Source of the DNA: Liolophura sinensis
Taxonomy: Eukaryota; Mollusca; Polyplacophora; Chitonida; Chitonidae
Assembly: GCF_032854445.1 (NCBI RefSeq)
Contig: NC_088299.1
Span: 18,159,608 to 18,223,607 of the forward strand
DNA: 64,000 nucleotides
Reading direction: 5' to 3'
The first letter of the stretch is position 1, and every line of letters begins with the position of its first letter. The translations under genes were made by a program, and so were the position numbers. This document shows positions 1 to 64,000 of the stretch, one piece after another. The notes under the pieces were generated by a model, which saw nothing but the letters and a program-made list of their open reading frames with translations, was not told the origin of the DNA and made no database searches.

Positions 1-1307
1 AAATACCTTCCTAAATTTACAAGAATCTACAGGCTTGTCCCTCAGGAAACTTAACTCCTCTCCCTTTACAGCTCTGACACTGGAAGCAGGAACCACCTAA
101 CCCTCCGCCTCCCCCTCAATTTATAGACTGGCCAGACTCCTCATGCAGGGAGGCCGGCATGACCTCAGCACCTCTGCCACATATACCAGAGTCTTTACTC
201 AAAACAGGTGATCCTTCCTATCATTTTCTGATCAGCAACAAAAGTCAGATCATGTCAGCTTCTCCATCATGTGCCCACCCACCAACTGAAATGTTAATTA
301 AATTGATAGTTTAGGATGTACACTGATGGAATTGATTAGATTATGAAGTGTAAATTGCTGGAAAATTTAGAAGTAGTCTTTTATAGATTTCAAAAGTGGT
401 GAAGATTGCTAACATGGAAATATACTGTTAATTATTTAGTGTCTCAGATACAAATTAATTGAATGAAACCTTATATCTGTATGGTCTCCATGGAGTAAAC
501 GTGGTTTCAGTTTCCCGTAAGTGGAAATTATAAGACATCACACTCACTGACTACCCCTTCCCCACAAAAAAAATAATGAAAATCGAAGTGAACTGTGGTA
601 ATTAAAACCAAAGGCATGACAACTTTGAAAGTGTGGACTGTAGGCCAAAATCACAAATGTTTAAAGCATTATTACATTATTACAAATCAACCGTTGAGTT
701 TCATGCATATTTCATATCTGTCAGAACTAAGACATGCATCGTATGACGGGCAGAGAATAACACATACAAACTGACATGGGAAGAATTAAATCACTATACA
801 TGTAATATCAATAATGACTTAAATGAATTCATACCTCTGAAAAATTGAAACATTCACCCTTGTACATGTGGCCAGTGATTTAGCTATAATCATTTAACAA
901 TTGAACTTTGCCAAACACTCAGACTCCTCACTTTATGTGACGTGCGACATTCTATAAAAGCTTGATCACACAGTCCCAAACACACTGCGTTTTACGTGGG
1001 TGAAGGAGGTATTATACATCCTCGAAATTGCTCCAAAATCAAGTATTAACATGTACAGGACTTATCACAAATGCTGTACTTTAGAATTTTTGTTTTTTGG
1101 AAATAGATCATCATTCAACACACTCATCACGGAACTTTGCACAACAAAAAAAAAACAAACAAAAAACAAAGAAAAACAAGAAAACAAAAAAAAAAGCAAT
1201 GGCCGATAATAAAATGTTAGTGAGCAGGATGAGGAGATCATTAAATTCCATGAACACTTCCTGCATCTCAGAGCATGTACATTCATCAGCATCATATAGG
1301 ATTCGAA
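1..1307. other. No gene seen
   Basis: AT-rich unique-looking DNA with scattered stops in all frames; an A-rich stretch at 1146-1200 precedes the 16-bp array. Confidence 0.6.
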
Positions 1308-1633
1308 CATGCAGTTCTCAGCCTCAGCAGATCTCAGCCTCAGCAGTTCTCAGCCTCAGCAGTTCTCAGCCTCAGCAGTTCTCAGTCTCAGCAGTTCTCA
1401 GCCTCAGCAGTTCTCAGCCTCAGCAGTTCTCAGCCTCAGCAGTTCCCAGCTTCAGCAGCTCTCAGCCTCAGCAGTTCTCAGCCTCAGCAGCTCTCAGCCT
1501 CAGCAGTTCTCAACCTCAGCAGCTCTCAGCCTCAGCAGCTCTCAGCCTCAGCAGTTCTCAGCCTCAGCAGTTCTCAGCCTCAGCAGCTCTCAGCCTCAGC
1601 AGCTCTCAGCCTCAGCAGTTCTCAGCCTCATCT
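1308..1633. repeat. 16-bp minisatellite x20 (CAGCCTCAGCAGTTCT)
   Basis: Tandem units with small changes (CAGCTCT, CAACCTC). Because 16 is not a multiple of 3 and the unit lacks stops, all three plus-strand frames are open and each encodes the same 16-residue cycle (SASAVLSLSSSQPQQF). An A-rich tract lies before it at 1146-1200. I do not call it a gene. Confidence 0.95.
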
Positions 1634-2822
1634 ATCATGACTGGGAGGAGGATATCCAGAAGGAGGACAATAGCTAGAAGCGTGATGACAAGGTGCACCA
1701 CTCATTTCTACATAAACACCTCATTCTTACACAAAATGGCTGCAAGGTCTCTGAATGAGAAGGATGAAGAGTGTTGTTAACAAGTTGACCTCATACTTAA
1801 ACCCCTAGGAAAAATATGGTGCACTATACATGTAAGCACTCCTCCTGCTGGGGAAGAGCTAGAGCTTATGTCTGAAATGTTGCTCACAATACTTATATCC
1901 AAATGTTCAAGTATATGCACATGTAGCTTCACGCCACTCAGCTTACGTCGATCCAGACACGGATCTTTGTCATGTTACATTTATACACCTGGCAACATAC
2001 TATTCACACAGACAAATGACGTTGTACATGTTCATCTACTTATTTGACTGTTCTTACTCAAGACTTTTAAACTTATATGATGCCAGTATTAAAGTTATAG
2101 GGAGGATGAAGCCAGCTGCCAAGTGTAAACCACTGACCTTTGGTAACTACGAAAAAACTATTTTAACCTTGACATAAAAGACAAGTGATGTTCAAAAGTT
2201 TAACTGCCCAGTCACATGAGTCTCACTGACCGCTTATTGTCTTCCAAGGTGAGAGGGGAAGAAGCAACAAATTCCTTGTCCAAGACTGGTTTTGAACTCT
2301 CACCTAAAATGTCCTATTTATGTGTACATGAATATATATACATGCAATCATAAATTTGTGTTGTTCTATATATAAATGAATGCATGAAGAAACTGTAGAT
2401 AAATCTGCCATGTGTTGTAATAAGAAACAGTGATGCAGTACAGACAAAGTTCAAATGGAGAGAGCAGTATCAACAGGATGGCAGTCGGATAGTCTGCGCA
2501 TCCATCATTCTCTGCCTGAACTGTAAACAATTACCTCAGCTAAAAACAATATGTCAGTGCTGACATTAGTCAGCTGGTAGGTTACCCCAGGGGTAGATGA
2601 ACTCACTCAAGGAGTAGGAGGGTTATCCCATGGATACATGACCTTGATCAGGATGGCCTAGCACAGGGAACAGTTAGAGGATGACATGAATTTCTGTTGA
2701 GTAATAAAACTAATGTAAGCTTACCCAATGAGGCTGCAGATAAAACCAATTCATTCAAATGGTACATAGCAGATAGGAGTTACATCTATATGATAAACTC
2801 CATGAAGTTTGCTTGTTATCAA

Positions 2823-2941
2823 TTTATTTATTTATTTATTTGGCGTTTTACACAGTACTCAAGAATATTTCACTCACACGCCAGCAATCAGCATTATGAT
2901 GGGTGAAACAATGAGCATAGCCTGGGGAGAAACCCAGCATT
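2823..2941 (-). mobile_element. SINE fragment (tail and body)
   Basis: Contains TTTATTTATTTATTTGGCGT, ACTCAAGAATATTTCACTC and CAGCATTATGATGGGTG, matching the tail half of the complete element at 23443-23711. The tRNA head is missing. Confidence 0.85.
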
Positions 2942-3316
2942 ATCAATTGTCTTTATATATTAGCTGTAAGCATATGACATAATACTTGAGCTAATACTTG
3001 AGCTGTCTGATTAAGTGAGAGCATTTTGCCCGTTCTCTGTTAAGCTCTTGAGGTCACAGTTCAATCTGGGCTATTTAATTACAACAGCACAAATCAGCTG
3101 AAAATAAACCTCTGCATGATGAAAAACTGCAGATAATGCCTCACTGTCATCAAAAATAGCTTTGTGATCGCCTTTATATAAAAGCACCTCATTTTTGTTT
3201 TTGCACCTGTTATGCTACATGAGTAACCATTCAGTGGCACTAATTACCCTATCTATTTACATACATGTATATCACTATATCTGAAAAGGTGACAATTTCA
3301 ATCTGCCACCCCCAAA

Positions 3317-3340
3317 CACCCCCCCCCCCCCCGCCCCCCA
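3317..3340. repeat. Poly-C tract
   Basis: A run of about 14 C, one G, then six more C. Confidence 0.9.
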
Positions 3341-5470
3341 ATTATTAGGGAATTTACGGTCTTATCCTGAGGCATTTACAGCACAGACTTGTAGACTTGT
3401 TCTACAAGTGTTAAACTTGTAAAGGCTGGGCCTTATTAGCATATGACCTTACAGAGGCTGAGGTATGTAAGGAATGGTAGACAACAGGGTCAAGGATTTG
3501 CCCCAAGATTTTCTTGTCCAGACAAGAGCCACAGGCATATTACCACCACGGTAATATACAGACAGTAGACAGAATGCTGACACATCCATTCAATCCCACA
3601 GACTATAGTGGTTTTAACCGACTGCTTTATAATATGATACGTTATCGGGTACCACACCAATCATCAACATCCTAAGTACTTCTGTTCAGTGAAGAGTTTT
3701 GCAGATTCTCATGTAGACACACAATTTACACAAGTAAAGTTAATTTTATTCACCCATGACCATAAAGATGAACTCAGTAAATGTCATCAATGATATACGA
3801 TATCAATAAGGTCCACACAGTCTTCCATACATGTACATTAAACATACCGCATTTAATTCAGTGAAAAAGAAAATCTAAAAACGTGTGTAAATTAAATCAA
3901 TATATTTTCAGTTTTGATGTTTTTTGTAATGATGCTTATTTCTTTTAACACTTCTTTACCTTTAAGCATATAATGTTATATCAGTTTTAAATGCATCTTC
4001 AACAATTACCATGGACAACATTCAATCGAATGATACAGGCAGTTTAATTGCCAGAACAGATGATTTATTTCACAATGTGATGCTTCTGTTTCAATGTCAC
4101 CTTGATGCTGCCAATTTTTTTTACATTTATATACACACGTATGGAATGAGTTTAAATGGCTGTTAAAAATGATAGGCTGTAAAAATGATAGCTGTAATTT
4201 CTGAAATTAATTTGAGCTAAAATATAATAATACAAGAATATGATATAAGAAAAACGCTCTACACACCCAGACTGTGAGAATTACCACTAGATACATGCAG
4301 TACGACAAAATACCATTACAGCCATAATTTCCGATACTGATTTGTGGTGTGGGAATATAATCGCTGTGAGAAGTCACTGAAATTTACATGGCCACGCTGT
4401 CACAAATAAAAGCTGTCTGCCATGTTTATAAGGATGAGAATGCAGTATACTTGTGGCCACTTAAACAGGATGCTCTCGTCTAAACTCGGTTAACCAGGAT
4501 AAGAAAGAGGCAACAGGGATTGGATTTTAATCTCTACCGCAATCTCAAGGAGAGTACAGCCTGGACCTCACATGTGAACTATTCAACCAGAAGCCAACTG
4601 CTGTTATTCTTCTACCTTTTTCCCTATTTGCAAAGGCATATTTATTCAAGCACATTCAGAAATCATTATTGTGTGTTGACTTATAAAACTGTACCTTTTG
4701 TGAAGCCCTGAAACTGGTCATTCCAACTAAGGTAGCTTTCTCTCCAAAATCAAACCCAAAAAAAAATGCATAAACTACGCTAAAAGCGTTTCCAAATATG
4801 CGAAAAGGTTCAGGAATTAGGGTCTTTAAAACCATAGTTATAACAAAAATAATAAATATGATTTAATGATTTTGACTTTGACTGTAAAATTCATGCACCA
4901 CTTGTCAAACAATATAACATAATATAAAAACTCTACAGAAATAATTATGATGAATGTACACCAATTTAGAAGTTACTCATTCTAACCTGAAGATTAACAT
5001 CCATAAGCTGTAGTAAAGAAAACTGGTGTATCTGTACAAGTATCAGTGCTGTCAGCTTACACAGGTATAGGCGTGCTGCACGCACTGATGAGTTCATCAG
5101 TAAAGGATGCAAAGCAGCTTTTGTGCCTTTCATCGAGTTAACAGCATGAGCCGCTTTGTTGGGCCATTGAGTACCATTATCTTCAGGCATGAATTAAAGC
5201 AATATGCCCGAGTACAAATACCTCATTTCTACTTACATCTTACATAATGAATTGTGTGTTGTAGAAGAGTGCAGCATGAGGTCTAGGTGTACTCCTCTAG
5301 GCAATGTAAGGTGTGCATACACAAATACTGTACCCTTAAAGTACACCTTCCTTAAACCGATATGGCGCACCTCATGCACATTTTCCGGGCTGCATTATAG
5401 AAAAAAAAAAATTCTTGGTACTGTTTGAAGTCCAATGACTGAAACATATGAATGCAGCTTAATATTATAG

Positions 5471-5612
5471 TCTCCCCTCCAGCCGTAGGTAAGAAGGTTT
5501 GGTAGGACGGTCTTGGCATTACCCTGGGCTCTCCCTGGCTTCCTTCAACCATAATATTGGCCACCATCGCATAAGTGAAGTACTCGTAAAACACCTAACA
5601 AATAAATAAATA
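5471..5612 (+). mobile_element. SINE fragment, opposite orientation
   Basis: Reads in the other direction: CCATAATATTGGCCACCATC, AAGTGAAGTACTCGTAAAAC and an AAATAAATAAATA tail. Lacks the tRNA head. Confidence 0.82.
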
Positions 5613-5733
5613 TTATAGTAGTTGTGATGATGACTTTGTGGATCTCATCAGCAGGCCGTTTATTAGTGAATGATTAAAGCGCTGGCTCCGCAGGACTCTC
5701 AGGCCCCTGACCAATGAGGTCATGTTAGAATCA

Positions 5734-5812
5734 AAATGTGCCAGGTTTGGTTGTGCAGAGATGTGCCAGGTTTGGTTGTGCAGGGATGTGCCAGGTTCGG
5801 TTGTGCAGGGGT
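5734..5812. repeat. 25-bp tandem repeat x3
   Basis: Three copies of ATGTGCCAGGTTTGGTTGTG plus CAGAG, with one T to C change in the third. Confidence 0.9.
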
Positions 5813-6189
5813 ATATCATAAGTTTGTCAGGTGCATGTGTACGTGAAGAAGGGAGGAACAATAGTTCAGTAAGACCACACAAGTTCCCACCATAAAGTCG
5901 GGGACACAGTAGATGGATTTTGTACAGTCATATTTTGTGAATTTCTAAAATCTGCCTAGTGTGTCCATGCCAGAGATGGCATATTTCTCAGGCCATCTTG
6001 TTCGCCCCAAAATTTGCTTGTATCGAAGAAGATGTTAGCGAAGAAATATGCTGGCGATTTCACCACTCTGTCTGTTTCAGCGAATTTTGGCGATTAAGCT
6101 TACCAATCAAACAAAACACCGAATTGTGTTGAATTTTGTTTATGTTACATGGTTTACTAGATCACATTACATAACCTAACAACCAATGG

Positions 6190-7060
6190 AAAAATCTGCC
6201 CAGTGTGTCTGCAACTATGCAACCAAGTTCATCACTACAAGCAACAAAATCTGCCCAGTGTGTCTGCAACTATGCAACCAAGTTCATCACTATAAGTCAC
6301 AAAATCTGCCCAGTGTGTCTGCAACTATGCAACCAAGTTCATCACTACAAGCGACTAAGTGTGTCTGCAACTATGCAACCAAGTTCATCACTACAAGCGA
6401 CTAAGTGTGTCTGCAACTATGCAACCAAGTTCATCACTACAAGCGACTAAGTGTGTCTGCAACTATGCAACCAAGTTCATCACTACAAGCGACTAAGTGT
6501 GTCTGCAACTATGCAACCAAGTTCATCACTATAAGTCACAAAATCTGCCCAGTGTGTCTGCAACTATGCAACCAAGTTCATCACTATAAGTCACAAAATC
6601 TGCCCAGTGTGTCTGCAACTATGCAACCAAGTTCATCACTATAAGTCACAAAATCTGCCCAGTGTGTCTGCAACTAAGCAACCAAGTTCATCACTACAAG
6701 CGACTAAGTGTGTCTGCAACTATGCAACCAAGTTCATCACTACAAGCGACTAAGTGTGTCTGCAACTATGCAACCAAGTTCATCACTACAAGCGACTAAG
6801 TGTGTCTGCAACTATGCAACCAAGTTCATCACTACAAGCGACTAAGTGTGTCTGCAACTATGCAACCAAGTTCATCACTATAAGTCACAAAATCTGCCCA
6901 GTGTGTCTGCAACTATGCAACCAAGTTCATCACTACAAGTCACAAAATCTGCCTAGTGTGTCTGCAACTATGCAACCAAGTTCATCACTATAAGTCACAA
7001 AATCTGCCTAGTGTGTCTGCAACTATGCAACCAAGTTCATCACTACAAGTGACAAAGTCC
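6190..7060. repeat. 46/55-bp minisatellite with 349-bp higher-order repeat
   Basis: Long units (55 bp, with AAAATCTGCCCAG) and short units (46 bp, GCGACTAAGTGTG) share GTCTGCAACTATGCAACCAA. Order is three long, four short, three long, four short, three long. The two 79-codon frames at 6405 and 6754 are identical and 349 bp apart, which is 3x55 + 4x46. Confidence 0.93.
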
Positions 7061-10000
7061 GCCTAGTGTGTCCCTGGCTTAAAGCTCAGGCTGAGAATGC
7101 ATTGAACACAAAGCAATCAACTCAAAAACTTTTCAAATTTTTAAAAGATTTTAATCATAATATATGTCTTTGTTATGTACTATTTCAGAACTTTTCAGCC
7201 TTCAATCTAGAAACTTCATCCATTCATATATCATATTACTGGAGATTTCAATACTCACATGGCTCATTTAACACACAGTATTTGATGTGACATGAAATGC
7301 ATGTCTGAGAAAAATGTTCTGCAGCAGATATGTCAGTAACCAGACCCACCACATGCAACCCTTCTCAGTCTACCCGCCCCCCCTCCCCAACACACACACC
7401 CTGGGAGCACGCCTTTGCCAGTGTGAACCTCTTTCCGGTGTCACACCTTAGAGCTGCTCAGAGACACCTACATGTACATCGACTGGCTTAATGTGCTGTG
7501 TGACATGTACTAATGTGTCAATCCTAGTACGTCACAGCATGATCAAGAGTGTGAAACTGAAGGGATAAGTAGTGTACATCCTGTTTTCTTACATCTCTCT
7601 TAGTACGGTACAACCATTTTACCACACAATAAAAAATCTGATCAAGTTTAAGGCCACATCATTTTTATTTTGTGCTTTAAGAACCTCCCCCTCCCCCCCC
7701 CCTCAATCCAAGAATGGACTAAATATAAAACTACAGGAAATCCAAATTTGTTACTGCCCAATCTCTATAAAGATGTTTTATAGGACTTTCCTATACATCA
7801 CGGCTTTTCAATCACATAAATGTGTCCCTAACAGGAACAATCCCAGGGACAGTCACAATTCCCATAAATTAGATGATTTTTCATTTTTATTTTTGTTTTC
7901 ATACCCCTCTCCAAGACTGAAAGATTCATCCTGCATTGCCTGCCAGTGTGAAGCAAAAAGTCAACTTGCTGTGGCATACTGAAATCATATTTTTGATAAC
8001 AATACTCAGTATTTCAGAGCACTATGTTGAGCCACAGACAAAACATGGAGTGCCAAAAAAATGATACCAATACTCAGTATTTAAAGAGCACTATATTGGG
8101 TCAGAGCTAACATGTAAAGCGTCAAAAAATTATACCAATATTCACAGTTACACTGATTTTGGTCAATGCAAAACTGATTGGTTATAACTGTACTTCTACC
8201 ACACCAACATATGCAAGTATTATATCGCAACATCAAAATATTTCATACCGAAATATAAGACAGATCATCTAAATTAAACAACAGTCATTCTTTGATATAT
8301 TACATGTCAGAAGTTCAAGCTGACTGTCCTGGCTCACACAAACACTTACATTTACAGTATACAATATTAGGCTCACAATATTTGCTGGTTCCAGCCCAAG
8401 GGAAGCCATCACCCATTGTCAATGCAACTTTTGCACATTCCTTGCTCGGCAAATAAAGAGTTAGAGCGTGTGCTCTGATTGTTCAGTACTCATTAACAGC
8501 TCACCTTCATAAAATCATTTCCTCTTTGTAAACCAAGTGAACATACAGTGTGCCTTAACTCAGAGATGATGTGTTTTATGAAAAAATTTCAAGAATTCTG
8601 ACATACAAAGTTTTATGGAAGTGAACCCTGATGGTGATGTCATACGTCTGGTGTCTTCAGCTATAAATTAATAAAAATCTTTAGACAGCACCATAAACAC
8701 ATCTCTGTGTGTAAGGCAACACTATAAACACATGTCTGTCTGTAAGGCAGCACTATAAACATGTCTAACTGTAAGGCAGCACTATAAATACATGTCTGTC
8801 TGTAAGGCAGCACTATAAACACATGTCTGTCTGCAAGACACCACTATAAACATATGTCTGTCTGTAAGGCAGCACTATAAACACGTCTGTCTGCAAGGCA
8901 GCATTATAAACACATGTCTGTCTGTAAGGCAGCAGTATAAACACATGTCTCTCTGTAAGGCAGCATTATAAACACATGTCTGTCTACAAGGGAACATTAT
9001 AAACACATGTCTGTCTGCAAGGCAGCACTATAAACACATGTCTGTCTGCAAGGCAGCACTATAAAGACACGTCTGTCTGTAAGGCAGCACTATAAACATG
9101 TCTATCTGTAAGGCAGCACAATAAACACGTCAATCTGTAAAGCAGCACTATAAAGACATGTCTGTCTGTAAGGCAGCACTATAAACACATGTCTGTCTGT
9201 AAGGCATCACTATAAACACATGTCTATCTGCAGTGGGATATTCCTACAGTGGATGAGTGCATATATTGTCAAACAGACACTCGGCTAATAAACATGTATG
9301 ACCAGAGCAAAGAACTTACTGTAGACAAGATTTTTATATCTTCTTCATGTATTAAGATGGTATACAAGAACCACAGATAATTTCAGTTCAACTTTGTTTT
9401 GTGTGTATGCAGAGAGAATAAAAGTAGCCTAGTACAACTGATGTGAAATTCTTACCGACTATATATAGTGCTCCCTGGATAAAATACATTCATAAAGGAT
9501 TTGGGGAAATAATCATGGAGGAAAGGCAAATAAGATTACTTTAAGCCTTAAAGATTTCTATTCTATTTAAAATTTTTACTTTGCTCATTTAATATATACA
9601 TTGCCTTATTATTCCTGCAGTACAGGAAGTACCTTGATTCTCTTCTGCAGACTTTTCTCACAGAAAAACATCATCGAGCCAGCAGTTGTGCGTGCAAAAT
9701 AGCGCTAAAAGAGGCCCAATTTTTCAAAGCTATGCCTCGGGGACACACCCCTATAAAGTTTATAGGATTCAGCACAATCAAGCATGACCCAAATCATTAT
9801 ATCATCCATTATGATGCATGACATTGCCTTACCATAATGTTAGATGCTCACTGGTAAATAGACTAGGTAAATATGCATCTACATATAGATATTCACACAT
9901 ACGTGTAGTCTACAAAAGGTTACTGATTTTATTAAAGTACTTCAACGTTAACTTCATGTACTACAATTTATGGTATCCTATACCATATCCTAACTGGTAT

Positions 10001-10135
10001 ACAATATATGTAGTATTTATGACTAAACAGCCAGTATTAGGGTTATTGTAGTTTAGTCTGCAATGTTAGGGGAAAAAATATGGTCCTACAATTTCCCTCA
10101 GTCAAATTACCTGAGAACAATGTTCTATATAGTCT
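7061..10135. other. No gene seen apart from the 31-bp array
   Basis: 7061-8684 and 9234-10135 are AT-rich with no supportable exon. The 136-codon frame at 7572-7982 is low-complexity and shows no family features. Confidence 0.6.
8685..9233. repeat. 31-bp minisatellite x17
   Basis: Unit contains AAGGCAGCACTATAAACACA followed by TGTCTGTCTGT. Imperfect copies, mostly substitutions and short deletions. Confidence 0.93.
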
Positions 10136-10998
10136 TAATTCTTCACTGTGTAATGCAGACAAATGCTTGCCATACACAATTCTTCACTGTGTAATGCAGA
10201 CAAATGCTTGCCATACACAATTCTTCACTGTGTAATGCAGACAAATGCTTGCCATACACAATTCTTCACTGTGTAATGCAGACAAATGCTTGCCATACAC
10301 AATTCTTCACTGTGTAATGCAGACAAATGCTTGCCATACACAATTCTTCACCGTGCAATGCAGACAAATGCTTGCCCTACACAATTCTTCACTTTGTAAT
10401 GCAGACAAATGCTTGCCATACACACTTCTTCACTGTGTAATGCAGACAAATACTTGCCATACACACTTCTTCACTGTGTAATGCGTACAAATGCTTGCCA
10501 TACACAATTCTTCACTGTGCAATGCAGACAAATGCTTGCCATACACAATTCTTCACTGTCTAATGCATACAAATGCTTGCCATACACAATTCTTCACTTT
10601 GTAATGCAGACAAATGCTTGCCATACACAATTCTTCACTGTGTAATGCGAACAAATGCTTGCCATACACAATTCTTCACTGTGTAATGCAGACAAATGCT
10701 TGCCATAGACAATTCTTCATTGTGTAATGCAGACAAATGCTTGCCATACACAATTCTTCACTGTCTAATGCATACAAATGCTTGCCATACACAATTCTTC
10801 ACTGTCTAATGCATACAAATGCTTGCCATAGACAATTCTTCACTGTGTAATGCAGACAAATGCTTGCCATAGACAATTCTTCATTGTGTAATGCAGACAA
10901 ATGCTTGCCATACACAATTCTTCACTGTCTAATGCATACAAATGCTTGCCATACACAATTCTTCACTGTGTAATGCAGACAAATGCTTGCCATACACC
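10136..10998. repeat. 41-bp minisatellite x21
   Basis: Unit: AATTCTTCACTGTGTAATGC then AGACAAATGCTTGCCATACAC. Very homogeneous, suggesting recent expansion or gene conversion. Open frames are repeat artefacts. Confidence 0.95.
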
Positions 10999-11267
10999 GC
11001 TGTAAACTTATTCCTATAGCAGTACATTAGTTGTTTTCCCTTTCACTTGGGTATATGTCTGTAGCAGTACATTAGTTTTCTTCCTTTCACTTTATTTATA
11101 TGAGTATCTATCATTCTGGAAATGTGTATCATTCCAGAGTTTTTGCTGACTTGGCTAAGATTTAGGTTTTAATTGAGATTCATAGAAACAGTAATTAAAC
11201 CGATGTTCACGCAAAACATTTGCAGCGATGAAATACGCATTAACATGCCATTCCTCTGAGACTGCGA

Positions 11268-11348
11268 CATGCAACGTAAACATGCTCAGCGACATGCAAC
11301 GTAAACATGCTCAGCGACATGCAACGTAAACATGCTCAGCGACATGCA
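11268..11348. repeat. 25-bp tandem repeat x3
   Basis: Three near-perfect copies of GCGACATGCAACGTAAACAT plus GCTCA. Confidence 0.92.
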
Positions 11349-11606
11349 CTACTGAACCTGACTAATTGGATCTAATTTCTCGCAGACTTGTCACGGGATA
11401 TCATATTCTGCTTGTGTTCATTTATCAGATATAGCGTATATCTTTTAAAGAAATCTCTTGTTAGTACGCAGGTATATGTATACAGTCTATGGACGTGTAC
11501 ATACACTGTATATCTGATAACTTGAAAGCAACACCTGACTCTGTATGCATGTACACACTAATAAAACATTGTTTATTACAACTTTGCAGGTATAATATGA
11601 CTTTGT

Positions 11607-11805
11607 ATTTATTTATGTATTTATTTATCTGATTGGTGTTTTACGCTGTACTCAAGAATATTTCATTTATATGATGCGGCCAGCATTATGGTGGGCGGGA
11701 ACTGGGCAGAGCCCAGGGGAGGAAATTCCCAGCATGTTGCTGACAGACTTTCTTATTTACTGCAAAAGAGGAAGCCAGCATGAGCTGGACTTGAACTCAC
11801 ATATG
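11607..11805 (-). mobile_element. SINE, partial
   Basis: Contains GATTGGTGTTTTACGCTGTA, CAGCATTATGGTGGGCGGGA, GGAAGCCAGCATGAGCTGGA and CTTGAACTCA; only the outer end of the tRNA head is missing. Confidence 0.88.
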
Positions 11806-12458
11806 ACTTTGTAAAACAAACACATATAACTTACCCCTAACTGTTATTTATATGCTCTGATATATTAACAGTGCTGAACAATTTAGTGTTCATCAGCAAA
11901 GCAGCTGGACATACAATGTACATGCAGAAAACCTTCAAACTTTTTGAGCTCTGAAGTACTTTTTTCAGTTGAATTTATGCACACAATTATTACAAAAATG
12001 ATGTTGAAAATGGTTTATTTGAGTCAGTAAAGATGGAAGTCTCATAACATAATTTTCTACTTTTCTCGATGTTTCAAAATACTGATCGCAGAGACAGCTG
12101 AAAAGGTTTAGGACACACATGTATGTAAATCAAACATCCACCTTTATCACACATATATTAACACACATACACTGTACATGTATATTTATCTTGTACATTT
12201 ATGTTATCAATCTCTGATTTTTGGTCATAATGTTAAGGAATAGCTTCAGTAAAGAGCAAACACTTCAATTTAACAGAAAAGTAATCCTTTTAAAGTATGA
12301 AAACTTAATTTCAATTCAAGAAATATTTGCTCAATTTTGTAACAATTAAGAATTCAGCAAATCAGAGATTCTTGTACAAACTGAAAACTGATTTATTGCA
12401 AAGATATTAAATTTTCATTGTTTACAACTTTATATACATTCTAATAACCTTAAGAAAT

Positions 12459-12492
12459 ATTTATTTATTGATTTGATTGGTGTTTTAGATGG
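12459..12492 (-). mobile_element. SINE tail fragment
   Basis: Short match TTTATTGATTTGATTGGTGT to the SINE tail only. Confidence 0.55.
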
Positions 12493-13405
12493 AATTTATG
12501 GACACAATTAGTCGCCACAAATTTTCTAGTTTTATGAGATACGTGAATTCCAACACATGTTCTGGGTTAATAGAATGTTCAGTGATCCAGAATACCATAG
12601 CTTTAACACAAGCACTCTCTTTAAATTAAAGTCCATCAGAACTGCTTCGTGTCATTTGTTTTTTCTCATGTTTGGGTTTAATTGCTTGTACATGTACATT
12701 TATATATTGACGAGAAAGCTTTTATACATACAGATTGTATGTCATGCATTAGTTGTCTGGAATTGATAAGTTGCTATTTAACCTTGGATGACAAGGCGAC
12801 GTGCCGCCAGCATGTGGAGTTGATAGTACCAGTGACCTCAGGCTATCTACCTGAGCAGTCAAGGGCATCATGCGGACACCACACTTATACTGGCATCAGT
12901 TTATGTTGAACGACAACCCATTTCCCAATGATCAGAATAACCACAAAGTATGTTTAATTAAAAAAATGAAATTCCAGCTAGACAAATTGCCTTCTGAAGC
13001 CATGCAAAGGTGATGACTTGGGGGAGGTTGTGTTTAGATGAAAGTATGATAGCTTTTTCTGTCAGGTGAACTTGGTTGCACGCAATCTACAGCAGAATAT
13101 AATGCATGCACTCAGATTAGTTGTCACCAGGAAACGTCTTAATACCACCAAATGGCAATTAAGTTACAAAAAACAGAAACATTTTACATCGTTCATATAC
13201 GCCTAATCTACAAACGAATGTGAGATTGTCAAAGATAAAAGTTTTACACAAATTAATCACATACATCCAAAGAAATACTTTAAATTTCAGGGAAATGGAT
13301 ACAATAGTTCCCACAGTATAGACCAAAGCACCATTATATGCATGGAGAGTGTTGTGGGTAAAGTATTGTAAATTGTCAAATAAATAAACATTGTCAATAA
13401 ATATC

Positions 13406-14012
13406 AGTTACCAGATGTGAGTCTGACAAATACAATATCCCATCAGGTTTGCATGGACAGATGTGAGTGTGACAAATACAAAATGCCATCAGGTTTGCAT
13501 GGACAGCTGTGAGTCTGACAAATACACTATCCCATCAGGTTTACATGGACAGGTGTGAGTCTGACAAATACAATATCCCATCAGGTTTGCATGGCCAGAT
13601 GTGAATGTGACAAATACAATATCCCATCAGGTTTGCATGGACAGATGTGAGTCTGACAAATACAAAATCCCATCAGGTTTACATGACCAGATGTGAGTGT
13701 GACAAATACAATATCCCATCAGGTTTGCATGGACAGATGTGAGTGCGACAAATACAAAATCCCATCAGGTTTGCATGGACAGCTGTGAGTGTGACAAATA
13801 CACTATCCCATCAGGTTTGCATGGACAGATGTGAGTGTGACAAATACAAAATGCCATCAGGTTTGCATGGCCAGATGTGAATGTGACAAATACAAAATGC
13901 CATCAGGTTTGCATGGTCAGATGTGAGTGTGACAAATACAAAATCCCATCAGGTTTGCATGGCCAGATGTGAGTGTGACAAATACAAAATCCCATCAGGT
14001 TTGCATGGACAA
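13406..14012. repeat. 46-bp minisatellite x13
   Basis: Unit: CAGATGTGAGTGTGACAAAT then ACAAAATCCCATCAGGTTTG and CATGGA. Each unit has a GTGAGT donor-like word on the plus strand, but no exon is recognisable nearby. Confidence 0.94.
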
Positions 14013-14936
14013 AACTCAGGAACTATTGCATGCCACAGGCACAAATGTGAATGTATCAGAAAATCTCTTATTGCATCAGTGTACATGTATATAGAAATGC
14101 TGGTTTTGTGACCCACCAAAGCGGAAGGTAGACAACAAAACCAAAGGGTTCCAGCTGGACAGCTAACAGGTGTAAGGCATGTATAAAGGCAATCTTTAAA
14201 AAAATTCTTTGTTGGGCATGACCAACCTTCTATATCAGAAAAAATGAGGTAGATCAGTATGAATTCTTTTTATGTTAGCTAAAGAGATAGAGATTTGAAA
14301 AAAAAATAACAGAAAAAAGAAACTGAAAATTTATAAAATACTTTTGTCAAAATCTCAATAAAAACTTATGGTTATGCCCAACAGACATGTATTTAATACT
14401 GGCCTAATACACAGGTATAGGTCAAGCCAGCCAGCTTCTCACCAGCCGGCATCAACAAACAATAAGACTTCATTTCTCTGGCAGCCTCCAGACAACTGTT
14501 AGTTTGAACAATCAGTTCCAATGTTAACTGTTCAGCTGTTGATGAGGAACAGCAGATAGTGCAGTACATCTATGAGCCTCAAGAACTAACAACACACATA
14601 AAAATACCTCCTAAGTGCAGTACTGACATTTCCTTTTCTTACTGTACGTACCATTCTGTCCCGGAGAAGACCTTATCACTCACTCCAAACACTGACATAT
14701 ACACTATACCACTGACCAAAAGTAACTGTGTATACCTTAATTCCTCAATGCTTTTGAACATGAAAGAGCAACCTTCAGTGCAATTTATGCACATTTTATT
14801 TTGATTTTAGGATGGATAGGCCAATTTCAGAGCTTCACAAACAATATAATTTTATCAGTCGACACTGGACAATGCCTTCAGAGTATGCTTGAATCAACAT
14901 CATTCTAGCACGTGCAAAGGTTGAAGAATTACAGCA

Positions 14937-14958
14937 TATATATATATATATATACATA
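14937..14958. repeat. (AT)n microsatellite
   Basis: About nine TA units, then ACATATA. Confidence 0.9.
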
Positions 14959-16295
14959 TAGCCTTCATGTACACATAAATTTGCACACACATATTTCTAC
15001 TGCTATTTAAATCCTAACTAGTGCACCTGTCCAGTTTTACAAGCTTTACATTAGCACACTTCATCATTTTAAAGTTCACATCCTTACAACTTGTTTTAAA
15101 ATCAACTGGTCACCTTGATAGGTTTTATAACTTATATTCCATAAACATCTTGTTACATGTGTTCCCCACAACTTGCCGGGTTTGGTGCTAAATTACATAA
15201 ATATACTTCATATGTAAAATATGTAGCAAAGTGATGATATGACAGATTGAAGTGAAGCACTGCACTACGACCTTTAAAAGCGTCGGTACACAGTGTATAT
15301 CGGGAGCATAGGAAAGTTTGTATGAGTTATGTACTCTTAATGATCTAAAATCTCACCCAGAAATATGTACTTTTAGAGAGACAAGTCATTAAATGTCATA
15401 AAATATTATTTTCTGTGATGGAACTTACATTTTCCAGTAGGATATCATCTTACCTTCCAAACAAATCTGAAGACACCTTTCTAAGATCAACAAATTGTAG
15501 CCTGAGTGAAATTTTAGCACATTTACCATGTCTACATTGTGACTGTTAGCACACATTGTACATCTGTGGTACATGACAGGAAGCCTACAAGGGATTAAAT
15601 GTTGGAGAAAAATGCTCCTGAAGAAAGATGAATACCCAGTAATATTAAACTGATACAGTAAAACCCATCATAAATGGTGGGTCTGAACATTGTCACCAAA
15701 ACATAGTATTGTGTGTACAACTACTGAAATGCCTATATACACACTTCATACATATTCCATATGTCATTCATTCATTTCAAGTTGCTGGCATTGACTGTGA
15801 TATGGTTAATTCATGTCACAGATGCACTGCACACACACACTGACTATAAAAACTGGCTGATATCCTGTAATATATAAAGTGACACATGGTAACGACAATT
15901 CTGATGCACACAGGCATGGATATGTACTCTTAACGTGCATGTGATTAGGCTGACTCCATCCAACTGTCAGCCCCCCAAGTGTTGGGACTTGCACTTTTAC
16001 CTGCAATCCAGCTAGGCTGATAATTACCCCTAATTACATTTCTTCCATCATGTCTATGAACATTATGAACATATGCAAAAGTAGCTTATGGCATAATTAT
16101 ATATTTAACCCCCAAAAATTTCAAACTAAAATAAAAAAGAGAACTGAATGCAGAATACTAAACAAGCCAGAGGAGCTAGACTGTACAGAGGTACATTTAC
16201 ATGTGCTCGTATGTAATAGCTACTCTGGCTAACACAAAAGCTTGGAGGTTCGTTCATCTAGTCTGCCCCACTTGGAGTGACCCCACATGGGCGCT

Positions 16296-16321
16296 ACACA
16301 CCTATACATATATAGGTGTGT
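16296..16321. other. 11-bp perfect inverted repeat
   Basis: ACACACCTATA, four-base spacer, TATAGGTGTGT. Hairpin-capable; no gene context. Confidence 0.7.
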
Positions 16322-16959
16322 CTGTTCTCCTGTAATGATCTACATAACGAACTCACCTGACTGGTAACCTCTTTGAAGTCCCCTGCTGCAAACTTCACAG
16401 AAGTGTAACTTTTCCCCCCGAGAACCTGTCTTTTATATACCCATGCCACGACACTCTTCTGCACTGGTCTGTACTACCTGTATGTCAGTGAGGGCATTAA
16501 AGCTCTTAACGGGATAAGAGCTATGTCGGTTCCAGTAGATTTAGAGTAAACAGAGGTGTATTGCAGTGTCTAGTTTGCAGGGCAACACTAGAGTTTTATA
16601 CAAGTAGGTGAATGAGTCTGACCCAGAGGAAGTGATGAATTGTGTCATGCTTCACTGATCACCAAATGATGAAGCTCATAAACATTTAGCTAGTTGTTAC
16701 ACGAACCTGTAGAAATAAGGCTCTCAATTTTCACAAAACTAAATAACTCAGCTTCTGGTTTTTCCTCTCGCCAATGAAATCCATTTCTTGTGCTGTATTA
16801 TATGTAGACAATTACATTTCTGAGCACAAAAGTTACAGGAACATGTACTCAGTAAGATTTCTGAAACAGATCCTGAAAAGTGTGCAGTAAAATCTACAGA
16901 AAACCTCAATATATATCATGTCAGGACACAAGAAGTGCAGTTGTGCTCAATAATTTTCA

Positions 16960-17145
16960 CTTGTAAGACTGTGGTCTCGATTATAGGCGGAGGAAATCTA
17001 ATTCCTGATGGAATTAAATCACTGACCTTCACAAGATACCTAACAATCCACATGACTTATGACCCAGCCAATGTGTCAAGAGCTGGATTTGAACACTCGA
17101 TAACCTGGTAGCTAGGTTCCACACTTAAACCACTGGCTAGCATGT
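16960..17145 (-). mobile_element. Possible second tRNA-derived SINE family
   Basis: On the minus strand GCTAGCCAGTGGTTTAAGTG followed by GTTCAAATCC looks like an A box and a B box of a tRNA-related head; similar B-box remnants (TGAACC/TTGAACTC after CCAAG) occur near 2290, 23790, 25790 and 31110. Too diverged to define ends. Confidence 0.35.
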
Positions 17146-17159
17146 GAAGTTTGTAGAAT

Positions 17160-19350
17160 GTGCATATTACAATCACTGATATTCAGCCATGTTGAAGTAT
17201 TATTGCTGCCTTCCTATTATGGCAGAGTGTGTATATTATAATCACTGATATTCAGCCATGCTGAAGCATTATTGCTGCCTTCCTATTATGGCAGAATGTG
17301 TATATTATAATCACTGATATTAGGCCATGCTGAAATATTATTGCTGCCTTCCTATTATGGCAGAATGTGTATATTACAATCACTGATATTAGGCCATGCT
17401 GAAGTATTATTGCTACCTTCCTATTATGGCAGAGTGTGTATATTATAATCACTGATATTAGGCCATGCTGAAGTATTATTGCTGCCTTCCTATTATGGCA
17501 GAGTGTGTATATTATAATCACTGATATTAGGCCATGCTGAAGTATTATTGCTGCCTTCCTATTATGACAGAGTATGTATATTACACTCACTGATATTAGG
17601 CCATGCTGAAGTATTATTGCTGCCTTCCTATTATGGCAGAATGTGTATATTACAATCACTGATATTAGGCCATGTTGAAGCATTATTGCTACCTTCCTAT
17701 TATGGCAGAGTGTGGTATATTACAATCACTGATATTAGGCCATGTTGAAGTATTATTGCTGCCTTCCTATTATGGCAGAATGTGTATATTACACTCACTG
17801 ATATTAGGCCATGCTGAAGTATTATTGCTGCCTTCCTATTATGGCAGAGTGTGTATATTATAATCACTGATATTAGGCCATGCTGAAGTATTATTGCTGC
17901 CTTCCTATTATGGCAGAATGTGTATATTACAATCACTGATATTAGGCCATGCTGAAGTATTATTGCTGCCTTCCTATTATGGCAGAGTGTGTATATTACA
18001 ATCACTGATATTCAGCCATGTTGAAGTATTATTGCTGCCTTCCTATTATGGCAGAATGTGTATATTACACTCACTGATATTAGGCCATGCTCAAGTATTA
18101 TTGCTGCCTTCCTATTATGGCAGAATGTGTATATTACAATCACTGATATTCAGCCATGCTGAAGTATTATTGCTGCCTTCCTATTATGGCAGAATGTGTA
18201 TATTACAATCACTGATATTAGGCCATGCTGAAGCATTATTGCTGCCTTCCTATTATGGCAGAATGTGTATATTACAATCACTGATATTCAGCCATGCTGA
18301 AGCATTATTGCTGCCTTCCTATTATGGCAGAATGTGTATATTACACTCACTGATATTAGGCCATGTTGAAGTATTATTGCTGCCTTCCTATTATGGCAGA
18401 GTGTGTATATTACAATCACTGATATTAGGCCATGTTGAAGCATTATTGCTGCCTTCCTATTATGGCAGAATGTGTATATTACAATCACTGATATTAGGAC
18501 ATGCTGAAGTATTATTGCTACCTTCCTATTATGGCAGAATGTGTATATTACAATCACTGATATTCAGCCATGCTGAAGTATTATTGCTGCCTTCCTATTA
18601 TGGCAGAATGTGTATATTACAATCACTGATATTAGGCCATGTTGAAGCATTATTGCTGCCTTCCTATTATGGCAGAATGTGTATATTACAATCACTGATA
18701 TTAGGCCATGTTGAAGTATTATTGCTGCCTTCCTATTATGGCAGAATGTGTATATTACAATCACTGATATTAGGCCATGTTGAAGTATTATTGCTACCTT
18801 CCTATTATGGCAGAATGTGTATATTACACTCACTGATATTAGGCCATGCTGAAGTATTATTGCTGCCTTCCTATTATGGCAGAATGTGTATATTATAATC
18901 ACTGATATTAGGCCATGCTGAAGTATTATGGCTGCCTTCCTATTATGGCAGAGTGTGTATATTATAATCACTGATATTAGGCCATGTTGAAGTATTATTG
19001 CTGCCTTCCTATTATGGCAGAATGTGTATATTACACTCACTGATATTGGGCCATGCTGAAGTATTATTGCTGCCTTCCTATTATGGCAGAGTGTGTATAT
19101 TATAATCACTGATATTAGGCCATGCTGAAGTATAATTGCTACCTTCCTATTATGGCAGAATGTGTATATTACAATCACTGATATTCAGCCATGCTGAAGT
19201 ATTATTGCTGCCTTCCTATTATGGCAGAATGTGTATATTACAATCACTGATATTAGGCCATGCTGAAGTATTATTGTTGCCTTCCCATTATGGCAGAGTG
19301 TGTATATTACAATCACTGATACTCAGCCATGTTGAAGGACTATTGCTGCC
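17160..19350. repeat. 69-bp minisatellite, about 31 copies, with internal hairpin
   Basis: 69 bp is 23 codons, so it is open for up to 334 codons on the plus strand and 204 on the minus. Each unit contains the inverted repeat CTGCCTTCCTATTATGGCAG (5-bp stem). Copies are about 95 percent alike. There is no start context or domain, so I treat the frames as artefacts. Confidence 0.95.
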
Positions 19351-20974
19351 TTCATGTTACGAGTCTTGCAAATAAGTTCAACCCCATTTATGAATCCAAT
19401 AAAACACCAAGACCTTCAAAGTAAAACCGTCAGCTTTGAAAATAGTTTGAGAATGTTTTTCTGATGGACTGCATATCAACATGCCTATTATGTACATGTA
19501 CATGCAAATAAGAATGATCATTGCAGGTAAATATATTTCACGGTAAATGTAAAGACTGTGTATGAAACTTCACATTAACATTCAACTGATGCTCCTAGAA
19601 TGTATGATCAGACACAAAGGTGACATGTCTGAAATCTAATCATTGTGGCTTGTTGTTGTTATTTTTTACCACAGCTGTGTATATATTCCATTTCACATAC
19701 CATTTTTTGATATGCACAAAAATGCATTTTCAGAAGCACATATCGACCTTAAGATGATACTTTTGATGCCAACAATTCAATTTTCTTGATCAGAAAGTAA
19801 TCCAACTGCACAAAGACTATGGACTGGTTCCATAAGGTGGATGAATCTGTCACGATCCAGCAGAAAATGTCAGCCACTCGAAAAATGCTAAACTTTACCC
19901 TACGTGAAATACAGTGTGTTCAAGTTCAATGTGTGTAATTTCTACAATAGGCCTGGTACATTTGTAGTCTTCATCTCTCTGCAGGCCATTGATGCTAGTA
20001 CCTTAATTCATCACCATCTGTCACCCAGAAATCCATTCTCTGCTTCACAGAAATTAATGGCTCCATCAGCCGTTTTCTGTAGTATGTTATCTGTAAGAAA
20101 ATTGTGAATGGTGTAGTACAGGTACTGAGAGGGGCAGTTACATGTATATGTCTGTTGAAGCTAAGGCAGCCATACTGTACCAATAAAAGAGGTATATGTT
20201 TTTCAGTTTATAAAGTACCATATACACAACTATGGCTGGCTAAGATGAAAGGTAACCTTAGACGGGGTCATCCAGTGACCAAGGTCCCCCAGCCCTCCCA
20301 CCTGTAAACTTGTGTGGGGAAGAGGTCAATGAGGCATGAAGTTAAGGTCTGTTGTATTTTCAGTCAGTATGTCAGTATGGGAATATTAAACCGTGCAATC
20401 AAGCCCCATTAAGAACAGAGATGTACGTATATATGTACTATACATGACCACATGGTCAAAGAGCAATATCTTCACAATGATTATGCAAATTAACCAGCAA
20501 AATGTAATGAATGCAACAAAGAAAGTAATAATATTGTCCTTTTTGCTATTTTTGCCTTCAGTATTAGGTGAAGAACAGTTCACAAGGTACATGGACTGTA
20601 TATATGTTAATGTTATATTCCTGGTGCAAGCTCAGCAGAACAGCGCTTTAATCCTCCTAGGGCTGTCAATACACTCGACCCTTTCAAACATCCACACGGT
20701 CATTAACTCTAACAAGGCATTTCCTCTGCCCGCCCTGGTAGCCATACCCTGAATGTCCCTGCTGTATGGTGGATTACACTGGCAGATGGTAAATACCCTA
20801 ACTATTCACTATGGCTCTTATCAGCAAAATTGAACATCAGCTTTATTGAGTCATTTACTCATTTCTTTCTGTTTCACAGTACTCAAGAAGTTTTATGTGA
20901 CAGCTGTTTATTTATTTATTTATGTATTATACAGTACTCTAAAATATTTTAGTCAAATATATGAATGGAATCAA
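19351..20974. other. No gene seen
   Basis: Open frames up to 119 codons (20393-20752) overlap each other on both strands with no domain or exon structure. Confidence 0.55.
20906..20952 (-). mobile_element. SINE tail fragment, diverged
   Basis: TTTATTTATTTATGTATTAT then ACAGTACTCTAAAATATTTT, resembling the SINE tail and first body block. Confidence 0.5.
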
Positions 20975-21062
20975 TATTCCAGAGGAAACCAACCATACTC
21001 CAGAGGAAATCAGGCATATTTCAGAGGAAACTGGACATACTCCAGGTGAAACCAGACACACT
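20975..21062. repeat. About 21-bp tandem repeat x4
   Basis: Units share CATACTCCAGAGGAAACC, diverged. Confidence 0.75.
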
Positions 21063-21069
21063 CAACACC

Positions 21070-21420
21070 CAGACTATAAATGTCTTACTGCCTGATCATG
21101 TTAGTGTGTCAACACAGCCAGACTATAAATGTCCTACTGCCTAATCATGTTAGTGTGTCAACACACCCAGACTATAAATGTCCAGATGCCTATCATGTTA
21201 GTGTGTCAACACAGCCAGACTATACATGTCCATGTGCCTGATCATGTTAGTGTGTCAACACAGCCAGACTATAAATGTCCTACTGTCTGATCATGTTAGT
21301 GTGTCAACACAGCCAGACTATGAATGTCCAGGTGCCTGATCATGTTAGTGTGTCAACACAGCCAGACTATAAATGTTCAGGTGCCTGATCATGTTAGTGT
21401 GTCAACACAGCTAGACTAGA
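21070..21420. repeat. 49-bp minisatellite x7
   Basis: Units share GACTATAAATGTCC and GATCATGTTAGTGTGTCAAC. Confidence 0.92.
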
Positions 21421-21427
21421 CTATAAC

Positions 21428-22510
21428 GTTGTCAGGATCTTGGGGGCAGTAGATGGCTTCCAATGTTGTCAGGATCTTGGGACAGTAGGCAGATTCCAAT
21501 GTTGTCAGGGCCTTGGGGGCAGTAGGTAGCTTCCAATGCTTGTAAGGGCCTTAGAGACAGTAGGTGGCTTCCAATGCTGTCAGGATCTTGGGGGCAGTAG
21601 GCGGCTTCCAATGTTGTCAGGGCCTTGGGGGCAGTAGGTGGCTTCTAATGCTTTCAGGGCAGAAAGTGGCTTCCCATGCTGTCAGGAACTTGGGGGCAGT
21701 AGGCGGCTTCCAACATTGCCAGGGCCTTGGGGGCAATAGGTGGCTACTAATGCTTTCAGGGCAGTAGGCGGTTTCCAATGCTGTCAGAATCTTGGGGGCA
21801 GTAGATGACTTCTAATGCTGTCAGGGCCTTGGGGGCACTAGGTGGTTTCCTGTGCTGTCAGAGCCTTGGGGGCAGTAGGTGGCTTCCAATGCTGTAAGGG
21901 CCTTGGAGGCAGTAGGTGGCTTCCAATGCTGTCAGGATCTTGGGGGCAGTATGTGGCTTCGAATGTTGTCAGGATTTGGGGGGCAGTAGGTGGCATCCAA
22001 TGTTGTCAGGGCCTTGGGAGCAGTAGGTGGCTTCCTGTGCTGTCAGAGCCTTGGGGCCCGTAGGTGGCTTCCAATGTTGTAAGAGCCTTGGGAGCAGCAG
22101 GCGGCTGCCAATACTATCATATCCGGGGACTGTAGGTGACTGCCAATGCTGTCAATGCTCCGAATGCTGCTAGGGCCTTTGGGGCAGTAGGTGGCTTCCA
22201 ATGCTGTCAGGGCCTTTGGGGCAGTAGGTGGCTTCCAATGCTGTCAGGGCCTTTGGGGCAGTAGGTGGCTTCCAATGTTGTAAGGGCCTTTGGGGCAGTA
22301 GGTGGCTTCCAATGCTGTAAGGGCCTTTGGGGCAGTAGGTGGCTTCCAATGCTGTCAGGGCCTTGGGGGCAGTAGGTGGCTTCCAATGCTATCATGGCCA
22401 GGGGACTGTATGTGGCTTCCAATGCAGTCAGGGCCTTGGGGCCAGTAGGTGGTTTTCGATGTTGTCAGAGCCTCAGGGGCAGTAGGCGGCTTCCTGTGCT
22501 GTCAGGCCCT
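21428..22510. repeat. 37-bp G-rich minisatellite, about 29 copies
   Basis: Unit: TGTCAGGGCCTTGGGGGCAG then TAGGTGGCTTCCAATGC. Copies near 22160-22350 are almost identical; the others are diverged. GGGG and GGG runs give repeated quadruplex potential on the plus strand. Confidence 0.93.
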
Positions 22511-22548
22511 GGTGGAAGGGGAAGGGGAGGGGAAGGGGGGGGGGGGAT
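22509..22548 (+). other. Purine tract with G-quadruplex potential
   Basis: Four or more runs of at least four G separated by one or two A (GGAAGGGGAAGGGGAGGGGA then a 12-G run). It adjoins the G-rich minisatellite. Confidence 0.75.
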
Positions 22549-23442
22549 GGTACTGCTTCCAATGCTGTCATGGATGTTTCTGTCAAAGGAGAATTGTTTA
22601 CTCAGGACACTCCAGGAGGGTGTAAGGGAGACCTCTCCTCTACCCCTTTATCCTGTATATGGAAGGAGGAGTGGGTAATAAAAACAAAAAAACATGAATC
22701 TAAAAAACATGAAAACACGATTTAATTAAATGCTACTGTTTGAAGCTGTGTTTGCAGTATATAAAGTGCAAACTTATAAATCTAATTTTATCTTAAATTG
22801 CGAGCAGCAATTACCTACATTCTAGTGTTAGTCATTTAACTGATCAGAGTCAGGTGAGATTCAGGTTTTAAGTCTGTTAAATGGACTGTAGAATATCAAG
22901 AGTACTATTCTAAAGGAACCCCTTGCCAATGTTGATCTTAAAATACCACTGCCTATATGGAAGCTGCACACTTGTTTGGGTCCACACGAATTAGGGGTTC
23001 TCTACTAAAATATTGTCAAAGTTTTCAAATGTTTACTGCATCTTGGGATCAAAGCTGTGGTCATGGGGGAAAAGAGATCATCCCAGCTATCCCAAGACTG
23101 CCTTGTGATCGGACAGATTTATGTCTTACAAGAGGTAACACTACCTTCTGGGTCAATCCTGTCGGCCAGTCACTGTGGGATCATCAGCCCAAATATCAAA
23201 TTTAGTCTGATCCCGCTTTGACCTACATGTACCTCACAAATACAGGATAAATGCTTTCAGTCTAAAGCATGGATACATATATCTGTAGAGGAACATCCAG
23301 TGGAATGTTTATTTAATTATCTGTTTATTGCTTTAATGCTACACACTTACAAGCTTTCACTTCTCACTGGTAAACTTACGCAGTTTCAAGTTTATGGCTG
23401 CATGGACAACACCCCGAGGTAAACTACTGGACTTTGGCAATT

Positions 23443-23711
23443 TATTTATGTATTTATTTGATTGGTGTTTTACGCCGTACTCAGTATATTTCACTTATAT
23501 GACGGCGGTCAGTATTATGGTGGGTGGAAACCGGGCACAGCCCGCGGGAAACCCAAGACCATCCGTAGGTTGCTGACAGACCATTCCATGTACAGCCGGA
23601 GAGGAAGCCAGCATGAGCTGGACTTGAACTCACAGCGACCGCATTGGTGAGAGACTCCTGGGTCATTACGCTGCGCTAGCACGCTAACCAACTGAGCCAC
23701 TGAGGCTCCCC
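23443..23711 (-). mobile_element. Complete tRNA-headed SINE with 12-bp target-site duplication
   Basis: On the minus strand: a tRNA-like head with A box TGGCTCAGTTGG and B box GAGTTCAAGTCC, a conserved body (CCACCATAATACTGACCGCC), and a tail of AAAT-type repeats. It is flanked by ACTTTGGCAATT at 23431-23442 and 23712-23723, a direct target-site duplication. The body resembles widespread mollusc SINEs (RUDI/V-SINE type as I recall); the exact family is uncertain. Confidence 0.9.
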
Positions 23712-23863
23712 ACTTTGGCAATTAAAGCAGTGAAAAACCTCCCCATACATGTACATAATGAGAGTAGAGAAATCCACAAATCCCCTATCCAAGGCCGGGA
23801 CTGAACCCCATACATCATATGTCTTGGCACTAAAAGAAAAGCATCTTAATTAAAACTGGCAAG

Positions 23864-23948
23864 CATTTATTTGACTGTTGTTTTATAACACCATACTCAA
23901 GAATTCTTCTTTTATACAATGGCAGTCAAAATTAAGTTTATGGATGGC
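23864..23948 (-). mobile_element. Degenerate SINE fragment
   Basis: CATTTATTTGACTGTTGTTT, CCATACTCAAGAATTCTTC and ATGGCAGTCAAAATTA follow the SINE tail order with many changes. It lies 140 bp from the complete copy. Confidence 0.6.
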
Positions 23949-24071
23949 AAAACAGAAAGTTGACTTGCACATTAACAGTAAACTTTTAAATTTTCAAGTG
24001 TGACGGATACATGCTTGTACATACAAGTTCGGTTAACAACATGTTAATGGAACACAAATAGTGGTTTTCTG

Positions 24072-25482
24072 AGAACATCAGACCACCCAAACAACATCAG
24101 CGTAATCGACCACACATTGTCACCATGCAAGGTCCTAGGCAGAGAACATCAGACCACCCAAACAGTGACATCAACATCACCCCCCTACATTGTCACCAGG
24201 CAAGGCCCTAGGCAGAGAACATCAGACCACCCAAACAGTGACATCAACATCACCCCCCTACATTGTCACCAGGCAAGGCCCTAGGCAGAGAACATCAGAC
24301 CACCCAAACAGTGACATCAACATCACCCCCATACATTGTCACCAGGCAAGGCCCTAGGCAGAGAACATCAGACCACCCAAACAGTGACATCAACATCACC
24401 CCCCTACATTGTCACCAGGCAAGGTCCTAGGCAGAGAACATCAGACCACCCAAACAGTGACATCAACATCACCCCCCTACATTGTCACCAGGCAAGGTCC
24501 TAGGCAGAGAACATCAGACCACCCAAACAGTGACATCAACATCACCCCCCTACATTGTCACCAGGCAAGGCCCTAGGCAGAGAACATCAGACCACCCAAA
24601 CAGTGACATCAACATCACCCCCCTACATTGTCACCAGGCAAGGTCCTAGGCAGAGAACATCAGACCACCCAAACAGTGACATCAACATCACCCCCATACA
24701 TTGTCACCAGGCGAGGCCCTAGGCAGAGAACATCAGACCACCCAAACAGCGACATCAGCATTACCCACCATACATTGTCACCAGGCAAGGCCCTAGGCAG
24801 AGAACATCAGACCACCCAAACAGCGACATCAGCATCACCCCCATACATTGTCACCATGCAAGGTCCTAGGCAGAGAACATCAGACCACCCAAACAGTGAC
24901 ATCAACATCACCCCCCTACATTGTCACCAGGCAAGGCCCTAGGCAGAGAACATCAGACCACCCAAACAGTGACATCAGCATCACCCCCAAACATTGTCAC
25001 CATGCAAGGTCCTAGGCAGAGAACATCAGACCACCCAAACAGTGACATCAACATCACCCCCATACATTGTCACCAGGCAAGGCCCTAGGCAGAGAACATC
25101 AGACCACCCAAACAGCGACATCAGCATCACCCCCATACATTGTCACCATGCAAGGTCCTAGGCAGAGAACATCAGACCACCCAAACAGTGACATCAACAT
25201 CACCCCCATACATTGTCACCAGGCAAGGCCCTAGGCAGAGAACATCAGACCACCCAAACAGCGACATCAGCATCACCCCCATACATTGTCACCATGCAAG
25301 GTCCTAGGCAGAGAACATCAGACCACCCAAACAGTGACATCAACATCACCCCCATACATTGTCACCAGGCAAGGCCCTAGGCAGAGAACATCAGACCACC
25401 CAAACAGCGACATCAGCATCACCCCCATACACTGTCACCATGCAAGGTCCTAGGCAGAGAACATCAGACCACCCAAACAGTC
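24072..25482. repeat. 73-bp minisatellite x19 with 146-bp dimer structure
   Basis: Unit: GCAGAGAACATCAGACCACC then CAAACAGTGACATCAACATC and CACC..GGCAAGGCCCTAG. From about 24750 onward two variants alternate (CAGCGACATCAGC...CCATGCAAGGTCC and CAGTGACATCAAC...CCAGGCAAGGCCC), giving a 146-bp higher-order unit. Ends about 140 bp before segmental copy A. Confidence 0.94.
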
Positions 25483-28400
25483 ATTTTTATGGGTTTAAAA
25501 ATGTTTTGAGTGCTATAAAACTCATTCCTAAAGTTTAATGATTAACGTTCAGACTTTTAAAAATGATTTTTATACCTTTAAAAATATAGTATTCTGAAAA
25601 AAGGGACATAGAACTGTGTGTGTCATCAGCTTTGAATAGAAGGCTCACATTTAAAGCTTGAAAATGACTTTCAAGGCCTCAAAAAATATCACTTTTATTC
25701 ATATAAAAACGACTACATCTGATTTTTAAAAAGCATAAATAGCCCAATGACACCCCACAGGGAAACATACAAATTCCCTGTCCAAGGCCCTTACTGAACC
25801 TTCCCCCAACTGTGTGCCTTAGCATTAACAGACAGGTAGGAGACTGGAACACCTGTTAAGCATGACCATCATTTATACAGCTTGCTGTATTACAGTGTCA
25901 AATACTAATAAATGTTATGGCCATACACACATAGTCCTTGGGAAATTGTATGTCCCAGGGTCTTACAGTAACAATGAAGCCTCATCTGTTAATAAAATAT
26001 TTAACTTCGTTTAAATTCAGGGCATATATACCCTAAACGACCTCGAATTTCATCCACAAAAGTGCATTTTTACTAAACAATATTCCAGTTGAATATCATC
26101 CCATGTTCCAAACAAACCTCAAAACACCTTTCTAAAATCAACAGAACTCTTAGGATCAGGACAAATGCGCAAGTTAGTCACTGACAAAATTTATGGTCAT
26201 TTAGGGTAGTCTCAAGGCTGTACTTCACATTTACCTGACAAATGTACAAACTCTGTGCTGCAAAACCAGCAAGAGCTAGAATTGAGCAGTGACCTCATCT
26301 TATTTATCAGCCACCAATAAGACATGAAAAGGAACAACCTGTGACTCTTAGTTAAATGGTTCCTAACAGCCCCCAAGCTGAGATCATACAAAGAGTGCTT
26401 GCTCAGGGTATGAAACTTTTACCGTGTCAAACCACTCAACCAATGAATATCCAGCAGAAAATGTACATATTACATTTACCTAAATTGCCTACAATTTCAT
26501 GTTTTGCTAATTAATCCACTTTCTGTACCCTGGGTGAGAAATCATGTGAAATTTGATGTTATTACCTTGTAATCACAAATCAAATGTATATACTCACAGA
26601 GAATCAACCATCTTTACTAAGGTTTCTACAGCAGAGCTATCAGTTGGCGAAACAAAAAATAGAATTTGTACCACTGTATATAGCTGTGCCTTTTTCATAA
26701 CCAAACAAACACAATTAACTCTATTCTATTAATGTCTTTAAACCTTTATTGTCTTCTGCAAAACCTATAGGCTAGAGGATTGAGCAATCAGATAGGTACA
26801 TGTAGTCTGAGATCAACAGGTATACCCTGCATCAGCACCCAGATGGTCTGACATACATCTACAGGTAAATGTATACATAATAATGCTGATGACAACAGGT
26901 GGTAGTATTTTATTAAATGTCATCTCTGTTACACATTCACAATACACCCTGTTCTTATACCCAGACAACATCATTTAAGTTACAGGTGAATATCATGTCA
27001 GGATACTATTAAGCTGCTTTTACTTTCACTTTATGATACAATGTAAACTCTTTCACTGAAAAATATCTAAATTTATCCACAGCTGAAAATCTAATATGAT
27101 GGCATTGTAGCACAAATGTTCACCGACAGCCTAGAATGAAATCCTAGACACACAAGTTGTACTGTATTAATGTAATGGGGACACAGGGTCATATTGTTAT
27201 TAAAACAAGACTAATACACACACACACCTTGTTATACATACATGTATACAGGTCAACGATTACACAATGAGATTTCTCCATACTTTGAAGTAGGCTAATC
27301 CATACAAAATCATTCCCCGCTTTACTTTCCTGGCACAGAAAATAGTTTACAGCTGCCAGCTAGTAGATTTGTCCAGTGTAACTGTTATGCAATGGCTTAT
27401 AGATTAGGTTTCAGCAGAAACTGTAATGAACCATCACAGTCAAGCTAGTACATTTCATGAAGCATATAGCATGGCTAAATTGGAAATACATCCACTACAG
27501 TAGAATAAATCAGCTATTCACATCCAGCCACAAAATGCTGCCGGTTGCTTCGTTCAATTCACAGATCCACGTTTTCATAAACTGGACATGTAGTCTGGCT
27601 CCCAAAAGGATGAGCACCTAGCTATGCGTACACATGTATCTCCACGTAAAAACAAGCTACCAAAAACTACATATACAGTACATGCCATGCTTCAATAAGC
27701 CCCGGTTTTTGTTTTAAATCTAAATGTTATGGTCCATCCCCCTCCCCCAATAAAAATGATTATGTACTTATTACCGTATTTCACCTGAAGTTTGGCATTT
27801 TTCAAGTGACATACTGTGCTTGATTCTGATTGATCCCTCAACCTTAAAGTGTCCACAAGTGGGAAGTCTCTCAAGTTTCATTTAATTCTTATCAGAAAAA
27901 CATAAATGCTGGCCTCAGAAAGTATCATTTTAAAGTTTTTATGTGCTTGACAGCACTTTTAAGTGACCAAACTTTAGGTGAAACATGGTGATCATTTACA
28001 ATACACATGTTATGTCCTATCTCATTAGAAGTGCAACGACAGCAGTTACATATAACATTCAAATAAATGCATCTTTACATGACAGCAAACAAGGAGAATA
28101 TATCCACCTTTACAAATATGTAAACCACTTATTTGACTATTGTCTCTGTGATACTGACTTGAGAATCAACTGAATCTTGGTCAGGTCAGGTATGAATGTC
28201 TCAAATCCACATGTCATGGTATCAAATACACATTCATTTTGCTGTATGATGAAGTATTTTCTGCTGAGAAAAATGCTAACAAGAGTGGCAGAGAACAGAC
28301 CAAAACCTAACTGCTGATCTTAAACTGGAGAAGGCCTAAATACTGAGTCAGGTAAATGTTGTCTGTTATTTTGATGTAACAATCACTCTTCACAGTTAAT

Positions 28401-29123
28401 CACTACCTCAGAATCCCATATGTAAGGTTACCATTTTGCAGCTTATGCTAATATACTCCATCTTGTAAAGTGATATCACAACAAAACATAGTACACTACA
28501 GCAATACAGTAAAACCTCAATGATTGCTAACAACTTGCTAAATGATAAACTGAAATATTCGCAACTTGCTTCAGTTACATAATGCAGGAAATCTGCCCAC
28601 ATTGCCCCCTTCTTACTACAGGGTACTTGCTGCACTTTATCCAGATGAGACTGTATTAGCTTATGCAGACCACACGCACCTCAGGCAAACCTACTTCACA
28701 TCTACAGTAATACATACACACATGTAACTACTTTATACTGTTTAAACGATTTTGGCAAGCTGCATTGGCAAATATTATATATAGGTTATAAAATAAATGT
28801 TGTTTGTGTGTATTCCCACTTTTATGAATACAAGACTTAAATTGGATGGCAATATCTGTATGCATACTCTATATTTGTGTAATTAATTATAATGACAAAG
28901 AACCAAGCAGAGGTTATTTTACTGCAGTACAGTGAGCAGATTATAAGAAAAGCAAAAGGTGCAGAAAAATGAACACAACATTCTGCCAAAGACAAAATTT
29001 GAAGTAAATATCTAATTCATGACAGAAAAAGGAAAAAAGGTATAATAGAAACTAAATTTGACAACTTAAGTGAGAAAAATCACCTTATCTCTTCATATCT
29101 CTCCGATCAAACCAGTTATATTT

Positions 29124-29265
29124 TTATGGTTTTACAACAAGTGTTGCAAATCCATCCACACTTTTCATCTGTCGAGAGTTAAAGCTGACCAGAAGTTGAC
29201 GTTCACCTGTCCGGAATGGTGTCAGTCTCACCCGGGCTCGCAATGTTCCATTTGGTGGTAAATTC
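29124..29265 (-). CDS. Duplicate terminal exon 16, distal copy (A)
   Basis: Same length, acceptor and stop (29126-29124) as the proximal exon 5.7 kb away; it encodes FRTGER where the other has FRAGER. It is intact and in phase with exon 15, so it could serve as an alternative 3' exon if exon 16B is skipped. It lies in copy A of the segmental duplication. Use is unproven, and an uncollapsed allele in the assembly is an alternative explanation. Confidence 0.75.
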
Positions 29266-29760
29266 CTGAAAATCAACAATAATAATTTTTCATAATTTTA
29301 TAATAAATCCTGAAGATGAAACCACCATTTCCACATAAATTTACATGCATCAAACTTTATTTCATAGATACATAGACCAAGAAAAATTTCATTAAATCTT
29401 ACACTTAATCACTCTCACAAACGGTTCTGCCAGGGGGAGATAATTTTTATGCAGACTAAGGGAGACAACTCTGTATATAGCCACATGTTGCCAAATCTAT
29501 AACTATGAGGCAGTCAAAAAATCAATACCAGAGAATCAATACTTTAATGTGACTGCTGTCAACTTTAGACACGTGAGCAAAAGATGGCTCATTTTAAAAC
29601 TCCACAAAACTTCAGCTGCTTGTTGGAAAATTCATTAAAGAGAAAAACATATAAACCCATTGCACGTATGGTCTGTATATGGTGGCTAAAATCCTAGGAC
29701 TGTAGAAGTATGTGGCTCTTTCATGCATCTTCTTACTATATTATCAGGTAATATTAGGAA

Positions 29761-29833
29761 GCCTCCATAGCTCAGTGGTTAGAGCACTGGTCTTGTAAAC
29801 CAGGGGTCGAGAGTTCGATCCTCTCTGGGGGCT
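29761..29833 (+). tRNA. tRNA-Thr (TGT anticodon)
   Basis: 73 nt. A 7-bp acceptor stem pairs GCCTCCA with TGGGGGC; the D stem is GCTC/GAGC. The anticodon stem is CTGGT/ACCAG around loop CTTGTAA (anticodon TGT), and the T stem is GAGAG/CTCTC with loop TTCGATC. A box (TAGCTCAGTGG) and B box (GTTCGATCC) are intact, and a T-run about 25 nt downstream can stop Pol III. It lies antisense inside the transglutaminase 3' region, copy A. Confidence 0.95.
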
Positions 29834-30266
29834 AGACAATGTCTGTTGTCTGAACTTTTTCTTTTATTAATTTTTTTAAACTCCCATCTGTGCTCTATCG
29901 ATACTAAAACACTATCAGTCATGAATCAATATTAAACCACATAAAACAAAAAAAAAATATTACAAAAAACTTTAACTTTGAACTCAAAAGTTGTACTAAA
30001 GAAAACGCTAATGAAATGGTAATATATCAAATAATCTGCAAGTTGCTTACTATAGCAATACTGCAATATTTCTGACAATGAACTATAGGGTAAAAATGTT
30101 TTTATTTTAAAATGTCATGAAAGAAATGCTGCTTGTTGGGAAATTCATTAAAGAGAAAAACATATAAACCTATTGTACGTATGGTCTGTATATGGTGGCT
30201 AAAATCCTAGGACTGTAGAAGTATGTGGCTCTTTCATGCATCTTCTTATTATATTATCAGAGATTA

Positions 30267-30339
30267 GCCTCCATAGCTCAGTGGTTAGAGCACTGAACTT
30301 GTAAACCTTGGGTTGAGAGTTCAATCCTCTCTGGGGCCT
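30267..30339 (+). pseudogene. tRNA-Thr pseudogene (TGT loop, broken stems)
   Basis: Same 73-nt frame as the intact copies and loop CTTGTAA is kept. But the anticodon stem reads CTGAA against ACCTT and no longer pairs, the acceptor stem has a C-C mismatch, and the T loop is altered (TTCAATC). By flanking sequence it is the counterpart of the intact tRNA at 36596 in copy B. Confidence 0.88.
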
Positions 30340-30794
30340 ACACAACATGAATGGTATGAATTTTTTTTTTTCTTTTGAACTCTCAACTCTGCCTTTTCCA
30401 TGCAAGAACACAAATAGTAGTGAATCATTATTGAACCATTTACCATGATATTTTTTTTTTTTGCCAAGCAAATTACAGACTGGATAAAATCTGCCTATGG
30501 GTCACTGGCTTTAAAAAACGTGAGATACCTTAATCTAGAATGATAATATTTCTGATAATAAACTACAGAGTAAATAATCTTAATCTGAATTGTCCTGACA
30601 AACATCGTCTGACATATAGCTTCCTCAGCTTAAGCAACATCTGGCTTCTTCATTGTTTTCCACCCACAAATTTCAACACAACATATTTCTTGAAACACTT
30701 GACAAACAAATATACCTCCATGCATGCTCTTTTTCTGGTAAGATACAAGCTACATGTAGAACTCAACTATCAAGGTAAAGTATGTGATACTGAC

Positions 30795-30862
30795 TGTAGC
30801 TGGAAGTCTGTGGGTTTCTGCAGCCCCGGTCCCTCCACTGTGAGGACGCAGTCAGTCAGGGT
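30795..30862 (-). pseudogene. Truncated relic of transglutaminase exon 15
   Basis: These 68 nt match the 3' half of exon 15, including the intact GTCAGT donor next to it. Homology stops abruptly at 30862, in mid-exon, where the sequence changes to unrelated DNA. The acceptor half is missing, so it cannot be a normal internal exon. It marks the duplication breakpoint. Confidence 0.9.
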
Positions 30863-33800
30863 TTGAGGCCTACTGGGGTAAGCCCCAGTCAGAGTCTGGG
30901 TAAGTGGGCCTCCATGAAAAAAATTTCACAGGGGCCCACTTTCACATAGGCCCACTTTCACAGAGGCCCACATGTATACTGAGAGTACTGTATCTACCTT
31001 TACATGACTCACATCAACTTTGAATAAAAGGCTCACATTTAAAGCTTAAAAATGATTTTCAAGGCCTCAAAAATCACTTTTATACATTTGAAAACAACTA
31101 CATCTGAGGCCCTTACTGAACCTTCCCCCAACTGTGTGCCTTAGCATTAACAGACAGGTAGGACACTGGAACACCTGTTAAGCATGACCATCATTTATAC
31201 AGCTTGCTGTATTATAGTGTCAAATACTAATAAATGTTATGGCCATACACATGTGGTACTGTTTTTGTTTTGTTTTTTGTTGCATGCATTTTGTTTTCTA
31301 CATAAGAAAAAATACATTACAAGTGTAACTAAAGTCATCATTTATAAAGTCTTTTTCTCAGCATAGATATGATAAGATGGTGGCTGGAAACTCATGCATA
31401 TGAGCATATATGGTTTTACAAGAGTGGTGCTGAAAAATTATCAAGTGTCAATGTGGGTGCATACATGAAGAATGTGGTTTAAAACAGGTATCGTGACAGT
31501 GGTTGAAAACTGACCTTCATATTAAGGCCGTTTACTCTTCTGTTTAATCTAAACTTGTATGCTGAAAAGAACTCTTCCAAACAGTTCTGAACACATTTGA
31601 TATATGACATTACATGATAGCCCTAAGGAAATTGTATGTCCCAGGGTCTTACAGTAACAATGAAGCCTCATCTGTTAATAAAATATTTAACTTCGTTTAA
31701 ATTCAGGGCATATATACCCTAAATGACCTCAAATTTCATCCACAAAAGTGCATTTTTACTAAAGAATAATCCAGTTGAATATCAACCTATGTTCCAAACA
31801 AACCTCAAAACACCTTTCTAAAATCAACAGAAGTCTTAGGATCAGGACAAATGCGCAAGTTAGTCACCAACAAAATTTATGGTCATTTAGGGTAGTCTCA
31901 AGGCTGTACTTCACATTTACCTGACAAATGAACAAACTCTGTGCTGCAAAACCAGCAAGAGCTAGAATTGAGCAGTGACCTCATCTCATTTATCAGCCAC
32001 CAATCAGAAATGAAAAGGAACAACCTGTGACTCTTAGTTAAATGGTTCCTAACAGCCCCCAAACTGAGCTCATACTAAGAGTGCTTGCTCAGAGTAGAAA
32101 ATTTTTATGCTGTCAAACCACTCAACCAATGAATATCCAGCAGAAAATGTACATATTACATTTACCTAAATTGCCTACAATTTCATGTTTTGCTAATTAA
32201 TCCACTTTCTGTACCCTGGGTGAGAAATCATGTGAAATTTGATGTTATTACCTTGTAATCACAAATCAAATGTATATACTCACAGAGAATCAACCATCTT
32301 TACTAAGGTTTCTACAGCAGAGCTATCAGTTGGCGAAACAAAAAATAGAATTTGTACCACTGTATATAGCTGTGCCTTTTTCATAACCAAACAAACACAA
32401 TTAACTCTATTCTATTAATGTCTTTAAACCTTTATTGTCTTCTGCAAAACCTATAGGCTAGAGGATTGAGCAATCAGATAGGTACATGTAGTCTGAGATC
32501 AACAGGTATACCCTGCATCAGCACCCAGATGGTCTGACATACATCTACAGGTAAATGTATACATAATAATGCTGATGACAACAGGTGGCAGTATTTTATT
32601 AAATGTCATCTCTGTTACACATTCACAATACACCCTGTTCTTATACCCAGACAACATCATTTAAGTTACAGGTGAATATCATGTCAGGATACTATTAAGC
32701 TGCTTTTACTTTCACTTTATGATACAATGTAAACTCTTCCACTGAAAAAAATCTAAATTTAGCCACAACTTAAAATCTAATATGATGGCATTGTAGCACA
32801 AATATTCAGGGACAGCCTACAATAAAATCCTAGACACACAAGTTGTACTGTATTAATGTAGCGGGGACATAGGGTCACATTGCTATTAAAACAAGACTAA
32901 TACACACACACCTTGTTATACATACATGTATACAGGTCAACAATTACACAATGAGATTTCTCCATACTTTGAAGTAGGCTAATCCATACAAAATCATTCC
33001 CCGCTTTACTTTGCTGGCACAGAAAATAGTTTACAGTTGCCAGCTAGTAGATTTGTCCAGTGTAACTGTTATGCAGTGGCTTATAGATTAGGTTTCAGCA
33101 GAAACTGTAATGAACCATCACAGTCAAGCTAGTACATTTCATGAAGCATATAGCATGGCTAAATTGGAAATACATCCACTACAGTAGAATAAATCACCTA
33201 TTCACATCCAGCCACAAAATGCTGCCGGTTGCTTCGTTCAATTCACAGATCCACGTTTTCATAAACTGGACATGTAGTCTGGCTCCCAAAAGGATGAGCA
33301 CCTAGCTATGTGTACACATGTATCTCCACGTAAAAACAAGCTACCAAAAACTACATATACAGTACATGCCATGCTTCAATAAGCTCCGGTTTTTGTTTTA
33401 AATCTAAATGTTATGGTCCATCCCCCTCCCCCAATAAAAATGATTATGTACTTATTACCTTATTTCACCTGAAGTTTGGCATTTTTCAAGTGACATACTG
33501 TGCTTGATTCTGACTGATTCATCAACCTTAAAGTGTCCACAAGTGGGAAGTCTCTAAACTTTCATTTGATTCTTATCAGAAAAACATAAATGCTGGCCTC
33601 AGAAAGTATCATTTTAAAGTTTTTATGTGCTTGACAGTGCTTTTAAGTGACCAAACTTTAGGTGAAATATGGTGATCATTTACAATACACATGTTATGTC
33701 CTATCTCATTAGAAGTGCATCGACAGCAGTTACATATAACATTCAAGTAAATGCATCTTTACATGACAGCAAACAAGGAGAATATATCCACCTTTACAAA

Positions 33801-34800
33801 TATGTAAACCACTTATCTGACTATTGTCTCTGTGATACTGACTTGAGAATCAACTGAATCTTGGTCGGGTCAGGTATGAATGTCTCAAATCCACATGTCA
33901 TGGTATCAAATACACATTCATTTTGCTGTATGATGAAGTATTTTCTGCTGAGAAAAATGCTAACAAGAGTGGCAGAGAACAGACCAAAACCTAACTGCTG
34001 ATCTTAAACTGGAGAAGGCCTAAAATACTGAGTCAGGTAAATGTTGTCTGTTATTTTGATGTAACAATCACTCTTCACAGTTAATCACTACCTCAGAATC
34101 CCATATGTAAGGTTACCATTTTGCAGCTTATGCTAATATACTCCATCTTGTAAAGTGATATCACAACAAAACATAGTACACTACAGCAATACAGTAAAAC
34201 CTCAATGATTGCTAACAACTTGCTAAATGATAAACTGAAATATTCGCAACTTGCTTCAGTTACACAATGCAGGAAATCTGCCCACATTGCCCCCTTCTTA
34301 CTACAGGGTACTTGCTGCACTTTATCCAGACGAGACTGTATTAGCTTATGCAGACCACACGCACCTCAGGCAAACCTACTTCACATCTACAGTAATACAT
34401 ACACACATGTAACTACTTTATACCGTTTAAACGATTTTGGCAAGCTGCATTGGCAAATATTATATATAGGTTATAAAATAAATGTTGTTTGTGTGTATGC
34501 CCACTTTTATGAATACAAGACTTAAATTGGATGGCAATATCTGTATGCATACTCTATATTTGTGTAATTAATTATGATGACAAAGAACCAAGCAGAGGTT
34601 ATTTTACTGCAGTACGGTGAGCAGATTATAAGAAAAGCAAAAGGTGCAGAAAAATGAACACAACATTCTGCCAAAGACAAAATTTGAAGTAAATTCATGA
34701 CAGAAAATGGAAAAAAGGTATAACAGAACTAAATTTGACAACTTAAGTGAGAAAAATCACCTTATCTCTTCATATCTCTCCGATCAAACCAGTTATATTT

Positions 34801-34942
34801 TTATGGTTTTACAACAAGTGTTGCAAATCCATCCACACTTTTCATCTGTCGAGAGTTAAAGCTGACCAGAAGTTGACGTTCACCTGCCCGGAATGGTGTC
34901 AGTCTCACCCGGGCTCGCAATGTTCCATTTGGTGGTAAATTC
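34801..34942 (-). CDS. Transglutaminase terminal exon 16, proximal copy (B)
   Basis: Acceptor GATTTTCAG, residues 723-769, stop TAA at 34803-34801. Contains [20 protein letters not shown], the last strands of the second barrel. It is the first terminal exon met by the transcript, so is likely the main one. It differs from the distal copy by Ala instead of Thr in FRxGER. I saw no convincing AATAAA close downstream. Confidence 0.92.
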
Positions 34943-37900
34943 CTGAAAATCAACAATAATAATTTTTCATAATTTTATAATAAATCCTGAAGATGAAACC
35001 ACCATTTCCACATAAATTTACATGCATCAAACTTTATTTCATAGATACAGAGACCAAGAAAAATTTCATTAAATGTTACACTTAATCACTCTCACAAACG
35101 GTTCTGCCAGGGGGAGATAATTTTTATGCAGACTAAGGGAGACAACTCTGTATATAGCCACATGTTGCCAAATCTATAACTATGAGGCAGTCAAAAAATC
35201 AATACCAGAGAATCAATACTTTAATGTGACTGCTGTCAACTTTAGACACGTGAGCAAAAGATGGCTCATTTTAAAACTCCACAAAACTTCAGCTGCTTGT
35301 TGGAAAATTCATTAAAGAGAAAAACATATAAACCCATTGCACGTATGGTCTGTATATGGTGGCTAAAATCCTAGGACTGTAGAAGTATGTAGCTCTTTCA
35401 TGCATTTTCTTACTATATTATCAGGTAATAGTAGGAAGCCTCCATAGCTCAGTGGTCAGAGCACTGGTCTTGTAAACCAGGGGTCGAGAGTTCGATCCTC
35501 TCTGGGGGCTAGACAATGTCAGTTGTCTGAACTTTTTCTTTTATAAATTTTTTTAAACTCCCATCTGTGCTCTATCGATACTAAAACACTACCAGTCATG
35601 AATCAATTTAATAACCACATAAAACAAAAAAAAAATTTTACAAAAAACTTTAACTGTGAACTCAAAAGTTCTACTAAAAAAACTCCTAATGAAATGGTAA
35701 TATATAAAATAATCTGAAAGTTGCTCACCATAGCAATACTGCAATATTTCTAACAATGAACTGTAGAGTAAAAATATTTTTATTTTAAAATGTCATGAAA
35801 GTCAAGCACTATTAGGAAGCCTCCATAGCTCAGTGGTTAGAGCACTGGTCTTGTAAACCAGGGGTCGAGAGTTCGATCCTCTCTGGGGGCTAGACAATGT
35901 CAGTTGTCCGAACTTTTTTCTTCTTTTATTTATTTTTTTAAACTCCCATCTGTGCTCTATCAATAATAAAACACTGCTAGTCATGAATCAATATTAAACC
36001 ATGTCAAAAAAAAAAACACAAAAAAACAAAAATATTACAAAAAACTATAACTGTGAACTCAAAAGTTCTACTAAAAAAACTCCTAATGAAATGGTAATAT
36101 ATAAAATAATCTGAAAGTTGCTTACCACTGCAATACTGCAATATTTCTAACAATGAACTGTAGAGTAAAAATATTTTCATTTTAAAATGTCATGAAAGTC
36201 AAGCACTATCAGGAAGCCTCCATAGCTCAGTGGTTAGAGCACTGGTCTTGTAAACCAGGGGTCGAGAGTTCGATCCTCTCTGGGGGCTAGACAATGTCAG
36301 TTGTCTGAACTTTTTCTTTTATTTATTTTTTTTAAACTTCCATCTGTGCTCTATCGATACTAGAACACTACCAGTCATGAATCAATATTAAACCACATAA
36401 AACAAAAAAAAATATTACAAAAAACTTTAACATTGAACGCAAAAGTTGTACTAAAGAAAATGCTAATGAAATGGTAATATATAAAATAATCTGCAACTTG
36501 CTCACTATAGCAATACTGCAATATGTCTGACAATGAACTGTAGAGTAAAAATATTTTTATTTTAAAATGTCATGAAAGTCAAGCACAATCAGGAGGCCTC
36601 CATAGCTCAGTGGTTAGAGCACTGGTCTTGTAAACCAGGGGTCGAGAGTTCGATCCTCTCTGGGGGCTAGACAACATGAATTGTCCTTTTTTTTCTCCTT
36701 GTTTAACTGTCAACTGTGCCTTTTCAATACCTTATACAAGAACACAAATAGTATTGAACCATGTACCATGATACTTTTTTTTTTGTCAAGCAAATTACAG
36801 ATTGGATAAAATCTGCCTATGGGTCACTGGCTTTAAAAAAACGTGAGATACCTCAATCTAAAATGATAGTATATGATAGTAAATGCTAATATTTCTGATA
36901 ATAAACTACAGAGTAAATAATCTTAATCTGAATTGTCATGACAAACATCGTCTGACATACGGCTTCCTCAGCTTAAGCAACATCTGGCTTCTTCATTGTT
37001 TTCCACCCACAAATTTCAACACAACATATTTCTTGAAACACTTGACAAACAAATATACCTCCATGCATGCTCTTTTTCTGGTAAGATACAAGCTACATGT
37101 AGAACTCAACTATCAAGGTAAAGTATGTGATACTGACTGTAGCTGGAAGTCTGTGGGTTTCTGCAGCCCCGGTCCCTCCACTGTGAGGACGCAGTCAGTC
37201 AGGGTCTGGGGCAGGGAGTTGAGGAAAGACACCTCCACTTCTACCGACTGTCCCAGCTTGACCTCAGACGGTACCTGTCAGGTGTTAGAAAACCACTCAC
37301 CATTCACTACAAGTGCACCACAGATCTGTCACAATTGTGTGTCACGAACAGTAGTCACAAAGATTCAAGGTTCTTAAGTGGAAAAGATACACTTGAGCCC
37401 ATGCGATCAGAAGGCAATCTTACACTAAAGTCATTCTGTCAAATGACTCTAAAATTGTTATTTCTTATGTTATAAGATCCAAATTTTGCTTAAAATTGTA
37501 AATTCTGAGTAAGTTATTATATAACACATTTCAGATAAAAGAAGGGAAAGTTTATTGAGTGCTCAGGACTGCAGATCATTATTTGTGATCAGTTATTATC
37601 GAGTACTTCAATTAAATGAAGAAAACATGATCAAACTGTTGTACTAGTTACATTTATGTAAATGGATAGCATCTAGTAGAAGTGTAAATGTAGGTATAGT
37701 CATCAGCTGCAACTGTACAAAAGGGTGATAAAACAAAGGCCAGTCCAAACAGTGCTTGTTCAATTCCACTGAACTTTCACCAGCCTAGCGATATTAATGG
37801 AGTACTGACCATTACTGACCAGAATAAGTATATTGTACATGAGATACCTTGATATCCAAGGTGGGCTTAACCAGTCTGAATGTATCAACTTCTGTGTACA

Positions 37901-40900
37901 CCTGATCTGTCTCATCAACATTGGCCTGGCAGGAGATTCTCCCTTGGGCATGGTCAACTAATTTATACAGGTAGTCCCTGGTTGTCACCTTCATCACCAC
38001 CTCCTTACCTGGTAAAAAAACAGAGTACACACATGACCAGTTCATCCAGGTATTCCCTGACTGTCATCTTAATCACCACCTCCTTACCTGATAAAACAAC
38101 TGAGTATAAACATAACCAGTTCATCCAGGTATTCCCTGACTATCACCTTCATCACCTCCTCCTTACCTGGTAACACAACAGAGTACACACATACCCAGTT
38201 CATCCAGGTATTCCCTGACTGTCAACTTAATCATCACCTCCTTACCTGATAACACAACAGAGATACACATAACCAGTTCATCCAGGTACTCCCTGGCTGA
38301 CACCATCATCACCACCTCCTTACCTGATAACACAACAGAGACACACATGACCAGTTCAACCAGGTACTCTCTGACTGTCACCTTCATCACCACCTCCTTA
38401 CCTGGTAACACAACAGAGTACACACATACCCAGTTCATCCAGGTACTCCCTGGCTGACACCATCATCACCACCTCCTTACCTGATAACACAACAGAGACA
38501 CACATGACCAGTTCAACCAGGTACTCCCTGACTGTCACCTTCATCACCACCTCCTTACCTGGTAACACAACAGAGTACACACATGGCCAGTTCATCCAGG
38601 TACTCCCTGGCTGACACCATCATCACCTCCTTACCTGATAACACAACAGAGACACACACGACCAGTTCAACCAGGTACTCCCTGGCTGCTACCATCATCA
38701 CCACCTCTTTACCTGGTAACACAACAGAGTACACACATGGCCAGTTCATCCAGGTACTCCCTGGCTGACACCATCATCACCACCTCCTTACCTGATAACA
38801 CAACAGAGACACACATGACCAGTTCAACCAGGTACTCCCTGACTATCACCTTCATCACCACCTCTTTACCCGGTAACACAACAGAGTACACACATAACTG
38901 GTTCATCCAGGTACTCCCTGGCTGTCACCTTCATCACCACCTCTTTACCTGGTAACACAACAGAGTACACACATGACCAGTTCATCCAGGTACTCCCTGA
39001 CTATCACCTTCATCACCACCTCCTTACCTGGTAACACAACAGAGTACACACATACCCAGTTCATCCAGGTACTCCCTGGCTGTCACCTTCATCACCACCT
39101 CTTTACCTGGTAACACAACAGAGTACACACATACCTAGTTCATCCAGGTACTCCCTGGCTGCCACCATCATCACCACCTCTTTACCTGGTAACACAACAG
39201 AGTACACACATACCTAGTTCATCCAGGTACTCCCTGGCTGCCACCATCATCACCACCTCTTTATCTGGTAACACAACAGAGTACACACATGGCCAGTTCA
39301 TCCAGGTACTCCCTGGCTGCCACCATCACCACCACCTCCTTACCTGTTAACACAACAGAGCACACACATACCTAGTTCAACTAGGTACTCTCTGGCTGCC
39401 ACCATCATCACCACCTCCTTACCTGGTAACACAACAGAGTACACACATGGCCAGTTCAACCAGGTACTCCCTGGCTGCCACCTTCATCACCACCTCCTTA
39501 CCTGGTAACACAACAGAGTACACACATACCTAGTTCAACCAGGTACTCTCTGGCTGCCACCATCATCACCACCTCCTTACCTGGTAACACAACAGAGTAC
39601 ACACATGGCCAGTTCAACCAGGTACTCCCTGGCTGCCACCATCATCACCACCTCTTTACCTGGTAACACAACTGAGTACACACATGGCCAGTTCATCCAG
39701 GTACTCCCTGGCTGACACCATCATCACCACCTCCTTACCTGTTAACACAACAGAGCACACACATACCCAGTTCATCCAGGTAGAGTGTGCGTGATGATAA
39801 ATACCACTATAACCTAAATCATCATGTGGTAACCTTAGGCTGCTGTTCAGGTTGCCTCAGCTTACTTACACTCCTTTTTAGCCAGTTTGACGTGGAATGT
39901 CTCCGCTTTGATCTTGGACTCAACCTCTCCTGTGTAGCGGACCACAGATGCCATCAAGTGTATGACGATGTTCCGCTCCTTTCCACTCTTATTCTCCATT
40001 TTGGCAACGACATCAAAGTCCTTGCCCATGTAATGAATGTCTTTGTCCACCAAGTCAAATGCAACATCCTGTGGAGCACATGTGGCATGGATAACTATGA
40101 CAAAGACAATGGTCCGGCATTTCCGAAGAAGACTTAAGGAGGCATGTTTCTGTTGGATTTTACACTCTCAGACTGACTACCATTTGATGGCACTGTGTAT
40201 CAGTTTTTTAATATAAGCCAATATGAAAGAGACACAGGGACATATGAAAGGGAGTCAAATTGATAAAATACTGAAAGCATCTTATACTTAACATTAGCAA
40301 AATAATAACATAGTTTATAATAATCTAATGGAGCAAAACTGAAAGTGACAAAAATGGATCAAATCAGAGCTATAAACAGGTAATGCTGAAGACAGTTGTT
40401 TTTGTGTTTTCTTGTGATTTCTTTCTAAGAATGCCCTAACTCTTCAAACATTTCAACTGCTTCTGCAACAAACACTTTAAAACATTCCAACAGAACTATG
40501 GTGTGTCAGTTTTGTGAAGCTTGCATGAGGACAGCTCCTCCTATCAGCTGACAAAGATATGCTCACCTCAGTTCCGTGATCCTCGTAGATCTCCTTCCGC
40601 TTGGAGCCAGTTCGTATAGCCCGTAGCACAGCTGCCCTCTCCGAGGAGCTGCCTGACAGAGAAACCTCAGGTTAGCTGTTGACAGGCCTGTCATTAAAAT
40701 AGTCACTAACTTCTTTGTCATAGTCTAAACACATTACAATGAATTACCTCAAAGAAAAAAAAATTTTAGCAAGAAAATAAATGTTGCATATCCACCAGGG
40801 CCAAATATAGCTTTCTAAGTTGGGCATCCTTTTAGTGAGGATAATTTGAGCTCAAATATTTTCAGATATTAAGAAACCTGATACAAATATACCAAATTAT

Positions 40901-43900
40901 AGTGTGAATACCACTGACAAATCCTTGTACAATCAGTATACAATTTACATGAATATATATATATTTTTTTATTATTTTTTGTATCAGGAATTTTTTCTAA
41001 CAGTTAGGTTAAATTTATCAGACAATATTCCCCCTAATTTTCCTAACTTCAAAAGGGTATCAAAATAATCGTTGCACTTGTCTCTAAATAACAATAATAC
41101 AGTTATCCAAATCAACTTTGTTGCTACGCAAATATCAACTTGTGAGATCATTCAAAAACCTAGAAAAAGTAACTACACAAATATATAAAAGCAATAAAGC
41201 ACAGCTTTCATGCACTAACAGAAGGTAATAATTTATTATTATTGCATGTTTGACTTGTGAAATAATATCCTCATGTGATACCTTCTCCAAACTTGTAACC
41301 TTCCGTGACATCATCCCGATCTGGATCAAACCGGTCCATGGCAGCATTGACGACTCCACAGAGACTGCCACACTTCTTGGTACTGATGAACTTTCCCACC
41401 CTAAAACCATACACATATGCTTCCCATAGTAATCTACATACGTAGCCCCCAAGTACAGTTCCACTGCATGGTCTGCCCCAACATAACAAGGATTCATCCT
41501 GGCTTCAATGACATCGTTCAGCCTCCAACAAACAAACACTTGGAGTTTGTACTCCTTATGTAGCTCAAATATGCCTGGTAAATTTTGATGTACATGCACC
41601 AAATAGTTGTTGACCTCAAGGCTTCAGCATTGCAGGTACAGGGGAAGTATGTAATAACTGTACATCTTATATGTAACAAGATTTCAATCATCTTTTTAAT
41701 GTGCATCAGTGCATTAATTATTAATTATATTAATCCTTATTATTCAAATATATATACTAAACTTATCCGCCAGGGCCAGTATGGCTTTCTAATTTCTTCC
41801 CACTAATGCAGCGTGGCAAGCTCTAACACTTTTTAGGAAGCTAATTTGGGCTCAAATATTTTCAGATCTTGACAAACCTGAAATAAATGTCTTACACAGC
41901 AAATTTTAGTGAAAATTACTGACAAATCCTTGTACAATCAGTATAGAATATTCATGAATGTATTTTTTTTTTCAAACATTTCTTTCTATCAGGCAATATT
42001 CCCCATCCCCCATTTATAGGCTATGCCTTAAGTTGGTTACCTTTAAAGGGTTTCAAAATAATCCTTACATTTGTCTCTGTACTTACAACAAATTCAGCAT
42101 GATCAACATCAGCTTGTGAAAGTCAAACTTTCACAAGCTCAGCAAATGAACTTCTACTCTGAGATTTTAAAGGAAATGAAATCCAAGCCTACACATCTTT
42201 CTTCCAGCTTTTCTTCCAGGTTTTGTCTTCTCCCATGGCATAGTCAATCCTGTCAGCGTTGACCTCAGCAAACAGGAAGGCTGTATCATAAGGCAGGTGA
42301 ACGTCTCCCTCTCGGATGGCTTTAACAGACGCTGGGCCACAGCGGTACACACCTGAAAGTGATCATGCCAAGACAATGACTCATTCAGTACATGTATATA
42401 TACATATATGTTTAAATGATACCTGTACGTGTTCTGTACAACAACTTATGATACAATAAATTGTATTTCATACATTAAAGTATAGTACACAGGTTGAAGC
42501 TGACATGCAAGAACGGTGTAAATGGAGAGGAGTTCAGGTGTGAGAAGGGAGGGGGGAGGGTGTGGAAAACGTGTCGTAGGAGGGAAAAGTGTGAAGCCCA
42601 TATGCACATCGCCTAGGTCAACCATCTTCACAGATTCAGTCAGAGGTACTTAATCATAGTTTGATTCGCCAATGATGCTGTCGCTCCTAATTATGGCCCA
42701 AAAATAAACTTTAAGACAATAAAACAGGAGAAAAATCACAAAAATGAGATATTTCAGCTATATATGTGTAAAGTGCCATACATGACTTCAAAATGAGTAG
42801 GCCTACGCCTTCCGGCACAAATCTATCATTTTCATAGTCCTTCTAGATGTATACAGTGTGCTATTTTAAAACATCTCACCGAATCTATGGCCGACAAACA
42901 GCAGTCGATCGTGGAACTTTTTGAATTAATCTAGGTGAGGTGCGGTGCCCTTTTCAAGGCCTAGATTTGGCGCCATGTGCCATTTTTCAATGAGAAACGT
43001 CAGCGAAGTAAGTTCTCGATTCTACTGGGGGAAGTCAAAACACGATGCGTAACTGGAAATGCACCCCAGTTAAGACTATCTTCGATCTGAAGACACAGAT
43101 TACGCGAGCTAACAATAACATAAAGATCTATGGAGAAAAGTGAACGGATAAGCTTGTCCTGAAGCAAACGTTAAATTCTGAGAAATAAAAAGACTGGGCA
43201 CCTGCGTAACTCTTCCCGAGTCGGCCATTTTGGTGTCGAATGAACTACCACAAACTGCGCAGAGTTGTTCACCTTCAAAAATTCAAAGGGAGAGAACCAA
43301 AGAGTTGCATTCTTCTGGAGAAGGCCTGCATGTGATACATACATATAGGCCTGTATGTGGTATAAGCCCTGTCATTAGACAACTCGACTGCACATAATGG
43401 GTTAAGCCAATAAATGATTCGTCTTGTTGAAAGAGCCGCGTTCTAATTTGTAAATAACTTTATTTCGTTGCTTTTTTAAATAAAGTTATCTCCTCTTTCA
43501 AATAGGACTAATCTTGACCTTCCTTAATTAAAGCAATAAAGATGATCTTTTAACATATAACATATACGCCTATCTTATGTGGGCCGATAATTACCAACAG
43601 TTCCATTTGCCCTGTTTTTCTTGGATATATCCACTCGATTTGAGCCATTCAGCTTCCATAAGCTCCTCCAAACGATCTTCCGGATGACTTTCTAATTCCA
43701 GAAGGAGCTATTCGAATCGGCCTGACTTTAGGCAAGCACAATGTAAGAATCAGAGATGACAGGCTAGACACGTGATCCACACGTGACCCATTGTTACCCA
43801 CCGTCACTAAGTTCTTGCGGTGTACCGTCTATCGCCTGCCACCCTCCGTATCCGGCCGGCAGGTCAGGGCGTGTCATCCACACCTCATTCCACACGTGAA

Positions 43901-46900
43901 AGTTCCTGTGAAGGCAACGATGAGCATGAATTCCATCTGGTCGGGAGATTTAGCAAATAAAAGTGTGCAAAGCATACACGTTCATCTAGGTAAGTATTTG
44001 GCAGTAAAGGCCTCATTTGGGCTTTCCGGTATGTAATTACCTGTGCATGTTGTTACGATATGACAGTCGATATGTTTACATGGTGTCAGAAGTTGGATTT
44101 ATTTAATTTTATCTTTAACGTACAGGACAATTTGTCAATTACGAAAAATAAAACTCACTATCAGGTGCAGTTTTGATTTTGGGTATACTTTGTTCGTAAG
44201 ACTGAATATAGGCGCTTCGTATTAAAACAGCGTCAGGACGGCAATATATGGGATAGGCCCATGTACAGTACGTGTAGACCCCTACAAACGTTATAATTTA
44301 TATGGCAATATCAATCTATGAGCGATATAGGTTGGTCTCTGACTGTGAGCACTGAGTGGGAAAACTTCTGAATGAATGAATGAATGAATGAATGAATGAA
44401 TGAATGATAGGTGTAGCTTATTTTCATAACACATACAACTCGGCCTGCACAATACACATTCGAAATAATTCGGCATCGAAAGATAGATGGCCAGATTCCG
44501 CACGAGTTCACTTCAGTGAGCAAAACTGAAACCTCATTGATACTGGTAATGTCGTATGACAATTACAAGGTTGTTAAAATGTATGCAGTTGTTATACACC
44601 AATCGTTTGGTTCAACAAAATGTTTATTTGAAACCTCTATGGATAAAATGAAGAATGAAATTTCGTGTAATAATACGATGAACTACCCAACCGTCAGCTG
44701 ACTCCGGTGGGATTAGTGCATAACACTTACATTTTGTAGCTTGTTCATTTGTTACTTGAACTCTGCGGTACAAAATTCCATTTCCTTCTACTAATCTATT
44801 CTACTGCGCTGCGTGCTTGACACTTCCATTCTATTCTACTTGTATTGTGTTCTGTTCTGTTCTATTCTATGCTACACCATTCTACTTGTATTCTATTCTT
44901 TTCTACTTGTGTTCTGTGCTATTCTATCTTACACAATTCTGTTTGTATTCTATTCTATTCTTCTTGTATTCTGTTCTATTCTAGGCCAATTCTATTTCTA
45001 TTCTGTTATACTTGTATTTTATTCTACTTGTATTCCGTTCTATTCTATTCTGCTTGTATTATATCCTATTCTGCTTTTATTCTATTCTATTCTACACCAT
45101 TCTACCTGCATTCTATTCTACTTCCATTCTGTTCCATTCTACTTCCGTTCTTTTTTATTCTACGCTATTCTATTTGTATTTTACCGGTGCATGTATGCTA
45201 TTCCATTGCATTCTCACCAGATGGAGTCCTCGCTCATCTTCTCCTCCGGTTCCCCCTTCTCGTTCCAGTACATATCGATGGTGAGAGAACCGTCACTGTC
45301 GCAGGCTGACTGAAAGTTCGTGACACTACGTGTGGGGAAGCCCAGAGCTCGACACACTGCATGTGGAAGGTAATACATACACTGGCCAGAGGTTTACAAC
45401 AAAAAATCACTGCAATCGCCATGATAGTAAACATGGTCACATTGTAAGTAATTTACTAGACGTTGTCACTGTTTACATTGGAGCCAAAAGCTTTGTAGCC
45501 GAAGCTGGGGCATTTAACAGAAGACACTATGTTTCCACTGCCAGCCAATCAGCGTCAATTCTGCACCCCTTTAAGATCGATGGGACTAATGACTTCTGAC
45601 AATACACCAATAAAATGGCGCCTTCGAAACCATATCTACCAAACGTCGCATATAATTTGATTCTTTACTGCAGAATATAGTACCAACCACAATTTGATTT
45701 TCGTTATTATCCTGGATCAGGCTTTCTTAAAGCAGTTGAAATATATGACTTAAGTCTTAATTAACTTGCTTAATTCGAGCCCAGATATGTCTGGAATGGT
45801 TGTGGTTTTGCCCCAGAAAATTGTCAGATGCCTGCCAAAGGGCGATGGTTTTTTCCATGTAGATGTATATACATTAAATGTGAAAAGTCTTGGGTACGGC
45901 GTTAAACGCCAGTGAAATAAATGCATTTCCGGAAAACTATAAATGATTGTTTTGTGAGAGGCCTACACGATGTCATGATCCCAGAGAAGACCCAGCATTG
46001 GCCGAATTTGACCGGTTTGCCAGTCCTGTAGAACTGCTCGATGATGGCTTCACTGCCCGTCCATTCCAGAGGAGATCGGCCGCCCACATAGTTCCCTGTC
46101 CAGTTACCGTGCAGGATTCCGTCATCGTCTTCCACATTGGCCTGTTTAGCAAAAATTGAGACATATTATCTTAAAAAGAGCAGAGCCCAGGAAGATGACA
46201 AGATGCCAAGCATTGAAACATTAAACATCCAAACGGTCCTCAAAGTAAGTGGAATTACGAGTAAAGTGAAAACATGTTAAAAATTTTCCTAAAAATATCG
46301 TACTGTTAATTTATTCACTTCTATAACATGACGCTGGACTTACACTTCTATGACATGATGCTGAACTTACACTTCTATAACATGACGCTGGACTTAACAC
46401 TTATATAACATGACGCTGGACCCACCCTTTTATAACATGACGCTGGCCTTACGCTTCAAAACATGACACTGGACTTACACTTATATAACATGACGCTGGG
46501 CTTACACCTCTAAAATATGACGCTGGACTTACACTTCAAAACATGACGCTGGACTTTCATTTCTATAACATGACGCTGGACTTACACCTCTATAACATGA
46601 CGCTGGACTTACACTTTTACAGCATGACGCTGGACTTACACTTTTACAGCATGACGCTGGACTTACACTTTTATAACATGACGCTAGCCTTACATTTCAA
46701 AACATAACGCTGGACTTACACTTTTATAACACGATGCTGAACTTACACTGCTAAAACATGACGTGGACATACACTTCTTTAACACGGCACTGGACTTACC
46801 ACAGCAGTGAGCTTGCGAACCACGTTAATGGGGTCACCACGGGCAATCACCGGCATTTTTGATTGGTCAAGCACTTTGATGGCACAGTCCAAGACGACTC

Positions 46901-49900
46901 CGTCAAACTGAAAACAGAAAACTATTATCTCAAACATACTTCATATAATGTATGTGAAAAAGGCAAGAGCGTTTTGTACAAAATTGGGATGTGTGAATGC
47001 ATAAGAGAAATTGTCGGTAGAATCGATTATTGCGTCAGTGAGGGAGAACACACGGCAGAAATACTGCAAGGCCACACAACAGGCATTTACTTAGAACCTA
47101 CCTGTGAAAAATTCCATGGCTTCCCACAAACATTTTTATGGTTCCCCACATATATTTTTCCGGTTTCGTTAAGGACATACTCAGCTTTCCCGTCCTCACT
47201 TTCCATGTAGACAGCGTCATCTATAACGTCACAAATTACATTTTGTTTCATGAATGGTATAATTTGAGAACTAAGGAGGTTAGTATAAACTTTCATCTGC
47301 ATGCCGATTGCATTTCTTGCAATGTTAATGTCATTTATACACCTACTTGTAGTTCTTCCTTACCATCTTATTAAAAGTGTACACAACCGATTTGTTCGTG
47401 CTATTACAAATTAATAACAATTCATTCACACACGTCGCGCTATAAAGAAGTTTTGTAATTGGAAATTGCTCTGCAGCACTGGTCATTAAGACTACTGTTT
47501 AAGTAACGTTCAGCACTTTCTTTCCCAGAAGCAGAGCACCTGATGATAACACGTACATGTGCGTGTGATAGGTGTTCCTACGCTTTTATCGTGGAGGCTC
47601 CATGTGAGCCTCATATTTTGCGACGTGTTCCTTGGCTCAGATTGCAGGGGTTTCAAGTGAGCCTCATTTATATGTACTAGTTTTTATACTTACGTTTACA
47701 CCAGGGATTGAAGAGGATGTAGATGGGTAAGGGATGAGTGTACCGGAACAAAGATTTCTTGGTTTTATCATCTTGACGGATGATGTCAATTTTCAGACGC
47801 CATTTTCCGACCGGACATACGGAGGGGGTAAATATCGTAACTTCGGTGATTCCACCGTCTGTTTTCTTCACCTTAGCGCCCCACTCGTTGGGATGGTCCT
47901 CGTCGGAGAGGATTAGTTCCACTAGAGAGCCCTTGCCGGGGAGGGGGTTATCACCTGTAATTAGTCAGAGGTAACACAGTGAGTCAACCACCGCGTGATG
48001 AAGAAATATCCTCAATGTCAATGAAATTACTGAGGGCGGAAGTCTAAAATTTAAACGTGAAACTCAAACATGCATGTGCACACCTCTCGTTATTTGAAAG
48101 GGGTATTGAGGAGCCTTCACCATAAGACCCTTTTCAAACGCTATCATTTACAGCCATTCGCGCACAAAGCCATTCGCGAAGTTGTACTATCTAAGTGAAA
48201 TACAATCAGATCACTCTCAGTCGCACTATATTTGTAACTGTATATATCTATGGAAAAACGTTTGCTGCATGCTTATCTATCCCTACCTAAACTTGATGCT
48301 TATATCCCTACCCAAACTTGATGATCATATATCCCTACCAAACCTTGCTGTTTATATATCTCTACCAAACCTTGCTGCTTATGTATCTTTACCAAACCTT
48401 GCTGTTTATATATCTCTACCAAACCTTGCTGTTTATATATCCCTACCAAACCTTGCTGTTTATATATCCCTGCCAACCCTTGCTGCTTATATATCTTTAC
48501 CAAACCTTGCTGTTTATATATCTCTACCAAACCTTGCTGCTTATATATCTCTACCAAACCTTGTTTATTATCTTTCCTTACCAAACCTTGCTGCTTATTT
48601 ATCTCCACCAAACCTTGCTGTTTATATATCCCTACCAAACCTTGCTGCTTATATATCCCTACCCAAAACTGATGCTCATATATCCCTACCAAACCTTACT
48701 GCTTATATATCCCTACCAAACCTTGCTGCTTATGTGTCACTACCAAACCTTGCTGCTTATATATCCCTACCAAACCTTACTGCTTATATATCCCTACCAA
48801 ACCTTGCTGCTTATGTGTCACTACCAAACCTTGCTGCTTATATATCCCTACCAAACCTTACTGCTTATATATCCCTACCAAACCTAGCTGCTTATATATC
48901 TCTACCAAACCTAGCTGCTTATATATCCATACCACACCTTTCTGTTTATATATCCCTACCAAACCTGGCTGTTTATATATCCCTACCAAACCTTGCTGCT
49001 TATATATCCCTACCAAACCTAGCTGCTTATATTTCTCTACCCAAAAATAATGCTCATATATCCCTACCAACCTTGCTGCTTATATATCTTCACCAAACCT
49101 TGCTTTTTATCTCTCCCTACCAAACCTAGCTGTTTATGTATCCCTACCAAATCTTACTGCTTATGTATCTCTACCCAAAACTGATGCTCATATATCCCTA
49201 CCAAATCGTGCTGCTTATGTGTCTCTGCCAAACCCTGCTGCTTATATATCTCTACCAAAAATTGCTGCTTATCTATCCCTACCAAACCTTGGTCCTTATA
49301 TACCCCTACTAAACCTTGCTGCTTATTTATCACCACCAAACCTTGCTGTTTATATACCCCTACCAAACCTTGCTGCTTATTTATCTCCACCAAACCTTGC
49401 TGTTTATATATCCCTACCAAACCTTGCTGCTTATATATCCCTACCCAAAACTGATGCTCATATATCCCTACCAAACCTTGCTGCTTATATATCCCTACCA
49501 AACCTTACTGCTTATATATCCCTACCAAACCTAGCTGCTTATATATCTCTACCAAACCTAGCTGCTTATATATCCATACCACACCTTGCTGTTTATATAT
49601 CCCTACCAAACCTGGCTGTTTATATATCCCTACCAAACCTTGCTGCTTATATATCCCTGCCAAACCTGGCTGTTTATATATCCCTACCAAACCTTGCTGC
49701 TGATATATTCTTACCATACCTAGCTGCTTATATATCCCTTCTCAGCATTGGTACATATACATCCCTCCCAAACACTGATGCTTATGTATCCCTACCCAAA
49801 ATTGAGGCTTATATATCCCTACCCAACATTAGAGTATATACATCCCTACCCAACACGGATACTTGTGCATCCTTACCCAAGATTGATGCTTATATATCCT

Positions 49901-51211
49901 TACCCAACTTTAGCCCATATATCCGTAGCCAACGTTGATGCTTTCATATCCCTAACCAGCATTGATGTTTTATATCCCTAACCAATATTGGTGCATGTGG
50001 TGAACGAGGTGTTGATCTACCACACAGTGATGCATATTACTCCCTACCCAACATTGGTGCAAATATGTTCCTAACCAAAACTGACGCTTATTCATTCCAA
50101 TCGACAAATCATACTGATACATCAATATACAAGCATCTATATACGATGTATACAAGGATATGCTGTATAAGCTTCTGCCAAGCATTGGTATTTGTTCCAA
50201 TTCACCAAAATAAGCAATGTCTGATGTTAATGCTTAAAAATCATCAATGGTCAACATTTCTACGCTTACTCACCCCTAGCATCCGCAAAAGTGGAATTGA
50301 GCTACGTAAACAGGAACATATCAAAGAAAGAATTTTCGAAGTGATTGTGAAAACTGAACATTCAGGATTCGTGATTTTCGTTTATGTACTTCAATTCTTC
50401 GATACATGTATATTTCCAAAAATACATCCATGATCTGTTCCAGACTGATAATAAAAAGCAAAAATACATCTGTGATCTGTTCTACACTGATGATAAGAAG
50501 CAAAAATACATCCCTGATCTGTTCCAGATTGATGAAAAAGATTGATTAAAAAGCAAAAATACATTCCTGATCTGTTACAGATTGATGATAAAACGCACAA
50601 ATACATCCCTGATCTGTTCAAGATTGATAATAAAAAGCAAAAATACATTCTTGATCTGTTACATATTGATGATAAAAAGCAAAAATACTTCCCTGATCTG
50701 TTATAGATTGATGATAAAATGCACAAATACATCCCGGATCTGTTATAGATTGATGATAGAAAGCAAAAAATACAAATAATATAACTTGTCATATGGTTTC
50801 ACTGCGTATGGACATGTCTCTTACCAAATTCGAAGATGAGCCGGAGATCATCCTTCTTGTCGTCATAACGCCTGCTGAAGGTGACCTTCACGTCAAACGG
50901 CTGACCTCTGCGGACTACCAGCTGACGGGGATTACCGTGAAGGATACCCGCTTGCTTCTCCTTCGTGATCTCAAATTCGTCCGTGTGGTGAGCTTTCGTG
51001 TTGGCCGCGATGTTAAAATCTACAGACTGGATTTTAAGGGCTTGTCCGTCAGTAATCTCATCTGCGTCTAGAGGAGTGCAAAAGAAAGTAATAATTGTCA
51101 TGCATCGAACCTACGTATGTATGTATGTATGTATGTATGTATGTATGTATGTATGTATGTATGTATGTATGTATGTATGTATGTATGTATGTATGTATGT
51201 GTGTGTGTATG

Positions 51212-51243
<32 letters not shown>

Positions 51244-54200
51244 TGCGTGTGTGTGTGTGTGTATTTATGTATGTATGTATACATGTATGTATAATGTATA
51301 CATGTATGCTTGGTATTTAGCGTCGTACTTTTTTCCAGTCAAATAACGAAGAAGAGCCATTAGGTGTGTGTACATACAATTGTGTCTTCTCTTGCCGCCA
51401 GTGAAGCATCAGATATGACACTACACCCACATTATACCGACACCGGGCTAATCAGTCATGCTGATTTCACAAGGGAACATGTGTCTCTAATGTCTCTCAT
51501 AGGCAAGGATGATGAACTGGCAAGAAAATATCTACATTGTTGTATTATTTGTCAGTATTTGTCAGATGCTTGTTGATGCTGTATACGTCTCAGATAAACA
51601 TTTAATTCTGTGTTTAAGATTCAGATATACCTGGTAGACATTGTTAGGGCTGTTATAGCTGGTAGACATTGTACGGGCAGATATAGCTGGCAGACATGGT
51701 AAGGGCAGATATACCTGGTAGATATTGTAAGGGCAGATATACCTGGCAGACATTGTTAGGGCAGATATACCTGGTAGAAATGGTAAGGCAGATATACCTA
51801 GTAGACAATGTAAGGGCTGATATACCTGGTAGACATTGTTAGGGCAGATATACCTGGTAGAAATGGTAAGGGCAGATATAGCTGGTAGACACGGTAAGGG
51901 TAGGTATACCTGACTGATACCGAAAGGACAGATATATGCCTGACTGACATTAAAAGGGGAATTATGCCCCATAGATGTTGCCATGGAGATGCATGTCTGT
52001 ATATTGTTGGACAAACTGGTCTTGCGCAATAAAGTATTATTACATCCTTTGTTGAAGTTGTGAGGGGAGATATACCCAGTTGATATTCCCATAGTAGATA
52101 TAGGATTGCTGATGTTGTGCGGGGCGATACACCCAGTTGATATTCCTATGGTAGATATAGGATTGCTGATGTTGTAAGGACAGAAATACCCAGTTGATAT
52201 TCCCATGGTAGATATAGGATTGCTGATGTTGTACGGGGCGATACTCACAGTTGATATTCCCATGGTAGATATAGGATTGCTGATGTTGTACGGGGCGATA
52301 CTCACAGTTGATATTCCCATGGTAGATATAGGATTGCTGATGTTGTACGGGGCGATACTCACAGTTGATATTCATATGGTAGATATAGGATTGCTGATGT
52401 TGTACGGGGCGATACTCACAGTTGATATTCCTATGGTAGATATAGGATTGCTGATGTTGTACGGGGCGATACTCACAGTTGATATTCCCATGGTAGATAT
52501 AGGACTGCTGATGCTGTACGGGGCGATACTCACAGTTGATATTCCTATGGTAGATATAGGATTGCTGATGTTGTATGGGGCGATACTCACAGTTGATATT
52601 CCTATGGTAGATATAGGATTGCTGATGCTGTACGGGGCGATACTCACAGTTGATATTCCCATGGTAGATATAGGATTGCTGATGCTGTACGGGGCGATAC
52701 TCACAGTTGATATTCCTATGGTAGATATAGGATTGCTGATGCTGTACGGGGCGATACTCACAGTTGATATTCCCATGGTAGATATAGGATTGCTGATGTT
52801 GTACGGGGAGATATACTCAGTCGATATTGCAAGGCTCTCACCTTTGACATTGAACACTCTCCGGACCATCTCGTCCACAGCGCCCTGGGACCGAGGGTAG
52901 TAAGCCACGGTAGGAGGATAGTGAGAGCCAGCCGAGCCTCGTTCTCGTCCCGGTGACGTCAATCCACGCGAGCTGCTGCGAAATCTAAAATGCAAAGGCC
53001 AAAGTATGATAAAGCATAAGACTAGTGTTCGTGAGTCATCTTTACTCAATCAAATTTGCGATGTCCAGCAACACCACCATTACGCTAGTGGAATGAACAC
53101 TGTATTACGAACAAAATTCTAGATATTTTAGGGTGAAAAGTCTGTGTTTCCCGCTAGCCGGGCATTTTGATGTGTAGGTGCATGTTTGAAAAATCGTGCA
53201 ACAATAGTTTGGTAAAAATGGAAATTGTCTAAGCCTTTGTCAGGTATGACTTTTATTGATGAAAGTCTGAAATTCTTGGCGAAAGAATTAAAGAATTCAG
53301 GAGGTGATGAGCCTCCGTGCTAGATGAACATCTCAGCTGATGACATATCGATGTTCAGATTTGGTCGGTGAATCTACGTGCGGACTTTTACTGGCCAATA
53401 CATGTGAAGATTTTTACTGGCCAATCCACGTGAAGATTTTTACTGGTCTTGGAATAATTGGGGCTGAGTTACACTAAACGTTAACAGAAAAGACAACAGA
53501 TAATATAGCCTTAGTAGTTTCGGCAGAGGGGTGGAAGCAGACCTAAAGAACCATACCCCTTTTCTCAGATGTCATGGTAACTGTAATAAACAACTTTTAA
53601 TCTGGAGTTATTACGAGGCCACGGGATGCGCCATGGTAGGATAACCCAAACCACGATGTCGCGTCACATGTACCGTACCTCACGCAGATACAATTAAAAG
53701 GCAAAACGGGGTTCAGTGATGTCAGCGGAAACAGACGAGTGCTCGATATATAGAAATAACTCGCATCTGACTGGTTTGATTTGATAACATGGCGGCCCTT
53801 TCGATTTTCTCAATGTGCCCGCTTTTGGTTACTTTGAACTGTGATATCTCGGCTATGCAACATCACACAAATGCAAAGGTATGCTTTTTAAACCTTATGT
53901 GGGTCACTTCACTATCAGTGGTTACATACAGTTGGTCTAGTTTAGGTTCGTAGTGCCGCTTCTGGAAACTTAATGTGAGTCTGAGGTCGGTTCTAACAGG
54001 CCTGTCTTCTTTCCATATAAACTAAAAAATATATGCTCTGAAAAATCGCTTCTGACGTATACAAGGTCAACGGAACATCTTCAAAAGCGCTTTTATATAA
54101 GGTGGCTCAGAAAGAAGTACTCCACGGACAGCTATGTCAGTTGATTTATTTGATTTGATTTGATTGATGTTTTTCGTCGTACTCAAGAATATTTCACTTT

Positions 54201-56333
54201 TTACGATGGCGGCCAGCATTATAGTGGGAGGAAAGCGGGCAGAGTGTAAGTGAAGGTGATATTCACATACGTGTAAGATTTAAATAGGCATTCAGAAGTA
54301 TCATACGCTGCGGACCAGCATTTTTATGCTCTTTGTTTATAGGAATACAACCTGTACTAACACAGCACAAGGTACGAGCTCCATCCCGGCCTTGATCAGA
54401 GAATTTGTTGATTGCCGCGTTCTCGTGCGGCCTTGGTGACAAAAGGCGGTCCGCACTGTTCGTGTGGCCGCAAGCGCAGTTCATTGTAGTCCACTCGTCG
54501 TTAATGCATACTGAGACAGTTGTGCATATGTACACCTTTGCCCTGTTGCGGAGGGTTGCCCGCTAATATCTACGGTATCCCACAGCCCCTTTCATGTTGT
54601 CCTCCCATTGACTTTACACATTCTTTTATTATCAGACTTCACGCTCTAATTCTCGTGTTCAAGTGGCCGAATATTTCTCCAAAAGTAAACAACCTAAACA
54701 AAAAATTTCCATAGTTGATTGTTGTCGCGTCCTGAACATGCATAAATGAGTGTAACTGTTAACGTTGGTCACTTAATGTGAATGGTATAGAATTCTGCAT
54801 GGAGACGATCTTCATAAACGTGGCATGGATGAAAAAAAGGAAAAATTATTCTTGACAATCGTTTTGCACGCATGGTGAAACACCTAAAGCACCTTTTATC
54901 TGTTATAATCTTATGGTGACCTCGTGGCCCTCTGGGCTACGGGTAGAAATATTGCGCTCAAAGTAGGCTAAAGGTCAATTTTTCCGGGTTGACCATTCGT
55001 GTGATGTATGAGTATACCGTGTCAAGAACGAGTCGTTGTTAAACATTGTGAAGCACAGTGAAGATGGCACAAAACCACGCATCAAATAAATTAACTGGCT
55101 AACATTATTTCATCATAATGCTTAGTGATGCCTTAGGCTATATATATATGAAAACAAACACAGCTGAGGTATCAGTGGATCTGCTTGCACTATCTTCAGC
55201 GCTGCTGACACTTGTCTAACCGGTTAACAGCGTGGCATCCTGAGGACATCAACCTCGCGGGTACCCAGGTCAACGCCCGTTATTTTACGGGTAACAAGAG
55301 GTTGGAGCTCTGAAATCTATCTGACTGTATGAAGGCAGCTGAAGTATGGATGGTTTTTCAGTGACAGTGGGTGTTATGGGTAGGGGTTAGCCAGGCTAAA
55401 CCACCGTCCTTTGTCAGGTACATACCTCCGAGCTTGAAGCCACAGTCAAACCAACAAGAACTGTTAAGGAACGATATTATTTGCACTGTAGAAGAGCGGG
55501 TGATTTTTAAACAATAAACTTACAAAACAAATTTGAACTAAAAATTCACATGTTTAGGCCTACAGTAAGCTGGTGCTTTTCTCCTTTAGGTCCTAGAATA
55601 GCCTCTTTCTCGGCCTCATTGCAGACAGGCCGGTGTTCTGGGGGAGGTTGTATCATTTACTGCCCCAAAGGTAAATAAGACTCTGCAGTGTGGATCGAGG
55701 GATTTATCGTCAATTGGGTGTGTATACCCCGATAACGCATATACTGCTGCACATGTGCTGGAGCCCTCCAGATGTAATCCTGTTATCTTGTAAGCGGCAC
55801 GTGGGCCATCGTACTGATATAGAAGTCATTGATAAGGAAACAGAAAATTATGCTAAAATTCTTGGTATGTCCATAGTGATGTAAAGACATGAGGTTAACT
55901 TTACAGAGAACTGTATAGACCTGAGCATAGTGAACTGTTCGTGTTAACAACAGCAAGTGCACACAGAAGAGTAACAGTTTGGTTAACTGAGAATCATCCG
56001 CTGCAAACTTACGTTGGTATTATAGTGAGAAATGAAATGTTTGACTATAAATAAACAACACTGAACTAGTAAGCCGACTGGGTCACTGACCTCTGTATGT
56101 TACAATTACAGGCAAATCTAAATTTATGACTGGCCACAGTATCTATACGGGTGTGTATGCACGATGGCTAGCATCCTAAACACAGCGAGGTGTTGCTAGG
56201 TTAACTGACAACCCAGAATAGAAGGATATAAATAAAACACAAGCCAGTTATAAGTTAGGCGAAACAAAACTCTGCAATAAATTTAAAACACCGCTAAGAA
56301 GACTTTGTTAATCACTTACGGATTCCAGAACAT
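34801..56333 (-). CDS. Transglutaminase (protein-glutamine gamma-glutamyltransferase), 16 coding exons, 769 aa
   Basis: Calcium-dependent acyl transferase that joins glutamine and lysine side chains into isopeptide crosslinks; relatives act in clotting, cuticle or matrix crosslinking. Exons on the minus strand (genomic, high to low): 56333-56320, 52984-52842, 51067-50825, 47954-47694, 47220-47102, 46907-46800, 46141-45967, 45356-45218, 43905-43802, 42352-42193, 41400-41282, 40652-40567, 40068-39870, 38008-37848, 37274-37138, 34942-34801. Every junction is GT-AG and the phases join without a stop over 2310 nt. Seen: N-domain about residues 58-220, active-site GQCWVF with Cys345, His404 in NFHVWNE, Asp427 in GGWQAID; the spacings 345-404 and 404-427 match factor XIIIA. 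Ca-site-like residues are Asn467, Asp469, Glu528 and Glu533. C-terminal barrels span about 558-769. Longer than vertebrate TG2 mainly through the N-terminal extension and an exon 11 insertion. There is no signal peptide, so secretion if any would be unconventional. A second near-identical last exon lies at 29124-29265. Confidence 0.97.
35438..35510 (+). tRNA. tRNA-Thr (TGT anticodon)
   Basis: Identical to the 29761 copy except one D-loop base (GGTCAGAGC instead of GGTTAGAGC), which does not touch a stem. All four stems and both internal promoter boxes are intact. First unit of the copy B array. Confidence 0.95.
35819..35891 (+). tRNA. tRNA-Thr (TGT anticodon)
   Basis: Identical in sequence to 29761-29833. 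Second unit of the copy B array; the flanking intronic sequence is repeated with it, so the whole unit, not only the tRNA, was amplified. Confidence 0.96.
36216..36288 (+). tRNA. tRNA-Thr (TGT anticodon)
   Basis: Identical in sequence to 29761-29833, third unit of the array, followed by a T-rich Pol III terminator (TTTTTC). Confidence 0.96.
36596..36668 (+). tRNA. tRNA-Thr (TGT anticodon)
   Basis: Intact cloverleaf identical to 29761-29833, fourth unit. The downstream flank (ACAACATGAATTGTCC then a run of eight T) differs from the other units and matches the flank of the broken tRNA in copy A. Confidence 0.96.
37138..37274 (-). CDS. Transglutaminase exon 15 (second C-terminal beta-barrel, first half)
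   Basis: Acceptor CCTGACAG, donor CA|GTCAGT, residues 678-722. Contains [19 protein letters not shown] and [10 protein letters not shown], typical of the second Transglut_C barrel. The GTCAGT donor is required by phase; the nearby GTATCA would shift the frame. Its 3' half is copied at 30795-30862. Confidence 0.95.
37848..38008 (-). CDS. Transglutaminase exon 14 (first beta-barrel, end)
   Basis: Acceptor TTTTTTTACCAG, donor AAG|GTATCT, residues 624-677. Begins [17 protein letters not shown] and ends VKPTLDIK. Its acceptor and first roughly 16 codons are the source, or an in-place member, of the 22-copy minisatellite filling intron 13. The true acceptor has a run of seven T; the copies have the interrupted tract TGTTGTGTTACCAG. 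Confidence 0.95.
38038..39786 (-). repeat. Minisatellite of about 77-79 bp x22 carrying exon 14's splice acceptor and first codons
   Basis: On the minus strand each unit reads TGTTGTGTTACCAG then GTAAGGAGGTGGTGATGA, i.e. an acceptor-like site followed by codons for KEVVMxVxxREYLxEL, nearly the start of exon 14 ([16 protein letters not shown]). I count 22 units plus the real exon end at 38008; all keep the AG, with ACCAG, ATCAG or AACAG variants. The array fills nearly all of intron 13 (38009-39869). Confidence 0.95.
39870..40068 (-). CDS. Transglutaminase exon 13 (first C-terminal beta-barrel)
   Basis: Acceptor CTCCACAG, donor T|GTAAGT, residues 558-623. Contains [18 protein letters not shown] and [10 protein letters not shown], typical of the first Transglut_C barrel. 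Confidence 0.95.
40567..40652 (-). CDS. Transglutaminase exon 12 (GSSSER linker to beta-barrels)
   Basis: Acceptor CTGTCAG, donor GAG|GTGAGC, residues 529-557. Matches the family EGSSxER segment that ends the core (Glu533 is the second acidic ligand), followed by a charged linker. Intron 12 is 40069-40566. Confidence 0.94.
40790..42120. repeat. Diverged direct-repeat pair flanking exon 11 (40790-41150 and 41766-42120)
   Basis: Introns 11 and 10 share a block of roughly 300 bp, same orientation: CAAATATTTTCAGAT, ACTGACAAATCCTTGTACAA, TATTCCCC and GGTATCAAAATAAT-like words occur in the same order. Either an old duplication around exon 11 or two copies of one dispersed element. Confidence 0.75.
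41282..41400 (-). CDS. Transglutaminase exon 11 (core end; acidic insertion)
   Basis: Acceptor GTTTTAG, donor G|GTATCA, residues 489-528. Starts VVGKFISTK and ends YKFGE. Between ISTK and the usual DIT/DVTxxYK segment it has a Cys-containing acidic stretch (CGSLCGV...DPDRDD), longer by roughly a dozen residues than in TG2 or factor XIIIA as I recall them. Glu528 is a probable calcium ligand. Confidence 0.95.
42193..42352 (-). CDS. Transglutaminase exon 10 ([13 protein letters not shown] calcium site)
   Basis: Acceptor ACTTTCAG, donor GT|GTAGGC, residues 436-488. Contains [12 protein letters not shown] and FAEVNAD; Asn467 and Asp469 match calcium-ligand positions of factor XIIIA. The Lys-rich end (TWKKSWKKD) is less conserved. 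Intron 9 (42353-43801) holds a CpG-richer patch, a short candidate start exon and a 12-bp inverted repeat. Confidence 0.96.
43202..43228 (-). CDS. Candidate start exon inside transglutaminase intron 9
   Basis: AAAATGGCCGACTCG gives an ATG in a strong context overlapping a YY1-like AAAATGGC motif, nine codons (MADSGRVTQ), then CAG|GTGCCC. The surrounding 42850-43260 is richer in CpG than its neighbours, as at a promoter. The phase does not fit exon 10, so it is not a simple short transglutaminase isoform, and no following exon was found. Confidence 0.25.
43454..43489. other. 12-bp perfect inverted repeat with AATAAA on both strands
   Basis: ATAACTTTATTT and AAATAAAGTTAT are separated by 12 bases in intron 9. 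Each arm contains a poly(A) hexamer, one per strand. Confidence 0.7.
43802..43905 (-). CDS. Transglutaminase exon 9 (catalytic His and Asp)
   Basis: Acceptor CCTTCACAG, donor G|GTGGGT, residues 401-435. Contains His404 (NFHVWNE) and Asp427 ([12 protein letters not shown]), completing the Cys-His-Asp triad. A better-looking GTAACA two codons on would break phase; GTGGGT restores SDGVYRCG with exon 10, so I chose it. Confidence 0.96.
44366..44409. repeat. (GAAT)n microsatellite
   Basis: About ten GAAT units in intron 8. Confidence 0.93.
44820..45185. repeat. Pyrimidine-rich TTCTATTCTACTTGTA-type repeat in intron 8
   Basis: Irregular TTCTA/TTGTATTC units of 5 to 20 bp, ending about 35 bp before the 3' edge of exon 8. 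Open frames of 90-166 codons here are composition artefacts rich in Phe, Tyr, Leu and Ser. Confidence 0.85.
45218..45356 (-). CDS. Transglutaminase exon 8 (catalytic core, [14 protein letters not shown])
   Basis: Acceptor CACATGCAG, donor TG|GTGAGA, residues 355-400. Shows the highly conserved [14 protein letters not shown] and [10 protein letters not shown]. Intron 8 (43906-45217) contains a pyrimidine-rich TTCTA-type repeat and a GAAT microsatellite. Confidence 0.97.
45890..45925 (+). mobile_element. SINE tail trace in intron 7
   Basis: GGGTACGGCGTTAAACGCCA then GTGAAATAAAT resembles the inverse of the SINE tail (GGCGTTTTACGCCGTAC). It ends about 45 bp before the edge of exon 7. Confidence 0.4.
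45967..46141 (-). CDS. Transglutaminase exon 7 (active-site cysteine)
   Basis: Acceptor AAACAG, donor T|GTAGGC, residues 297-354. Holds the nucleophile Cys345 in GQCWVF, and Trp310 (HGNW) at the position of the transition-state tryptophan of TG2. WTGS and PVKFGQCW are diagnostic. The donor was chosen by phase with exon 8: T + TG gives Leu355 and continues CRALGFPTR as the family requires. Confidence 0.97.
46318..46799 (-). repeat. Minisatellite of about 27-29 bp x17-18 carrying the exon 6 splice donor motif
   Basis: Plus-strand unit is approximately TATAACATGACGCTGGACTT plus ACACTTC. On the minus strand roughly half the units contain GTAAGTCCA, the sequence at the authentic exon 6 donor (46799 downwards). 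The array runs without a gap into that donor and occupies most of intron 6. Confidence 0.93.
46800..46907 (-). CDS. Transglutaminase exon 6 (catalytic core, [11 protein letters not shown] segment)
   Basis: Acceptor TTTTCAG, donor G|GTAAGTCC, exactly 36 codons (residues 261-296). Contains the conserved RGDP turn followed by VVRKLTAV. The donor GTAAGTCCA is also the motif amplified in the adjoining intron 6 minisatellite. Confidence 0.97.
47102..47220 (-). CDS. Transglutaminase exon 5 (start of catalytic core)
   Basis: Acceptor GTTATAG, donor GTAGGT, residues 221-260. Contains the family signature DAVYM...[13 protein letters not shown] and ends PWNFSQ, as in other transglutaminases at the entry to the core. 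Confidence 0.97.
47694..47954 (-). CDS. Transglutaminase exon 4 (N-terminal beta-sandwich, second part)
   Basis: Acceptor AATTACAG, donor C|GTAAGT, residues 134-220. Contains GKWRLKID and ends YILFNPWCK, the family's NPWC segment that leads into the catalytic core. Intron 4 (47221-47693) shows nothing notable. Confidence 0.97.
48262..49990. repeat. 27-bp minisatellite, about 60 copies, in intron 3
   Basis: Unit begins CCCTACCAAACCTTGCTGCT then TATATAT. As 27 is a multiple of 3 it is open over long stretches on both strands (plus SLPNLAAYI, another plus frame YQTLLLIYP, minus GLVGIYKQQ). No start context, codon bias or domain supports translation. Confidence 0.95.
50425..50778. repeat. About 42-bp minisatellite x8 in intron 3
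   Basis: Units share AAAAATACATCCCTGATCTG followed by TTACAGATTGATGATAAAA. Ends about 45 bp before the end of exon 3. Confidence 0.88.
50825..51067 (-). CDS. Transglutaminase exon 3 (N-terminal beta-sandwich, first part)
   Basis: Acceptor CCTCTAG, donor G|GTAAGA, residues 53-133. Recognisable family pattern: a strand with [20 protein letters not shown], then the motif region RGQPFDV and LRLIFEF. This is the Transglut_N domain. Intron 3 (47955-50824) behind it is filled by two minisatellites. Confidence 0.96.
51112..51300. repeat. (ATGT)n / (GT)n / (GTGC)n compound microsatellite
   Basis: About 20 ATGT units pass into GT and GTGC runs and back to ATGT. It starts about 45 bp from the exon 3 acceptor (51067). 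Open frames here (MYVCMYVC) are artefacts of the repeat. Confidence 0.95.
51615..51990. repeat. Diverged minisatellite, about 30-35 bp units
   Basis: Units share GGGCAGATATACCTGGTAGA with variable gaps. Lies in transglutaminase intron 2 beside the 57-bp array and the ATGT microsatellite. Confidence 0.8.
52060..52835 (-). repeat. 57-bp minisatellite x13 beside the exon 2 donor
   Basis: 57 bp is 19 codons, so the array is open on both strands: plus-strand peptide [19 protein letters not shown], minus-strand [19 protein letters not shown]. On the minus strand about ten units contain GTGAGTATC, a good donor-like site; the authentic donor of exon 2 is GTGAGAGCC. Low-copy units at the 52060-52200 end are diverged. 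Confidence 0.93.
52842..52984 (-). CDS. Transglutaminase exon 2 (basic Ser/Arg/Gly-rich N-terminal extension)
   Basis: Acceptor TTTTAG, donor G|GTGAGA, residues 6-52. It begins FRSSSRG and ends VRRVFNVK. Low-complexity Arg/Ser/Gly/Pro content is typical of variable N-terminal tails or propeptides of animal transglutaminases; no signal peptide or transmembrane segment is visible. Its donor sits directly beside a 57-bp minisatellite, and the reading frame stays open from this exon into the repeats (see findings). Confidence 0.88.
53789..53878 (+). CDS. Candidate plus-strand first exon inside intron 1
   Basis: AACATGGCGGCC (good start context) opens 30 codons with a hydrophobic start ([18 protein letters not shown]), ending AAAG|GTATGC, a fair donor. 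No downstream plus-strand exon was recognised. A chance open frame is quite possible. Confidence 0.22.
54145..54246 (-). mobile_element. SINE fragment in intron 1
   Basis: TTTATTTGATTTGATTTGAT, GTCGTACTCAAGAATATTTC and ATGGCGGCCAGCATTATAGT match the tail half of the SINE. Confidence 0.85.
56320..56333 (-). CDS. Transglutaminase exon 1 (start codon; MFWN + split Pro)
   Basis: ATG at 56333-56331 in a good context (GGGACC before the ATG), four codons, then CC and the donor GTAAGTG. The two leftover bases join the A that opens exon 2 to give Pro5, so phase agrees. The tiny exon is inferred from phase, context and donor quality; a cDNA would settle it. The 5'UTR probably continues toward higher coordinates in a locally GC-richer stretch (56340-56500). 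Intron 1 (52985-56319) holds a SINE fragment and a weak plus-strand candidate exon. Confidence 0.75.
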
Positions 56334-57932
56334 GGTCCCAGGTGTGTGTTTACAGGTGAGGGGGTCGGGATGGCTTAACTGCGTCAGGTAAATGTAACGG
56401 CTGTAGCGGTGTGACGGCTTGCGGCTTCCCTGGGAGACTGCGTGACCTCAAAAGTGGAACGTGGAGCGCGCCGGTCTTTACATGCGGCTGGAATACACAG
56501 ACAAGTTTAAGGTTGACCTAATACTATTTCATGCGCGCAGGACCTGCAAGCTTCACTGATTTCAATCACTACACTCTAATTGTAATATACACCGAGAGAT
56601 GTTTAAAATTAGCAGTTCTATCACGTAGGGTTAGAGCATCGCATGGACATAAAACTGTGATATACGGAGCTGTGAAACGGAATCTTTTGAATACTGATAT
56701 CAACGAACTCGTGTTAATGGTATTTTGGGGATTGGTTTCGATGTGACCCTAAAATATGGTTGAATCTTTTTACACATTATGAATACAATGACAACATCGA
56801 GAAAGTTTAACATTGTACAAGTTGACTGTCACAGTGGCGCTGACGTAGTATAGTGATTCGACACTCGGTTACGTTAACTGAAGACCACTTGTCTTCCATC
56901 CATAGGCATTTATAGGCTGCACATCTGTACCTCACATGTGGGAAATTTCTTCACGGTAATTTGCCAAAGGTCGGTGGTTTATCACAAGCACTCTGGTTCC
57001 CTCCATCATTATCGTTTCATCCTGTCATCATTTCTCATCTCGCCAGGATATGGAACGACTGCATGATTTTACGGTGATGGCCATATCAAGCTTCCGAAGC
57101 GAAAAATTCTCAAGTACGCCATTAAACAACAATCAGATGAAAGTATATGTTGATTGCCTACGGAGGCGACAAATGTACAGACAGAGCACAGTCCACAGAG
57201 TGCAGTTTGCAGGATTATTCTCAATAGTGCACCCCTAGACTACGGGGGCTCGAATGTTTCATGTACCCACACCCAGCGATCTATCGATAAATAGGGCATT
57301 AGGGGATAAATAGAGTCCATTATTACGACCGACCTTGGTCCAGTTCAAATTTATGTGATATGCGCCAGTATGTTTTCGAATAAATACAAATGCACTGGTC
57401 ATTGGGCGTTTGACAGGTTATTGTTTTGCCGGTTGATTACATAGACTTCACACCGGCCTCTCCTTCCATTTATTAACGCTGCCCTCGCCATATCAGTGAA
57501 AGATATTTTAATATGGTATAGTGTAGAAATAAGATAAACAGATATAATACAATGACAATATACTTAATGTACACATATAGCCAGTCCACTAATGGTCAAT
57601 CAAGCATCAAAACGATATATTGTTCCTCATCGGTAAATACCGATGCATTTCTTGTGTTTTCTTGAAGCTAATTACATATTTACAATTTAAAACTACGTCG
57701 TATAGTAAATGCTTTGCTCGTTTGCAAGAAGGCGGTTACCTATAAGAGTACAAGGTCACAGAAAGCATCAGTTATGAGAGGTCGTTTTCCTTAAAATTTG
57801 TGACAAATTAAAAATATCCATGTTTGTAAGGTTTCCGGAGCAAAAGAAAAGTGAGTTGCCCAACCGCAATTCAATGTTTCATAGTGGGTATGTAGACGAA
57901 GTTAAACACATGATCTCGTGGAATATGTGATA

Positions 57933-58160
57933 TATTTATTTATTTGATTGGAGTTTTGCGTCATGCTGAAAAATATTTCACTTTTATACGACGGCATCCA
58001 GCATTAACGTTGGGAAAAAAACGGGCAGAGCCCGGGAAAATCTTATGACCGGAGAGGAAATCAGCATGAGCGACACTTAAACTCATGCACAGCGATCGCC
58101 TTGGTGACAGGCTGCTGCTGCTGCTGTATTATTAAGCTAACCACTCGGCCGCGGACCCAG
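57933..58160 (-). mobile_element. SINE, nearly complete but diverged
   Basis: Tail, body (GACGGCATCCAGCATTAACG, GGGCAGAGCCCGGGAAAATC) and head (AAACTCATGCACAGCGATCG, GCTAACCACTCGGCCGC) are all present. A short GCTGCT run interrupts the head. About 1.6 kb upstream of the transglutaminase start. Confidence 0.85.
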
Positions 58161-59424
58161 ATTTTTATATTATATTTATATATTTGATGTTTAACATCAT
58201 ACATGGCCCAGGTTTACAAGCGAATTGAAACTGGACAAATATTGGGGAAAACATCTGTCCATCATCAGGAAAACAAACGGCTACTGACTTAAAGTTGCAG
58301 CTACAACCACAACAACAGCGACAACCTGACCTAGCTCGTCAAGGGTCAAAGCGACCGAAGCGTGTATTGTACATAATTCATGGTGACGAAATAATCTGTT
58401 CATACGTGAAGTTTGGTCGTTATCCTGGAGACATTACCGATCGTTTCAGTTCACGTCATTCCTATGTGGCAAACAATAGCACAGTACGAGTTGTGGCTAT
58501 GCTACTGCATTGAAGACTTAGGCGACAGTCCAAAATACAACTTACCGGTAGTTTTAGACGGGTAGCTTTATATGAGCGTTTTCAACTTACTATGCGAAAA
58601 AACGTTTCAGGTGTCGCAAAAGTTAACTTAAAATGCAGGGAAGTTACCGAATTGTGTGAACGTTAGGGTTATTATGATTTGACAGATGTATTCAGTCTGA
58701 CGGGCGCCGATATCCCGGTCATGCGCACGGTTTATTTTGTACTGTTTTATCATCTGACCAGTGAGCGCATGTATACGTCTACGACCACCTGTCACTTACC
58801 GGAGTTACTTACAATGTGTGGGAAATAATAGACTATCATATCCCCAACATGTCAAACACGAATTATGGAAGTGATCAATAGACTCTCCACGGACTGGCGA
58901 TTTTAGTAAACATTGAGAATCGGGCTTCGGTTATTGTTCAGATGCATATGGCTCATTTAAATAACGATCGAAAGACCCCAGTGTGTTAAGTGACAGGTTC
59001 AAAAGCTGGCCCAGTGTGCCTGTATACTGATGTGGGTCAGCAGGTCGTTGGAAATCGACAAGCATGCGCCTAAACTCGTATACAAGTGTGGCGTACAAAA
59101 CCTGTTGTGGTTGTAAGTGCTCATAAAAATATATGTGATATGAATAGGTAGAAAAAGGCCGGGTTAGGTCACGAGTAGCCAACTACTGTTGTGTTCTGTA
59201 CTCCATATACATGTACATCCGGTTCAAACCTTGATGTTCCTCATGACCGTCACACTTTCGAATCGGTTTCAGCTAAACTAACTTTTGTTGACACACGCAT
59301 AACACTGGAGAAGATATGGAGTCATCCAGATATTTACAATGATAAATGACAATGATAATGGTCAGCTGGAATTTGGACTGGGACCGTAATTTATAACTAA
59401 GTGTAGCTCACCATGCAGCGCTCC

Positions 59425-59785
59425 TTCTACAACGTAAGTCAGAAATGTACAAAGTTAACAACGTACATCAGAAGTCTACAAAATTAACAACGTACGTCAG
59501 AACTCTACAAAGTTAATAACGTATGTCAGAAATCTACAAAGTTAACGACGTACATCAGAAATCTACAAAGTTAACGCAGTAATTCAGAACTGTACAAAGT
59601 TAATAACGTATGTCAGAAATCTGCAAAGTTAACAACGTACGTCAGAACTGTACAAAGTTAACAACGTATTTCTGAAATCTACAAAGTTAACAACGTACGT
59701 CAGAACTCTAAAAAGTTAACAACGTATGTCAGAAATCTATAAAGTTAACAACGTATGTTAGAAATCTACAACATTAACATTGTTG
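59425..59785. repeat. About 29-30-bp minisatellite x12
   Basis: Units share ACAAAGTTAACAACGTA followed by YRTCAGAAATCT. Upstream of the transglutaminase start. Confidence 0.9.
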
Positions 59786-60289
59786 TAGTTCATCTTTGAC
59801 TTAACCCTACAAAACGAAGGCGCAGAAATACTCAGCTAGATAGGTGTGGTCTCGTCGGTGATGCATAATATATACCAGGTCTGTGCTAGTTATAATGCAT
59901 TTCCGAAGCTTTCTGACAGGAAACAAGTTTTTCTGCTTCCAACACAAACGATTTCATCGGAGGAGTGGGTGAAAGCTGGCCTGCTCGGTAGGTTAGTACG
60001 TTGTTAAATCAGGTGTCAGCTTCACTCGTGGAGCTCGTGAAGCTGCTGTCCGGTATGAGCCGTCGTGATGGACCTATGAAAGTAGAGTTGGGAAGTTGGC
60101 AGAGGGAGATCTTGTCTGCAATGTGACGCTATTCCGTTGTAATAACAGTAATAAAACACAGATAACATATAGGCCTTCAACTGTTCACATTACCATTCCT
60201 GAGGCAAATATCTATTAGTTAAATTCTATTCTTTGTGATGATTAAAGCGAATATATAGTCTCTGACTATGTTTTTTATAATATTCATTT

Positions 60290-60512
60290 TTATGCCTATG
60301 GATAGGACATGCCTATGGATAGGACATGCCTATGGATAGGACATGCCTATGGATCGGACATGCCTATGGATAGGACATCTCTATGGATAGACATGCCTAT
60401 GGATAGGACATGCCTATGGATAGGACATGCCTATGGATAGGACATCTCTATGGATAGGGCATGCCTATGGATAGGGCATGCCTATGGATAGGACATGCCT
60501 ATGGATCGGACA
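60290..60512. repeat. 17-bp minisatellite x13
   Basis: Unit CTATGGATAGGACATGC, very homogeneous. Confidence 0.95.
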
Positions 60513-61276
60513 CATCATCTTACATGTGTGACAGGTCCTATTATAAATAGCCACACCGTTATGTAGCTTTGTAGCCATTCTCTCCTGAGTTTATATGTCT
60601 GTCGTGGAGAGAGTATACCTCATTCCAACTGCTATTGGAATTTCATGAGCTACGCTAACTATTTGATTCCAACAACAATTTGGTACATGGAAAACAATTG
60701 TCCAATTATGTTTCATTATCTGTTTTCGGAATGGCTTCAAATTTCTCATAAGTACATCAGCGTGCTTTCATCTTCTCATGCAGGCATGTTCAAAAAATTA
60801 ATTTTAAGGATCCGCCCGTCAAGGCTTAATTAAGAGGATTGTATGAACTTATCCTAAAATCCATTTATCTTTATGCTGTTGATTTGATTTGATTGCTATT
60901 TGACGCCATATTTGACTACTGGCGAATACTACAATACAATCGGTGTAAAATTGCCATAACTCCCCGCGACCTTCTACGTGCAAAAATTTGTCCCGACAAC
61001 TCGACGTCTAGCGTAAAATTCACTGAAAAAATACTCCCTGTCTACATGTATGCCCTGTATCTGTGCCGCAACGTTAATATCGCAATGATCGGACAAATCG
61101 CCAAGTCACATCAGCGACTTTGATGGCCCAGTTAACATAAGTAGATACTGTACTGTACACAGTAAATACTGTACTGTACACAGTACCGTCTACCGCATTA
61201 AAATATAGTAACACAGCACAGATAACGTAAACCTCAATAAGACAAACGCTTCGCGGACATGTGGTTGGCTTCGTAC

Positions 61277-61282
61277 TTTATT
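61277..61282 (-). promoter_or_regulatory. Possible poly(A) signal AATAAA for the 61606-61676 exon
   Basis: Canonical hexamer on the minus strand in the right place for that candidate exon. Such hexamers are frequent in AT-rich DNA. Confidence 0.3.
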
Positions 61283-61605
61283 ATACTCTGTATCACAATA
61301 CTGTTTCTTTAGCTTGACACTTACGCTCTTTAAGAAGTTTTACAATATCACGCACAATATAATCTTCGGTCAAGCCACTGTCTTTATCTGAACGTATATG
61401 CCACCAGAAGCACAAAGACAAACATGCCTATTACCCTAACAATAACCTGGTGAGATAACCCAATATATTTGTACAGGAACGAGTTACCAGCACGAAGAAT
61501 GTGTGCGTATTTTCTGATGAGTGGTGCACGCAGATATGCACCACTCCATAGTTATCGTTCATATAAATGACCTTATGCCTTCCCAGTGCAGTGGTTCTGT
61601 CCTAA

Positions 61606-61676
61606 TCACATATTAGGTAGGTTGGCTTTCTCCGCATCCTCCGCTATCTGTTTGTCGATTGCAACCAGAATCACAC
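61606..61676 (-). CDS. Candidate terminal exon of an unknown minus-strand gene
   Basis: A strong pyrimidine tract and acceptor (TTTTCTATTTACAG) is followed by an open frame for VILVAIDKQIAEDAEKANLP + NM and a stop at 61608-61606. An AATAAA signal on the same strand lies at 61277-61282, about 330 nt further on, a reasonable 3'UTR. I do not recognise the protein and found no matching upstream exon before the window edge, so this may be chance. Confidence 0.33.
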
Positions 61677-62016
61677 CTGTAAATAGAAAATAAAACACCC
61701 GTATAAATACCTAACGTGAGGCGTTTTTGAAAGCGCTTATACCAGGGCTGTATAGGTAGCGAGCGTTAAATGGACATGTGCGGCTTGTGGACAAATGAGA
61801 CACTGATTTCTGTACAGTTACATGCCATATTCCTGCCAAGACCACGCTCGTGGATATTGCCCTAGAGGTTTCTTACCATCCAGGCATAGAGCGTGCTTCT
61901 TAAAAATAACAATAATATGGTCAAGGGTAGGGAAAATCCACATGACTTTCTATGCGGCCTTTTATAAGTCAAGAGTGTTTCAGATTTCAAAACACAGGTT
62001 TAGCCTTGACGACCTC

Positions 62017-62151
62017 GGCCAAGTTTCACAAAGATGTCATACACGTACGATAATCACACATACAGGACAATGGTACCGTGATTACGTCGTGCAAACTATC
62101 GTTCGACAAATGTACGTTTAAAATGTCGCACGCCACTTTGTGAAACTGGCC
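62017..62151. mobile_element. MITE-like element with terminal inverted repeats
   Basis: Begins GGCCAAGTTTCACAAAGATG and ends CCACTTTGTGAAACTGGCC, an inverted repeat of about 17 bp with one indel; 135 bp in all, no coding capacity. A related end (GTGGCGCGCCTTGTGAAAC) occurs near 62990. Confidence 0.65.
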
Positions 62152-62167
62152 GCTGACGAGGTCAGCA

Positions 62168-62375
62168 TGAGACAAATTTTCCTAACACAGGAAAGTGGCA
62201 TGTACAGTTCTAGGTACACACAGAGAATTTTCCTAACACAGGAAAATGGCATGTACAGTTCTAGGTACACATAGAGGATTTTCCTAACACAGGAAAATGG
62301 CATGTACAGTTCTAGGTACACATAGAGGATTTTCCTAACACAGGAAAATGGCATGTACAGTTCTAGGTACACACA
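62168..62375. repeat. 51-bp minisatellite x4 with internal palindrome
   Basis: Each unit contains ATTTTCCTAACACAGGAAAA + T, an 8-bp stem with a 5-base loop, then TGGCATGTACAGTTCTAGGT. 51 is a multiple of 3, so the minus strand is open (YLELYMPFSCVRKIL). Confidence 0.93.
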
Positions 62376-62534
62376 TTGGCGAGGCTGAAAAGCTTATATA
62401 CGAACGCCACCGCCACACATCTGTTGCAGATTCTTAGACATTGACTCGTATGTTCGCAGCTTACAGCTTCTCGTCTAAACTGAAAACGCAAAATGTGCAA
62501 CAATATAGGTTTCCTATCTAGGCCGAAATAAAAA

Positions 62535-62880
62535 CATCAGCCCTTGTCCTGAGGATAGCGCCCATGTCCTGTCCTGAGGATATCGCCCATGCCCTGTCCT
62601 GAGGATATCGCCCATGCTCTGTCCTGTGGATATCGCCTAAACCATGAAAACATCGCCTAAGCACTGTTACAAAGATACATTTTAAAGATCGCCTAAGCCT
62701 TGTTGAAGATATCACCTGTCCTGTCATGAACATATCGTTTTGGCCCTATCATGAAGATATAGTCCAGGCCTTGTTGTAAATATAGCCTATGCCTTGTTGA
62801 AGATATCGCCTATGCCTCGCTGAAGATATCGCATACGCCTAGCTGAAGATATCGCCTAGGCCTTGTTTTGCAGATGGCAA
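62535..62880. repeat. Diverged 23-26-bp repeat (GATATCGCC)
   Basis: Units share GAGGATATCGCCCATGCCCT or GAAGATATCGCCTATGCCT; the first part is homogeneous, the rest degenerate. Confidence 0.8.
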
Positions 62881-64000
62881 TGCCCTGTTACGCTTGCTGT
62901 GGCTCGCGTCCGCTGACGCTTGAGTGCTTAAAGAAGTCTTTAAGTTAGCTGTGTCAGTGCCTCTAGTTTAAGCTCTTTGCCTTAAATGTGGCGCGCCTTG
63001 TGAAACATAATGACAATAAAGCCGCATCATTAAGCGTTATACACGTATCAAATCATTCAGTTTAAACAGCTGTTCTCAACGTTTGTTTTAAATTCATACC
63101 ATATAAATGCAATACTAAATTTATAAAGTTAAGGGTTAATTTATAAATTAGTATATAGTATTAATATGGAGTTATATAAGTTAATTACTACTTAAATGGA
63201 TAAGTTACAAGTCTTATTAACTGTACGGTACTTACCATACTTGCAATGCACATTGACAGCCGTTCACAATGCAAATTTAATGGAAGCTAGAGACTACTAC
63301 CACCCTAGGAACGTTGTCCCAGAATGCAACGGAAGTTAGCACATAATGGATATTTTCAGGCGTGAGAAAACGTGGCATTACAGGAACAGTTGTATAGAGC
63401 ACTAGTAAATGCATCTGTACTAATAAACAATCGCACAACTCCAGGAGTTAGCTCCCTTGAATCACCTAATACAAACAGCTACGGTAATCCAAAGAAAATC
63501 TACACATATGATCAGACGGTGATTGTTTGCGAAATACATAATTACACATACACACACAACAACATATCTACATTTACACAGTTCCAGTGCAGCCATCCAT
63601 AGTACTGAATAGCAAAGAAAAAGCCACTGATGTGAAGTGTCTTACGAAATACTACACTTCTTCCTGGGACCAGAAGTAGAATAGAGCAATACTGGTCAAA
63701 TCAATCACAAATGCCAACTCTCCACTATACACATGAAACGCTAGAACAACAACAGCAAAACGTCAAAACCATACCGAATGAGTCTCCCGTACAATCATGT
63801 CTGGAATTCTCATCCCATATAGTGCATACCTATAATATATTTTAACCAAAAATATTAACGGTTATATGTATGATGAAATTATAGGATGAACGGAATGACG
63901 GGTGTGAAAATGGCTTTATGTTCATTCACATACGAATGAAAGTCGGAACTTTTATGTAAATTTTCAGGTGGTGACAGACATTTCACATTTTTGTGAAGTG

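Follow-up and report, generated by a model that had tools for sequence, protein, structure and literature searches.

Tandem duplication of an intron-exon boundary has been described from amphioxus, where minisatellite-like arrays of this kind, called mirages, occur in Adh3, in the globin genes BflGb6 and BflGb9 and in the troponin C gene, with similar repeats in PGBD5 (PMC3087553, PMC3902484). Both acceptor-side and donor-side cases are described, many copies keep their AG or GT, copies at the cluster boundaries escape homogenisation, and regular splicing is reported to be undisturbed, as RT-PCR suggested (PMC3087553). In human UBC, and also in VCX3A, each repeat unit carries AGGT and stretches of whole units can be intron, spliced in or out; according to the same study, 792 human introns lie within tandem repeats, and in 77 of these the intron measures a whole number of units (PMC10809524). 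Ratchet points and RS-exons of Drosophila, according to PMC8605326, juxtapose an acceptor and a donor, the junction restoring a donor, and in recursive exons competition between donors influences inclusion.

We analysed a window of 64,000 nucleotides (18159608-18223607 of contig NC_088299.1) from the mollusc Liolophura sinensis, whose genome comprises 609 Mb in 632 contigs, and found in it an intron whose anatomy makes it a genuine, unambiguous and large example of a type already known: a mirage combined with a UBC-like array of dual sites. The host is a factor XIII-like transglutaminase gene. In its model, each of the 13 introns that separate modelled exons has GT-AG borders and a single frame is open over 717 residues; the model matches the Pfam families Transglut_N, Transglut_core and Transglut_C, and aligns with human factor XIII (1evu) at E=2.5e-131. 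Donors and acceptors were scored with vertebrate matrices. The relevant features, in positions of the window and with a slash at splice junctions, are:

37138..52983, minus strand: transglutaminase gene, factor XIII-like; 14 exons modelled, the gene start and last exon lying outside the model.
39870..40068, minus strand: exon 12; donor AGT/GTAAGT, score 5.98 (vertebrate matrix).
38009..39869, minus strand: intron 12; phase 1, GTAAGT...CAG, 1,861 nt, with canonical borders and an open frame across the site.
37848..38008, minus strand: exon 13, which starts GTAAGGAGG; the exonic part of the array unit corresponds to this start.

A preliminary description of this DNA had placed the array intron at 38009..39869, and the gene model agrees, placing a phase 1 intron there on the minus strand, with exon 40068-39870 before it and exon 38008-37848 after it. 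The number 13 given to it then becomes 12 in the present model; 13 would need one extra upstream exon, and the model lacks the gene start. With a factor XIII C-terminus as the query, matches to the last exon were obtained at 34828-34950 and 29151-29273. These matches are held by a 4.2-kb duplication (25931-30123 and 31617-35801, 97.4% identical), and a linked piece at 30267-30869, which resembles 36596-37212 (89%), cuts into exon 14 of the gene; part of the transglutaminase 3' end is therefore present twice.

About 95% of intron 12 is a tandem array (Tandem Repeats Finder: period 79, 23.1 copies, 90% matches), which is laid out as follows:

38009..39738, minus strand: 22 complete tandem units, 79 bp (16 units), 78 bp (5 units) or 76 bp (1 unit) in length; no two are identical.
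39739..39783, minus strand: partial outermost unit of about 45 nt, which starts TCTACCTGGATGAACTGG; placed by alignment.
38009..38020, minus strand: authentic acceptor TTTTTTTACCAG; score 10.68, the best among 23 acceptors (vertebrate matrix).

Listing the units reproduced the 22 copies upstream of the true site that had been counted before, but corrected a length range given as 77-79 bp, units of 76, 78 and 79 bp being present. Each unit consists of about 47 nt resembling the start of exon 13, followed by about 30 nt of the 3' end of intron 12. The consensus shares 42 of 47 positions with the beginning of exon 13 and scores 69 against a maximum of 27 for shuffles, none of 200 mononucleotide shuffles being as good, and in the alignment the repeat continues directly into exon 13. 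Given this exon identity, and a remainder that is the intron 3' end, the array unit is, on alignment, a copied intron-exon junction. The likeness of the units to the beginning of the next exon and the origin of the array at the intron-exon border, both proposed earlier, thus hold. The tandem units span an exon-intron boundary of their host gene, as those of a mirage do. We take the label from amphioxus, whose mirages have the same boundary-duplication anatomy with AG and GT kept in many copies. The two differ in size, intron 12 having 22 copies of 79 bp and the two BflGb6 haplotypes 3 and 6 units, each 150-160 bp long (PMC3087553, PMC3902484), and in that each intact copy in intron 12 is predicted to form one overlapping donor-acceptor site.

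This overlap follows from exon 13 itself, which begins GTAAGG, so that the copied junction reads CAG/GTAAGG with an acceptor and a donor at one point. Among the 22 upstream copies, AG is kept in 21, GT in 21 and both in 20; after the junction 15 copies read GTAAGG and six read GTAAAG, and every one of the 15 has the full CAG/GTAAGG. The AG/GT copies, which the preliminary description had overlooked, are predicted dual-specific sites, with donor and acceptor at one point. Its statement that all 22 copies keep the AG fails at the copy at 38869, which reads ACCGG. Its contrast between seven T at the true site and an interrupted tract in the copies fared better: the T7 tract is found at the true acceptor only, and the interruption is present in the copies, although not uniformly as TTACCAG, with TTATCAG and TTAACAG forms occurring too. 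Two copy boundaries have lost one half of the dual site (scores from the vertebrate matrices):

38868..38871, minus strand: copy boundary without AG, CGG/GTAAAG; donor 5.84, acceptor -1.72.
39263..39266, minus strand: copy boundary without donor GT, CAG/ATAAAG, AG kept (copy at 39264); donor -2.97.

Without its GT, the copy at 39264 is a dead end for re-splicing. On the vertebrate matrix, copies with AG score 5.56-9.12 as acceptors against 10.68 for the true site, which is ahead of the best copies by just 1.6 bits, and they fall within the range of the 13 modelled acceptors of the gene (1.44-10.9). Scored as donors in the same way, CAG/GTAAGG reaches 11.97 and CAG/GTAAAG 7.57, compared with 5.98 for the authentic exon 12 donor, and the 15 CAG/GTAAGG copies stand above all 14 modelled donors (at most 11.32). 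Both score cut-offs were passed at 21 of the 23 array positions, the true site counted. A dual-specific array is characterised by an AGGT that recurs at a fixed position of the unit, in a donor and an acceptor context, and such an AGGT is found in 20 of the 22 upstream copies; scanning 18 other arrays of the window on both strands (a subset of the Tandem Repeats Finder list) yielded no dual site that passed both cut-offs. The AGGT is what the array shares with UBC, whose units carry it as well (PMC10809524). The UBC units are coding, 228 nt long and in frame, with isoforms seen by RT-PCR, whereas the intron 12 array is intronic, has its authentic donor outside the array and consists mostly of units that break the frame. 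In a full-text search, which covers few subscription papers, no paper combining a mirage with a dual-specific array was among the matches listed.

Ratchet points have been described in long introns (PMC8605326), whereas intron 12 holds 20 intact upstream AGGT sites within 1.9 kb. In 21 of the 22 copies the junction is followed by GT, so that a donor would be regenerated after a first splice, as at a ratchet point. On the vertebrate matrix, the donor regenerated at exon 12, AGT/GTAAGG, scores 5.36 (0.97 for GTAAAG copies), compared with 5.98 for the authentic donor, and does not outcompete the 11.97 found at the end of most units; we therefore do not class the copies as ratchet points. Under the competition rule of that source (PMC8605326), a regenerated donor weaker than the downstream donor of the unit would favour inclusion of the unit and not its removal.

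If exon 12 is joined to a copy and the remainder is retained, a stop follows 26-79 codons from the junction in 22 of 22 cases, the AG-less copy included, in place of the open frames of 64-91 codons that had been proposed, and all 22 read-through frames end before the true exon 13 or within its first codons. Where copies are 79 nt apart, the frame ends at the TAA contained in the GTAA of the next copy. Used as single cassettes, 17 of the 22 units would bring a frameshift and a stop, and the five 78-nt units would remain open and in frame:

Starts 38869, 38712, 38558, 38401 and 38323 (e.g., 38324..38401), minus strand: 78-nt units, potential open in-frame cassettes of 26 codons, from translation.

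Divergence is highest in the two units nearest the exon, unit 21 (mean of 12.7 differences) and unit 22 (10.4), followed by unit 5 (9.9) and unit 20 (9.7); the divergence of units 21 and 22 would be expected if the body of the array had been amplified later. Units two apart are closer than neighbours (mean differences 5.4 vs 7.5), which points to dimer expansion, and amplification probably proceeded partly as dimers. The copies encode REYL where exon 13 has RDYL, as noted before and as alignment and translation agree; human factor XIII has GEY at the aligned position, a weak hint that the E of REYL may be older than the D of exon 13. Changes per column were 1.42 in the first 50 columns, which are exon-derived, and 1.41 in the last 29, which are intron-derived. 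The AG/GTAA core had two changes, a number equalled or undercut in 9 of 79 six-column stretches, the core itself counted. Variants in the coding frame were few (6 synonymous, 13 nonsynonymous), with a synonymous to nonsynonymous rate ratio of 1.68, the other two frames giving 1.19 and 0.38. Neither core conservation, nor the comparison of exon and intron halves, nor codon changes gave a clear signal of selection on the copies in these tests, which are weak. We read the array as near-neutral DNA, a reading with which mild constraint is compatible.

Other arrays occur in the same gene and in its surroundings. One of them also lies at a splice site of the gene:

46316..46799, minus strand: second splice-site array, with 18 units (about 27 bp each) that begin precisely at the donor GTAAGTCCAG of intron 5.

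GT is kept in 16 of its 18 units, the authentic donor counted, and no convincing exon homology was found in it (9 of 200 shuffles as good). Further candidate exon mirages in intron 1 (57 bp and 28 bp) and intron 2 (42 bp and 27 bp) were rejected, with 189, 83, 4 and 200 of 200 shuffles, respectively, as good. At 51622-51936 in intron 1, a 28-bp array repeats CCAG/GTATATC, with acceptor-like copies and weak donors.

Beside the window we sampled 200 kb of flank in 20 stretches (L008-L027), giving 264 kb in total with the window. About 53 kb past the window end, a Lon-type protease gene (L023:3284-4186; homology from tblastn with an E. coli Lon query) carries a 60-bp donor-side exon-boundary array. 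It begins within the exon AAQLPEHAHKHAMKDLKRLKQMSSHMPEHAML and repeats the last 23 nt of that exon, exactly or nearly, together with the donor AAG/GTGAGTCAC; there are 13 GTGAGTCAC sites, the authentic one included, and the next exon of the gene (NYLELMAELPW) lies beyond the array. A 95-bp x 65 array at L016:1767-7931, whose unit has a TTCAG/GTGAG donor-like site after an ATG, contains 47 exact TTCAGGTGAGAA, and a small exon beside it is possible. Counted at a period of at least 20 and at least three copies, 85 tandem arrays make up about 24% of the 264 kb. We compared 80 of them (units of at most 200 bp; the five longer ones dropped) with shuffled units, using cut-offs of our own choosing. 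An AGGT dual site was present in 4 arrays, that of intron 12 among them, where shuffling gave 1.4 on average and reached 4 in 1 of 60 sets (reversed units gave 1), and donors scoring at least 10 were present in 4 against 1.9 (7 of 60 sets; reversed units 0). In the same 80 arrays enrichment was absent for donors of at least 8 (8 vs 7.3) and for acceptors (6 vs 6.0). Dual-site enrichment across arrays thus appears weak. In the consensus of three flank arrays, of which L019 contains two and L018 one, the dual sites are weaker, with donors of 6.9, 9.1 and 7.3, and reading the surroundings of the 98-bp array of L019 disclosed no exon beside it. Matches to Rfam were tRNAs only in the window, and in 14 of the 20 flanking stretches there was nothing at its thresholds. 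Mirages have been reported from cephalochordates; queried with a fluorescent protein of lancelet origin, the present genome gave no match, a negative obtained without a positive control. A tandem array with a 397-bp unit at 35433-36674 carries four tRNA-Thr(TGT) genes; a fifth such gene lies at 29760, and 30267 gives a weaker match to a tRNA.

The explanation that we consider probable is that intron 12 is a mirage, grown as a neutral repeat and tolerated because its last acceptor is the strongest and wrong choices may be re-spliced or degraded. Unequal exchange or slippage would have enlarged the array, in part by dimers, and what would keep it intronic is that no copy has a polypyrimidine tract as good as that of the terminal acceptor; this last acceptor would be chosen in most cases. 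If an upstream copy were used first, the junction would again have a GT donor, and the remaining units could be removed by a further splice. Since excision between two copies would re-form the identical site, repeated splicing would tend towards normal mRNA. Products that escape re-splicing would mostly meet a stop within 26-79 codons, so that nonsense-mediated decay could clear them. There is no need in this explanation for an adaptive function of the array. A different account of the same neutral array, whose probability overlaps with that just given because neutrality is common to both, is that the copies are silent decoys, never spliced, with the terminal acceptor picked through its T7 tract and through exon definition by exon 13, and with inconsequential dual sites. 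The true acceptor does rank first among the 23 scores, and clear selection on the copies was not detected, as silent decoys would have it; yet copies with AG lie within the acceptor range of the gene and the 15 CAG/GTAAGG donors score above every modelled one, so full silence would need extra repression, and we give this account appreciable credence, somewhat short of even.

We find it improbable that the array is regulatory or variable, with poison units through which copy number determines how much of the mRNA is productive, or with its 78-nt units serving as 26-codon cassettes. Most copies score as a plausible exon, with acceptor and donor, and the division into 17 single cassettes that bring a stop and five that are open in frame would suit such a role, but the reading frame and the splice core are without clear constraint and the exon-derived part of the unit is as variable as the intron-derived part. 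Long tandem arrays are difficult to assemble and the copy number here comes from one assembly; that the assembler lengthened the array is nevertheless very unlikely, in that all 22 units differ, which an assembler would not invent, and when 371 bases of the array were searched against the same genome, there were at least seven matches, those listed all falling within this array. We attach next to no weight to an ordinary intronic minisatellite whose unit is splice-like by accident. With 85 arrays occupying about 64.5 of the 264 kb sampled, some must carry splice-like words, and array units show no enrichment of donor words or of acceptor words taken singly, but accident would also have to supply the identity to the adjoining exon that no shuffle approached and the continuation of the repeat into exon 13.

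Returning to the mirage with tolerated decoys, re-splicing at the copies is, from their predicted sites, a real possibility and not a finding. More doubtful is a self-correcting splicing ladder, by which intron 12 would be removed piecemeal, starting at any copy and losing whole units in no fixed order, since the same donor-acceptor site would be re-created every time a unit is excised. In a toy model of re-splicing that ignores donor competition and chooses sites uniformly, the normal product amounted to 0.93 with reusable junctions vs 0.28 without them, and to 0.52 vs 0.27 when each event carried a 0.5 chance of escape.

The intron 12 array joins two literatures, that on mirages and that on dual-specific splice-site arrays. 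It places 22 natural near-copies of one acceptor, few bases apart, beside the real one, which can show what decides acceptor choice, and it is usable for testing how splicing handles many decoys. If the ladder were true, it would explain how many decoy acceptors are tolerated beside a real one in a repeat-rich genome, and such arrays could expand freely wherever an exon starts GTRAG. Boundary arrays recur, with two more cases in 264 kb, and intron gain by junction duplication becomes testable in one genome.
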